From Onthophagus taurus (lineage: Eukaryota > Arthropoda > Insecta > Coleoptera > Scarabaeidae): DNA of 64,000 nt. The stretch spans positions 5,890,001 through 5,954,000 of the forward strand of contig NC_091973.1 of NCBI RefSeq assembly GCF_036711975.1. The letters run 5' to 3'. Of this stretch, positions 1 to 64,000 are shown one piece after another. The translations under genes were made by a program, and so were the position numbers. The notes beneath the pieces are model-generated. The model ran no database searches and was not told where the DNA came from. It saw nothing but the letters and a program-made list of their open reading frames with translations. Position 1 is the first letter of the stretch. Each line of letters starts with the position of its first letter.

Positions 1-360
1 GGAATGGTTGTGGGGGGTACTCTCGCTATTGACGCTATTGATACCAAATTTCATTGCGCTAGACACACGCGTTCAGATTATACAGGGTGTGCTCGTGAAT
101 TATTTCTAACAGTGTATATTCACTGACCTTAACAACAGCACACCAACACCAACAGCAGCAATGGAGATGTACTGTACCTTCCTTCTCTTAATTATCACGT
201 TGAGGAGGCGGTGATAGCAACAATGATCCGGCTGCGAGCGACTAACGATAAATGGCTTTATAAATGTGGAAAATCGACTAGCTAGCTATGGGTGGAGGCA
301 TGTAGCAAACAGCCGTGTTTTATCTTCGAACAACCGTATGAAATAAAGGAGAACAATCCA
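1..360. other. No gene seen
   Basis: Mixed-composition sequence with a short CAA/CAG-rich patch near 137-165. I see no open frame with family signal on either strand and no clear repeat. Confidence 0.5.
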
Positions 361-364
361 TGCC

Positions 365-1130
365 TGACGAAACTATCCTCTAATTATGGGTGGACGGATC
401 TCGTAGGGAAACTGGCTCTGGTGCTTCGGTTTATTCCGTCGGACCAATAAAAGTTTCTAAACCGCTGGGAATTTGGCCCACCGCGCTCCAAGCGGAGCTG
501 GTGGCCATTTCTCTGGCGGCTGAGGAAATTTCCAAGAAAATTAGTAACAAATAAATTATAATATATTCTGATTACAGACAAGCCCTCCTCTCGCTCGGGC
601 GGTATCGCTGTTCATCCTCGTTACTTAAGGACTGCCATAACAAGCTTTGTGAGCTAGCCGCTAGCAATGAGATTACGATCTGCTGGACAAAGGGCCATTC
701 AGGAAATACGCTTCATGACATGGTGGACAAACTGGCAAGAAAAGAAACCTCCGGGATCGCCAGAACCATTAATCGCTCCAACAATAAGGTCTTTAATAGA
801 GCTTCAAAAAGAGGAAACGCGTAAGAAGTTTCTAACTTATTGGAATAGGACACCAGGATGTCGCCAAGCCAAGGAGGCTTTGATGTACCCTGACCCTAAA
901 CGAACAAATTTATTTATGAGGCTGTCTTAGGTCTAATCACTGGACATTGGCATCTACAGAAGCATTTACTGAACATGGAAATAAGTGATACCGACATTTG
1001 CGGAGGATGCGGTGAGGAGGAGGAATCGGTGGAACTCATTCTATGCGACTGCGTGGCCTCCAAACATTAAAGTTATCCATTTTTGGAGATATACAGATTC
1101 GCATGAGTGGAATCAGGGCAGCACAACCAG
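365..1130 (+). repeat. LINE remnant: RNase H domain and C-terminal zinc-knuckle region
   Basis: A decayed non-LTR retrotransposon 3' region in the plus direction. The pieces, spread over shifting frames, are a DGSRRETGSGASVYS-like RNase H start (about 395-440), an ALQAELVAISLAAEE helix (about 485-530), a YSDYRQALLSL segment (about 570-600), WTKGHSGN with DKLARKE (about 683-750), then LITGHWHLQKHLLNM and CGGCGEEEESVELILCDC (about 930-1050). This order of RNase H followed by a Cys-rich tail is known from the I/R1/LOA-like LINE clades. Internal stops and frame changes show it is dead. The reverse transcriptase is not present upstream. Confidence 0.8.
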
Positions 1131-1256
1131 GACAAATTCCAGCCTTTGCCTCCAAGGTAATATGGCTGGAAGGACCCTAATGCTGACCAACAGAGCGATC
1201 TGCTGAGGTAAAAGTGTAACAACACCATTTGTTGCTTCATGAAGAAAATGGTGACA

Positions 1257-1340
1257 TTAGCACTACCACTACAACTAACACAAGACCTAGAACTAAAAAC
1301 ATTCGGGTTTATCATACTGAGGGACGTGTAAGTTTTGCTT
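1257..1340. repeat. Solo half-unit of the intronic hairpin-array family
   Basis: The run CTAACACAAGACCTAGAACT followed by ACATTCGGGTTTA matches one flank and the start of the core hairpin of the arrays at 31.3-33.0 kb and 34.9-36.5 kb. Only part of one unit is present and it is not repeated here, so the family exists outside the two arrays. The sequence just after it (about 1335-1365) holds a short inverted repeat, TTTTGCTTAAAA/TTTTAAGCAAA. Confidence 0.6.
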
Positions 1341-4300
1341 AAAACTGACTAATTTTAAGCAAACTCCTTCGAATTAAAAAATAGAGTATAGCATCCAATC
1401 ATTTTCAACACTAGACTTGTTCAACATAGTGTTACTCATATACATTTATTTTATTTCATCATAAAAATTTCGAATTCAATTATCAAAAATGAAATTCTAT
1501 TCCATTTGATAAATCGTGATGACCTCGTTTTCCTTGGATCAATCGTTCTGCGGACAATGAACGGAGGATATCCTCCGTATAATTAAAGCTAGCGGTATTC
1601 GAATTAAGTGTCGCCCGAGAAAAACCCGACAGCGACGTCCTCTCGGAGGCGCGATTACCGGAATTACATGTTGTCGAGATCGAAGCTGTTGCGAAGTCGA
1701 CTCCACAACAGAGTCGAAGGTAGAAGAAGAAGGTTTCCGTATAACCACACCAACCTCGGCCCGCGTCAAAACAATATCCAATGGCCTCGGTTCCGTAACG
1801 TCTTAAGTAGCCCTTAACTCGCGCGCTAATTGTACCGTTATTGCCGATATCGTCCTCCGGAACGAGTTTTAATCTTGTTATTAAACCGGATCGGGACCGT
1901 CGATTAAGTCGCCGCTATTCAACGTCCCCATCTTCTCCAACCGTTCAATCTCAAATTCCGCAATACAGTTTGACGCCCTTGACTAAATTATGCAAACAAA
2001 AAATTTAAAAACTAAAATAAAGATCTATTACGTTAACATCTTTTATCCTTGACATCTTCATTTTTTTTTTTGGCGTTGACTAATTATCATAAAATAGGAC
2101 ATTGCCAATAGATTTAAGTAATCTTTTGTGAAGATATGTAATATGCAACTAGAATTGCACCTCCACATTAATTGGACTGTGGACTGGAAGAGGGCGCAGG
2201 TGGATAATCGAGTCGTCAGTTAGAAGATTCTCGAACGAGTAGTATGTCGAATGTCAATAGAAAATTGTAATTTGAATATACAGTATATGTCTAAATCAAC
2301 GTGTAGTTTATATGTTTAACACAAGAATTTACAAAATAATAATCAGTTATTTGGAATGAAATTTGTGGAAATGATTGGATTCTTTGAATTTGTTTGAGAT
2401 GGGAGAAAACGGTAAACCGTTGTCGGGTTAAAGCGTCGGCGGGGTCAAACGAGAAAGCAAGTTATGCCCGATATCCCGTAAATTCGGTCCAAAGGCGCAG
2501 GCAGAGCGCGGATCCGACGTCGGCACGAGATCGGGCGGTCGGGCGGCCGGGCGGGCATTCATCGGGTCCAATGTGTAGGTAAAAAGACAGAGCGTTTGAA
2601 AGCCGTAAAAAAAGGTACTCTCGGGCGAACGGTTCCGGTCGGAGAGTGAATGTGGCGCGGGAATTTTGTGTGTCCATTTGCGTAATTGAAATATTCGGCT
2701 TTGACCGAACTATTGAAACTTCAAAAATTAGATGAATGGAGGCGGACTCTTTTCGCAGCAAAGGGATTACATGGTCCTTTTCATGGCGTATATATTTCCA
2801 TAACGCAGATAGGTACCGTCACCGGTCCGGTTTTTAACGCTAATTACCCCGGCACGGAGCGTTCGATGGTCAAGTAAGGTCGCGTTAGTCGTGACAGCGA
2901 TTTGTACGAAATGTCACGGATTAAAGTTCAAACGGAGTACGAGTTTGCCCACCGTTCGCCGTTCGCTGTGTTCACTGTTCGCCACTTCTTCGCACTGACC
3001 TCGCGGCTTTAATTAATTATCGTAATCGCGTTATTAAATACGTTATCCGAACGTCCTTTTCCAGCATCTTTGATTTTTCTGCTCCGAAGCGACGCCGCGC
3101 GGCCTCGTATATGACTTTGTTTCTAATTATAGACGCACACGATTTCGAATTTTTGTTCCCATGATTGTGTTCCCATGCGACCAACTAATGGAATGCTGAC
3201 GCCCGGCTTCCTGGAATATCATTACTCACGAGGAAAACTATCGATTTTTTTACTTCTTCTCCGTTCGACCTCCACTAACCTACATTAGACTATATTACTG
3301 GGGTAAATTCCCTTTTCGATAGGGGATGGGAATTAAACCTACCCTACTTGTTTCACCACCGTTGTTCGATGGATCCCTTTTTTAAGGGAGATGTATCTCT
3401 TTGTTTGAACACCAACATTGCCCATCATTTATTCTTCATGTTAACAAGAACTGTCGAGTACATTACTTTGCAATTTTAACAACGATTTTTTTCTGACATT
3501 CATTTTTATCAATCAATTAGTATTACGTAACGATAGTGTAAGGTTTTAAGTAGATAGAAATTAAGGAGACAAGGATAGATCCGGTGTCGCAAATATGAGA
3601 CAAGTCGAAGTCGCGCCTATAGATGAACGTAGCCCGGGGCTTTTCCCATCCTTGGCTTGTCGAAAAGTGAGTGTGCGACGACAGTAAATAAACAAATAGA
3701 ATTGCGTCACCGCGGCGATACTAATTGGCAGTGTTATGGATTATTAATAGAAAGGAGGCGTTCGCCGTTCGCGCCCGTTCGAAAAAGATCCTGGAAGCGT
3801 TATTTACATGGCTGCCTCGAGTAATGGACACGATTACTTGGCCATGTGTGCTGCGAGCGGCGAGGGCCTGTATCTTAAGACTCTGGCGCTGTCATCCTGG
3901 CACTTTCACCGGTTCACACGCTACCTCGCTCTCGTTCCCTGCTTACTCCTCCCGAGAGCAGGATGCGCTAAAAATGCTAGTCTCCCAACCGTTTCCGGCC
4001 GTCTTTTCCATTCGGATACCGGTCGACCTCTCTAAATCGCGAACGCCTGCCACGTTAATTAATATAAATAAATGGTAGATAAAAGTGGCGAGATGGATAG
4101 GGTCCGTGGTCGGCGTAACGTTTTTCCGAATCGTGATGTACGATCAGATTTGAAAGCGACCTCTTGCTGCGAGTCCCGGTCGAGCGTCAATTGTCACCGT
4201 ATCAGATCATTCCGCTATGTGAGTTATTCCTGCGACAAACGGCCGAGAGGCTGCGACCCGGCAACGGCTACGTTCGTACTCCCTTTTGCTTTTACTTTCT

Positions 4301-4900
4301 CTTTAGACAAAGATAACGTATCTCTCGAGCCTCTACGAAGAAGGCGGTGGCGGCGGCTGGAGAAGCTGGGGCGGCGACCGCACCGGCTACAGTCTCTTGC
4401 GATTACCCACCGATGGGACGCGAGACTAACAAATTTTCGGAGACGTTCGCGACGGCAATTGGAAATAAATGAATAAAGAATACGGCACGTAGGGAACCCG
4501 ATAAGATCGCGATTCGAGTAAGCGAGATGGGATCACGAGGCGTCATTTCAAGCGAATTGTGCGCTTCCTGGTTAGAATGTGGACAGCGACAGCTCTCGTC
4601 CGGATTATCAGTTTACTCCTGCTGGGCATCTGTCATGTATGCGCCGTCTAAGAAATTGCTTCTCGATTCTTCTTGTTTCTCGTGATGCAACGACTCGCGC
4701 CCATCTAGTCCTCCCAGTCTTCGTGCGAAAATATCCTCCCTCCATTTTTTTACAACTTGCATTAACTTTAAATCGCAAATCATTTTCCACATTATCCCAA
4801 AACAAAAAATTTTACAGAATCAATTGGAATTCTAAAATCAAGCAGTACTACAATATAGACTAGACGATTTTAATTACAATTATGAAAATTTTTGCAACAT
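1341..4900. other. No supported gene; candidate non-coding regulatory DNA
   Basis: AT-rich stretches alternate with CG-dinucleotide-rich stretches (about 2400-3200 and 3700-4570). Open frames at 3725-4078 and 4072-4476 translate to Arg/Ser-rich low-complexity protein with no family signal, and I do not call them. No large repeat is obvious. The region could hold distal enhancers or an unannotated 5' exon of a gene outside the window, but nothing in the sequence decides this. Confidence 0.4.
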
Positions 4901-4939
4901 ATATCTCAATTTATCAAGAATGTAGCATCTCGTTGGTTT

Positions 4940-5137
4940 GGAGATTTTGTATCCTTATTAAGATATATAAGAAACGATTCAACGCCTGAAATCGCCGAGG
5001 TTGCTTGCGGGCGAAGCGCTAGAATTTTCCAAAGCTGACGATTTTATGCTGCAAATTACCTCTTATAGGAGACTTTGTGTCTTTATTAAAATCTATATGG
5101 AACGATTTCGCCTCAAATCGCCGAGGTCGCTTGCGGA
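4940..5137. repeat. Diverged direct repeat, two copies
   Basis: Two copies of a roughly 70-bp unit start near 4940 and 5070. Both run from GAGA(T/C)TTTGT through a TTATTAA(G/A)AT core to AAATCGCCGAGGT and GCTTGCGG. The 130-bp spacing implies an old tandem duplication. I do not recognise the family. Confidence 0.55.
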
Positions 5138-5234
5138 CTACATTGCTCCAATCAAATTCTAGCTTTGAAGAAAGAGTCTGGAAGAAAGATGTATTATTAA
5201 GTTATTAGAACTGGAACTGTTGAATTTGATAATG

Positions 5235-5540
5235 TTAAAACTTACTTAATACATTCAACGAAACATGAATAGGGAAGAGGAAAGAAAATGTTGAATATGA
5301 TATTACATTGAGGCAGTATTGAGAAAATATGGGTAATACAAAGATGAATTTCTTGAAGACTGTTGAGAAGTGTATCGTAGCGGGAGATTTAAATATTAAT
5401 ATGGTCAGGGCAAAGGATGAAGTTACCAACCAGTATTTGAATACGACGTACCGCTATAATTATATGCCATATATAAGAGAGGCAACGCGTTAAACTGACC
5501 TTTCCACTACCTGCAGTGACCGTATCTTTGTCTCGACGGT
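5235..5540 (+). repeat. LINE remnant: C-terminal half of an AP-like endonuclease domain
   Basis: Plus-strand frames give VEKCIVAGDLNIN (about 5365-5402), matching the GDFNI motif of LINE endonucleases, then a YMPYIREATR segment (about 5463-5492) and SDRIFV (about 5516-5534), which stands where the usual final DH(I/V)F motif lies with Ser-Asp-Arg in place of the catalytic His pair. It is truncated on both sides and carries stops. No linked reverse transcriptase follows. Confidence 0.65.
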
Positions 5541-7040
5541 AATTTAACAACAAAGGGCGTTATTTATGGTTCTTCAATTACATATCACTACTGAAATATG
5601 CTAAGCGCTATTCCTCCGCGGCCGTCCCTTGCGCCGCGCCTTCTTTTACCTTTTTCATCGGCGGTTTATTTTTTTTTTTGCAAGTCCACTCCTGACCTAA
5701 CTAACGACCGAGGCCCGTCGGCCGCGCGTCGCGGTTAATGCAAATTATATAATACTTGTAAATTATAATTTACGGTTTTTGCCTTTAGTTGTCACATACA
5801 TTTACATTTAATGACGCCTATTTTGCCTTTAACTACAGGATACCGACCGTTCTGTTAATCTCCTTACGGCGACATATAAAAGCTCTCGCGGTCGTTTCGC
5901 AAAAGTGATATAAATTTCTTCTGGGACGTTTACGCCCGTTATTGACGCAAAATCACCGACCACCCCAGCAACCGTTAAAATTTCAAGAACACTGTCAAAT
6001 GACACGATAAACATGCATTATGTAAACGGAACAGACATAAATAACTATGTAGTAGCATCGGAAATGTTTTATTTCAAAGATTTTCGACAAAGATATAGAT
6101 AAAACGTAGTTGATGACCAATCTGCAATCTGTGAGTAGCCGAAGGCATTAAAGCGGCGTCGAAGCGTATAGAAGAGTAGAAACGTAGAAGCAGGTTTGGC
6201 ACAGGTGACCTTTATTTAGTGTGGCTCGCATAGCTAAAGAGACGGTGAAGCACTGTAAAGTATACGACGAAGTATACAAGCAAGTGTATGTCGCACGTTG
6301 GCGTGGAGTTTTGCGTAATAGAAACCAGGAAATGAATGGTACGGGGAAAAAAAAGATGGCGTTAGTTATCAAATCAGAAATCTATAGTTATTGTTGGGAG
6401 CGAGTCGATCCCAGGGTACGTTTACGATGCGGTCATTTATTTGTATCACCCACGCTCGCGGCGTCCTCCGTCTTCTGCTCGCCTTTCGACGGGGCCCCAG
6501 CTTGCCCGCGGCCCGCGCGACCCGCGACCCGCCGCCGCTCGCCGTCGGTCCGGTCGCCGATAGACCGTCCTTTCACAACATTTCAGTTCACACGATCCCT
6601 CGCATCGCGAACATTATTTCTAATGCAATCGGTGGGTTGCGAAATCGGCTTTAGCGCGATAATAAATTAACCGCGTATTAATTTTTCAAGACCCGCCCAG
6701 ATAGTTCGCTCCGTCGATCTGGGTCATCACGACGCCGACGCCCCAACACCTTTTTCTATATATTTCGTTTTTTCCGCCCGATTAATCTGTTAATACGCAA
6801 ACTCGTTGGCGACGTTAGGGTGTTTTTCTCGTATTCGAATGCCCCAAAGGGCCCGAGCGACTCAACCCTCGCAAAGAGACGATTCTCTTCCTCGCGATAA
6901 ATTATTTAAATTTAATCAGGTTCCCCAGTAAGTAAATTAAATTATCGGTATTAATACGAGAAAGGGATTCGTTTGTAAACTTTTTTTTGCAACCATTCTA
7001 AAACTTCTCGTTTTAGTATATTTTTTTAGTGTATTAATTA
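5541..7040. other. No supported gene
   Basis: Open frames at 6221-6670 and 6391-6654 lie in CG-rich sequence and encode Pro/Arg-rich protein without family signal. No mobile element was recognised. Several short CG-rich runs (5620-5740, 6480-6740) interrupt otherwise AT-rich DNA. Confidence 0.4.
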
Positions 7041-7041
7041 C

Positions 7042-7127
7042 AAGTATGCAACCAACATAACAGTATACGCGATTTGTATGCGATTTGCGTATTGCAATAA
7101 CAATACTGTGATATTGGTTGCATATTT
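7042..7127. mobile_element. Palindromic MITE, copy 1 of the AAGTATGCAACC family
   Basis: The left end AAGTATGCAACCAACATAAC and the right end GTGATATTGGTTGCATATTT are near-perfect inverted repeats around a short centre containing CGATTTG repeats. A second copy lies at 12518-12610. The element is non-coding and under 100 bp, so it must be mobilised in trans if it moves at all. Confidence 0.7.
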
Positions 7128-7895
7128 TAATATGATAATAAAAAATCAAATTTCAATCTGTTTAAGTATTCTTCTTAATTTGTATTCTTCGAAATTAGTA
7201 TTCTTTAGAATCGGTATTCTTTAGAACAGTAATTAAGTAAATTGTGACAGATGACATGGACTAAATTGCTCGCGTTTCGAATAGGATTTTGGGTGAAAAG
7301 AGTGGTCGTTTTAACAGGGTATTTCTAAAAAGTAATTAAGCCGAGAGTGGATGATTAATGGGGGGAGAGATAGAACGTCGAAGATTCGCCCTAATAACAG
7401 GGCGACCCGCTTTGACAATTTATGGGCAGTTGGCGCTTTATAAAGTTGGAAGTCGCGCGGTCGCCCGCGGCGTACTACTCAGGCTCGCCAAGAATTTTTG
7501 GGCGTTTTGGGGCCCGCGGTCGAAGAGATATTTGACATTTCGGGTTGACACCGCCTCAAGCTGGACCGCGGCCGCTTATTATAAAAAAGGTTTCCTCGGA
7601 TTTTAGCGCCGAAAGGGCATTCCGGTTGGCCCTCAGATAAATCATCCAACCCAACTTATTATGGTACCTCCAGACCATTGTATAATTATAGCAAACGTTT
7701 ATTTAATATCGGGTTTTGTAAGGAATCGTTCTCTTTCCAAAAGGGACCCATCTACCTACGGGACCATACGTTTATCATTTTTTAAACCAAATTATCAAAA
7801 AATCCTTTTAACTCTACCAAATATCTCTTTTTGTATTTGTATATATTAATAGTTGTATTAATAGTATATGTTATATATTAATTGTGTTTAATCAA
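7128..7895. other. No supported gene
   Basis: The sequence includes three short repeats of a TAGTATTCTT-like phrase (7183-7230) and a CG-rich stretch (7360-7640) with a TTTATAAAG box at about 7438. Open frames here show no family signal. Confidence 0.35.
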
Positions 7896-8030
7896 TCATG
7901 GTCAATCGATGTTTCGAGCCGTTGTAGGCCCATCATCAGGATTTTGCTTAAAATTATAATTGTTTTTTTAGATTAACATTAAAATCCTGATGATGAGTCT
8001 TAACGGTTCGAAACGTCGATTGATCATGAC
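7896..8030. repeat. Foldback element carrying two CTGATGA-hairpin-GAAAC motifs
   Basis: Two arms of about 50 bp (7896-7946 and 7979-8030) are inverted copies around a 32-bp A/T spacer. Each arm, read outward, gives CTGATGA, then a short stem-loop (GAGTC/GGTTC in the right arm, GGGCC/GGCTC in the left arm), then GAAAC. The two stems differ in sequence but keep pairing, which suggests selection or ancestry from a structured RNA. Similar motifs occur near 39944 and 52537. This resembles the hammerhead-ribozyme core found in Penelope-like elements, but with one extra base after CTGANGA. Confidence 0.6.
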
Positions 8031-9530
8031 ATCTCTTTTGGTTTTTCTTTATGTATATTTTAGATAAGAAATGAAATATTGAAATAAAGTTGGGGAAAGA
8101 TGAGGAATTAAGAACGGAGGGGTGGTTGCAGTTTTAAAAATGAGTGGAGATATAAGTCTCGCCCCGTTTTAATTTCTTAATCCAAATTACACGACCCTTA
8201 CGCGGTTAATTTCGGAATTAATTCGGCAGATAAATTACCGCGGAGCGGTTTTTAATGACAAAAATTAAAAAGTGTAGTTGTCGCAGATGCGAACGTACAA
8301 ATTGATAATCCGGAAGATCTATGTGGGCTATTTATCTCGAGTAATTAGAATGCCGCCGCGGGGAACGGCGTCTGCGCCAGTTCGAAGACGATGAAGACGA
8401 CGAAGAAGGAGTGAAAAAGAGAGGTAAAACTCGTTTGTCGGTGAAATAAACGAGAATAGAGTGTACCGAGAATTGAATGTTTGCGATTTTCCGAACGATT
8501 AACGGCCACGTGACCAAAACGTCGACGACAAACGACGGGCGACAGGCGACAGGGCAATATCTTGTCACCCCCTCTCGAGGGACAAAGTTCAAAATAACCG
8601 ACGACCCCTTCCCTTTGCTTGTTTTGCGGGATTAAGCGCAAACTGTAATTAATTATTAAGGGGATTTCTAAATTGTGCTCACCCCTTATGTAATTGGCAT
8701 GTTAAACTCCAGACGCGAAGGAAATTGGCCTTAAACCTTAAAAAGGCATACCCGCGAGTGAATTTCTCTCGAAAACGTCACCTACGCGACGCGTTTAAAT
8801 TTTTGTTTGAACAGGCGTATCCGGGAATTCGTAGTGAAAATATACACTTAAAACTCGAGAACGACTCGCCCCGAACAAAGTCCTGGGACGTTCGTCTCTC
8901 TATATACCGAGTTGTACCTGGAACCCAGAACGCCGCCAGAGTTAAAATAAGATAATATTAATATTGCATAAACCGATCGATTTTATGGCAAACAGTGCGG
9001 TTGACAGCTACGAAGCAAACGTAAACATTTGACGCGTATGTATACAAAGGCCTAAAAATATGCGTAATTTAATGGGACAACGGCAGGCACGTGTCATCGT
9101 GGAGCATTAGCGACATTGGCTCGCGATCTCGCATAAACAAACTGACGAAGCGACGCTAAAATACCACATATAAACAACGGACGTTTTTAACCCGACCGCT
9201 CTCGCCTCCCACCTCCTCCTGCACAATTTTATTTTACGCCTACAAGCCTATTTATCCGTCGTGCTTTAACGTTAATATTTACACCAACTAATTATCCCTT
9301 CAGACACGTGCGAGTGTCAAATCAATTCTTAATTACTCCTATCCTAACATCACTACTCAACCAACTTATTCAACCAATTATCACAATAAAAATATACATC
9401 GACATATTTATTTTATTACTTAAACCTAAATCAGTTATTCATGAACATTCCTAAAACTTAAAAAAAATCTGTAATTTTTTTATGAATATTTTTTTAGCAA
9501 TTTTGATCATAACTGCTTTTCCTTCAATTA
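8031..9530. other. No supported gene
   Basis: Mixed composition with CG-rich parts. A GAAGACGATGAAGACGAC purine run sits near 8383-8400. Open frames at 8332-8641 (minus) and 8725-8955 (plus) lack family signal. Confidence 0.35.
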
Positions 9531-10210
9531 CACATCTGCAGCAGTGTTGTCACCCTAAAATCTGCAGTTTATGATTTTGCTAACCACTTATGCATTAACT
9601 TACTGGAGCTACTTCCAGTAGTAAATTTCATCATTTGTATGCAGATGCTTTGTTGCATCTTAACAACGATCTCTCTAGCTTACTTGCCTAGTCTAGACGT
9701 CATGGGCTTAACCTGAATCCAGGTAAAACGCAAGCCATTGCATTTGGCACAATTTAATTCCTTAACTACCCTTCAACTGAGGCTTGGCGACACCGTTATT
9801 CTGTTTTTTAATACGGTCAAAAATCTTGGTGTGGTAATGGATTCGGCGATGTCTTGGCGGCTACAAGTTTACTTCTGTTTCCATACTTTGAAAAAACTTC
9901 GCTGCTACCTTCCTCCTGTTGTACGTCGTAATCTTTGTTATTCTCTCATTTTCCCACACATTGATGCAGCCCTTCTAGGTAAATTGAGTTGTATACGGTA
10001 CATTTTTGATTTAGGAAAGTTTTAGCACATTACTCCATATCGTAACAACCTGCAGATGATGACTTGCCAGAGTCGTAGATCATTTCGTTTTATACAAAAT
10101 TGTCCATACCCGCACTTCTGCTTATTTATCTGATGCCTTTCACTTTTTAGCATCACATGACTTGCCCACTCAATCAATGTCGGACTCTACATTCATGGTT
10201 CCAGTCCATA
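9530..10210 (+). repeat. LINE remnant: reverse transcriptase palm and thumb
   Basis: Plus-strand frames give HHLYADA (about 9631-9651), the YADD box with its second Asp replaced by Ala. LNLNPGKTQAIAFGT follows at about 9709-9753, then VKNLGVVMDSAMSW (9819-9861), and a LRCYLPPVVRRNLCYSLIFPHIDAALL segment begins near 9900. This is the usual order after the catalytic box in Jockey/CR1-type LINEs. Stops and frame changes are present, the 5' part is missing, and the remnant fades out after about 10210. Confidence 0.8.
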
Positions 10211-10639
10211 GTACTAAAATCTACCACAGATCTTTTACAGTGACCTTGCCACAGACCTATACATGTTTGTTTTCTTCTCTAGTCTGCCTTTCATCTATCT
10301 TTTGCTGCACTTTTTTGTGTCTATTTCCTTCCTTCTAGTAACTGACTGTCGATCCGTTACATAATTCAAATAATATGCTCATTCGCTCAGTTTTATTAGC
10401 ATATCATTTAGTATTACATTTTTGGTAGCCATAATTATTTATTTAAAATTACATATACACTGTTATCAGTTGGGTCTCTTGGAAGATATCGCTTATTGCG
10501 ATAAATTGATATATTTATGCAAATATTTGTTTTTAAAGACCAAAGCTATTTCACATCTCGATTTTCTCTTAATATACTTAGCGGAATGTTATCTTCGTCT
10601 GCATCCTCATTATGTTGATTAAAATCTGAGAGGATGTTT

Positions 10640-11070
10640 CTCCAAGTCGTCTAAGTTTCTCCTACGTCGCAGGCAAAAGTATAATTGCAGCTTTTAGTGA
10701 AATGTTACTGAGTGCTGCAACTATTCCTTCTTCCGTTGATACAACAGAACTGAGCAAACTGTTTTTATAGTACAGTTTGGTGAGCCTTAAAATATTTTGG
10801 TCCATGGGGTATATTAAAGACGTAATATTAGGAGGTAATAATTTTACAAAGATCATCCCATCTTTAGTCTTCAGTTCTGTTGCTGGTGGATGGGACGGCG
10901 CGTTATACACAAGGAGAATTGCTTTCTTAGGTAAACAGAAAATATCTCACCTACGAATTGTGTAATATAATTTTGAAAACTCTTAAAGAGTTCCGCGGTC
11001 ATCCATGCCTTCTTGGTACTTTTGAACAGCAATGGGTTGTTAAAATTTCTAAAACACCTTTTACACATTG
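10640..11070 (-). repeat. pogo/Tigger-like DDE transposase remnant
   Basis: Minus-strand frames give KISMCKRCFRNFNN, then STKKAWMTAELFKSF (about 11015-10970), a NAPSHPPATELK segment (starting about 10905) containing the catalytic-Asp region, LLPPNITSLIYPMDQNILR and an LYYKNSLL helix. This matches the DDE_1 core of pogo/Tigger/jerky transposases (KNAWMT..LF, DNAPSH, LPPN.TSLIQPMDQ). At least two frames are needed, so it is dead. Terminal repeats were not found. Confidence 0.8.
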
Positions 11071-12517
11071 AAATTTTTAATCCAGGAGCAGTTTTTTCTG
11101 CTATATCATCTAAACTTGTTACATTTCTGGCATAATTCTCGTTACTGCCATTATTACATTTTTGTTACTAGATCTTTAACTATTATTGGTTCTAATGGAA
11201 GTCCGGAACCAGATATAAACAACAGGATACTTGCCGCATATAGATCATTTAATGCTAATTTAGAAGAGGATGAGTAATAATGAGCAAAACAACGTGGCCA
11301 AACACATATGAGAGACTGGATGGGATGGAAGGAGGAGGAGAGAAATGGAAAAGATAAAGTAGAAACTGCAGAAAAAAATAAAATTTATTTTGTAACCAAT
11401 TTATGTATTTATCTTAATGTAATCATGTTGTTACAAATGAGACAAAATGTAATTAAATGAAAACAGCGTTTATATATATACATTATTAGTCGTGATATAT
11501 CGCGGCCTTGAATTTATGAACCTATTCGCCCGCGAAATGGTTCACAAACCTTCATGAGTCATAAAGGTATGTTTTTATGTTTTCATGAAAACATTTCATT
11601 GTAAGTTTATTTTGAAATAATTTGTCGTCACATTTCCCCATCGTAATCGATATAAAAACGCTACGGAACAAGGTTAATCCATTTGCCCTTAAGGGAGAAG
11701 AAGTTTTTTTGTGCTAATTAATTGGGCTTTTCTAATTGAAATATACGTCAAAGATAGGTACCTACTTCTTCGGCGGGTCCATTAAGGTGTCGCATTTATC
11801 GGGCGTCTTTTTTTCCATAAACTCGGGGTTGTAAAAGGAAGGGGGGTCGCGAACGTAAGATTATTAAATGATAACGCGACTAATGAATGTTTATGCGCTG
11901 AGTAAAGTGAACGGGGGGAAAGTTGAAAGAAAGGGAGGGCGACCGTGTGAGGCTCAACCGCCGTGACGTTACAGTCGGTGATACCTGCGACATCTTAATG
12001 TATGGATCTCTCCGCTCATTAGCTCAAGTGTTGGCCATCAAAGCGACACGCTTCCGGCTAAAAGACAACGACCGTCGTCGTCGTCCCAGCAATCTCTTCG
12101 TCTCTTCATTTCACACGTTCACCCGTCTATCCATCCATCCATCCATCCTTTCAACGCATGCGCATTTTAAAACCAATCTTTACTTTCAACCTTAACGTAT
12201 GTATAATTTTCGCGCGTTTCGACATGTCCGATTTCGGACGTGATTTTCAACTCGCTGCCGATCTCTTTCGCGCTTGTTTAGCTTAAATTATTCTCTTGGA
12301 AATCGCGTTTTGTTGCCTGTTGGCCTTCGGCGTGCACGATCTTCTAAATTACCAGTTGTTCAATATCGATGGTTGAGATGTCGTTTATTGGATGAGGAAC
12401 TTGCTATTGATGATTATTTTCTATTTCACTTACAAAACTTTGTTTCAATTTTAAAACATTTATATCAAAATTATCAATGACTACTGATGCTAACTGTCAA
12501 CGAGGAGATGCCTCTCA
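11071..12517. other. No supported gene; one ATCC microsatellite
   Basis: A short (ATCC)n run lies near 12127-12148 after a CGTCGTCGTC patch. Otherwise I see no recognised element and no convincing coding signal on either strand. Confidence 0.4.
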
Positions 12518-12610
12518 TGCAAGTATGCAACCAATATCACAATGAATATATCTGAATACGCAAATCGCGTGTTGTAATACCAGTACTGTGATATTGGTTG
12601 CATACTTGCA
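12518..12610. mobile_element. Palindromic MITE, copy 2 of the AAGTATGCAACC family
   Basis: The ends TGCAAGTATGCAACCAATAT and ATATTGGTTGCATACTTGCA are perfect inverted repeats of about 24 bp, around a centre with CAAATCGCG. The ends are better preserved than in the copy at 7042-7127, and the right halves of the two copies (ACTGTGATATTGGTTGCATA) are identical. Confidence 0.75.
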
Positions 12611-13415
12611 AAATTAATTAACACACTGTATATTGTATATGGAAAAAGGTAACGTAAGATACAAGAAGTATCCATCAATCTGAAGATAGCTGCATTAAGT
12701 ATGGCACCATGTTAGAGGTTGAATTTGACGTTGCTAGTTTATACATATGTATATAAAGTTAAATAATAAAAAAGAAATCTTAATAATAAGGAATTAGAAA
12801 AAAGAATGAAACTTTTCTCAAAAACGCATTTACTACAAAAAGGTAAAAATCCGAACAAAGAGTAAGGAATAATGAATAATAAATTATCCGAATGTGATTA
12901 AAAAGTGTAGTAGTAGTGACACCTGGAGCAAACGGGTCTACTGGCGCCAGTCCTTTGGATCCCAGAGGAAATTATAAAATACATCGCGCCGTATTCCTCG
13001 ACTATTTCAGATACAGAATAAAATTACGACCCTCTTCGTTCCACCTTTGAATCCTCCGACGACTCTTTTGCATCCTCATCAATTATTTATTAATTTGAAC
13101 GTCCTCTCTACTTGTAACAATTCAAAATCGATATTAAAAAATATTAATTCCTTAAAAAGAATAATTTGTATTATCGGCGATTGTAGCGCCATCTATCGGT
13201 TTAAAATTTAGACTTGAACAGTACTCGCAAATTTATGTTGTGCCATCTGTTGGGAGAGATAACAAGTAAGGTTAATACAACGAAATTAGATTTCTATTTG
13301 AAACATTTATTTTTAAATAATACAAGATTAAAAAAAAAAATACAAAAAAAACGAATTAACATGCCATAGTCGTCATCGAGGTTTAAATCTGAAACTTCAA
13401 GTTAGATTTATCTCC
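12611..13415. other. 3' flank of the acidic secreted-protein gene, no gene seen
   Basis: AT-rich DNA. Near 13186-13199 there is GCGCCATCTATCGG and near 13240-13250 GCCATCTGTTGG, short phrases that resemble insulator or core-promoter motifs known in insects. I cannot assign them firmly. Confidence 0.35.
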
Positions 13416-14921
13416 TTAAACGCCAACGTAACCATAAATTCGTCTTTCGGGATTCTTTTGGGTTTCCTCCACGTTGACGCCGGTGCTAACTTTTTCCGGA
13501 TAAGTACTTTGGGGAGATAGAAGAGGATTAGGTCGTAGATAAGCGGTTCCGAATTTAAACTTGAAAAGAACTATCGAAGGGGTAATTGTAGATAAAGAAA
13601 GATTACCTTGTCTTGGACCTGCGATGCTTTCTATGACATAACTTTCAGTTGATTTATTTTCCTGTAAATCATTTTCAATGTTATTATTATTATTAACAAG
13701 AAGGGTGTAATTACTCGCAATTGTTGGTTTATAATTTGTAACTGGTGAAGGAGTTGAATCAGAAACGCTTCTTTTGAAACGTATCATATTGTTAATATTA
13801 TGCCTCTTTCTTGATTTGGGCTCTAACGAATCTGTTGGGTTCGCCTTTACATCCAGGTCAAATAATTGTAATGGATGACTCAAACTGTCGGAAATTATAT
13901 CGCTATCTTCACTAATTGATTCGCTTATATTGGAAGTATTTTTAATTGAAGTGGTGTTAAAATGATCGATTGCCAAACTTATTACAGGAACTGGATTGGA
14001 AAAACCATGATCGGGAAGTGTTGGAATTTCCTCGATTTGAATAAATGGAAACGCTTCTTTAGTTTGGGCATCCGGTAAAGTTGGATTTATTGGCAACCCA
14101 ATTGGGATGTCGATCATCGATGGTGCTTCTTCAGTTTCTGGAAACTTAATCGCCATTAATAATTGTCTCGAACGTCTTGGAGGAGAATAATCTTCGATGT
14201 TGGATTGGTTAGATTGTTTAGGTTGGAGTACGATTTTAATTTTTAATGTACGATCACTAGGATTGATTGCATCAGAATTATCGCGATTCTCAAGTGGTGC
14301 TTCAGTTGAATTAGGGAAGATTTCATCTCCAACACAGCAATCAAGCAACTCTCCCGTTTTTTTTGTTGTTTTATCAACAGCCGTTGTAGAATTAAGTAAT
14401 TTATCTCCAAATAGTTGCGAAAATGTTACATTCATTTTTGGAACATCTATCAATCGAGCTTCTGAGATTGCATCTTCTTTTTCTATATTTACATCTGATT
14501 CTTCCAAATTTGCATCTTCTATGGTATCATCTGCTACCAACTCATCTTCTAATGACTCATCATCTAACGACGAATCTTCTAAAATAGTATCTTTTAATTT
14601 TGCATCTTTAAAATTTGGATCCTCCACCATATCATCATCTGAGAATGAATCAATTAAGATTGGTTCTCTACTTTTGGAGAAATAATCTGATGATCTTTTG
14701 TAACGTTCTTGTTCTGGATAAATTTCGTGTACTTTTCTGATAGTCTTGACGTTGGTGTAATCTTCTTGGACGGAGCGAACCCGGCGAACGAAACGTTCAA
14801 TTATCGATTCCCCATCATTAATATCCTCGTACGATATATTTGATGAATATTCGGAAACGTGGTGATAACCATGAGCCATTAAAAAGAATAAAAGGAGGAT
14901 GAACACGAAATTGTTACCCAT
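13416..14921 (-). CDS. Secreted acidic proprotein-like protein with pentapeptide repeats
   Basis: A 501-residue single-exon reading frame. The start has a clear signal peptide (hydrophobic FVFILLLFFLMAHG at residues 5-18). At about residues 99-145 a run of nine degenerate acidic pentapeptides follows the pattern D-x-x-(L/F/I/V)-(D/E/K). Five dibasic sites fit furin or prohormone-convertase cleavage: RRVR (about 45-48), RYKR, RRSR, SRKR and RFKR. Several N-glycosylation sequons occur in the middle third. Only the leader is clearly hydrophobic, so it is probably secreted and processed. I do not recognise the family. It could be a peptide precursor, an extracellular-matrix component or a cuticle-associated protein. 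A TATA box about 210 bp upstream and a GTGAGT donor at 15009-15014 suggest a short non-coding first exon spliced to an acceptor just upstream of the ATG (about 14950). Confidence 0.75.
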   Translation of the reverse strand: MGNNFVFILLLFFLMAHGYHHVSEYSSNISYEDINDGESIIERFVRRVRSVQEDYTNVKTIRKVHEIYPEQERYKRSSDYFSKSREPILIDSFSDDDMVEDPNFKDAKLKDTILEDSSLDDESLEDELVADDTIEDANLEESDVNIEKEDAISEARLIDVPKMNVTFSQLFGDKLLNSTTAVDKTTKKTGELLDCCVGDEIFPNSTEAPLENRDNSDAINPSDRTLKIKIVLQPKQSNQSNIEDYSPPRRSRQLLMAIKFPETEEAPSMIDIPIGLPINPTLPDAQTKEAFPFIQIEEIPTLPDHGFSNPVPVISLAIDHFNTTSIKNTSNISESISEDSDIISDSLSHPLQLFDLDVKANPTDSLEPKSRKRHNINNMIRFKRSVSDSTPSPVTNYKPTIASNYTLLVNNNNNIENDLQENKSTESYVIESIAGPRQGNLSLSTITPSIVLFKFKFGTAYLRPNPLLSPQSTYPEKVSTGVNVEETQKNPERRIYGYVGV

Positions 14922-15127
14922 GGTTGTTGAATCGAGGTCAAATTTTCCTATTTAAAAAAAGAAATTAAAAATTTAATAAAAAATGTAGTTAAAAATTTAT
15001 AAAATAATACTCACACGAATAATACGATCTTAGTTGATAATGATTAAAAATAAATTTAATTCACTATTAATCAAACAACTTTTTCAACAATTACTTCGCG
15101 AATGGTCAAAGGGAAATGAGCATTGTG

Positions 15128-15135
15128 CTTTTATA
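15128..15135 (-). promoter_or_regulatory. TATA box for the acidic secreted-protein gene
   Basis: TATAAAAG on the minus strand, placed so that transcription would start near 15100. This gives a 5' exon of roughly 90 bases ending at the CGT|GTGAGT donor near 15014. No competing TATA box is evident nearby. Confidence 0.55.
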
Positions 15136-15511
15136 GCGTGTGTGACTAATAACCGAATCGTACCATGCGTGGTTAATTTTTTTGAACTCTGATCGAACTT
15201 TTCCATTCAGTTGATTCACATAAATTCGAATTTTCTAAATTTTGTAATTATCAGCAGATTAAAAAGTCACGTTTCTCGCTTTATCAATATTATTCATTAA
15301 ATTTCCATGTGTGACTAAATTTACCTATTATAATACTTTTTAAACAATATCAATAACAAAATCCGAAATAAAATGGATTATTAAAAGTCCCGCCACCATA
15401 TGGATCAAATTTCATTCCCATCAGTACAGCGCATGCTCCGTTTTACTAGAAGCACGTTTGCAATAAGTAGTAAATTGTTTGTTTGATTTCATTCGAAATA
15501 ATCGCTAGAAA

Positions 15512-16175
15512 ATGAGTTCGGACCCAACGAAAGACGAATGTTTTCCTTTGGCATACATTACCGATATGAAGAAGGTGTACAGGGAAGCAATTGAGATATT
15601 AAAAAAATCGCGTATAATTAGTGTTATTCCTGTCAACAATCCAGGGGACGTGATGATGAGTTTAGTGTACATGTGCACCGAAAAAGAAGTGTTCCTTTTC
15701 GATATATTAAGATTTGGACAGAATCAATTACCCAAAGAATTATACGATATCATCATGTGTGATAAAATACAAAAAGTTGTCTACACCCAAACAACGACGT
15801 CCGCTGCGTTGGGGCTTGATGACACTGTTAGTATTCCTAATGTGTATGATGTTGAAATTTATGCTGTAACATTACGACAAAAAATGATAGATCGAGTCAA
15901 TTATATTCGCGAAACTTACGGAATCGAGTTGATGCCAGAGAACTTTGAATTACCTATGTTAGAATATCTTCCTATGACAACACAACCAGTAAGTTATAAA
16001 CTAAATTAAAAACTTTTAAAATTAAAAAAAATTTATTTTTTAGCGTTTAGCGGACGTGGATTGGACCGTACGCCCTTTTCAAGCTAACGAACACTTCAAA
16101 ATTGCACAACACTTCTTCCAATTCATCTCATTATTTGAGCAAATGAAACGATCTGTAGGAGAACTCGCCGTTTAG
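15512..16175 (+). CDS. EXD1/Egalitarian-like degenerate exonuclease-fold protein A
   Basis: Two exons, 15512-15988 and 16044-16175, joined in phase 0 by a 55-base GTAAGT...TAG intron, give 202 residues. Residues 12-115 align by pattern with the 3'-5' exonuclease (DnaQ-like, RNase H fold) domain of EXD1 and Egalitarian: a helix KVYREAIEILKKS, strand ISVIPVN where active enzymes have hhxDxE, then LVYMCTEKEVFLFDIL, a helix ending KVVYTQT, and IPNVYDVE in place of the usual NVFDTQ. Exon 2 begins RLADVDWTVRPFQANEHF, like the W..RPL block of EXD1 proteins. None of the DEDD catalytic residues is in place, so I predict no nuclease activity. This is the most diverged member together with D. The family assignment is by eye and moderate; the gene structure is firm. 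Confidence 0.75.
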
Positions 16176-16875
16176 AACTTTAATATTATTAATATATATA
16201 AGATACTTAAATCATCATCTACCTCTACTTTATTAATCAAACATTAACACTTATTAATGTATTAAGTTATTTTTTTATCAAATAGGGCCGAAAACGTTCT
16301 TTTTATATCGCCGTATCAACACAACATTCTTTAACGAAATGCGATTACTAACGATAATTTTTTCTTTGAATTCACAGATAAAGCTTGCGAACAATCGAGC
16401 GGTAACTATAGACGAATAATGGAAATGATTCGTAAATTAATTAATGTTTAAGTTTAAATTTAAATTTCCCGCCTGTCAATAAGGTTGAAAATGTAATTAA
16501 CTTCATTATGCGCATATAACATGAAACGGCCCTAAATCAGAATTAATTAATAAGTGTTTATATAGGAAGAGTTGTGATTTATTTACAGAAATTTATTAAT
16601 AAAGGAAAATATTAGTGACATAACCTCAAATTATGAAAATAGAGCTTTATAAAGTATTTTAGAAGAATCAACAATAAAAGATTATTTAAGTTTATTTTTG
16701 TACGTTTTATAATAAAAAAGATTTTATAAAAAAATCTAATGTTTGATTTAAAAAACTTCTAAAAACATAACCTACAATTTTTTATGAATAAAACAATGAA
16801 CTATATAGAAACATTTATTATTTTATTCAAGATATTGTGTAACAAAAAAAAACTTATTAATTACAACTAACAAAT
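16176..16875. other. Intergenic DNA with an orphan copy of the cluster promoter block
   Basis: At 16463-16505 lies TTTCCCGCCTGTCAATAAGG followed by a TTGAAAATG phrase, the same block that sits about 105-125 bp upstream of genes C, F and G. No coding exon follows. Instead 16527-16620 (GGCCCTAA, then AGAGTTGTGATTTATTTACAG) resembles the reverse complement of the 3' flank of gene F at 24500-24650. I read this as a former paralogue whose body was deleted, leaving promoter and 3' flank. Confidence 0.5.
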
Positions 16876-17484
16876 TTATGGTTTATAATCAGTGAACTTC
16901 ATCGTCACTTCGTATACGCGATTACCAGCCTTGAATTGTTCATTTGCTTTAAATGGGCGTACCCTCCAATCAACTTCATCAATACGCTAAATAAAAGTAA
17001 TAAATTTAATAAGAATTTGTTATTAATTAATGTGGATTCTTACAAATTCCGTGCTTGAAGCACTTGCTTCATCTTCACCCCCTACATTTCCATTACCATA
17101 AGGTGAAAATTGTTCACCAGATGGTTCAATATCAAAAACGTTGGGAATATGACCCCAATTATCAAGACCCAACAAGGTAAAGGTAATTTGCTTGGAATAA
17201 ACAAATTTCTTCTTGCCAGATTCGATGATAGCCAACAACTCCTTTGTTATACCCTTTTCTTTAAGCATGATGAGGTCGAAAATAAACACGCTATCCCAGG
17301 TGCTCATATAAATTAAGCTTGGGACGTTTTTCGTTGAATCCACTTTGTCTATGTAATTTATTGGGACGACAAAAATCATATCTGCTTTGGTTAATTTCTT
17401 GATAGCGTCTGCGTAGATTTTCTTCTTGTTCCAAATGTACGCCATATTGGGTGGATTAATTTCAACAGCAATTGGGGCACTCAT
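16876..17484 (-). CDS. EXD1-like degenerate exonuclease-fold protein B
   Basis: Two exons, complement 17044-17484 and 16876-16986, phase 0, give 183 residues. Domain order: YIWNKKKIYADAIKKL helix (about 16-31), strand MIFVVPINYID in place of the DxE motif, LIYMSTWDSVFIFDLIML (about 56-73), a helix GITKELLAII, FVYSKQITFTLLGLDNW where active relatives have HDxRxD, and IPNVFDIE (about 112-119). A Gly/Ser/Glu-rich linker leads to exon 2 with RIDEVDWRVRPFKANEQF. Roughly nine in ten residues match protein E, an inverted duplicate 2.4 kb away. The start is the only Met before the helix. An 18-bp CTCF-like block (17541-17558) sits about 60 bp upstream. Confidence 0.8.
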
Positions 17485-17540
17485 CTTTTTTGCTAATTAA
17501 AAAACACACGATTGTTTGACGTTAAATATTACAAAATATT

Positions 17541-17558
17541 GACAGGCCCTCTGGTGGC
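17541..17558 (-). promoter_or_regulatory. CTCF-like 18-bp promoter block of gene B
   Basis: GACAGGCCCTCTGGTGGC, whose complement reads GCCACCAGAGGGCCTGTC. The CCACCAGAGGGC core matches the animal CTCF consensus. The same block occurs at 19622-19639 (gene D) and, with one change, at 19800-19817 (gene E), always 50-90 bp upstream of the ATG. It may simply mark common descent of the promoter. Confidence 0.5.
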
Positions 17559-17629
17559 GTAGAAGGGGTATTCTTCAAGTTGTCAATCGAAATTGTATAA
17601 TTAAAAAAAAACAATTATATTATTATTTA

Positions 17630-17662
17630 TTTATTTATTATTAATTAATTAATTAATTAATA
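17630..17662. repeat. TTTA/TTAA simple repeat
   Basis: A run of TTTA units passing into AATT units between the 3' ends of genes C and B promoter side. Confidence 0.7.
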
Positions 17663-17680
17663 ATTTCTAATAATGTATTA

Positions 17681-18266
17681 TTAACATAAACAAACTAAAA
17701 GACGATTCTTCATAGCTGACGTCATCAATCGCTGGATGCGATATCCAGCTAGGATTTGTTCATTTGCTTGAAAAGGGCGTACGCTCCAATCAACGTCCTC
17801 AATACGCTAAAAATTAAGAAAATATTAAAAACTTGAATAATTTTTATAAATGTTAATAACTTACAATTTCCACCATTGCATTGTCTCCAGTACAAAATGG
17901 CGAAAATTGCGGTCCAGTTCCTTCGATATCAAAGACGTTAACGAAATGATGCCAACTAGAATATCCCAAACGATTAAAAGTTGTACGTTTGGAATAAACG
18001 TATTTAACCATGTCCGAATAGAGAATTGCCAACAATTCTTGAGTTAATCCATTTTCTTGAAGCATGATTAGATCGAAAATAAACACGCTGTCCTTGGAGC
18101 ACACGTAAAGCAAACTTGGAACGGTCTTCGTGGGATCCATTTTGTTTGTGTAATTTATCGGAACGACATAAATCACGTCTGATACATGTATTTTCTTAAT
18201 AGCGTCCACGTAAATTTCACTCTTATTCCAGATGTAGGTGACGTTAATATCAACACCAGGAGTCAT
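17681..18266 (-). CDS. EXD1-like degenerate exonuclease-fold protein C
   Basis: Two exons, complement 17865-18266 and 17681-17806, phase 0, give 175 residues. The pattern matches the family: YIWNKSEIYVDAIKKI, VIYVVPINYTNKMD, LLYVCSKDSVFIFDLIML, then KYVYSKRTTFNRLGYSSW and FVNVFDIEGTGPQFSPF. Exon 2 begins RIEDVDWSVRPFQANEQI and ends in a family-specific MKNRLLVCLC tail shared only with protein G. Catalytic DxE and HxxxxD residues are absent. Its 400-bp upstream flank is an inverted copy of the flank of gene G, so the two arose by one inverted duplication including the promoter. Confidence 0.8.
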
Positions 18267-18387
18267 GGTTCTTTATGATTAGAAAACAAGCGACTACGAC
18301 CTTTACTTGAACAGTGCAAACACCAAGTGGCGAATCGACCAGTTTCACCGATCGATGAACGCTTCCGATGACTCTGCGTACTACGAA

Positions 18388-18426
18388 GTTAGTCGCATTT
18401 TCGACCTTATTGATGGGCGGGAAATT
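18388..18426 (-). promoter_or_regulatory. E2F-like promoter block of gene C
   Basis: On the minus strand this reads TTTCCCGCCCATCAATAAGG and then TCGAAAATGCG, about 122 bp upstream of the ATG. TTTCCCGCC fits the E2F/DP site. The block recurs upstream of genes F and G and as an orphan at 16463. Confidence 0.5.
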
Positions 18427-18758
18427 TAAATATTGAAAATATTTAAAGTATTTTAGTGTTGTGTTTTTACAATAAGACTCTTGTATTGTTTTTTAATACT
18501 TAATTTTTATAGAATATCACAAGAAATTGTTTTAATAATTATTTCTCGATTCCTATACTTTTATAGTTTCCTGTAATGCAGGATCATGTTAAATTTTTTA
18601 TTGTTGGTTGATTGCTTGATTTCAAAGCTAATATATAAAGTGAAGACGGGAAATTTAAACATTTAAAACGTTTTATTGCAACTTTATTTCTATAGAATAA
18701 TTCCTGTAATATAACAATAAACTGATTTTTTTTATTAATTCTTACAAAACAAAACATT

Positions 18759-19568
18759 TTAATGAAACGTTTCGGCCAATTTTGATAATCTTTTTGCTGC
18801 ATAAATATGTTCATTTCTTTCGAAAGGACGTTGAGCCCAATTTATGGAACTATACATCTTAAATAAAATTCATTTATGATTAAATAAATTGCATAATTGG
18901 AAAATACTTACTTCTGTAAGTAAGTCAACATCAAGGAGTGGGGAAAAAGGATTTTCAAGATTTTGATTGCTACTAATTATTTCGCGATAAGTAGGTTTGT
19001 TAGATATTAGTTTGTTACGTCTTTGATTTGGTTTATTATGTCTTGGGTTAAGTGGGTTATTAATTAATCGTTTACTGTTACTGTGCCTACGCCTACGTCG
19101 CCTACGACGGGTGTTATTTCTACGATTTCTGGATGGTTTTTCTCCCAATCGGCGGATATAATTTAGTATGGCATTATAAGCATCTGGGGGGCTAGTAGCA
19201 AGTGATTCAAATAAAAGTTCCATATCACAAACGTTACAGATATGTTTCCAACGATTAAGCCCCAACAAGTACAATGTTTTCTTTTTTGAAAACACCATTT
19301 TCCACTTATTCGACAAGATGAGTTTAGCTAATTCTTTCGGCAAATTTTTTACCTTAAATTTCAGAGTGTCGAAGATAAATATATCCTTCTTCGTCATGAT
19401 GTACACAAGACTAATAAACTTGCTCCTTCCAGTGCGACAAGTAATCGGTATAACGTAGATCTTCTTAGCAGTCTTCAACATTGCTATCGCTTTGTAATAC
19501 ATCTTCCCCATTTTGTAAATATAGACAATTTTGAACTTACTTTCTTGATTTTGCTGAAATTGATCCAT
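18759..19568 (-). CDS. EXD1-like degenerate exonuclease-fold protein D with Arg-rich insert
   Basis: Two exons, complement 18912-19568 and 18759-18857, phase 0, give 251 residues, the longest in the family. The core follows the family order: IYKMGKMYYKAIAMLKTAKK, IYVIPITCRTG, LVYIMTKKDIFIFDTLKF, then MVFSKKKTLYLLGLNRW and ICNVCDMELLF (so VCDM replaces VFDI). Between the core and exon 2 it carries an insert of roughly 70 residues very rich in Arg, Asn and Lys (about 145-190), including eight Arg in a row, which could bind nucleic acid or act as a nuclear signal. Exon 2 reads MYSSINWAQRPFERNEHI. It stands head-to-head with gene E, 319 bp apart. No catalytic residues are kept. Confidence 0.75.
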
Positions 19569-19621
19569 TTTTATGTATTTTTGAGAACAAGTAATGACAA
19601 CAAAATGCGCGTTTTAAGTAT

Positions 19622-19639
19622 GACAGGCCCTCTGGTGGC
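19622..19639 (-). promoter_or_regulatory. CTCF-like 18-bp promoter block of gene D
   Basis: Identical to the block at 17541-17558, here 54-71 bp upstream of the gene D ATG. With the copy at 19800-19817 it forms a convergent pair inside the bidirectional D/E promoter. Confidence 0.5.
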
Positions 19640-19799
19640 AAATAACAATCAACAATGTGGCAATTGAGAAAAATATTTTATTTTTATTTAAATGTTTAAG
19701 CTAAAATTAATTATACGAAATTATTTTAATAATACATAAATTTTAATAAGATATTTTAATTTGATTTCATTTGATTAATTTAATTAAAATTTTAGTTTC

Positions 19800-19817
19800 G
19801 CCACTAGAGGGCCTGTC
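19800..19817 (+). promoter_or_regulatory. CTCF-like promoter block of gene E
   Basis: GCCACTAGAGGGCCTGTC on the plus strand, 71-88 bp upstream of the gene E ATG. It differs from the other two copies at one base. Confidence 0.5.
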
Positions 19818-19887
19818 AACACAAAGCAGCCATATTGTTATAGTGTAATTAGCATAAAACTCGCCCGTTTTTTAATTAGCAAGAAAG

Positions 19888-20508
19888 ATGAGTGCCCCAA
19901 TTGCTGTTAAAATTGATCCACCCAACATGTCGTACATTTGGAACAAGAAAAAAATTTACGCAGATGCTCTCAAGAAATTAAATAAAGCAGATATGATTTT
20001 TGTCGTCCCAATAAACTACATAGACAAAGTGGATTCAACGAAAAACGTACCAAGCTTAATTTATATGAGCACCTGGGATAGCGTGTTTATTTTCGACCTC
20101 ATCATGCTTAAAGAAAAGGGTATAACAAAGGAGTTGTTGGATATCATCAAATCCGGCAAAAAGAAATTTGTTTTTTCCAAGCAAATTACTTTTACCTTGT
20201 TGGGTCTTGATAATTGGGATGTCATTCCAAACGTTTTTGATATTGAATCTTCTGGAGAACAATTTTCACCTTACGGTAATGGAACTGTAGGGGGTGAAGG
20301 TGAAGCAGGTACTTCAAGCACGGAATTTGTAAGATTTCACATTAATTAATAACAAATTCTTATTAAATTTGTGTTAAATTTATTACTTTTTATTTAGTGT
20401 ATTGCTGAAGTTGATTGGAGAGTACGCCCATTTAAAGAAAATGAACATTTCAAGGCTGGTAATCGCGTATACGAAGTGATGATGATGTTTACTGATTATA
20501 AACTATAA
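19888..20508 (+). CDS. EXD1-like degenerate exonuclease-fold protein E
   Basis: Two exons, 19888-20328 and 20398-20508, phase 0, give 183 residues. The core is nearly the same as protein B: YIWNKKKIYADALKKL, MIFVVPINYID, LIYMSTWDSVFIFDLIML, FVFSKQITFTLLGLDNW, IPNVFDIE, then a Gly/Glu/Ser linker and exon 2 with CIAEVDWRVRPFKENEHF and an EVMMMFTDYKL tail. Near-identity to B in coding and intron sequence marks recent inverted duplication. The last coding part and exon 2 were copied again 1132 bp downstream (21423-21640). Confidence 0.8.
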
Positions 20509-20666
20509 ATTTGTTATTTATAATTAATAACTTACCTTTTGATGTTTTTGTGTTAGATGATATCTTTAATATAATAATACATGTTTGCATACAGTTAAAT
20601 GTTTTATTTATAAAAACTTATCTTTGGGAAAGAAAACTAAAATAAATATAACTACTTAGTTGATTG

Positions 20667-21421
20667 TTATTCTCTTAAACAACAAATTTCACGAAATGAT
20701 GATATTTGTGGCAATGATGCAAAGTTATTTACATCACAGCTACGATGGTCTACTACAAGGTCGCTTGAGCACGAGGTGCTGCAATTGATACCACATAGAC
20801 ACAACATCTTCAGTACCTTTTTTGGAATAATAACATTCACATAAATCCAATAATTGTTAATTTTCTGTGGTGTAAGAAATGAACTAAAAGATTGCCAAAG
20901 GTGGCCGTGATCAGTGGATAATAAGCAGGTTCTAAAACAGGGAAAAATCCGGAGCGAACTTACACATACTTTCTTAAACAGGCTACACTTTGGCATTGAA
21001 ATGATACCTCAGAGCAACTGAAGCACGGGCAAAACGCTGACCATCTACACTGATGGATCAAAGGAGGCTAGATCTCCTGCTACAACTCTCCACTTTGTCG
21101 TACTGCATGACTGCTCAGGCTGAAATAACTGCTATAATTATAGCAGCCAATAAGATCATCGACTCCAAAAAACTTGGCAGAAACGTTGTAATCTGCACAG
21201 ATAGCAGATAGGCTATGCTGACGGTTAGTAGGCATCGAACTACATCATCGTTAGTGAAGTCCTGTCGGCAATCACTTGAGGAGGCTAACGTTTATAACAA
21301 CGTCACGATAAAGTGACGGAAAGGACATACCGAAATAAGACACGATCATACGGACAGGTTGACTCCATCTCTATCTCCCATCGAGGTGTTTGCGATAGAT
21401 GATGTTGTAGGTGTCGTGTAT
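20667..21421 (+). repeat. LINE RNase H fragment, duplicate copy 1
   Basis: Plus-strand pieces: FLNRLHFGIE and KTLTIYTDGSK (about 20970-21062), a TAQAEITAIIIAANKIIDSKK helix (21110-21170), ICTDSR (about 21190-21210), then SCRQSLEEANVYNNVT (about 21260-21310) and KGHTEIRHDHTDRL (about 21325-21365). This is an RNase H domain with the usual TDGS, E, DS and GH motifs of I-like LINEs, broken by frame changes. It ends abruptly at the tandem-duplication junction near 21421. Confidence 0.75.
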
Positions 21422-21422
21422 G

Positions 21423-21640
21423 GGGGTGAAGGTGAAGCAGGTACTTCAAGCACGGAATTTGTAAGATTTCACATTAATTAATAACAAATTCTTATTAAAT
21501 TTGTGTTAAATTTATTACTTTTTATTTAGTGTATTGCTGAAGTTGATTGGAGAGTACGCCCATTTAAAGAAAATGAACATTTCAAGGCTGGTAATCGCGT
21601 ATACGAAGTGATGATGATGTTTACTGATTATAAACTATAA
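21423..21640 (+). pseudogene. Truncated duplicate of gene E: end of exon 1, intron, exon 2
   Basis: From 21423 the sequence repeats 20291 onward at an offset of 1132 bp with almost no change. It includes the Gly/Glu linker of exon 1, the GTAAGA donor, the intron and all of exon 2 (21530-21640). No first part of exon 1 is present, so it cannot make the core domain alone. It could act as an alternative terminal exon of gene E by skipping. Confidence 0.85.
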
Positions 21641-22720
21641 ATTTGTTATTTATAATTAATAAGTTACCTTTTGATGTTTTTGTGTTAGATGATATCTTTA
21701 ATATAATAATAAATGTTTGCATAAAGTTAAATGTTTTATTTATAAAAACTTATCTTTGGGAAAGAAAACTAAAATAAATATAACTACTTGATTGTTATTC
21801 TCTTAAACAACAAATTTCACGAAATGGTGATATTTGTGGCAATGATGCAAAGTTATTTACATCACAGCTACGATGGACTACTACAAGGTTGCTTGGGCAC
21901 GAGGTGCTACAATTGATACCATATAGACACAACATCTTCAGTACCTTTTTTGGAATAATAACATTCACATAAATCAAATAATTCTTAATTTTCTGTGGTG
22001 TAAGAAATGAACTAAAAGATTGCCAAAGGTGGCCGTGATGGCGTTGCTTTGATTGCGATCAGAGGATAATAAGCAGCTTCTAAAACAGGGAAAAATCCGG
22101 AGCGAACTTACACCTACTTTCTTAACCAGGCTACACTTTGGCATTGAAACGATACCTCAGAGTAACTTAAGTACGGGCAAAACGCTGACCATCTACACTG
22201 ATGGATCAAAGAAGACTAGATCTCCTGCTACAACTCTCCACTTTGCTAGGGTCGTACTGCACGACTGCTCAAGCTGAAATAACTGCTATAATTATAGCAG
22301 CCAATATGATCATTGACTCCAAAAAAGTTGACAGAACAGTTGTAATCTGCACAGATAGCAGACAGGCTATGCTGGCGGTTAGTAGCAATCACTTGAGGAG
22401 GCTAACGTTTATAGCAACGTCACGATAAAGTGGCGGAAAGGACATACCGAAATAAGACACAATCATACGGACAGGTTGCCTCCATCTCTATCTCCCATCG
22501 AGGTTTTTGCGATAGATGGTGTAATAGATGTCTTTGCAAAGAAACCTATACTCCACCCTGACCGGAACAAATCTACTCATTTCCTGGGAAAATCAAAAAG
22601 TGACTTGAAGCTCCTCACCCACTTCCTGACCGGACACTCCACGTTACGTGAGTACATGTTCTACATTAAGTTGGCAAATGCATCCCTCTGTAGAGCGTGT
22701 GTAATATTGACAATAATATT
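21641..22720 (+). repeat. LINE RNase H fragment, duplicate copy 2, longer
   Basis: It repeats the RNase H region of copy 1 (TIYTDGSKKT near 22190, ITAIIIAANMIIDSKK near 22280, ICTDSRQAMLAV near 22345) and continues beyond the duplicated part. There it gives KPILHPDRNKSTHF, LLTHFLTGHSTLREYMF and ASLCRACV (to about 22700), the C-terminal Cys block of this LINE type. Copy 2 is the original context, because it extends past the duplication end near 22540. It has lost about 50 bp around 22385 that copy 1 keeps. Confidence 0.75.
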
Positions 22721-22839
22721 GACAATACCTTAGCATATTGACAATAATATTGACCGTATAAGGTGAAAAGTTTTATTGACGGTAAATATTGATGGAGTAT
22801 TGATAGAAATCCGAATTTTCTGATTTTCTTCGTAATTTT

Positions 22840-24160
22840 ATGGAACAATACGAAGTATCTCCAAAGGTGTGGAATCCGACCAACCCAATGTATTCCAACA
22901 AAGCGGAAAGAAATTCATCTGTTGACCGCCTCATATCCTTTTTAATGAGAATAAACCAACAAAAGAAAGGATGTCAAAAAAAAGATAAACAGTCTTCGAA
23001 CATATTATAGAAAAGAATTGAAGAAAATTGCCGCATCAAAGAGGTCGGGAAACAGTACAGATGAACATTACACACCTTCCTCATAGGTGTTTTTTGCTAT
23101 GTCCTTTCTTGGGAGGTTCGAGAAACTATTACAGCAGCAGCCGACTAAATCCATTTGTTCGCACAGTAACCTATTTTTAGTTACTCCATTTCACTGTGGT
23201 TCTATTATCTACACATCTATACCCACTATCTTCTACATGATTTCCCCACTATATTGTAGGTGACAGCTTTAAAAGAAATTCCAAAGCAGTAAGTATTAAT
23301 TATTTCAAAAAATTAAGTCACATAGTATACAGTTTTAAAAGAAGTCAACATTAAATGAGGCTTTCAGTATTTTCCTTCATTGTTATAATAATGACAAAAT
23401 TTGTGCCTTGGCAACTGTAGAACTGTTTCTTTGAAAAGTACTTTGTAACAAATTATCCACATCTCTACCTCGATCATTTGAGGTGAGGTATAACAACAGG
23501 CAAGAGTAACCATTGTAGCTTTTGGTGGCTGTAGATTGATAGGTTTTTGGAACACACGAAACCATGAACTCAATATCCCGAATGCATTCTCTACAAATAC
23601 TCGAGCGCGTGACAACCTTTCATTGAATATTTGTAGAGGTGTATTCAGCAATCTTTGAGAGTAAGGTTTCAATAAATTGTTATGTAATTCAATTGCCTTG
23701 TCAGCAACAAATACATATGGGAAAAGATCAGTTGTTTTCGGCAATGGTGCCAAAAGTACGATGCAGCAAAATCCTTTGTAATTGTAATACAAGGCTATAT
23801 GTTTCCTGTGTACCTTATTGTAAAACGTTATTTCAGGAATTGGAGCAACAAGAGAACAAGAAATAGGTGAATACGTTCAACGGACTTCTGCCACAGCATC
23901 AACATCTTCAATGCTTCCCCCCAAATGCATTACCTCAAACTCATCAAACCAAAAGATTGAAATCGCTCGGTCCGGTTTCGAAGCAAAATTTACTTTTGCA
24001 AAAAGCATGTTCACTTTTGGAAACCTCATCGAACCCTGATAGCAACTTTCCAACAATTGCAAAAGCTTGGGGAGGAAAATTGCTGACATTAGATTCCACA
24101 CAACGAGCTTTTGCAGAGAAAGCAATAAATGACATCGTTTTTGAGGCAAGCTGATGAAGA
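22840..24160. repeat. PIF/Harbinger remnant: MADF-type protein and transposase pieces
   Basis: Plus strand 22841-23110 encodes a decayed MADF-domain N-terminus (MEQYEVSPKVWNPTNPMY..., then INSLRTYYRKELKKIAASK). Plus strand 23960-24155 encodes its C-terminal part with LDSTQRAFAEKAINDIVFEAS, as in Harbinger accessory proteins. Between them, on the minus strand 23792-23364, lies the C-terminal part of a DDE_Tnp_4 transposase: VFVADKAIELHNNLLKPYS, NERLSRARVFVENAFGIL and a final VTLACCY. Stops and frame changes are present in all parts. The transposase lies antisense between the two MADF pieces, so the element is rearranged or nested. Terminal inverted repeats were not found. Confidence 0.75.
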
Positions 24161-24621
24161 CTACCGCATGATTAAAACCTTGGGCTGGTTTTCTGATCTA
24201 AGTGCTGTGAAGGAATTCACCCCCACGTGAAGCTACATACATACAAGGGTAAGAATTACCTCTTCAAGTTGGATTATCAATCAAGGATCAATTAATTATC
24301 ATTTATAACTAAATGGAGGATATGTTTTAGATGTTGGAATTAAGTTAGATTAAAATTATATTTTATTTATAAGAAATTAAGTATTTATTTATTATTAAAC
24401 GTACAAAACAATTTTAAACATAATTACAACTTTAAGTAATCTTTTATTATTGACATGATTGATTCTCAAAAATACTTTAAGGTACATTATCGTAATTTAA
24501 GGTTATATTACCAACATTTTTTTTATCATTAAATTTCTGTAAATAAATCACAACTCTTCTTATAGAAACACTTACTATCTAAATATGAAACTACAAAAAA
24601 AAACTATCAAAAAACATCAAT
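24161..24621. other. Intergenic AT-rich DNA
   Basis: No gene seen. The stretch 24500-24600 is the 3' flank of gene F and matches, inverted, the orphan flank at 16527-16620. Confidence 0.5.
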
Positions 24622-25239
24622 TTATTCTGTTTTGGGGCCGTATGAATTAACGATGAGCAATTGATATATGCGTTTTCCAGCCTTAAAATGTTCGTCAGAT
24701 TTAAACGGACGCACGCTCCAATCGACGTCAGCAATACGCTAAAAATTAAAAATTAAGAAAATGAGGTAAACATAAATTAAAATACATTCAAGACTTACAA
24801 ACTCGGTACTTGGGGCACTTGCACCAGCTTCCTCTTGGTTGCCATCATCATCAAATGGGGAGAATTTTTCTCCTGAAGCTTCAAAATCTAAAACGTTCGG
24901 TATGTTATGCCAATTATCAATTCCCAAACGATTAAAGGTTATAGGTTTGGAGAAGACGAATTTTATTTTGTTCGATTTGATAATATCCGACATCTCCTTC
25001 GTTATTCCGTTTTCTTTAAGCGCGATTAGGTCGAAAATGAAAATGCTATCAACGCTGCACAAGTAAACCAAGCTAGGGGTCGTTTTCGTAGCATCCATTT
25101 TGTCTATCGAATTTATTGGGACGACCAAAAGCGAATCCGACCTGTTTAATTTCTTGATCGCATCCGCGTAAAGCTTTTTCTTGTTCCAAATGTACGTCAT
25201 GTTGGGTGGAGTATCTTTATAAGCAGCAAGAGCACTCAT
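24622..25239 (-). CDS. EXD1-like degenerate exonuclease-fold protein F
   Basis: Two exons, complement 24799-25239 and 24622-24738, phase 0, give 185 residues. Order: YIWNKKKLYADAIKKLNRSD, LLVVPINSIDKMD, LVYLCSVDSIFIFDLIAL, a helix GITKEMSDII, FVFSKPITFNRLGIDNW, IPNVLDFEASGEKFSPF and an acidic linker. Exon 2 reads RIADVDWSVRPFKSDEHF and ends KRIYQLLIVNSYGPKTE. It keeps the family signature but again lacks DEDD residues (PIN in place of DxE). It faces gene G head-to-head with 595 bp between starts, and each promoter carries an E2F-like block. Confidence 0.8.
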
Positions 25240-25342
25240 CTTTTCTTTTTGATTATTAAGAAACCGTGTTTTGTTGAAAGAAACACTAAACGACTTTCGA
25301 CAATGTCAACACACGATGAACAATGAACGGGGAGGTTGCGCA

Positions 25343-25386
25343 TAGTGAAGTTAGTTACATTTTCGACCTTATTGACAGGCGGAAAA
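25343..25386 (-). promoter_or_regulatory. E2F-like promoter block of gene F
   Basis: Minus strand TTTTCCGCCTGTCAATAAGG then TCGAAAATGTAAC, about 104 bp upstream of the ATG of gene F. It differs from the strict TTTCCCGCC form by one base. Confidence 0.45.
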
Positions 25387-25681
25387 TTTAAATGTTAAAA
25401 ATATTTTATTGCTTCAATATTCTTTTTAATTTATTATTTAAATTCTGTTAACATCCTCTTCACTTTATATATTAGCTTTGAAATCGAGGAAATAAAAAAT
25501 TTAACATGATGATCCTGTATTACAGGAAACTGTAAAAGTATGGGAATCTAGAAATAATCCGCTTTTAACCTATTAAAACAATTTCTCGTGATATTCTATA
25601 AAAATGAAGTATTAAAAACCAATGTAAGCGTCTTATTGTAAAAACACAATACTAAAATACTTTAAATACTTTCAATGTTTA

Positions 25682-25722
25682 AATTTCCCGCCCATCAATA
25701 AGGTCGAAAATGCGACTAACTT
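25682..25722 (+). promoter_or_regulatory. E2F-like promoter block of gene G
   Basis: TTTCCCGCCCATCAATAAGG then TCGAAAATGCG, about 113 bp upstream of the ATG of gene G, in the same relative position as in genes C and F. Confidence 0.5.
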
Positions 25723-25834
25723 CGTAGTACGCATAGTCGTTGGCCAACGTTCATCGATCGGTGAAATTGGTCAATTGGTGTTTGTACCACTCGAGAGTAG
25801 TTCGTAATCGTTTGTTTTCTAATCATAAAGAAAT

Positions 25835-26418
25835 ATGAGTCCTCCTGTTACTGTTAAGATGAGCTATATTTGGAAGAAGAGAAAAATGTACACGGACGCT
25901 ATTAAGAAGATATATAGAGCAAATTTGATTTATATCGTTCCGTTAAGTTATAGAAACAAGATGGATCCGACGAAGATAGTTCCAAGTTTGGTTTATATAT
26001 GCACCAGCGACAGCGTGTTTATTTTCGATCTAATCATGCTTAAAGAAAATGGATTAACCAAAGAATTGGTGGATATTTTATATTCGCGCATGGTTAAATA
26101 CGTTTACTGCAAACGGACCACCTTTAATCTCTTGGGATATAATTGTTGGCATGGTTTCCTTAATGTTTTCGATATCTCAGGTGCTGGACCTCAATTTTCA
26201 CCATTTTGTAATGACGTTCATCAAAATAAAATTGGTGAAATTGTAAGTTATTAATATTTTTAAAACTCTTTTATTATTTTCTTCATTTTTAGCGTATTGA
26301 GGACATTGATTGGAGCGTACGCCCTTTTAAATCAGAGGAACAAATTCAAGCTGGATATCGTATCCAGCGATTGATGACGTCAGCTATGAAGAATCGTCTT
26401 TTAGTCTGTTTATGTTAA
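25835..26418 (+). CDS. EXD1-like degenerate exonuclease-fold protein G
   Basis: Two exons, 25835-26242 and 26293-26418, phase 0, give 177 residues. Order: YIWKKRKMYTDAIKKIY, LIYIVPLSYRNKMD, LVYICTSDSVFIFDLIML, then KYVYCKRTTFNLLGYNCW and FLNVFDISGAGPQFSPF. Exon 2 is RIEDIDWSVRPFKSEEQI with the same C-terminal tail as protein C. It is the partner of C in an inverted duplication 7.6 kb apart that includes the upstream flank (25440-25830 against 18270-18660). The catalytic positions are replaced as in all members. Confidence 0.8.
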
Positions 26419-26542
26419 TAAATATATTAACTCAATAAATAATAAATATATTTGTGGAATGGTTTGTTTTATTTTCTAAACTTTATTTTTAATAAGAAAC
26501 ATTTTTTTGATTCATTTTAAATTCATAATAAATATCAAAATG

Positions 26543-29380
26543 TACAGGTGTCCAAATAAGCTTGCAAAGTACTGTATCTCGAAAACTTTGAAAAATGTTG
26601 GTTGTTTCGAAATTTCACTGTATTAACATTACAAAAGAATATATGCCATTTAAAGTTGAAATAAATTATAGTTTTTTTTGCTAAAACACCTTTTGCCTTA
26701 TCTCTAAAAATAAAGCGGTGGGGGTGTTCGAAAATGTTTGTAAACAAATGCTAATAATTTAAAAATGGCTAAACGGATTTTAATAATCTTGGTATCGGTG
26801 AAAAGCAAAATGAAGCCCAAACAAGCTAGTGAAAACCGCGCCTCGATATCACGTTCCTAACCTAAAATATCGGTGAAAGAAGATTTTGTGAGAAAATTTA
26901 ATGATTTTGATGTTTTTTTTAAATTTTTTAAACTGCCTTAGTTTAGAAGATACTTCACCTCACTTTTGAGAGCATTTCTCATTGTATTATTTTTTAGTCC
27001 ACGCTTATTTGACCATCCTGTACATATAATAAATATTTAAAACAAACATCGTGCAAAGTACTGTATCTCGGAAACTCTGAATTGAAAAATGTTACTTTTT
27101 TCGGAATTTCACTGTATTAACACTACAAAAGAATATATGCCATTTAAAGTTGAAATAAATTAGTTTTTTTGTTAAAACACTTTTTGCCTTATCTATAAGA
27201 ATAAAGTGGTGGGGGTGTTCGAAAATGTTTGTAAACAAATGCTAATAATTTAAAAATGGCGAAACGGATTTTAATAATCTTGGTATCGTTGAAAAGCAAA
27301 ATGAAGCCCAAACAAGCTAGTGAAAACCGCGTCTCGATGTCATGTTCCTAACCTAAAATATCGGTGAAAGAAGATTTTGTGAGAAAATTCAATGATTTTG
27401 ATATTTTTTTAAAATTTTTTAAACTGCCTTAGTTTAGAAGATACTTCACCTCACTTTTGGGAGCATTTCTCATTGTATTGTTTTTTAGTCCATGCTTATT
27501 TGGCCATCCTATACATATAATAAATATTTAAAACAAACATCGTGCAAAGTACTGTATCTCGGAAACTTTGAATTGAAAAATGTTTTTTTTTCGAAATTTC
27601 ACTGTATTAACACTACAAAAGAATATATGCCATTTAAAGTTGAAATAAATTATAGGTTTTTTGTTAAAACACTTTTTGCCTTTTCTCTAAAAATAAAGCG
27701 ATGGGGGTGTTCGAAAATGTTTGTAAACAAATGCTAATAATTTAAAAATGGCTAAACGGATTTTAATAATCTTGGTATCGTTGAAAAGCAAAATGAAGCC
27801 CAAACAAGCTAGTGAAAACCGCACCGCGATGTCATGTTCCTAACCTAAAATATCGGTGAAAGAAGATTTTGTGAGAAAATTCAATGATTTTGATGTTTTT
27901 TTTTAAATTTTTTAAACTGCCTTAGTTTAGAAGATACTTCACCTCACTTTTGGGAGCATTTCTCATTGTATTGTTTTTTAGTCCACGCTTATTTGGCCAT
28001 CCTGTACATATAATAAATATTTAAAACAAACATCGTGCAAAGTACTGTATCTCGGAAACTTTGAATTGAATAATGTTGTTTTTTTTTAAATTTCATTGTA
28101 TTAACACTACAAAATAATATATGCCATTTAAAGTTGAAATAAATTATAGTTTTTTTGTTAAAACACTTTTTGCCTTATCTCTAAAAATAAAGCGGTGGGG
28201 GTGTTCGAAAATGTTTGTAAACAAATGTTAATAATTTAAAAATGGCTAAACGGATTTTAATAATCTTGGTATCGTTGAAAAGCAAAATGAAGCCCAAACA
28301 AGCTAGTGAAAACCGCACCGCGATGTCATGTTCCTAACCTAAAATATCGGTGAAAGAAGATTTTGTGAGAAAATTCAATGATTTTGATGTTTTTTTTTAA
28401 ATTTTTTAAACTGCCTTAGTTTAGAAGATACTTCACCTCACTTTTGGGAGCATTTCTCATTGTATTGTTTTTTAGTCCACGCTTATTTGGCCATCCGATA
28501 CATATAATAAATATTTAAAACAAACATCGTGCAAAGTACTGTATCTCGGAAACTTTGAATTGAAAAATGTTGTTTTTTTTTAAATTTCATTGTATTAAGA
28601 CTACAAAAGAATATATGCCATTTAAAGTTGAAATAAATTATAGTTTTTTTGTTAAAACACTTTTTGCCTTATCTCTAAAAATAAAGCGGTGGGGGTGTTC
28701 GAAAATGTTTGTAAACAAATGCTAATAATTTAAAAATGGCTAAACGGATTTTAATAATCTTGGCATCGTTGAAAAGCAAAATGAAGCCCAAACAAGCTAG
28801 TGAAAACCGCGTCTCGATGTCATGTTCCTAACCTAAAATATCGGTGAAAGAAGATTTTGTGAGAAAATTCAATGATTTTGATATTTTTTTAAAATTTTTT
28901 AAACTGCCTTAGTTTAGAAGATACTTCACCTCACTTTTGGGAGCATTTCTCATTGTATTGTTTTTTAGTCCACGCTTATTTGGCCATCCTATACATATAA
29001 TAAATATTTAAAACAAACATCGTGCAAAGTACTGTATCTCGGAAACTCTGAATTGAAAAATGTTACTTTTTTCGGAATTTCACTGTATTAATACTACAAA
29101 AAAATATATGCCATTTAAAGTTGAAATAAATTAGTTTTTTTGTTAAAATACTTTTTGCCTTATCTATAAAAATAAGGTGGTGGGGGTGTTCGAAAATGTT
29201 TTTAAACAAATGCTAATAATTTAAAAATGGCTAAACGGATTTTAATAATCTTGGTATCGTTGAAAAGCAAAATGAAGCCCAAACAAGCTAGTGAAAACCG
29301 CGCCTCGATATCATATTCCTAACCTAAAATATCGGTGAAAGAAGATTTTGTGAGAAAATTCAATGGTTTTGATCAGATTT
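26543..29380. repeat. Tandem array, about six units of about 491 bp, from a TIR element
   Basis: The phrase GCAAAGTACTGTATCTCG recurs at 26564, 27053, 27544, 28037, 28531 and 29024, a period of 489-494 bp. Each full unit ends with GCTTATTTGGCCATCCTGTA (or a close variant). The very first unit begins with TACAGGTGTCCAAATAAGC, the approximate inverse of that end, so the unit looks like a non-autonomous DNA element with inverted ends, amplified in tandem. The last unit is cut off near 29375. Units differ at only a few per cent of sites. No unit has a coding frame. Confidence 0.85.
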
Positions 29381-29966
29381 TTTTTAAATTTTCAACGCGA
29401 TCAAACTTAATGTGAAATCGCCTGGTTAACCCATTAGATGAAGCTGTTTATTAGATTGAGCACCTTCTTAAATATGGAGATACAAATCATTTAAGAAATT
29501 CTGGAGCTAAAATGGTGTGGTACAAATATTTTCTTATAGATGTAATTTTTTGTGTGTACATTATCTTAAAAAAAATTTGTGTCCAAGTTATTTCAAATGA
29601 CTGATTTATTAAACTTTAAGAAGAAGATTTAAGGTCGTCTTGTTCTAGTTCTGTAAATGTACTATACAATTATACAATGAAGTTATCGCGTAAGTTGATT
29701 ATCACTCATTAGATGTTTAACATCAATGCCCCCACCTTAATTCTCCACTCATAATAGCCCACATTATATCACAGTTTCAATTGTGGTTTATTTGTGTTTT
29801 TGGCTTTGTACTCTACGGTTTAAAAAAAATTAAATAAAAATGAAGGGAATTTTCAATGTGTTTAAATTTATAGGTATCGTATCTTTTTATTGCTACTAAT
29901 AAAAGTTATGATACAAATACCTTAAGTTTGCTCGAAAATATTTAGAATTCAAGTAACATTCCAAAA
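29381..29966. promoter_or_regulatory. 5' flank of the dipeptidase gene
   Basis: AT-rich DNA with no recognised gene. It must hold the promoter of the dipeptidase gene. A short run near 29745-29790 (TCCACTCATAATAGCCCAC) is the only less AT-rich part. I see no firm TATA box. Confidence 0.3.
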
Positions 29967-32900
29967 ATGAACAACAAAGTGAAATACAGTATTTTCATAA
30001 GTAAGTATTAATTTTATTAAATATATTTTTCGAAAATTTATTTATTTAATAAAATTTCCGTACGATCTTTTTATAATAATAGATAATAATCGATACTCAA
30101 ATCATGTGTAAATACTTGAAAGATAAATATTAAGTTTATATTTAAAAAAAAAGTGAAGGACTTTTATGATTTAAAAATGTTGTAAACAAAAATCTAATCG
30201 AAAGTAGTTTCTTCTTTAATTGTTATAGGTATCACAGCAGCTTTAGTTGCGATTTCTGTCGAGGCTGAATCTGTAGATAGTGTAGATGATAAAGAATCTA
30301 TTACAACAACCTATATTCCCGATGACAACGTAGAAGATTTATCCGAACTTTTCGTTATCGATGGGTAAGTTATTAATATATAGCAAAAAATAAATTTGAT
30401 TTGTTAATAATTACTTAAACGCTTACTGGTAATAAAGTAATAAACCATTGTTATTAAATAAAGATATTGGTTTGCGTCAATTTTATCTGTTAATAAGTGT
30501 CATAAACATCATAAACGATGTTATTCGCAGGATTAAAATTTAAATTAAATTATTTATTTCAATAGGCATAATGATCTCCCTTACAATCTTTACAACAAAC
30601 TTGAAAACAATTTGGAAACTTTCCGCTTCTCAGAAAATTTATCGGATGATCCCACTTGGGGATCGTCGGCTTGTGCTTCTTGCTTCACCGATCTTCCTCG
30701 TTTAAGAAAAGGTCAAGTTGGAGCTCAGGTATGATCTTAAAAAAATTGAAAACATTTTTGATTCATTTAAATAGTTTTGGGTGGCTTACGTTTCCTGTCA
30801 AGTACAATACAAAGATGCATTGGGAAAAACTTTAGAACAAATCGACGTTATTAAAAGATTAGTTAAGAGATATCCCGACGACATGGAATTTGTAACAACT
30901 TCCGATGGAATTCTAAAAGCCGTTGAGAATGGAAAAATTGCAAGTTTAATCGGAGTCGAAGGCGGACATTCCATGGATGCTCGTTTGAGTGCATTGAGAA
31001 GTTTTTACGATTTAGGTGTTAGATATATGACCTTAACACATTCCTGTAACACTCCATGGGCCGACAATTCGTACGTTGACGACGATAAACCCATGATTGA
31101 TTTAACACCCTACGGCGAAATTGTTGTCAAAGAAATGAATCGCTTAGGAATGATGGTTGATTTATCCCACGTTTCACACGGTGTTATGAATAAGGCGATT
31201 GAAGTCAGTAGAGCACCGGTTATTTTCTCTCATTCTTCATCTTGGTCAGTTTTTAATCATAACAGAAATGTTCATGATGATACTCTTTTACTTTTAGTAA
31301 GTAACTTTAACAAAATTAATTTTTAACCCAAATGTTTGTGGTTCTAGGTCTTGTGTTAGTTCTAGTGATAGTCCTAGTGTTAAACTAGAACTAACACTAG
31401 ACCGAGAACTAGAAACATTTGGGTTTAGCCGCACGTCTCTCAAGACGGCTAAACCCGAATGATTCTAGTTCTAGGTCTTGTGTTAGTTCTAGTGATAGTG
31501 ATAATGTAGTACTAAAACTAACACTAGACCAAGAACTAGAAATATTCTGATTTAGCCGTACGTCTCTCAAGACGGCTAAACCCGAATGAGTCTAGTTCCA
31601 GGTCTTGTGTTAGTTCTAGTTTTACACTAGCACTATCACTAGAACTAACACAAAACTTAGAACTAAAATCATTCGGATTTAGCCGCACGTCTCTCAAGAC
31701 GGCTAAACCCGAATGATTCTAGTTCTATGTCTTGTGTTAGTTCTAATGATAGTGTAAAACTGGAACTAACACTAGACCTACAACTAGAATCGTTCGGGTT
31801 TAGCCGCACGTCTCTCAAGACGGCTAAATCCGAATGATTCTAGTTCTAGTGTTAGTTCTAGTGATAGTGATAATGCAGTACTAAAACTAACACTAGACCA
31901 AGAACTAGAAACATTTGGATTTAGCCGCACGTCTCTCAAGACGGCTAAACCCGAATGAGTCTAGTTCTAGGTCTTGTGTTAGTTCTAGTGATTTAGTGCT
32001 AGTGTAACACTAGAACTAACACTATACCTAAAACTAGAATCATATGGGTTTAGCCGTCTTTAGAGACGTGCGGCTAAACCCAAATGACTCTAGTTCTAGG
32101 TATAGTGTTAATTCTACATAGTAACAGTGTTAGTGTAAAACTAGAACTAACACTAGACCAAGAACTAGAAACATTCGGGTTTAGCCGCACGTCTCTCAAG
32201 ACGGCTAAACCCGAATGATTCTAGTTCTAGTGTTAGTTCTAGTGATAGTGCTAATGCAATAGTAAAACTAACACTAGACCAAGAACTAGAAACATTTGGA
32301 TTTAGCCGCACGTCTCTCAAGACGGCTAAACCCGAATGAGTCTAGTTCTAGGTCTTGTGTTAGTTCTAGTGATTTAGTGCTAGTGTAACACTAGAACTAA
32401 CACTATACCTAAAACTAGAATCATTTGGGTTTAGCCGTCTTTAGAGACGTGCGGCTAAACCCAAATGATTCTAGTTCTAGGTATAGTGTTAGTTCTACAT
32501 AGTAACAGAGCTAGTGTAAAACTAGAACCAACACTATACCTAGAACTAGAATCATTTGAGTTTAGCCGTCTTTACAGACGTGCGGCTAAACCCAAATGAT
32601 TCTAGTTCTAGGTATAGTGTTAGTTCTACATAGTAACAGAGCTAGTGTAAAACTAGAACCAACACTATACCTAGAACTAGAATCATTTGGGTTTAGCCGT
32701 CTTTAGAGACGTGCGGCTAAACCCAAATGACTCTAGTTCTAGGTATAGTGTTAATTCTACATAGTAACAGTGTTAGTGTAAAACTAGAACTAACACTAGA
32801 CCAAGAACTAGAAACATTCGGGTTTAGTCGCAAGTCTCTCAAGACGGCTAAATCCGAATGATTCTAGTTCTAGTGTTAGTTCTAGTGATAGTGATAATGC

Positions 32901-33821
32901 AGTACTAAAACTAACACTAGACCAAGAACTAGAAACATTTGGATTTAGCCGCACGTCTCTCAAGACGGCTAAACTCGAATGATTCTAGTTCTAGGTCTTG
33001 TGTTAGTTCTAGTTTTAGTTCAATAAAAATATGCAACATAGTGATATCTTATGTTAACTAGAAACATTAAGACATGTTGCATTTTATGTGTGCCTTGGTT
33101 TTTATGGAAATATATTTTTGTATATTGTATTTTAAGTAAAATTTACTGTATTTTTTATGTTTATAGAAAGATAACAAAGGAATTATTATGGTTAACTTTT
33201 ATAGCGGCTTTGTTCATGGAAAACCAAGAGAAGCAACTATTGACCATGTAGCAAGTAAGTAAAAAAACTTTATTTATCCCTCAATTTAGAGATCGGTATA
33301 TACAAAGGTTTTCCATTTGGACACTCTGGGTATATTTTCTTCTTAGAGAAGATATCGATCTCCAAATTGTGGGAATTTTTGTTAAATTTTTCACACAATC
33401 ATTTTTTTTAATAGATCATATTAATCACATTGTTGATGTGATTGGGCATGATTATGTTGGGGTTGGAGGTGATTACGATGGAGTATCTTTGTAAGTTAAC
33501 CACAAATTTGTTATTTTTACAATTTTAACAATCTATTCTAGAATGCCAACTGGTTTAGAAGATGTTTCAAAATATCCAGATTTATTTAAATACCTCCAAA
33601 ACAATAACCCTGAAAGATGGACGAATGAAAATATTAAGAAACTGTCGAGCGATAACTTTTTGCGAGTTTTCAAAGAAGTTGAAAAGGTGAGGGATGAATT
33701 AATTAATGAAGAACCTCATCAACATTGGATACCTGTGGAAGATTTGGATGCAGTTAATGATGACATCTTATGGAAATGTCGTACTTTAACCAATAATGTT
33801 AGTCCCTCGATGATTGCATAA
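29967..33821 (+). CDS. Membrane dipeptidase (renal-dipeptidase family)
   Basis: Seven exons: 29967-30000, 30229-30364, 30566-30728, 30775-31296, 33167-33254, 33415-33490 and 33542-33821, all with GT/AG ends and matching phases, give 432 residues. The enzyme hydrolyses dipeptides with a two-zinc centre (M19 metallopeptidases). All metal ligands are visible: GHNDLP (His58, Asp60), IGVEGGHS (Glu about 173), VDLSHVS (His about 243), FSHSSSW (His about 264) and the GGDYDGV motif in exon 6. The LTHSCNTPW block and GLEDVSKYPDL are also present. A signal peptide occupies about residues 1-24. The C-terminus lacks the hydrophobic tail expected of a GPI-anchor signal, so the protein may be secreted. Intron 4 is swollen to 1.9 kb by a hairpin array. 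A polyadenylation signal lies near 33864. Confidence 0.92.
31325..33062. repeat. Intronic hairpin array 1, about 13 units
   Basis: About 13 units of 125-135 bp lie inside intron 4 of the dipeptidase gene. Each unit alternates two palindromes: a core of about 44 bp (TCGGGTTTAGCCGCACGTCT ... AGACGGCTAAACCCGAAT) and an A/T-rich one (TCTAGTTCTAGGTCTTGTGT and its inverse) of about 80 bp. In units near 32047, 32435, 32560 and 32690 the core is inverted relative to its neighbours. The array ends in TTTTAGTTCAATAAAAATAT and then ATCTTATGTTAACTAG, a flank shared with the start of array 2. Confidence 0.9.
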
Positions 33822-33948
33822 AACAATACAAACATATATAAAACTGTTAATAGTTTTTAATTAAATAAAAATGTAATCACTTAAGAAAATGGATTAATTA
33901 TTTTAAGTATTCGCCTTCATTACGTCCAAGTTTTTCAATACATTTAGA

Positions 33949-36900
33949 ATGTTTAAAGAAAACAAAAACGTATATTGGTTGTTAAAACCAATTTATTACT
34001 TATTAAAAATTACTGGTGTGATTATTTTCAATTTAAATGGTCAACGAAATAGTGTCTGTTCAAAAATGCTTTCAATATTGATTGGGGTGATTCATTTTGG
34101 AGGTTGTGCCTGGGTTATTATGTATTACATGAAAGTGGACGGAATTTTGATAAAAGGTTCGACGCTAGTAGCCGCTGGTTTTCACGTTTATGTTTTTGCG
34201 GAAACCGTTTATATATTGTGGAGCGGATTCTACTTGAAGCTAAAACAAAAAACGATTCTTTCCCAAATGACCAATCTTTACGAATTAGAAGAGAACCTTA
34301 AAAAATGCGAAATTAATTTGGATTATTTTAAAATTAGAAGGAAAATTATTACGATGGAAATCGTTTTTGTGGCGATTAAACATTTTTTATTAATTATCGG
34401 CCATTTCGTTCAACCAAATTTAAACGGTTTTGAAGAAATTTTATTAAACGTTGTGTCAGTGTTCATTTATTTATCACCAACATCCGTTAATTTAACATAC
34501 AACGTATTTTTTTTAATTATTGGATCAATGCTACAAAAAGTTAACGATAAATTTTGTGAAATTAATGACAACAATGATATTCCAAACAAAATTCATAAAT
34601 TAGCCAACATTCATCAACAACTCACCGAGTATATCTTGAAAACATCAAAAATTTTTGGATTTTATTCGTTGATCTCACTCTTGAGACATTTCACGTTAAT
34701 CATTTTGCAAGTATTCAGTTTTTTATTGATGTTTATTCATCAAGATGTTGTATATCCAGTTTTGGCCCTTTTTTTCGTGATGGTTATTGATGCTGTGTTA
34801 ACAATTTTTGTTACTATTGCGGTTGGAAATAAATGCATAAAAGAAGTAAGTAAATGCAAAAAGAGTTCTAGTTTTAGTTCAATAAAAATATACAACATAA
34901 TAGTATCTTATGCTAACTAGCGCTGTCTACCACTGCCACTAGAACTAACACTAGACCTAGAACTAGAATCATTCGGATTTAGCCGCACGTCTTTTAAGAC
35001 GGCTAAACCCGAATGATTCTAGTTTTAGGTCTTGTGTTAGTTCTAGTATTGTACTAGTACTAGTACTAGTACTAGTTCTAGGGCTTGTGTTAATTCTAGT
35101 TTTACATTAGCACTATCACTAGAACTAACACAAGACCTAGAACTAGAACCATTCGGGTTTAGCCGCACGTCTCTCAAGACGGCTAAACCTGAATGATTCT
35201 AGTTCTAGGTCTTGTGTTAGTTCTAGTGATAGTACTAGTACAATACTAGAACTAACACTAGACCTAGAACTAGAATCATTCGGGTTTAGCCGCACGTCTT
35301 TCAAGACGGCTAAACCCGAATGATTCTAGTTCTAGGTCTTATGTTAGTTTCTACTGATAGTGCTAGTGCAATACTAAAACTAACATTAAACCGAGAACTA
35401 GAAACATTCGGATTTAGCCGCACGTCTCTCAAGACGGCTAAACCCGAATGAGTCTAGTTCTAGGGCTTGTGTTAATTCTAGTTTTACATTAGCACTATCA
35501 CTAGAACTAACACAAGACCTAGAACTAGAATCATTCGGGTTTAGCCGCACGTCTCTAAAGACGGCTAAACCCGAATGATTTTCGTTCTAGGTTTTGTGTT
35601 AGTTCTAGTTTTACACTAGCACTATCACCAGAACTAACACAAGACCTAGAACTAGAATCATTCGGGTTTAGCCGCACGTCTCTCAAGACGGCTAAACCCG
35701 AATGATTTTAGTTCTAGGTTTTGTGTTAGTTCTAGTTTTACACTAGCACTATCACCAGAACTAACACAAGACCTAGAACTAGAATCATTCGGGTTTAGCC
35801 GCACGCCTCTCAAAACGGCTAAACCCGAATGATTCTAGTTCTAGGTCTTATGTTAGTTCTACTGATAGTGCTAGTGCAATACTAGAACTAATACTAGACC
35901 TAGAACTAGAATCATTCGGGTTTAGCCGCACGTCTCTCAAGACGGCTAAACCCGAATGATTTTAGTTCTAGTTCTTGTGTTAGTTTCTACTAATAGTGCT
36001 AGTGCAATACTAAAAGTAACACTAGACCGAGAACTAGAAACATTCGGATTTAGCCGCACGTCTCTAAAGACGGCTAAACCCGAATGAGTCTAGTTCCAGG
36101 TCTTGTGTTAGTTCTAGTTTTATACTAGCACTATCACTAGAACTAACACAAAACTTAGAACTAAAATCGTTCGGGTTTAGCCGCACGTCTCTCAAGACGG
36201 CTAAACCCGAATGATTTTAGTTCTAGGTCTTGTGTTAGTTTCTACTAATAACGCTAGTGCAATACAAAAAGTAACACTACAACGAGATCTAGAAACATTC
36301 GGATTTAGCCGCACGTCTCTCAAGACTGCTAAACCCGAATGATTCTAGTTCTACGTCTTATGTTAGTTCTACTGATAGTGCTAGCGCAATACTAGAACTA
36401 ACACTAGACCTAGAACTAGAAACATTCGGGTTTAGCCGCACGTCTCTAAAGACGGCTAAACCCGAATGATTCTAGTTCTAGGTCTTGTGTTAGTTCTAGT
36501 GATAGTGCTAGTGTAAAACTAGAACTAACACAAGATCTAGAACCAGATTAACAATAAAATTGAAAAAAATTATTGTTTGATGTATTTTTAGTGGCAAAGA
36601 ACAAAATCGATTTTAATCAATTTTGTATTAAATTATAAAGATAAAGCAACTCGTAAAGAAGTAAGTAAAAAGTTTATATCAAATCACAAAGGTGTTAATA
36701 AAGTTATAGATTACAGCGTTATCTCTTCAATTGTTCCATGAATACCCTGTTATTTCCCCGTTAGGGTTTTTTGTGGTTGATACAAAATTGGCTTTCGCGG
36801 TAAGTGAAAAATTTTTTTATTTTTATTTATTTATTTCTATTTTTGTTGCAGATGATGTCGGCAATATCAATGTATACAATTATTCTAATACAATTCGATA

Positions 36901-36956
36901 CAAAAATTGATATAGTAAAAGCGTTTTTAAATACATCAAAAATAAATGAGTTTTAA
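33949..36956 (+). CDS. Gustatory receptor (7tm_7 family)
   Basis: Four exons, 33949-34845, 36592-36660, 36710-36799 and 36852-36956, all in phase 0, give 386 residues, the usual size of insect Grs. The long first exon carries about six hydrophobic segments, with a family-like stretch DKFCEINDN...KLANIHQQLTEYILKTSKIFGFYSL before the fifth. Exon 3 reads FHEYPVISPLGFFVVDTKLA and exon 4 begins MMSAISMYTIILIQFDTK. This contains the (T/M)YxxxxxQF signature in the last transmembrane helix that marks arthropod gustatory receptors. These act as ligand-gated cation channels in chemosensory neurons, and the ligand cannot be told. The three short 3' exons are typical of the family. Intron 1 holds hairpin array 2. 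The stop is only 7 bp from the stop of the convergent acetyltransferase gene. Confidence 0.9.
34863..36545. repeat. Intronic hairpin array 2, about 12 units
   Basis: About 12 core hairpins (near 34977, 35160, 35285, 35410, 35540, 35665, 35795, 35925, 36050, 36180, 36305 and 36435) fill intron 1 of the gustatory receptor gene. The repeat unit is the same as in array 1. Here all cores appear to share one orientation. The flank TTTTAGTTCAATAAAAATAT plus CTTATGCTAACTAG stands at the start (34863-34919), whereas in array 1 it stands at the end. Confidence 0.9.
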
Positions 36957-36963
36957 AAAAATT

Positions 36964-37676
36964 TTATAGCCGAAGATATTCTAGGGTTGTTTTTGGAGTT
37001 AGAGGTCCAATGCGTTCCCCGTAAGTTTTCCCGTCAAAACTCCATCGGTTAAAATCCAAAGCGATTGCAAGTTGAAATCCGAGTGTGGACCCAATTTTCT
37101 GGGAAATGTAAGATGTGAAGATTGCAGAAGTCATCTTGGGGCGCGGTTCCAATTCAACGGGTTCATTTGAAATACTTTCTTTGATATTGTCACCGGCTAA
37201 TAAAGTTTTTCCCAACATAATAGTAGCTTCGCAAAGTTTTTTGGCGATCCCTTTCCCTCTATACTCCTTTAATGTGGCTAAAAACATGATTTCTAAAAGG
37301 CAATCTACGTCGCATTTTTCGAAAAGATTGTAACTTTCGTCTGCTTCTTTCATAAACATCACCAATGATTTTGAAGCCGGCTCTTTTAACGTAGATGCAA
37401 ACGTTTCGAAATAATGACTATCTTCAGGATTCCCTTTAATTTGCATTTTATTAAAAGCTGCCCCAATAACTTGATTCGTTTTTTTATCGATAGCTACGAT
37501 GGAAGCTCCATCTTTAGCTGCTCGAACGCATAAAGCTTCGAGTTCTTTAGCTGCTTTTGGATATTTGTATAATTCAACGGCTATACAAACGTTTTCATCG
37601 ATAAAAAATGATTTTCTCATCACCTCTAAACCACCTTCTAAAGTTTCGTCCGAAAGCATCACGTATTCTATTGAAT
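36964..37676 (-). CDS. Arylalkylamine N-acetyltransferase-like GNAT protein (5' exon not found)
   Basis: The main exon, complement 36964-37676, opens after an acceptor (TTTTACAG) and reads SIEYVMLSDETLEGG..., the region just after the N-terminus of insect AANAT-like enzymes. A Met at about 37658 could also start it. It gives about 232 residues with GNAT features: LLEIMFLATLKEYRGKGIAK, with the acetyl-CoA loop YRGKGIA, and a C-terminal STLGFQLAIALDF and GERIGPLTPKTTL. Insect AANATL enzymes acetylate biogenic amines or form fatty acyl amides; the substrate here is unknown. The first exon, with a Met and a few residues, should lie beyond the tRNA gene at 37728, but I could not identify it. It is convergent with the gustatory receptor gene. 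Confidence 0.85.
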
Positions 37677-37727
37677 CTGTAAAATTAAAATTTTGTAAAA
37701 TTTATTATTTTTGTAGTTTGATTTCAA

Positions 37728-37800
37728 GTCCCTGTGGCGCAGAGGATAGCGCGTTGGACTTCTAATCCAAAGGTCGTGGGTTCGATCCCCGCCAGGGATG
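37728..37800 (+). tRNA. tRNA-Arg (anticodon TCT)
   Basis: A full 73-nt cloverleaf without intron. The acceptor stem GTCCCTG pairs with CAGGGAT (G-T at the end) and the discriminator is G. The anticodon stem TTGGA/TCCAA encloses CTTCTAA with TCT at 37761-37763, and GGTTCGATCCC is the B box. A T6 run at 37811-37816 can end Pol III transcription. It lies antisense in the 5' part of the acetyltransferase gene, 51 bp beyond its acceptor, so it is probably intronic to that gene. Confidence 0.96.
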
Positions 37801-38632
37801 GACGTGTTAATTTTTTATACTTATTTTGTGTGTAGTATACAATTTCTCTTTTTATATCAAAATTAGAAGTCGTAAAATTGAAAGCTAAGTTTTTATCATT
37901 TCTTATTTAGGTTGTTAAAGTTAAAATAGTCTTATTAAAATTTCAAGGTCAATCTTAATGCTTCGAATTCTCCACTCAATTAATATTGAACCAAAAAATT
38001 AATAATATTACAAAATCTTTTATTTCGCCTGCACTCACCATGTTCAAAAAATTTTTTTGGTGCCATTTTTGTATATATTTAACGAATTTTTAATTATTTT
38101 TTATCACACGCTGTACACACTTACTATATGATACTGAGACTGGCACGTCCTCGTTATTAGAAATGGGATATATTCGTAAATACGGTCAGATTACAGTTAT
38201 CGGGTGTAAAAAGCAAATTGTAAAATGGTTTTATTTCGGGGATTACATTAATTAACGTTTTTTGTTGATTAAAAGTAAAGATATTGCAAAAAAGATATCT
38301 TTTTAATAATCACACAAGTGTTATAAAGTGTGGTTATTAAAATTTTGTATTACAGGTTACAAAATAAAATTCTAGAATGTTTCCTTTAAAGAATTTCTAA
38401 CCTCAATCAAAGATGGCGGTCTAAAAATACCGCAACTTTTTTTTTACAACATAACCTATTTATATATTAGGTTTAACCCCCGCGGAAAGCTCAGAATCAC
38501 TGAACATGCCTTTAAATACCTCTGCAATAGTGTGAGAAAACCTTGTGCCTATTTAATGCAATTAACCGGCGTCGTAGACGCGTCCATTATATTTTTTTTG
38601 AAGTCAGTTAAAAGGAAACTGAGCTCGGAATC
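37801..38632. other. Intergenic region upstream of ERG28
   Basis: AT-rich. It probably contains the unseen first exon of the acetyltransferase gene on the minus strand. A TTACTATATG donor-like site at 38108-38117 is one weak candidate. It must also hold the ERG28 promoter near 38440-38600, where composition becomes richer in G/C. Confidence 0.35.
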
Positions 38633-39426
38633 ATGGACAGAAAAATGCTATATGCGTTTCGGGGATGGATAGCATTCGTCGCCTTTATGGATCTTGGAAC
38701 TGCCGTTCGAAGTTACATTGAAAAGAGATCGTTTTTAAGCAAAACCATGGATGCTGATAATACCGAGTTTAATGATGGTAAAAACATATTTAGTTTAAAT
38801 ATAGTTTGTATTTTTCATATACAAAAATAGCTAAAAGTATTTTGTTTTGGTTCAGAGGAATACACTACGTCGAGAATGCTGGGAATATATTCGATATTAA
38901 AAGCTTTGGCGCTAATACATTGTACTCTTTATATTCATTACAAGCCGTAAGTAACTCTTTAACTAATTAAATCTTATTAAATCATTATCTATGTTTTTTA
39001 GAGCAGTAAGTATGGGAATAAGCTCGTTAATAGTCAGCATAATTCTCTACATATCTGAAACATTATATTTCAAATCAGCAACATTAAATTTTTACGTGGT
39101 TTTTCCATGTATCTTAAACGGTAATTAACATATACATTATTCCTATAAGTGCACATATTTTTTGATTTTTATTTATTTTTTATTCAAGCAATATTTTTTT
39201 TTATTTTAATCCCACATATAGATATAAATATACATAACCAAGTGGTTTCACTACACCAGCAAAATATCTTTCAGCGGTAACATTGGTTGGATTGATCTAT
39301 TTACCGAAACATTTGAAAATATGGGATCCCCCGGCTGAAACGGACGAGGAAAACGCTCATCTTTTGCGTCAATCCGGTGCGATTCGCAGGAGACACAACG
39401 CGAGAAAAAGTAACAAGGACCACTGA
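38633..39426 (+). CDS. ERG28: ERG28 homologue (sterol-enzyme scaffold, ER membrane)
   Basis: Four exons, 38633-38777, 38856-38946, 39002-39120 and 39275-39426, with consistent GT/AG junctions and phases, give 168 residues. The fit to the Erg28 family is good along the whole length. It starts with RGWIAFVAFMDLGTAVRSY (first membrane segment). Then come RMLGIYSILKALALIHCTLY, a third segment ISSLIVSIILYISETLYF and a last one VTLVGLIYLPKHLK, followed by a charged ER-type tail. In yeast Erg28 tethers C-4 demethylation enzymes; in animals it sits in the ER membrane. Insects do not make sterols de novo, so its role here must differ from the yeast one. The tail of about 30 residues with RRRH and KSNKDH is longer than usual. 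Confidence 0.88.
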
Positions 39427-40194
39427 AATCGACCGAAAGAAAATTGAAAATTCTTAATTAATAAAATCATAGATCTTTGTAGTTAGATCCTTGATGCGTT
39501 TCTTTACTATTATGATTTTACTGTTGTTACATATCTTTGCATTGACAATAGGGTTCGTAATGTATTGAAGCAAATTAGAAGCAATTTTTTGATATTGTCT
39601 AGACACTAGAACACTAAATTGTCCACTAGATGAATAATTTTTAGGCGTTTAATAATGAATAATATGTTCAAAATGAAGGAACAACGTTGGAATGGCCCCA
39701 GTTAATTCGAACCGTTAAAATATATTAATACAACTGTTACGCATATTAAGATTTTAATTAAATAAAATTCTTAGAAAATTAAAATCAATTTTTTTATTTA
39801 TTTGTGTTTCAAAGCTGTCCTCTTCATATTTTCTTAATATTTCGGATAATATTTGTTCAAAATGCGATTTAAAATTGATTATTTTAATAAAAAATTTTGA
39901 AAAATCAACCAGGTGGCGCGCGTCTTTTAAGAAAAGGTCTGACGTTTCGAATACCTTGTTGCAACCTTCTTCAGAAACTGGTTCGAAGTGATTATTTTAA
40001 TAAAAAATTTTAATAAATCAACTAGGTAGCGCTGTACGCTGATATATAAGTCGATATTTTTGAGGTTGTTCCAATAATTATTAATGGAATCAAAATTTTT
40101 TATAAACGATATTTATTTAGAATTAAATTCCAAACAACTTTTGTTAATAACATTTTTCAAAATAACGCAATTTTAATTTCCCTTTGAATTTTCA
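39427..40194. repeat. 3' flank of ERG28 with a duplicated 44-bp phrase and a CTGAAGA-hairpin-GAAAC motif
   Basis: The phrase beginning TGATTATTTTAATAAAAAAT and ending near AGGTGGCGC occurs at about 39875-39918 and again, diverged, at 39990-40032. Between the copies, on the minus strand, lie CTGAAGA (39968-39974) and GAAAC (39944-39948), the same motif pair as in the foldback at 7.9 kb. Its stem is weaker here. Confidence 0.45.
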
Positions 40195-42150
40195 TATTTT
40201 TGAAAAATTCTCTACATTGATGCATCTGGGAGCAAAAACGTTTAAGGCATTGTGTTAAGGATACAATTTGCTACACTTTTGTTGTAAAAGCTTTTCTGTA
40301 TCATGCTCCGGATACCGATTTTTTTTAACACTTCATATTTTTGAAAAATTCTCTATATTGATGCATCTGGGAGCAAAAATGTTACAGGGCATTGTGTTAA
40401 AGATACAATTTGCTACACTTTTGTTGTAAAAGTTTTTCTGTATCATGCTCCGGATACCGATTTTTTTTAACACTCTTCTAATTTTCATATTTTTGAAAAA
40501 TTCTCTACATTGATGCATCTGGGAGCAAAAACGTTTAAGGCATTGTGTTAAGGATACAATTTGCTACACTTTTGTTGTAAAAGCTTTTCTGTATCATGCT
40601 CCGGATACCGATTTTTTTTAACACTTCAAATTTTCATATTTTTGAAAAATTCTCTACATTGATGCATCTGGGAGCAAAAATGTTGCAGAGCATTGTGTTA
40701 AGGGTACAATTTACTACAATTTTCGTTGTAAAAGTTTTTCTGTATCATGCTCCGGATACCGATTTTTTTTTAACACTTAAAATTTTCATATTTTTGAAAA
40801 ATTCTCTACATTGATGCATCTGGAAGCAAAAACGTTGTAGAGCATTGTGTTAAGGGTACAATTTGCTACACTTTTGTTGTAAACGTTTTTCTGTATCATG
40901 CTCCGGATACCGATTTTTTTTAACACTTCAAATTTTCATATTTTTGAAAAATTCTCTATATTGATGCATCTGGAAGCAAAAATGTTTCAGGGTATTGTGT
41001 TAAAGGTACAATTTGCTACACTTTTGTTGTAAAAGTTTTTCTGTATCATGCTCCGGATACCGATTTTTTTTAACACTTCAAATTTTCATATTTTTGAAAA
41101 ATTCTCTACATTGATGCATTTGGGAGCAAAAATGTTTAAGGCATTGTGTTAAGGATACAATTTGCTACACTTTTGTTGTAAAAGTTTTTCTGTATCATGC
41201 TCCGGATACCGATTTTTTTTAACACTCTTCCAATTTTCATGTTTTTGAAAAATTCTCTACATTGATGCATTTGGGAGCAAAAATGTTGCAGAACATTGTG
41301 TTAAGGGTACAATTTGCTACACTTTTGTTGTAAAAGTTTTTTTGTATCATGCTCCGGATACCGATTTTTTTTAACACTCTTCTAATTTTCATATATTTGA
41401 AAAATTCTCTACATTGATGCATCTGGGAGCAAAAATGTTGCAGAGCATTGTGTTAAGGGTACAATTTGCTACACTTTTGTTGTAAAAGTTTTTCTGTATC
41501 ATGCTCCGGATACCGATTTTTTTTAACACTTCAAATTTTCATATTTTTGAAAAATTCTCTACATTGATGCATCTGGGAGCAAAAATGTTGCAGAGCATTG
41601 TGTTAAGGGTACAATTTGCTACACTTTTGTTGTAAAAGTTTTTTTGTATCATGCTCCGGATACCGTTTTTTTAGCACTTTTCTAATTTTCATATTTTTGA
41701 AAAATTCTCTACATTGATGCATTTGGGAGCAAAAATGTTTAAGGCATTGTGTTAAGGATACAATTTGCTACACTTTTGTTGTAAAAGTTTTTCTGTATCA
41801 TGCTCCGGATACCGATTTTTTTTAACACTCTTCTAATTTTCATGTTTTTGAAAAATTCTCTACATTGATGCATTTGGGAGCAAAAATGTTGCAGAACATT
41901 GTGTTAAGGGTACAATTTGCTACACTTTTGTTGTAAAAGTTTTTTTGTATCATGCTCCGGATACCGATTTTTTTTAACACTCTTCTAATTTTCATATATT
42001 TGAAAAATTCTCTACATTGATGCATCTGGGAGCAAAAATGTTGCATGGCATTGTGTTAAAGGTACAATTTGCTACAACTTTTGTTGTCAATGTTTTTCTG
42101 TATCATGCTCCGGATACCGATTTTTTTTAACTCTTCTAATTTTCATGTTT
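40195..42150. repeat. Tandem array, about 13 units of about 150 bp
   Basis: The phrase TCTCTACATTGATGCATCTG recurs about 13 times, from about 40209 to about 42007, at 141-153 bp intervals. Each unit also contains GCTCCGGATACCGATTTTTT and TACAATTTGCTACACTTTTG. Units are very alike (mostly single-base differences), which indicates recent expansion or homogenisation. Both sides of the array carry a related flank (TTTTGTTAATAACATTTTTC at about 40140 and at about 42166), so the array sits inside a duplicated segment. Short open frames across units have no coding character. Confidence 0.9.
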
Positions 42151-42313
42151 TAATTTTTAACAAGTTTTGTTAATAACATTTTTCATTTTTAATTTCCCTC
42201 TGAACAGTACGTGTGAAATAGAAAAAGTTATAATCAATATTATTAATTTTATTAAAAACAAATTTTTACATAACCAAAACCTTACTAAAAACATATCACA
42301 AATTCTATAAAAT

Positions 42314-43526
42314 TTATTCGTTAGTTTTACGTTTTAAAGCTCTCTTCTTAATATTTTCCAAGGTACTCATTACCATCCACCGTCCAAGATGTGGGCAGAT
42401 TCCATAAATGGTATTAATAAATCCACCCATAAGAACGTGAGGGAAGTATCCATTGGTGCTTTTTTGAATACCAACGGTTTTGATGGCTTTATTAACGTAG
42501 GTTTTTGGTGAGGGAGCCATCCAGGTTGCTTTACGTATTTTTGACATGTTTGTGGCAACATATCCCGGTAAGACGCATTGTACTTGAATTCCACTTTTTG
42601 CATATTCCATCTCTAAATCTTCTGAAAATTTTTTTACGAATGCTTTAGAAGCTGCGTAAACAGTCATTAAAGGATTGGGTATTGTAGCTGATAGAGAAGA
42701 TAGATTTATAATAATTCCTCGTTTTCGTTCAACCATCATAGGTAGAACAATTTTGGTCATATTTATTACAGATGTAATATTACAATTAATCATATCTTGA
42801 AAGAATTGGTCTTTATTTTCAACGTTCAAAAAATACTCGGGGTAAGAATAGCTGATTCCAACGTTATTGATTAAAACACCTATATCTAAGGATGAAAGAT
42901 TTTTATCGATGATGTTGTAAATTCCTTCGGTTCGCGTAAAATCAACTGCCAAAGATCGTGTTTCGACTTTATATTTTGTGGCGATTTCTTCGGAAACTGT
43001 ATCCAGTTTTGATTGTGTTCTGCTGATGAGGAAAATACTCATCCCTTTCTTTGCCAAACATTCCGCGTAAGCTTTTCCAAGGCCGTCTGTAGCTCCGGTA
43101 ATGACTGAGGAAAAAAAAACATGATTAAATGGTTACTTTAAAATTGTTTTGCTAGAGTTTTCAATAGCCTTTAAAAGCCTTTCCGTTTCCATTGTATGAT
43201 AATTACCACATTATGTAAATGTCTCAAAAGTGATACTAAACAAAAAGTTAAAAATCTTTGCTTTTAAAATATATTAATGATTTATATTAACGTCTTCAGA
43301 TTTAGTTTTATCTTGTATATATAAATATAATAAATAGATAAAGATAAAGATTACTTATTTAAAATTATTTACCTGCCCATTTTCCAATATTTTCAAATTT
43401 GACCGCGTTGATTCTTAATTTAATCGCAAGATAATGTTTGTAGAATGTTTTTAAGAAAAATCGAACTATTTGAAAACCAACGATGGTTATACACACTAAA
43501 CCAAGTATTTCCAGCGTGGTGTACAT
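42314..43526 (-). CDS. Very-long-chain 3-oxoacyl-CoA reductase / HSD17B12-like SDR
   Basis: Two exons, complement 43373-43526 and 42314-43104 (GTAAAT donor, CTCAG acceptor), give 314 residues, matching HSD17B12 (about 312). The N-terminal hydrophobic helix (LEILGLVCITIVGFQIV) anchors it in the ER. Exon 2 opens with the Rossmann NADP-binding motif TGATDGLG (54-61). The NNVG motif is at about 131-134, the catalytic Ser is in NLSSLSA at about 188-190, and YAASK gives Tyr201 and Lys205. It is predicted to reduce 3-oxoacyl-CoA in fatty-acid elongation; insect relatives may also act on steroids. The C-terminus ends in a basic RALKRKTNE, which could serve for ER retrieval. Confidence 0.9.
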
Positions 43527-44017
43527 TATCGGACCCGATTACTCAGCAATGGATTACACGCAAATGATGCTTGAACACATTTTGCTGATAAAGCTAAGGT
43601 ACGCTATCGAATTCAATTCAATAAGGATTGGCGCATGCGTTCTTACTACTTTCACGAGGATCTCTTCATATCAAGACCAATGTACACGAACTTTCTTACA
43701 CATAAAATAAACTGAAAAATATATACTATTTATCTCAAATTATAAAAAATATAATAAGCACTGTTAATTTTTTAGCGTTGAATTTGAATAACACAATAAA
43801 CATGAAATACTTCTTATTGAATAATAAAACATAAAAAATCTTTCGTGTACGTTGGACTTGACCTGGAGAAAGATGTGAAACGGCCCGACTTTCACATTTT
43901 CAGTTTGACCTTTTCGATAGCATGTTACGTTTTTCATAGTAAGTAGGTAAATAGGTTGAGTTATTTTATTTCCGCCTCCAATAATTAACGACTCAATAAA
44001 ATATGTTCAAAAAATAA
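43527..44017. other. Intergenic region between reductase and caveolin genes
   Basis: It must contain the reductase promoter (from 43527 upward). A less AT-rich patch at 43850-43920 has no open frame with signal. No repeat recognised. Confidence 0.35.
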
Positions 44018-44560
44018 TCAAATTAACAAAATATTTTCTTTTATAGTCGATTCATTCACTGCTCGATGTTGTACCCGGATTCCGGAATACAAATATCCGA
44101 TTCCGTAACAAATAGGAATGATTGCGCAATCCACAGATAACCCAACAAATCGTTTTGTCCAACTAAATACAATTTTAACCATTTTAAAGATTGGCATGAA
44201 AATCCAAATGTGCTACAAAATCATACTTAGGAATAATTTTCAATTCATCCAATAACTATACCTACAATGAAAGCGAACAAAGCCAAAATGATGCCAAATG
44301 CTAATGCTAAAATCGGCGCAATCAAGACAGCTAGGAATGAGTAGATAATCATCCTCGAATACTGATAAATATAGTAATTAAATCTGTACACCAAATAAGG
44401 ACTTCTTATAGAGTTGGGTTCGGCAAAAACGGTCTCCATATCTAACTATACATATAAAGATTAACTAAATTAATCAATTATAAAAAAATTTTAAAATATT
44501 TACCGTCATATCCCGGTGAATACCCTCTGGATCTCTTGAATCAAACTCATCTTTTCTCAT
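44018..44560 (-). CDS. Caveolin family protein 1
   Basis: Three exons, complement 44504-44560, 44266-44445 and 44018-44212, all phase 0, give 143 residues. It follows the caveolin layout: an N-terminal charged region with DSRDPEG, the signature position METVFAEPNSIRSP (FEDVIAEP in vertebrate caveolins), an amphipathic scaffolding-like part RFNYYIYQYSRMIIYSFL, and the hydrophobic hairpin FLAVLIAPILALAFGIILAL. Exon 3 follows with HIWIFMPIFKMVKIVFSW and VDCAIIPICYGIGYLYSGIR. Caveolins insert into the inner leaflet and shape membranes. Drosophila lacks them; some other insects keep them. The second exon can be read through its donor to a stop 21 bases on, so retention of that intron would truncate the protein. 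It lies divergent to caveolin 2. Confidence 0.85.
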
Positions 44561-44616
44561 TTTCCTCGGTGGTGATACGTTATTAGTAACTGTTAGTATT
44601 GGAATATAGAGTAAAC

Positions 44617-44626
44617 CAATTTTTAT
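44617..44626 (-). promoter_or_regulatory. TATA box for caveolin gene 1
   Basis: On the minus strand TATAAAAATTGG lies about 60-70 bp upstream of the ATG, consistent with a short 5' leader. Confidence 0.45.
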
Positions 44627-44802
44627 AGATACCAAATCAGGAATTGAGATGATAACGATTAAGTTACCGATTGTTTTGTTTCATCGGATGGGATAAGGAC
44701 CCCTCTACCATCATCACCTATCGGTGTTTTTCATTTTATTGAATACAATTTATCATCATATTTTATAAAAAATTTAGATTAATATTCGGACTTATAAGAT
44801 CT

Positions 44803-44812
44803 GTTATAAAAG
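44803..44812 (+). promoter_or_regulatory. Possible TATA box for caveolin gene 2
   Basis: TTATAAAAGCAG on the plus strand about 235 bp upstream of the ATG. It would give a leader of about 200 bases. No nearer TATA box is evident. Confidence 0.35.
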
Positions 44813-45042
44813 CAGTCTGCGAAATGTTAAAATAAAAATGATATTGTATCATTATATGATTTGCAATATGACATATTCAAATTCAATAAATATGGTAAAA
44901 AGGAAAGTTAAAAATTAATTAATTAATCAATATTAAACCGTTTTGTTTAGAAGGACGGCGTAAATACATAAAACACCTGTTGATGACTTTAAACCTTTAA
45001 AGAAACCACATCAGTCGTTTAAACGAGTTCGATGCGATAACG

Positions 45043-45520
45043 ATGCAACAAGAAGACTCCCGAGATCCGTTTGAAATAAACACTGACGTCGACGTGGTTT
45101 TTGAAGATGTCTTTGCGGAACCAAAAACGACGAGAAGTCCAGAGTTTTCATGGAAAATCAATTATTACTGCTTTAATGGCCCGAAAAAGTTCTGTTATGG
45201 ATGTATGGCGATATTTTTAGGGCCAATTTTTGCTTTGACATTTGGATTTGTTTTTGCTTTTGTTACTTTTCTTGTAAGTTAACACAACAATAAATAATAA
45301 AATGACAACTCAATCATCAATTTTTTAGCAAATTTGGTTTTTGATGCCTGTGTTTAAAATTATTAAGATTATTTTTGGGTTTATAAGAAATTCGATCAGT
45401 TTAATAGTTAACACGGCTATTATCCCTTGTTGTTACGGTTTTGGGCATATTTGTTCTGTTGGGCGTGACGATAAGGAGAAAAATGATAATAAAACTGGAA
45501 ACGAGGTTTTAGTAGCGTGA
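45043..45520 (+). CDS. Caveolin family protein 2
   Basis: Two exons, 45043-45273 and 45329-45520, phase 0, give 140 residues. The caveolin signature is clearer here: DVVFEDVFAEPKTTRSPEF (about 20-38) against FEDVIAEP of vertebrates. Then come WKINYYCFNGPKKFCYGCMA, the hydrophobic IFLGPIFALTFGFVFAFVTF and, in exon 2, QIWFLMPVFKIIKIIFGF, with a CCYGFGHICSVGR tail whose Cys residues could be palmitoylated. Both caveolin genes share an intron at the same place, after the hydrophobic hairpin, so they are a tandem pair turned head-to-head. Caveolin 1 has one extra intron near its start. Confidence 0.88.
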
Positions 45521-45703
45521 TTATTGTAGTTAAGTTTGTATTGATTAAAAAATGCAACCAATTAAAAAGAGTTAATTTGAAGTTATGTAATTATTTTGTC
45601 GAACGTTATTAATGATTTAAAGGAATTATGGATCAGGTGGCTTTTTTCAGAGTGCACCAATTTTAGTTTTAAAATTTTATTTGGCTCGTTTCGTACAAAA
45701 CAA

Positions 45704-47670
45704 TTATTTGAAAGCTTGTAATCCAGTTATAGCTCTTCCAAGAATCAATGCATGGATGTCGTGGGTTCCCTCATAAGTATTCACCGTTTCTAAATTTACC
45801 AAATGTCTAATAACGTGGTATTCGTCGTGTATTCCGTTTCCCCCTAAAATATCTCTTGCTGCTCTAGCAATATCCAAAGCTTTCCCAGCGTTGTTACGTT
45901 TTAAAATTGAAATCATTTCTGGAGTGTGTCTATCTTCGTCTTTTAATCGGCCAACTCTTAAACACGCGTGTAATCCCAACGCGATTTCAGTCATCATATC
46001 AGCTAATTTCTTCTGGACTAATTGAGTGGCTGCTAATGGTTTCTGAAATTGCATTCGCTCCAAAGCGTAATTCCTGGCTATTTTGAAACAGCTTTCGGCG
46101 GCTCCTAAAGCTCCCCATGCAATCCCATATCTAGCGTTGTTTAAACATCCAAATGGACCTTTAAGTCCTTGTACTTTGGGGAAAACGTTTCCCTCCGGAA
46201 TTCGAACATTGTCCATAAGGATCATCCCAGTTGTGGATGCTCTCAAAGAAAATTTTCCTTCTATTTTTGGCGTTTCTAAACCTTTCCCGTTTTCTTTTCT
46301 ATCAATGAGGAAACCTCGAATTTTTCCATCACAATTAGCCCAAACTACACAAACATCAGCCAATGGGGAATTAGTTATCCACGTTTTACTCCCATTTAAC
46401 ACATATGTTTTTGAAGTCGGGTCATATTTAGCTTTTGTTTCCATAGATCCAGGATCGCTTCCGTGATTTGGTTCAGTTAAACCAAAACAACCAATTATTT
46501 CTCCTTTACCCAAACGGGGGAGGTATTTCTCTTTCTGTTCATCACTTCCGTAGTTATAAATGGCCCCCATTACTAGAGACGATTGAACGCTCACTGCCGA
46601 TCTATAAGCACTATCCACTTTCTCAACTTCCCTAGTTATTAGACCATACGCTACGTTTGATACACCAGCACAACCATATCCTTTTAATGTACATCCTAAG
46701 ATGCCTTGTTGGCCCATTTCAGTCATAATATCTCGATCAAACACTAAAAAAAAAATTAAAGTATGCAGGGTGGTTCAGTTTTTAATAAGATTATAGCTTT
46801 CGCATAAAAAGTGCTATTATTAAAAAAAATTTTTTTCTTTATAGCTGGCTATGGAAATTGTGAACTTACTAGTATGTAGTACTGACAAAATAACATAAAT
46901 TAATTGTGATTTTCATAACAAAAACCATAAATAACGTGTTTTAAACAATAATATCTAAACAATATTAAAAAATTTATACTTAACGGTCAAAAATTATTAA
47001 TAATCATCAGCAATTATGAGGATGTAACATAAATAAAACTTAGAGCTAACTTTTATAATAATTTTAGATAAACATGGCGGCACAAAGCAAGATATTTTAT
47101 TTTTTTAGGCGAAAACTATTGACTTTAAAGAGACAAAAAAGGAGCATTAAAACTCATATGTTAATATTCCATGGTGTTAAAAAAAAATTAAAGGGGTTGT
47201 TAATTTCATCCCCTTAGAGGGCGCTAAGACGCTCAAGGTATGCTTGAAAATAAGGTCTGCTTAAACCAAGCAGTTTACTTATAGCTGAAATAACAAATAA
47301 AATGTAAATTTTTGAACCATCCTGTATATTACCTTCATTTCTGTTAGCCAGTAAAATCCTAGGTTGTAACTTCTCATCACAATAAGATTTGAAAGAATCC
47401 CTGATGATTTTCTCATCTTGTGTTAATTGAGATTCAAGATCAAACGGATCCTCCCAATTAAATGTAGCTAAAAAACACAAATTTTAACTAAATCTTATAA
47501 TATATGTGGTAACCTTGAAATAAATACCTCCTTTATTTGAAGTTGCCAAACATCCTATTTACATCAGTTAAGGTAAAATAATGTAAATAATAAAAACGAC
47601 ACTTAAAAAGGATACTATTTTGTACATTGTTAAATTGAGTTAACCTCCTAGTAACTGTCCTTAGAGCCAT
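45704..47670 (-). CDS. GCDH: Glutaryl-CoA dehydrogenase, mitochondrial
   Basis: Exon 3, complement 45704-46743, and exon 2, complement 47333-47467, are firm. Exon 1 is probably complement 47616-47670, starting [13 protein letters not shown], an Arg-rich mitochondrial leader, but its GTATCC donor is weak. The product is about 409 residues (human GCDH is 438). Exon 2 has [17 protein letters not shown] and RILLANRNE; exon 3 continues [17 protein letters not shown]. Acyl-CoA dehydrogenase motifs are [29 protein letters not shown] and [15 protein letters not shown]. The catalytic base is the Glu in [18 protein letters not shown] (about residue 388). It oxidises and decarboxylates glutaryl-CoA to crotonyl-CoA in Lys and Trp breakdown. 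The intron between exons 2 and 3 is almost entirely a mobile element. Confidence 0.92.
46764..47325. mobile_element. TIR element filling the GCDH intron
   Basis: The left end TGCAGGGTGGTTCAGTTT and the right end TTTGAACCATCCTGTA are inverted copies of about 16 bp. The element of about 560 bp leaves only 20 bp of intron on one side and 7 bp on the other. It has no coding frame. The GGATGG-type ends resemble those of the 490-bp units at 26.5 kb. Confidence 0.6.
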
Positions 47671-50600
47671 GGCGCTAAAAAAACTCTAAAACAAATGTTC
47701 GCAGTCGACCGGGCTCACATAAAAAAGGCCTTGATCTTTGTCTCCTCAAAGATAATGAGAATATGGAAGTTTTCGTTATTTATTAAAAGACGTCGTCATC
47801 TCGAGATATTAAGTAATAAATTGCGAAACATGAATAAATCTGGAAAACAAACCATTTTGGACATTTAATAATGTCAAAACAATATGTTAAGTTAACCTTA
47901 AAAGTTTAAAGTGAGGTTACTATAATAAGGATAACATCTTATCAAAATTGTTTTGATTCTCGCCAATAGATTGCGCTAGGTGGCGGTGGAAATTTTGAAT
48001 ATAATAAGCATCTAATTTGTGCAAGGTAATACAATAATTTTCACAAAAACACTTTAATCAATTAATATTAATATTACGTATACGGCTCAAGAACTATAAC
48101 AGGCGAGTTAAGGTCAATACACCTCTTTCTTTTCTCCAAGATACCATTACATTTCGCCTGGTGATTCATTGGGTTGATGGTGTAACAGTTACGAAAACTA
48201 TCTGTTTTGTAACGGACATAAAGAGACGTTGCCAAGGACGCACCCGTTTTCCGGATAGAAGACGCCCGACATCGAAAAGTGCATTACACGGGGAAGGTGC
48301 CGAAGAAGCCTTGTGAAACCAATAGATGTTGTAGCAACCGCTGTATGGAACATGGAAGCTTGATAATTAAATGACGTGGCGCAATGACTTCCCATTCGAA
48401 CGAAAAGATCATTACGAAAGATCATCATCTCAACGATGAGCAAGTTCCCGATCTCGGAACCCTAATTAGTACCTCTCCTCTAATTCGAGAATCTCAGCTC
48501 CCGTTTCAAGTTTTGCATTTTGATCTCAGCTCGCTCTCGAAGTTATTGAGCAAACGTCGCGCTCAATAGGTTGAAAACCGCGAAGGTCAGAGCGTTTCCT
48601 AAGTGTTAAATAAGTTGTGTATTACAATATTAGATCGGACCCCGTTTGTGTTGAGCAATGTATCGTAATACTCCGAGTGCACAAGCCGTTGTTATTATTG
48701 TTATTAACAGTCTACGTTCTATTCACTTTTGCAACGAGGAACAAAACTAATCGTTACAAATAAAGGAATCTTTAAACAATATGATTTTTTTTATGTTATT
48801 AATTTATGTTTATAATTTTGATATTTTTGTGACAATCGATCTTGATAAATGAATTGAGTCAAATCACAAAATGAACAAATTGTCGCAATGTTTTAAAAAA
48901 ATATAGCGTGTATAGAAACGTCGAAATGTCAAGTTCGTACGAGAGTGAAAATATATCCTGTTATGCCTTTTCATCTAACGGACATGAAAAAGTAGGCGAA
49001 ACCACGTGAGCAACTAGAGTGCTCAGTTCGTAGTCACGTTTGCTCGCCGCTCGTTCACATGGTCGGAACACACGTATATTACGGTTATTATGCAACCGGC
49101 TTCGGTTGTCGCGCGTATAGAGACTTCGTGGATCGTTGCGCATACTATCGGCCTCTATGTCACTCCTTTCTTTCTTTGTTTCTGCATTTTCTTTCTCGAT
49201 CGCCTGATACTTTCCTGAGGTAAAAAAAAACTTTGCGAGACTTATGAGGATGCCATTTACTGAGGATGACTACTACCTTAACCTTCGACAACAACGACGA
49301 CAAATGCTTAAGTCATCGACGCCACATTGAGCAATGCTAAATGCCAACAAACGGGACAAAGAAACATCATTAAAAATGTTTCTGCGAAAAATTTTTTTTA
49401 ATAAATAGGATTAATTTTCTGAGACTCTATTAGTTACGTAAATAAGGGTGTATTAATCGCCAATAGCTAGTTGCGTAACGATGGCAAGAAATGGAAACGA
49501 CGTCGCTCACGAGGTACAAAACGCAGACCTCGTGGCCCGCGGATTCTCGTCCACGTGTTCGGTATCGACCACGTGAGAAAACAACGCTTATTATTACCGT
49601 TCATTTAGCCAGGCGGTATTTTTTTCGAGGCGATTACTCAATGCGGTTAGCTCCGATGCCCGTTATCCGTCCATTATTATTATTACTAGTGCCACTTTAC
49701 TTTTGAAATCTGAAGGGATTGAATAATTTGAAACGAACCGTTCATTGCAAACCTTGGCATATCTCTATAACGTTTTTCCAATCCGTTTTTGCACGTTTTC
49801 AACTTCCATCACCGCACCTTATCTCAACACATGACAACCTTAACGTTTGATTTCAATCTAAAAAGTCTAAAGGCGATCAGAAAGAAATAACATTAATTTG
49901 TGATATCGTTCATTTTTGATAGAAATTTTGTATCCAAATGGTATGATAGTTAGTTATATGAGTAGCTTAGGTCAGTATTGAATTTCTCTAAGTCGACATT
50001 GAACGTGGCCTGGTAAAAGAGCGGCCGCTCGATGTTGCCCTCTCTTTCTGGCAATCTTTCTAGTGTGACTGTGACCCAGTTAGTATCCAGGTCGGTTTGT
50101 TAACGCTTCGTACAACTCTGTTGGTATTAATCGAACAAAATAACAAAAACCGTAATTCCGTCATTTTTTTATGTATATTTATTTTTTATAGTATCAAAAA
50201 ATAAAAACAAAAACAATATTGTATGTATTCAAATGAGGTATTTATAGTGATTAGAAAAGAATTACTTAGAAATCGAAATTATCTTATTTGTTTGTCAAGC
50301 GCGTGGATATAATAATAAATAATACAATAAATGTCTCTGACGAAATTAAAAACAAATCAGGAAACAAATAAAATACGAAACATTATTAATTGATAATGTA
50401 GTTTATTATTCGATTAATTATTAAATCGATTATTCATACAAAAAAGTGGAAAAATCTATTTTTATAATTTGTTCCTGATAATAACATTTAATACACTGCG
50501 AGTAAAAACGGTCAAATCTAATTACAACAAAATTTCGGCGAGATAATTGCAACCACATTGGGTGACATGCACCAATAATTATTTAACAAGCAAACGGTAT

Positions 50601-52500
50601 TTTTAACCGTAATGAGAACGCCAAGCTTTTGTCTTTTCGTTTTACCCAATAACAGTCAGACCTCATCCTGTTACAAAAAAAAAATGTTTTGCAATTTTCC
50701 CAACTTGATGTTGACGATAAATCCGAAAGATCGAGGACGCTCAATGCGCTAAGTGCGTTTTCGCCATGGCCATGCGAGGACCTTATGCAGTTCCTTATTG
50801 CCATGCGTAATTTAGCCTTGCTTACGAGGTAATACAACAATTCTCCGACACGTAATACCAACAACAATATCTCCTTCGACGAGTACTTCTTTGGACAGAG
50901 TCCAATAAAGGCAAATATTTTTTCCCATACAACTTAATTCTTTATATCAAGATTTTTTTTGTATTGGGAGCAGAAACAAAACTCCTACATGTACATATTA
51001 TAAACATTTAATCGATAATAATTTTACAACTTGAACGTAGCGTAATAAATTAATGCGCGTACGCCTGAAGTGAAAAAGAATACACAATAGCAATAAATTT
51101 AGGTTATCAGCTGGCAATAACGCCGTTTAAGTACCCAAGGCGAGGCCAACAGCGATATTACAGCTGTATTTACGTTTTTTTTTCTTTCTCTCCACGCAAA
51201 GTAAAGCGAACAATAAGAAGGAAAAAGTAATAATATACAACAATTCATTGATGATTTGGGATTTTTCAATATCAAGTATGTACTTATAAGATAACATTTT
51301 TTTTATCGATATACGATAACCTACTCCGAACAATCCAAATTGTTCCATACATAAATGTGTCTATTGTCAATATTCTAGTTATTGCCCAAGGCAATTTTAA
51401 TTATTTAATAGCATTTATTTCAATCAATGTTTTTTGAACTTTGAAATTTATTAATAGAATATCCCGGATGGAATCAAAAAACCTAAATCAGCATTACTTA
51501 TTTCATTCATTTAAATTCATTCAATGTAATCAATATTTGGTGTTATCATCTTTTTTTGTTTGCGCTGCAGAATGTTTTGCTTTAGTTTTAGCATCTTTAC
51601 GTCAATTACATGCATTTATACAAATAAAAAATTTTTTAATGTCTTCTTTTAAGAAAAATAAACAAATTTAATATGACAGTGACATGTGAGTTTGATCACG
51701 TACACTATGGGTTATTCGAGTTTATGCAAACAAAAGCAAAAATTTAGTTACTAAGAGAAATAATGCTGATTGTACAAAAGAGTAACGACGCAATCAAACA
51801 TTATCAAAAACCAAAAGTGATGCATTTCCTGTTGGGCATAATTGGAGGTTTCTCGTTCACCCATAGCGACCTATAATGTTGCGTAAATCACGATAAGCGA
51901 TCATGTTAACGTACTACTCGCCAATTATAAATTAATAAAATAACGCACGCGCCGCGCCGGAAATGCAAATATTGGGGAATATCGATAAGTTTATCGCCTC
52001 GTTATGCGATTACATTTCCACGGGTCACCAATTGAAACGACCGAAAAGGCAAAACTACCTCGAAACAATGTTTGTTTTCGTACACGACGCCAAACAAACG
52101 ACGTTTTCATATTTGTGTCAACATTGCCACCAGCTTATATTACGTAATATCACGTTATCTTTTCAAGTTTTTAATCAATTTTCTCCTTAATATTACGCAA
52201 TATTTATTTCATCAAATCTTTATTATTTTACAACATTAATTTTTAATGCACAATAGGAAAACTAATTTTATGTTGATATAATAGTAATGTATGGAAAAGT
52301 TTGGGACGATTTCGAATGTACTTAAGTGTTCTTGATATTGTTATAGTTACAGTTACTCGTGTTGAATATTTATAAAACAATCTGGAAAACAAAGAGTGCA
52401 ATTTTTGAATAATTCAACAAATATCGTTTTAAATGTTATTGTTTAAATTTTCTTTTCTTTCCATTGTTGTAAATAAAAAAGACTGGTTTTCGCACTTAAA
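47671..52500. other. No supported gene
   Basis: AT-rich and CG-containing patches alternate. Near 47968 there is CGCTAGGTGGCGGTGG, which resembles the insect CTCF core. Open frames at 48198-48443, 49491-49706, 50583-50867 and 51441-51671 show no family signal. No large repeats found. Confidence 0.4.
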
Positions 52501-53870
52501 CAACGGATTTTATTGTATACCGATCAGCTTTTATCGGTTTCGCCTATTCGGCATCTTCAGGGCTCGACCGCTACAACACACGTATTTCCAATAATACGCG
52601 TTAACCGTTTGAAATATCAAAAAAAGTTTCAAACAAAAGTTGTTTAAAAATGGAAAATCTATACTTCTTCCGCCTCTTCTAAGCCCTTTTAAAAATGCTT
52701 CTTAATAATCTCAGTAATTAACAATAATTAATCAAATATCTCGCAGAAAAACTATATATTTCCCATTTTTAAACAACTTTTGTTTGAAACTTTTTTTGAT
52801 ATTTCAAACGGTTAACGCGTATTATTGGAAATACGTTTGTCGTAGCCTTCGAACAGCCTTCCTTAAGGCTCATTTTTAAAGGATTTAGAAGAGGTGTAGA
52901 TAATTATTAAACAACACTTTTTCTAAATAACATTTTTTGATATTTTATAAAATAAAGGAGGAAAATTAGAAATTCCCACGCCGAAATGTTGTAATAATTT
53001 CCTAATTAAAAGATTTTAATTCCTAATTTATAAGCTTTCCAATCCTTTGAGGGCAGGGCTAATACAAAAATTAGGAAATTATTACAATATTTCGGCGTGG
53101 GAATTTCTAATTTTCCTCCTTTATTTTATGAAATATCAAAAGAAATTATTTTGAAAAAGTGTTTGTTTAATAATTATCTACGTCTTACTTAAGCCCTTTT
53201 AAAAATGCTTCTTAATAATCTCGGTAATTAACAATAATTAATCAAATATCTCGCAGAAAAAGTATATATTTCCCACTTTTAAACAACTTTTGTTTGAAAC
53301 TTTTTTTGATATTTCTAACGGTTAACGCGTATTATTGAAAATACGTTTGTCGTAGCGGTCGAACAGCCTTCCTTAAGGCTCATTTTTAAAGGGTTTAGAA
53401 GAGGCGTAGATAATTATTAAACGGACACTTTTTCTAAATAACATTTTTTGATATTTCATAAAATAAAGGAGGAAAATTAGAAATTCCCACGCCGAAATAT
53501 TGTAATAATTTCCTAATTAAAAGATTTTAATTCGTAATTTATAAGATTTTCAATCCTTTGAGGGCAGGGCTAATACAAAAATTAAAGCTAAAATTAAAAT
53601 TAAAACCATTGAATCTTTTAAAATAAGGAAATTATTACAATTTCTAATTTTCCTCCTTTATTTAATTATCTACGCCTCTTGTAAGTCCTTTTAAAAATGC
53701 TTCTTAATAATCTCGGTAATTAACAATAATTAATCAAATATCTCGCAGAAAAAGTATATATTTCCCATTTTTAAACAACTTTTGTTTGAAACTTTTTTTG
53801 ATATTTCAAACGGTTAACGCGTATTATTGGAAATAGGTTTGTCGTAGCGGTCGAACAAGTTGAAACAAAT
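52500..53870. repeat. Nested and tandem palindromes, with a CTGAAGA-hairpin-GAAAC motif at the edge
   Basis: A first palindrome (about 52590-52852) has 75-80-bp arms built on ATTTCCAATAATACGCGTTA. A second (about 52960-53125) has arms built on GAAATTCCCACGCCGAAAT around a unit with CCTTTGAGGGCAGGGC. The phrase CCCTTTTAAAAATGCTTCTT recurs at about 52684, 53194 and (variant) 53691, so the palindromic block was also tandemly repeated at 495-512 bp. At the left edge, minus-strand CTGAAGA (52554-52560), a GCC/GGC stem and GAAAC (52537-52541) repeat the motif seen at 7.9 kb. No coding frame. Confidence 0.8.
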
Positions 53871-53999
53871 GTTAAAAATAAACTTACGTCTGTAGCGTAT
53901 ACTTAAAACAGTTTTGACAAAACATATGATATAGTTTGATAATAAGATAAAGTTGTAACACCATTAAAACATCTATAAAACAGCACATTGATACAAAAA

Positions 54000-54133
54000 A
54001 CAAATCACAATTGAGGTTATGTACGTCAAATCGCGCCAATTTAAATTATAACCAAATGTAGTTGGCAACGGGTAGATTTGGTTATTTTTTAAATCGGCGT
54101 GATTTGACGTACATAACCTCAATTGTGATTTGT
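54000..54133. repeat. Foldback element, 134 bp
   Basis: Arms of about 55 bp run inward from ACAAATCACAATTGAGGTTA and its inverse TAACCTCAATTGTGATTTGT, with small mismatches around a 20-bp loop containing GGCAACGGG. It looks like a MITE. Target duplications are not clear. Confidence 0.75.
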
Positions 54134-55529
54134 CTTTATGTCTGTCGTATCAATAAATGATACATGATGAGTATACAGTTCTTTTCAATTTTAGTGTATC
54201 AAAGTTATAATAATCGTAGATGTACATTATAGGCAGGCTTTGTAGTGGAATATAGTGCAAAATGGAACGGTCCCGGTTTATGCCTATTTCTATATTTAGG
54301 ATCAAAATTAACTGTGCGTTGCGTAATGCATGAACGTTGAACTAGAATTTATTATCAGAGTAGATGTTATTGGTCGGGCACGTGTTGGGAAATGTATCGT
54401 CATCTTTGTGTATTTAGTAATTGAAAGAAAAACAAATTTAATTGTAATATTTTTGACAATAATGTGAAAGAGAAGGAGATCGAAGGCGGTGTTTTAGTAA
54501 AATCGAGGCCAGAAAACAGCATATTGAGTCACACGTTATCAATTTCATAACGTGTTACCCAACCCGTTACAGTTAGCGTACAAAAACGCTGTTGATACTT
54601 ATGTGTCCCAATTATTGTTACGTTAGAGTTTGGTTTTATGGAACGGATAGTGGAAAAATAAAAACAGCCACCCTATTAATCGAACCGAATCTATTGTTCC
54701 CTTCCGATTTTGCAATAATAGGCGCCCGTTTAAACGATTTCGCAACTGCAAAAAGCCGTGCATTGTTTATATCCTTATTGCAAAACGATGACGCGATAAT
54801 TATGTGTGTATCGTTATCAGTTTAAACAAACTGCTCGTTGTTTATGTTTATTAATCAGTTTAAGTATTTTTTGTTTTTCGACTTGGTTTGGTTTGCTTTT
54901 TTATGGTTAAACGCAATTCGCTGGGCACTTACTGAAATAATTACACGGAAAATCGAGCTGTTACGCCGCAATTGCAGTATCACGTAATATTTGCCGAACA
55001 TTACTACAGCCTTGTTTGCCATAAAATAATTGTTTCTGCAATTACCCGCCGTTTACCGGAGCTTTAAATCCCCTTTTCAAACGGCAATAATACACAAACT
55101 AAATATTAAACCTTACGTAAACACATAATACGGTCCATAATCTAACAATAGAACGTTTAAGCTCTCGTCAATAAACGGAAGGGCCAAAGGGCTCGTTTAT
55201 TAATTGTTTTTCCCTACCACAGGACTGATTTCACCAACTCGTTTACGCATACCTCTCAACGTTAACTATCTAACTGTTTATTTCTATATGTGCACCAGCA
55301 TTTTTCTAACTGTTGTTTATCTTATACCGTTTTTATACGTGGGACAAAAAATACCACAACGATTAACCAACCATATAGTGTTAAATTTCTCTTACAATTA
55401 GTTAATCTACAAACATTATTTGCAAAAATAAATTATTCTATAAATATACAGGGTGTATACAATGTTTTAGTTTATTAATGTGTTTAATCTAAATAATAAA
55501 AGAAAAAAATTATTGAAAATGTAAACCAT
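54134..55529. other. No supported gene
   Basis: Mixed sequence without family signal. TATACAGGGTGTATAC at 55446-55461 is a short palindrome like the ends of several insect DNA elements. Confidence 0.4.
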
Positions 55530-55670
55530 TTTGGTGTCTCATACAATTTCCACCACGACCAATCCATCTTGCAGAAAAATGGTTGTCTATGATGAGCTGC
55601 ACAACCATCAAGTTGAAACCAAGCCTTTCTTCATGTCATCACACATATTGGCATCTGGTGGCAAAAAGTA
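55530..55670 (-). repeat. Possible mariner/IS630-like transposase scrap
   Basis: Minus-strand frames give a DGCAAHHRQPFFCKMDWSWW stretch (about 55608-55549), laid out like the second catalytic-Asp region (QDGAPAH...WIGR) of DDE_3/mariner transposases. It is short and decayed, so the call is tentative. Confidence 0.3.
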
Positions 55671-56755
55671 TGGCCGGAAAAGATGATTATTATAAATACC
55701 TACCCAGACGTTGATTTGTATTGAAAGATTTTGATTTGAATTTTGAAGAGAAAATTTTGTGGCTGTAACATCTATTTAGCGTTCTGTGAGAGTTTAAAAG
55801 TAAAGATCGCGAAAATGTTTTCATGCGGCCCGTTTTGCGTTGGTTTTTTTCGGTCTGCGCGTCGGCCAAGGTTTCGCGAAGATGCGGTATTTTCGGATCG
55901 TCGAGATCGGCGCTTCGCTCGCAAGGAGTCCGAAGGACTGGTCGTGCAGGAGGATCCGAGGACTTGGAGGGAGGAATACCGAAAGCCCAACTGCCCGAGT
56001 GACTGCCTTGAGCAGGACGTTGGCCCTGACTAACACACGCTCAACTGTCTGCCTTCTTCTAATGTCTGTGACCCTACTAAATTCAAAAACCTTCATTCTG
56101 TCTAAGTAGGTTTCTCATTGAATTTGAATTTCCAACCACTTTTTTATTCATTTATTCAAATTTTTTAGTTGCCCTCTAAAGTTTATTAAAAAAATTGACT
56201 AGAAACCTTCGAGGACGACTGGGAGGCGGCGGCGGCGACGGCGAGAAAGTTCGACCGCGAAAGCTGACACCGTTTCGCGGTCTCTCACAATTTCTCCATG
56301 CGTGCCGGACTCTCGACCGCTCTTTCTTCGACCTCGATTCCGAATTAAACGCTCTCAGCTCTCCACTCGGGGTTCTCAACTCATACTCTCTTACTCGCTA
56401 ATTTGTCTCGGATTTCGCGGCCCACCCGTAATTGTTACCAAATTCTTGCCGGCCCGCGACGTAACCGACCCGTTTCAATACTAACAAAAAGAAAACCGTT
56501 TTATGATCCGATAACGTCTCTTGTCGTTATACGTTTCTATCTGCACAAAGAACAATAATTGCCCGCTTCGCAACAACTCCGTAAAACGCATTGCAGAATA
56601 TTAGCAAACTCTGCATTCTCGCAAGTATGACTAACAGACTATCACACCAATTGTTATTTTATTCCTTATTCTTTGAACTCATTTCTACTTTTTTTTAAAC
56701 CTTGTACTTATTATTTCGAACGCCTTCGTGTAATCAACAAAGTTTTAAGAAATAG
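55671..56755. other. No supported gene; CG-rich islands
   Basis: CG-rich stretches at 55830-56030 and 56200-56460 hold overlapping open frames on both strands (typical of CG-rich non-coding DNA) and a GGCGGCGGCGGCGACGGCG run at about 56224. None shows family signal. Confidence 0.4.
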
Positions 56756-57378
56756 CTACTCATGTTTCTATAATCACTACATCCTTTAGCTCCCTATTTC
56801 TTGGGAACTCAGAGATGAGCCATTTATGTGAGATGTTTCCAGTATTGTAGATGTTATTTAATACGTCAGTCAAGAATTTAATGGACCTAGTCAAAAAGCT
56901 TGAAAAATTCTTAGAGTGTGGGTCAAAATCGCCATCTTTGATTTCATCTGTCAGGATACTATATCCAGATTTAGTCTGAATTCTAGCATTAAACTTGCAA
57001 AATTTAAGATGCTCACATCAGGAGAACATTTTGCAAAATAAGTATTATGATATTTTTTATTTGTGAGTTATTTTATTCCTGAATAGCTCATGATTCTATA
57101 ATCACTACATCTCTTAACTCCCTGTTTCTTGGAAACTCAGAGATGAGCCATTGATTTGAAATGTTTTCAGTATTGTAGATGTTATTTAATATGTCAGTCA
57201 AGAATTTAATGGACCTAATCAAAAAGCTTGAAAAATTCTTACAGTGTGGGTCAAAATCGCCATCTTTGACTTTATCTGTCAGGATGTATATCCAGATTTA
57301 GTCTGAATTCTAGCATTAAACTTGCAAAAATTAAGATGCTCAAATCATGCAAAATGAGTATTATGCTATTTTTTATTT
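56756..57378 (-). repeat. LINE reverse-transcriptase fragment in two tandem copies
   Basis: Two copies of about 310 bp (56756-57062 and 57085-57378) are direct repeats with roughly 90% agreement. Read on the minus strand they give SIKFLTDVLNNIYNTGNIS, then a WLISEF segment and CSDY-like remains, the finger region of a LINE reverse transcriptase (IP.DW..S.F..IPKK....CSDYR). Stops occur. Tandem copying came after the LINE fragment died. Confidence 0.65.
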
Positions 57379-58849
57379 GTGTGTTGAGGTGAAATAAAAT
57401 TTCTCTTATCGTAACGGGGACGTGATGTATAATTAATATACTTTCCCTAAGTTATATTTGTTACTCATACACTTAACGGTTACGCTACTCGTTGCGGGGC
57501 TCAATTCAAATCTCCGTAACAAGGCTGCGATCGTCAAGTTAAATGGCACACTTTGTGCCAGTTTAAAATGTAATTTCTCTTCTTGTAATTAGTGCTTTCT
57601 CCTCGTACAGTCGCGGCCAAAGCGGCCGCGGCAGCTCGACTTTGACTTTTACGCGCCGGAATCCGACGAAAATACATTCAAATGAGGCCGAACAATGATG
57701 TTACATTTTGCGTACTAGTTTTTCTGGCTCATACAGTTAATCTTTTTTCAGCGGAATGATGCAATCTAACGTAGGTTGAAAACAAACTAAAATAGTTTTT
57801 GTATACACCGTATTAAACGGTGATAATTTCATTCTAGCAAAATCGGACCGGTGAGTAAGCGTTTATCGGAGTAATGTTTGGCCGGCAAATAAGGGGTTAC
57901 GTAAGCCCATTACCGAGGAACACGTGTCCGTTCGCTCAACGTGCTCGATCCGGTGGAATGCGCCTGAATTCGGCCTTAATTTAATGTAAATAGCCGGTCG
58001 CGGCGATATTATGAAATAGAAAAAACACACGGGAGTCACGTTAAGTGGCTGGTGAGCTGCGTAAGCGACAATAAGTTCTTCTACGTTCACCGTCCGGTCG
58101 ACGCCTACAATCTTATCATTGAGGAGCAGAAATTGTAACAAGGTTATTGGCATTCCAACGTAAGGACATTCATAAATATGCATAAAGCAAAAGTTTTTCA
58201 AAAAAAATATTTATTTATTTTAAACTCTTTCAATAACTAATATGTTTCAAACATAGAAAACATTGCTGATTCTGCTGGCACGAAATAAAGTACTGTAACT
58301 TCGAATAGTCACCTCACGACGTATTGTATAATAGGTTTTCAGCAAAAGTCACGGTCGCACTTTCTTTCCGACCGGCGAAAAAAGGACGTGTTCGCCGGAT
58401 AGAAAAGGAAAACGGTCTCCCGGTGAAATTTCGACGAGATTACATAAGCGGCTCGGACATATACCGCGGGAATAACCTCCTTTTCGACCACGGATCTACG
58501 AAAATGTAGGTGCCGGAACGGATTTTCGGTTCCCCTCGATCCAAAAGAAAAAAGGCGCCCCTCTCCGGACCCGAAATAACGGCCCAGACCTTCGGCTCCG
58601 TTATCGAATTGTTACGTTTCGATCGCGAGAGTTAGAAATCTCATGTTTTAGCGACATGTCCTACTGCCCTACTAAATCTGGGTCACGCGACTTCTCTCTT
58701 TATCTGAGTTATACGTTTACACTGACGCAATAAAATCGCTTTACACCATACAAAATCAACTCAACTTTAAAACAAAAAATAATTAAAATCATCAAGTTTT
58801 TGCAACTTGCCCCTTACCTCTAAAGTTACAACATTTTGCAATCAAGATG
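57379..58849. other. No supported gene
   Basis: CG-containing DNA (57590-57680, 57890-58120, 58330-58640) with short open frames lacking family signal. Confidence 0.4.
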
Positions 58850-59095
58850 CAGCAGAAGTAGTAGCAAGATGCTACTGGAGGAGCTGGAGGACATGGATCA
58901 TCAGTAAATAAGCAATGAGTTTATTTACATGTATCTGCAAGAGATAATTCTTATGTAATGTAATACCATTAGGATGTAAAGTATCTTTTAATACTGGAAC
59001 AACAAATACAGCATGGACTAATTCAAATCAAACAGTTTTTGGATTAAATCGAACTGGTTGGGTAAAAGCACATCAAATAGCTAGTAGAGATTCTT
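58850..59095 (+). repeat. Probable fossil of a densovirus-like (Parvoviridae) capsid gene
   Basis: The translated fragments show a Gly-rich block of the ATGGAGGHGSS type and later phrases such as SFNTGTTNTAWTNSNQT and FGLNRTGW, in the order found in ambidensovirus capsid proteins. It is a short, broken piece of a capsid region, with several breaks. No non-structural gene or terminal hairpin was recognised. Assignment is by eye and moderate. I read it as an old endogenous viral element. Confidence 0.45.
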
Positions 59096-59229
59096 AGAAA
59101 ATAATCGGTTCTTTGTCTCTTAACGTTTTTAACACAATTCTTTTGCCAATTCAAAATTTTTAGAAATTTATTAGCCAGCAGCTAATAAAATGTGCTTCTG
59201 GAACTCGTTCCATTAGATTTTGTCTTAAT

Positions 59230-59455
59230 AACTTCTACTAACTCGTTTCAAAGAACATATCAAAGATAAAAATTCTGCTATTTTTAAACACCTTTCAGAA
59301 ATTAGCCATAAAATAAGCCTTAAAAACATAAAATTAATACATCACCAGCCTAAATTGTTAAAACTAGACTTGCTGGAAGAATTTGAAATCTCAAATCAAT
59401 CGAAAAATAATTCTGATAATTTATTAAACGAATTTTTAGAAAATTAATTCACACG
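59230..59455 (+). repeat. Possible Penelope-like element C-terminal (GIY-YIG) fragment
   Basis: A plus-strand frame reads TRFKEHIKDKNSAIFKHLSE, then KNIKLIHQ and LDLLEEFEISNQ and ends in a stop at about 59455. The R.KEH...SAI..H and LLEEFEI phrases fit the tail of the GIY-YIG nuclease domain of Penelope-like elements and some related retroelements. The upstream domain is missing. Confidence 0.4.
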
Positions 59456-59563
59456 TTTGTACCGCAAATTCATATGATTGCCCGCCAATTAACTTTTATT
59501 TTTTCCGTTTTCGGCTTCGGTACGTGTACCGTTAATATAATGTATTTCGTTTACACCCTTAAT

Positions 59564-59858
59564 TAGTGATGTTACGGATGTGAGTTTAGCGGATGCGGAT
59601 ACGGATGCGGAATCGGATTTTCTAATTCTAATTTTGCGGATGCGGATTTAACGGAGCGGAGTTTTTGAAAAAAGTTACGTACTAAAATTTTCATGAAAAT
59701 AATATTTCTATGGTAATTAATAGTAATTAGTAAATTATTAATTGGTAATTAGTAATTATTTATTATAACGGAGCTCAGTTAAAAAATATGCGGATGCGGA
59801 TCCTCAAAACAATGCGGATTATCCGCAGTTGCGGATGCGGATATCCGTTACATCACTA
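59564..59858. mobile_element. hAT-type MITE with 8-bp target duplication
   Basis: The ends TAGTGATGTTACGGAT and ATCCGTTACATCACTA are inverted repeats with one mismatch. The element is bounded on both sides by the same 8 bases, CCCTTAAT (59556-59563 and 59859-59866). An 8-bp duplication and TAGTGATGT-type ends are known for hAT transposons. Inside are many GCGGATGCGGAT repeats near both ends, probably transposase-binding sites, and no coding frame. Confidence 0.92.
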
Positions 59859-60169
59859 CCCTTAATATAGATTATTATTAAGTTAGGTATTTGGTGTTTT
59901 TGTGAAATTATTGTGTATTTTATGTTTAAGAAGAAAAGCTTCAACATATATTTATACCTGTTCCCTATAAACCTTAAATATTCCATCAAATTGTAAAATA
60001 TTTAAGTAAGTTTTTCCCCCTTTTTAATTCCGACACCTTCACTGTTTTTGTTATTTTTCCGTCTAACGTTTTTTGTTAATGTTTTTTCTTTTTCCAATAA
60101 TAGGTACTGAATAATATATATATTTATTGCTCAACAAAGTACCACTTACAGGACAATATTATACTACAC

Positions 60170-61950
60170 AGAAAAAAAACTTACATTAACACAAGAATCA
60201 ATTAAAGACTAAGCGAAAACATTGCAATCGTTTTTCAGGTTTACAAGCCTGCATATTCTTTGTAGCGGAGCGCTAGCCTGTACGTTGGCTCTACTATTCT
60301 TCAAATAGAAGACACAGCTGCATCGGGTAGCGTGGCTAGAGATTGATGAAAAGATTGGTAGTCAGTGCCACGAACAGGATAAGCTCCATCCACGCGAAAA
60401 GAAAGGTACTTTAAAAACCTTTTTTGAATTCTCTCCAATATAAGATGCTGCAAGATATAATGCGGTGACCATACGACAGAACCATACTCCAGTTTCGGAA
60501 GAACAAACGCCCGAAAAAGCGATGTGTATACAGCAGAATCCGTGAATAAACGTGAAGTACGGAGCACAAAGCCCAGCATCCTCGCAGCACATGAAGCGAC
60601 ATCCTCTACGTGCGGTAAAAACGATAGTCTGCTATCAAAAGTTACTCCCAGATCTCTGATAGAAGTCAACTTAAGCAGAGAGATTCCACCTATACAGTAG
60701 ATGTACGCGTAAATGTGAGAGCACCACATTTCTCCACATTAATTCGGAGCTGATTACGATCGCACCATTCTACCAAGATATCAAAATCTGACTGCATCGA
60801 AGAATATCTTAAGATCATCAGCATAGGCCAATACACCAGACTTAAATCTGTTTCATAAGTCGTTAATAAATATTACAAACAGTAGTGGACCCAGGTTAGA
60901 GCTCTGTGAGACACCAGATCGTGCAATAAAGGCCACCCATTATAAAAGACATAATTGGCCCTATTTGACAAATACGATGAAACAAGACACATGAGCCCGG
61001 GAGATAAGCCAAACATACTGAGCTTCTGTAGGAGAAGATCGTGATGGGTCGCATCAAACGCCTTGGAAAAGTCAGTGTACAGTACATCCACTTGATCACC
61101 CCCATCCAGGGATTCACATATTACTTTTGTAATCACCGCAAGATTAGTAACGGTTGAACGGCGCTTAATAAACCCATGCTGGTGCGGCGATACAAACGAT
61201 TCAACTTGCGGATAAACAGCTCCATAGATGATTTGCTCAAATACTTTAGCGAAGTTAGATATTATGGAGATGGGACGATAATCAGCAATGTTGTTACGAT
61301 CACCACGCTTAAAAGCGGGAATTATCCGCGATCGCTTCCAGATGTTAGAAAACTCACTTGTCTTTAAACACAAGTTTATGATCGCGCAAATTGGGGCAGC
61401 AAAAATTGCGCTACAGTCACGAATAAAAAACGCTGGAAGGTTATCATCACCAGCCGTAAATTTGTTCGGCAACTTCTTAAGAAGATCACGAACCTGTTCC
61501 ACAGTGGTACTCTTTAAAATGATAGAGGGATACATAGAGTGCGAATCAACCAACTCGTAGGTAGAGTCACCACTAAAAATTCTCGAAAAGTAATCGGCAA
61601 AAGCATTAACTATGTTAAGGAGAGTAGCGTAGATGCACCCGTCCAAAACCATTTCACCAGGGAGGCGTGTAGTCATAGTTTTATACCTAACATAATTCCA
61701 GAAGCTACGAGGATCCGAGCGTAGTGACAGCTCAGCATTTCTTGTGAAGGCTATATACGAATCAGCGATCTTTTGCTTTGCTCCAAACTCTGCATGATAA
61801 AAATCATATTTAGTTCTCTTCCACTTTCCTCTATAGAATTCTTTTAACTTTAAAAGATTTTTAATTTCAGGAGTGTACCAAATAGGGTATTTAAAAGTAT
61901 GATACGCTCTGTTTGGAACAGACTGATCCAATAGTTCATGGATCTTCACG
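60170..61950 (-). repeat. 5'-truncated LINE (Jockey/CR1-like) reverse transcriptase
   Basis: A minus-strand frame of 358 residues (61949-60873) covers the linker (PIWYTPEIKNLLKLKEFYRG) and SDPRSFWNYV. It then covers the first RT blocks: LLKKLPNKFTAGDDNLPAFF, IIPAFKRGDRNNIADYRPIS, QHGFIKRRSTVTNL and VLYTDFSKAFD. YADD is still visible near 60825 in another frame. The frame at 60729-60301 gives SIRDLGVTFDSRLSFLPHV and YGSVVWSP, the thumb region. The endonuclease is missing, so the copy is 5'-truncated, with at least two frame breaks. It is the best preserved LINE in the window and unlike the one at 9.5 kb in detail. Confidence 0.88.
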
Positions 61951-62595
61951 TGTACTATTTAAATTTATTTCTCAAAAAAAGTTTTACTTTTATTATTTTA
62001 ATTATCTGAGAAATATGAAGAAATTCATAATCGTCAATTTTTTATAAGTTTCTATGCTAAAGTTATCAAATTTTTTTCAAAATATACCTTTTATTATGGA
62101 ACAAAAATTTTAATGAGTCGCCTGTATAATAAAATCTAATAATTATTAATTAAAGATGTCATCTTTCTTGTTAGTATAAATTGGTATTTAAAGAGTTATT
62201 TAGTGGCGTGTTAATTAATTAATTCAAGAGTTTGTGTCGAAATAGTGACATTTGTTGTAAATGGCGTTCCAATGAGGTATGAAGGGTTTCATTTATCCGA
62301 CGGCGGTCTTAAACGACATAAGTCGTTGCTAGGGAAAAAATGGTGGCATAAATGCCAGCCGTCTTGCTCAACGATCGACGGTATTACTATTACCAATAAT
62401 TTATCTTTCAAAATTTATTCAGCGGGTGTATTTGAAGGCGATATTACTTAATAATGCGCTTGTTCTTGCGTTCTACTCCGGTGGCTGATTTAAGGAATTT
62501 AACGCGCCCGTTTCTGACTGATTTTGTATTCATATTATTTACATTCGGTTTTAAATTGTCTTCGCTCAAATTGTTTAATAACGGCATTAGAAAGT
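61951..62595. other. No supported gene
   Basis: AT-rich DNA. Short open frames (62245-62451, 62454-62642) lack family signal. Confidence 0.4.
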
Positions 62596-62596
62596 A

Positions 62597-62972
62597 CAGT
62601 AAAATCTCGAGAAATGCAATTGTATTATGTGCATTTCCGTAATTTTAGGGAGTTAATCATAAAAGAACAACAAACTTCAAAAGTGCAAACAAAACTTGAT
62701 TGTTTTTTTTTAAAAGCATTGCCAACCAAGCGCTTCGACATCCAGTATATAATATCATTTTATAACCAGAGTATACACATATCAGAAGTAAAGTTTTTCG
62801 TTTAACTAATATGTATAAGTATATAAATAAAAAAATAGTAAGTATTAAAGTTTCATATTTGCCTTATAACAGAAAAAACGTGTTCGGGACTGTTTTTCTA
62901 TATAACGGACTTTCGGCTATAACGGACACCCCCTCCCCTATATTAATCCGTTATATCGAGGTTTTACCTTTA
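62597..62972. mobile_element. Non-autonomous pogo/Tigger-like element (tentative)
   Basis: The left end CAGTAAAATCTCGAGAAATG and the right end CCGTTATATCGAGGTTTTAC are imperfect inverses of the CAGTAAAACCTCGATATAACGG type known from pogo/Tigger elements. The right half also carries internal repeats (TATAACGGAC, GGCTATAACGGACA). No transposase frame remains. Confidence 0.55.
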
Positions 62973-63003
62973 ATTTAAGTAATTTTAAATAAGGGCAATT
63001 TTT

Positions 63004-63129
63004 CAATAGACCTGACCTAGGGTATTATTGAATTGACTTTGACCCTTTTTCTTAATTTATTTCGTGAATAGTCTGATGATGTTGTGTATACGAATTATCT
63101 TCGGTTTGTTCAATAGACCTGACCTAGGA
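63004..63129. repeat. Short direct repeat pair
   Basis: TCAATAGACCTGACCTAGG occurs at 63004-63022 and again at 63111-63129. The 107-bp interval between them is otherwise unique. It may be a target-like duplication or an old tandem copy. Confidence 0.6.
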
Positions 63130-64000
63130 CCATCGACGACCCTGAGGAGTTATCTGGACAAATTTATTTAGAACGATATTGTTTGTCAAGGCAATATAAA
63201 AAGATTTATACGGGTCTACGTGTATTGAAGCGGGTGTTGTAAAATTGCAGTAGCGCTGTTTAGGACTTGTACTGAATGGTATTCTAAATATAAAGCGGTT
63301 ATAAAACTGTTTTATGGACGGACTGTTTTATTCCAGGGCGGTACTCGGATGGTGGCTATTAAACCTTATGGAACTGAATTACAATATTGAAGTTATTGAA
63401 ATCCTGGAGTCTTATTAGACTGTGAAAATCTTGGAGAGTTGCGAACTCTTATATGATTTGTTGTAAGAGATGCCAAAGAGATGTTAGCAATAAAAGTCAA
63501 GTCCGAACCTGCCACTCAGTAACGTACGGACAAGCAATATGTGGGAGCAAGTGCAAAATGTGCAGAGAGAAGTACCAAACCTGAAAGCGGACCCGATAAA
63601 GGCGTAGCGTTCACATTCGGGCGGCGGGTTGCGCGTGCGCGCGTGTGCGCGTCGACGCCGCTGTCTACTGGCAATAACAGGGTCAATGCCTTATTGACAA
63701 ATAGTTATTTAGTCAAGGTCGGCGGTGACGTCAGGTCGACTGCATTTATGTCTTTATCTCGCCCTTAGAGCGCGGTCCTCTGCGGTTGCCAAAGCGAAAT
63801 TAATAATAATGACAATGACGCCGCTGCGAGACGCAGCGGTTGACCTCAACCGTCCGTCCACACGATAACGAAATTCTACTACAAATGTGTCCATTGCGCA
63901 ATTATGACCGACACAACCACTTCCTTTCCATTACAACTATTGTAATTACTATATCCACGAAGTTATCATATTACATATTTTTGCGTCCATAACTATGGTA
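63130..64000. other. No supported gene
   Basis: CG-containing sequence. A GCGCGTGCGCGCGTGTGCGC run lies at about 63629. An open frame at 63541-63768 shows no family signal. Confidence 0.4.

What the first reader, a model, noticed from the sequence alone, without database searches (positions are those of the whole stretch)
15512..26418. Clustered family of seven small EXD1/Egalitarian-like proteins without catalytic residues
Seen: seven genes (15512, 17484, 18266, 19568, 19888, 25239 and 25835 starts) each have one long exon, one short exon, a phase-0 intron and the same order of motifs, including (V/I)F(I/L)FD, NVFDIE-like and DW.(V/Q)RPF blocks. Known: in EXD1 and Egalitarian the 3'-5' exonuclease fold contains LFD and NVFDTQ blocks followed by W..RPL, and human EXD1 is inactive and works in piRNA biogenesis. 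Inference: this is a lineage-specific expansion of pseudo-exonucleases, perhaps RNA-binding adaptors in germline silencing or a defence arms race. I know of no description of such a compact cluster.
Basis: partly seen in the sequence, partly recalled or inferred. Interest (0 to 1): 0.85.

Follow-up and report, generated by a model that had tools for sequence, protein, structure and literature searches.

The report
Cluster of seven dead exonuclease-like genes
An insect-like stretch of DNA carries seven small related genes whose proteins appear to have the shape of an RNA-trimming enzyme of the EXD1 kind but lack the acidic residues needed for cutting, so they probably act as structural partners rather than enzymes.

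Summary
In detail: seven two-exon paralogues (A-G) at 15512-26418, each with one phase-0 intron and one motif order, plus a truncated eighth (21422-21637). No Pfam exonuclease model matches, but four tests point to the DEDD 3'-5' exonuclease fold: family profile against PDB sequences (Bombyx EXD1 first, E 0.0023; reversed control 0.36), hhalign to EXD1/Egalitarian fragments (E 2.3e-6; reversed 0.41), and two AlphaFold models whose best Foldseek hits are Nibbler (3.0e-5) and EXD1 (1.2e-6). At the mapped catalytic positions 0 of 28 residues are acidic. The genes are intact and the two closest pairs show purifying selection, which does not favour an arms race. The piRNA or RNA-adaptor role is untested and partly argued against: five of seven proteins have pI below 6.5, and Egalitarian's RNA-contact segment is not conserved. 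B, D and E share a 19-bp CTCF-like upstream element; C, F and G share another. Best reading: a local expansion of EXD1-descended pseudo-exonucleases acting as non-catalytic partners. Species, expression and function are unknown.

The parts
15512..16175 (+). Gene A, 202 aa; exons 15512-15988 and 16044-16175
   Evidence: Spliced ORF; best Foldseek hit of its exon-1 model is EXD1 5fis_A, E 1.2e-6
16876..17484 (-). Gene B, 183 aa; exons 17484-17044 and 16986-16876
   Evidence: Spliced ORF, 88% identical to E; CTCF-like core starts 73 bp upstream of the ATG
17681..18266 (-). Gene C, 175 aa; exons 18266-17865 and 17806-17681
   Evidence: Spliced ORF, 71% identical to G
18759..19568 (-). Gene D, 251 aa; exons 19568-18912 and 18857-18759; Arg-rich insert; reads YAAKR where RNase D reads YAAAD
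   Evidence: Spliced ORF; pI 10.5; motif table
19888..20508 (+). Gene E, 183 aa; exons 19888-20328 and 20398-20508
   Evidence: Spliced ORF
21422..21637 (+). Truncated eighth copy: end of exon 1, intron and exon 2 of E, in a 1.1-kb tandem duplication
   Evidence: Direct repeats D5-D7, D10, D12; tblastn of E and HMM hit 6.1e-15
24622..25239 (-). Gene F, 185 aa; exons 25239-24799 and 24738-24622
   Evidence: Spliced ORF; structure model
25835..26418 (+). Gene G, 177 aa; exons 25835-26242 and 26293-26418
   Evidence: Spliced ORF; pI 9.4
17540..17558 (-). 19-bp CTCF-like upstream element of B (GCCACCAGAGGGCCTGTCA)
   Evidence: 3 sites in 64 kb with up to 3 mismatches, 0 in 100 shuffles
19621..19639 (-). 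Same element upstream of D, 19 of 19 identical to B's
19800..19818 (+). Same element upstream of E, one mismatch
18404..18427 (-). Second-class upstream element of C
   Evidence: 4 sites in 64 kb with up to 3 mismatches, 0 in 100 shuffles
25366..25389 (-). Second-class upstream element of F
25681..25704 (+). Second-class upstream element of G
16462..16485 (+). Orphan copy of the second-class element with no family gene downstream
   Evidence: the nearby 16537-16608 matches F's 3' flank (I14), so probably a relic of a lost copy (inference)

Best explanation
The seven genes are a local expansion of catalytically dead DEDD 3'-5' exonuclease-fold proteins that descend from the EXD1/Egalitarian branch. 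Shown here by computation: the likely fold, the nearest relatives, absence of acidic residues at the mapped catalytic positions, intact genes, and purifying selection on the two closest pairs. Inferred: the proteins do not cut RNA and work as small non-catalytic partner (scaffold or dimerisation) modules, because the sheet core and the DW.VRPF/motif-III helix are conserved while the segment between them, which in Egalitarian carries RNA contacts, is not. Inferred with less certainty: they bind or modulate complexes that use EXD1- or Egl-like proteins, for example in germline RNA handling. Six of the seven genes carry one of two kinds of upstream element, and the copies have been reshuffled by duplication and conversion-like exchange. 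My confidence in the fold and dead active site alone is about 0.9; in the partner role about 0.5; in any germline link about 0.35.
For: Family profile vs PDB sequences: Bombyx EXD1 5fiq/5fis best, E 0.0023 and 0.0030; reversed-sequence control best 0.36. hhalign vs EXD1 plus Egl fragments: E 2.3e-6, Prob 89, 103 columns colinear from the N-terminal helix to NVFD.E; reversed control 0.41. Exon 2 aligns with E. coli RNase D motif III DWLARPL..YAAAD (weak: P 0.055, Prob 1%; reversed control P 0.17 at another place). AlphaFold models with Foldseek: 31 hits at E <= 0.001 for F, 85 for A exon 1; by my recalled classing 49 of the 50 listed for F and 48 of the 50 listed for A are DEDD exonucleases, exosome chains taken to be Rrp6, or polymerases with such a domain; the other rows have titles that do not tell. 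Motif table: motif I D->V/I and E->I/V/L, motif II D->T in 7 of 7, motif III D->R in 6 and H in 1. Fisher tests for fewer replacement than silent changes: B/E P 0.0007, C/G P 0.015.
Against: No Pfam exonuclease hit for any of 7 at E <= 10 (the one hit is PI3Ka for D at 0.046), although a Bombyx EXD1 fragment and E. coli RNase D do hit PF01612. phmmer with D alone finds no exonuclease at E <= 10; with A alone EXD1 is best but at 0.1. HCN1 channels score 0.0071-0.022 with the family profile, so 0.0023 alone would not convince. Mean pLDDT is 66 in both models; query TM-scores of the listed rows are 0.27-0.56. The F model holds 20 intron-coded residues, so its helix at 148-170 is largely artefact. 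No control model (reversed or unrelated) was folded. No expression, partner or RNA-binding data; the partner role is inferred from what is conserved.
Confidence: 0.5

Rival explanations
1. RNA-binding adaptors in piRNA biogenesis or mRNA localisation: dead exonuclease domains that hold RNA for TDRD12/PIWI- or BicD-like machinery.
For: Nearest relative is EXD1, which works with MIWI2 and TDRD12 in piRNA biogenesis (passage of PMC12497819). In Egl the exonuclease-homology domain contacts RNA while its putative catalytic residues are dispensable (PMC13186709, section 7). D (pI 10.5) and G (pI 9.4) are basic, and the motif III Asp became Arg in 6 of 7.
Against: A, B, C, E and F have pI 4.9-6.2. 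Egl's contact residues K657, K659, R686, R687 lie after its VFDTQ block, where this family is not conserved. Egl's other RNA-binding domains do not fit in 175-251 aa.
Confidence: 0.25
2. Correct fold but another branch of DEDD exonucleases (Nibbler, EXD2 or RNase D type), not EXD1/Egl.
For: Best Foldseek hit of the F model is Nibbler, 3.0e-5, with EXD1 at rank 8; the A model hits EXD2 almost as well as EXD1 (2.3e-6 against 1.2e-6). Egl was not among the PDB profile hits at E <= 10.
Against: Sequence tests put EXD1 first and the hhalign match extends over the N-terminal helix; EXD1 is first for the A model.
Confidence: 0.15
3. A defence or conflict family in an arms race (against transposons, viruses or a drive element).
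For: Tandem and inverted copies, transposon-like insertions, and faster divergence of exon 1 than of the flanks in C/G.
Against: dN/dS is 0.18-0.54 in the 19 of 21 computable pairs. The excess divergence in C/G exon 1 is also at silent sites (dS 0.40), so exchange explains it without selection. Selection at a few sites is not excluded.
Confidence: 0.1
4. Domesticated from a retroelement or virus: DEDDy ORFs are known as extra ORFs in bdelloid rotifer LTR retrotransposons.
For: Precedent in PMC5408684 (abstract and passages seen); a DDE-transposase fragment lies inside the cluster.
Against: Each gene has its own conserved intron and six of seven an upstream element; no relative confirmed among 228 pattern matches in viral contigs. 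Non-viral transposon libraries were not searched.
Confidence: 0.05
5. A decaying array of non-functional copies.
For: One truncated copy (21422-21637) and one orphan upstream element (16462-16485).
Against: 14 of 14 exons of the seven genes are open and splice sites kept; Fisher P 0.0007 and 0.015 for purifying selection in the two closest pairs.
Confidence: 0.05

Closest known systems
EXD1 (piRNA biogenesis; Bombyx EXD1 structures 5fiq, 5fis, species recalled)
   Same: DEDD fold, degenerate active site (S-G-D at motif I, L at motif II in the solved chain against Egl D-C-E and D), the N-terminal helix before strand 1, FD and VFD blocks
   Different: Family proteins are short and single-domain by length, do not match PF01612, and come as a cluster of seven. 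EXD1's Sm-like domain (recalled) has no room here.
Egalitarian exonuclease-homology domain (Drosophila; 9rvy-9rw7)
   Same: Fold; catalytic residues not needed for RNA binding; VFD block
   Different: Egl has three further N-terminal domains (ED1-3) and an adjacent helical domain, which do not fit here; the RNA-contact segment is not conserved.
Nibbler, EXD2, RNase D, Rrp6 (DEDDy nucleases)
   Same: Fold; W..RP(L/F) followed by a helix; gene D reads YAAKR where RNase D reads YAAAD
   Different: All four catalytic acidic positions are non-acidic in all seven members
Maelstrom and Exuperantia (other dead exonuclease-fold proteins of the germline; Maelstrom from PMC5408684, Exuperantia recalled)
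   Same: Exonuclease folds reused without catalysis
   Different: Relationship not tested here

Membership tests
DEDD 3'-5' exonuclease fold | Core order strand-strand-strand-helix-strand-helix-strand | tested here: met
   Models of F and A exon 1 (last strand only 2-3 residues); Foldseek best E 3.0e-5 and 1.2e-6. Moderate confidence models.
DEDD 3'-5' exonuclease (active enzymes) | Four catalytic acidic residues D, E, D, D | tested here: not met
   0 of 28 (4 positions x 7 proteins) acidic (mapping), so it is not filed as an active nuclease
Pfam PF01612 | Score above the curated cut-off | tested here: not met
   No hit for 7 of 7 at E <= 10; EXD1 fragment and RNase D hit
EXD1 | Closer sequence relation to EXD1 than to other DEDD proteins | tested here: inconclusive
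   EXD1 is the best PDB profile hit, 0.0023, and hhalign with EXD1+Egl gives 2.3e-6, but one of two models prefers Nibbler and no tree with insect orthologues could be made
EXD1 | Additional Sm-like domain and a complete exonuclease domain (recalled) | tested here: not met
   175-251 aa, exonuclease-like core from about residue 13; the part after NVFD.E is not conserved and has pLDDT under 50 in the F model
EXD1 | TDRD12/PIWI association and germline role | not testable with these tools
   No expression or interaction data
Egalitarian | ED1-3, exonuclease-homology domain and adjacent helical domain | tested here: not met
   Only the exonuclease-like part fits the length

The most novel reading that the evidence does not exclude
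A repertoire of interchangeable pseudo-exonuclease subunits with promoter-proximal CTCF-like elements. The copies are chosen through two classes of upstream element, some copies of which share the core GCCTGTCAAYA (four exact sites in 64 kb, all in the cluster), are refreshed by conversion-like exchange of segments, and act as decoy or alternative partners that tune an EXD1- or Egl-dependent RNA complex. This would be a diversified non-catalytic toolkit derived from a piRNA or mRNA-transport factor.
Probability: 0.12. Interest if true: 0.75.

Novelty: new variant of a known kind. Interest (0 to 1): 0.5.

Why it matters
EXD1 and Egalitarian are normally thought of as single genes (recalled). 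A compact cluster in which the dead exonuclease-like domain stands alone, has multiplied and stays under constraint would show that this fold can be a free-standing non-catalytic module, and gives seven natural variants for testing which part of the fold binds partners and which binds RNA. The ten paper searches in the held library listed no paper on such a cluster; I saw only their top rows (one search had none), and the library lacks most subscription journals.

Tried and rejected
Whole-genome search: no genome held, so copies elsewhere, a parent EXD1 gene and the species stay unknown. Pfam, PHROGs and NCBIfam: only isolated weak hits to unrelated families (best 0.046 PI3Ka, 0.0067 a PHROG of unknown function, 0.002 an MBL hydrolase model for one member). 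Viral relatives of the family: 228 pattern matches, none confirmed; of the transposase fragment: 7, none confirmed. E2F-like sites (TTTSSCGC): 6 in the window against 6.9 expected, rejected as a signal. The 19-bp element (18 bases of it) in viral contigs: none. Positive selection as the cause of C/G exon-1 divergence: not needed, because silent sites diverge as well. Deletion of the middle of the domain: the stretch from NVFD.E to W is 34 residues in B and 35 in RNase D, shorter in C and G, so for B, E and F it is replacement rather than loss. YN00 estimates failed for most pairs, so NG86 is used; two NG86 pairs (B/D, D/E) gave no value.
Full report
What was checked. The window looks insect-like: exons of a 7tm_7 chemosensory receptor, an M19 dipeptidase, a short-chain dehydrogenase and an acyl-CoA dehydrogenase lie downstream. 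No whole genome is held, so the species is not known. All seven genes are present at the stated starts: A 15512-15988 and 16044-16175 (+); B 17484-17044 and 16986-16876 (-); C 18266-17865 and 17806-17681 (-); D 19568-18912 and 18857-18759 (-); E 19888-20328 and 20398-20508 (+); F 25239-24799 and 24738-24622 (-); G 25835-26242 and 26293-26418 (+). Every intron is phase 0, 50-69 bp, with a GTAAG donor. A family HMM over all stop-to-stop fragments of 15 aa or more finds these 14 exons and one more, the exon-2 copy of E within 21422-21637, all at E 1.2e-10 or better, and the next at about 1. This is far beyond chance. Transcription was not tested.

Is it under selection? The 19 computable NG86 pairs of 21 give dN/dS of 0.18-0.54, though many have dS above 1 and are saturated. 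For the two closest pairs the deficit of replacement changes is significant: B/E Fisher P 0.0007, C/G P 0.015 (from the counts). In exon 2 of B/E the ratio is 0.81 on few changes. So the genes are constrained overall and probably functional; this is not the profile of a gene-wide arms race, but it does not rule out positive selection at a few sites.

How the cluster evolves. A protein tree joins A with D on long branches, against F, (B,E) and (C,G) (the tool warns that the places of A and D are unsure). C and G are odd: in 60-bp windows their 5' flanks from about -386 to -131 are 90-97% identical and the stretch from 402 on (end of exon 1, intron, exon 2) 88-97%, but exon 1 is 73-90%. Silent divergence is dS 0.40 in exon 1 and 0.125 in exon 2. 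Over a longer 324-column flank alignment mismatches are 41 of 324 (12.7%), and exon-1 silent differences exceed this (Fisher P 0.0002; approximate, as the two measures are not the same kind). Because silent sites are affected, exchange of segments between copies is the simplest reading (inference). The 1.1-kb tandem duplication at 20290-22532 and the inverted copies B/E (515 nt, 92%) and C/G (448 nt, 80%) show repeated duplication.

What the proteins are. Pfam finds no exonuclease, while an EXD1 fragment and E. coli RNase D hit PF01612 in the same library; the family has drifted beyond that model. A profile of the seven proteins against PDB sequences has EXD1 first (E 0.0023, 0.0030), then HCN1 channels (0.0071-0.022, presumably chance), then T. 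brucei RNase D (0.043, 0.058) and RepB (0.12). The profile of reversed proteins reaches only 0.36. A alone finds EXD1 first, at 0.1; D alone finds no exonuclease at E <= 10. hhalign of the family against an alignment of EXD1 and Egalitarian fragments gives E 2.3e-6 and Prob 89 over 103 columns; the reversed family gives 0.41. These hhalign E-values are for one pairwise comparison, not for a database.

Structure. Its best Foldseek hit in the PDB is Aedes Nibbler (3.0e-5); Rrp6, RNase D, EXD1 (rank 8), EXD2, Egalitarian and WRN follow. I class 49 of the 50 listed rows as this fold (exosome chains taken as Rrp6, polymerases by their exonuclease domain; recalled); 1vk0 is titled only as an Arabidopsis gene product. 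A model of A's exon 1 alone, free of intron residues, has mean pLDDT 66 and pTM 0.61; its best hit is EXD1 5fis_A, E 1.2e-6, then EXD2, 2.3e-6; 48 of 50 listed rows class likewise and two (5zo3) are titled only 'nuclease'. Query TM-scores of the listed rows are 0.27-0.56, modest, and no control model was folded.

Active site. From the EXD1/Egl alignments, motif I D-x-E (Egl D-C-E, EXD1 S-G-D) reads [VI]-P-[IVL] here, and the motif II Asp (Egl D, EXD1 L) reads Thr in 7 of 7. From the RNase D alignment of exon 2 (P 0.055, Prob 1%, weak; the reversed control gives P 0.17 elsewhere), motif III Tyr reads K, K, L, Y, K, K, Q and Asp reads R, H, R, R, R, R, R in the order B, A, C, D, E, F, G. None of the 28 mapped positions (four acidic sites, seven proteins) is acidic. 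Gene D reads YAAKR where RNase D reads YAAAD, which supports descent from a DEDDy enzyme. That these columns are the catalytic ones is recalled knowledge of RNase D and Egl.

Working mechanism. In Egalitarian the exonuclease-homology domain touches RNA through two positive clusters (K657, K659, R686, R687 were mutated and binding fell), while its putative catalytic residues lie about 15 A from the RNA and are dispensable (PMC13186709: section 7 read; passages). Egl's VFDTQ block is at chain positions 636-640 (numbering may be off by a few from the paper's), so the contacts lie in the segment that follows it. In this family that segment is not conserved: it is a short or low-complexity stretch by eye in B, C, E, F and G, with pLDDT under 50 from 120 to 156 in the F model; A has a low-confidence helix there; D has an Arg-rich insert and was not modelled. 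Five proteins have pI 4.9-6.2, D 10.5 and G 9.4. So RNA binding in the Egl manner seems unlikely for most members, and I prefer a partner or scaffold role of the conserved core and the DW.VRPF helix. This is inference; D and G may differ.

Upstream elements. B, D and E carry GCCACCAGAGGGCCTGTCA (E with one mismatch), the 12-bp core starting 70-87 bp before the ATG in the same orientation. The core fits the CTCF consensus CCASYAGRKGGC (recalled); these are the only 3 sites in 64 kb, with 0.01 expected. B and D share 19 of 19 bases although their proteins are 34% identical. C, F and G share AAATTT(C/T)CCGCC..TCAATAAGGT 127-161 bp before the ATG, with an orphan fourth copy at 16462-16485. B, E, F and the orphan copy contain GCCTGTCAAYA exactly; C, D and G do not. 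A has neither element. C, F and G elements may simply be inherited by duplication. Whether CTCF binds is untested.

Verdict. The role is open. I rate it a new variant of a known kind: dead exonuclease-fold proteins are known, and a stand-alone, multi-copy, diverged EXD1-like cluster was not seen in the paper listings searched.

Noticed in passing
window 26563-29392: Tandem array of about 5.7 copies of a 494-bp unit, 95% matches, directly after gene G.
   Followed up: no
window 31325-33011 and 35072-36547: Two arrays with similar units of about 121-131 bp holding CTAGTTCTAG-like stretches and a GGGTTTAGCCG...CGGCTAAACCC palindrome (by eye); the first lies between two M19 dipeptidase exons (30775-31323 and 33495-33818).
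   Followed up: no
window 40187-42151: Array of 152/301-bp units, 92-93% matches.
   Followed up: no
window 23364-23876, minus strand: DDE_Tnp_4 transposase fragment (PIF/Harbinger type, recalled) between genes E and F, E 1.7e-8; no viral relative confirmed.
   Followed up: partly
window 20290-22532: 1.1-kb tandem duplication carrying E's exon 2; ORFs at 22053-22730 look like RNase H of a non-LTR retroelement by eye, but the one tested (22386-22730) has no Pfam hit.
   Followed up: partly
window 60873-61958, minus strand: Reverse transcriptase (RVT_1, E 2.7e-10) of a retroelement.
   Followed up: no
window 37728-37800: One tRNA gene, the only Rfam match at gathering threshold in the window.
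   Followed up: no
window 13416-14951, minus strand: 511-aa stop-to-stop open frame with an apparent signal peptide and acidic repeats (by eye), no Pfam match at E <= 0.01.
   Followed up: no
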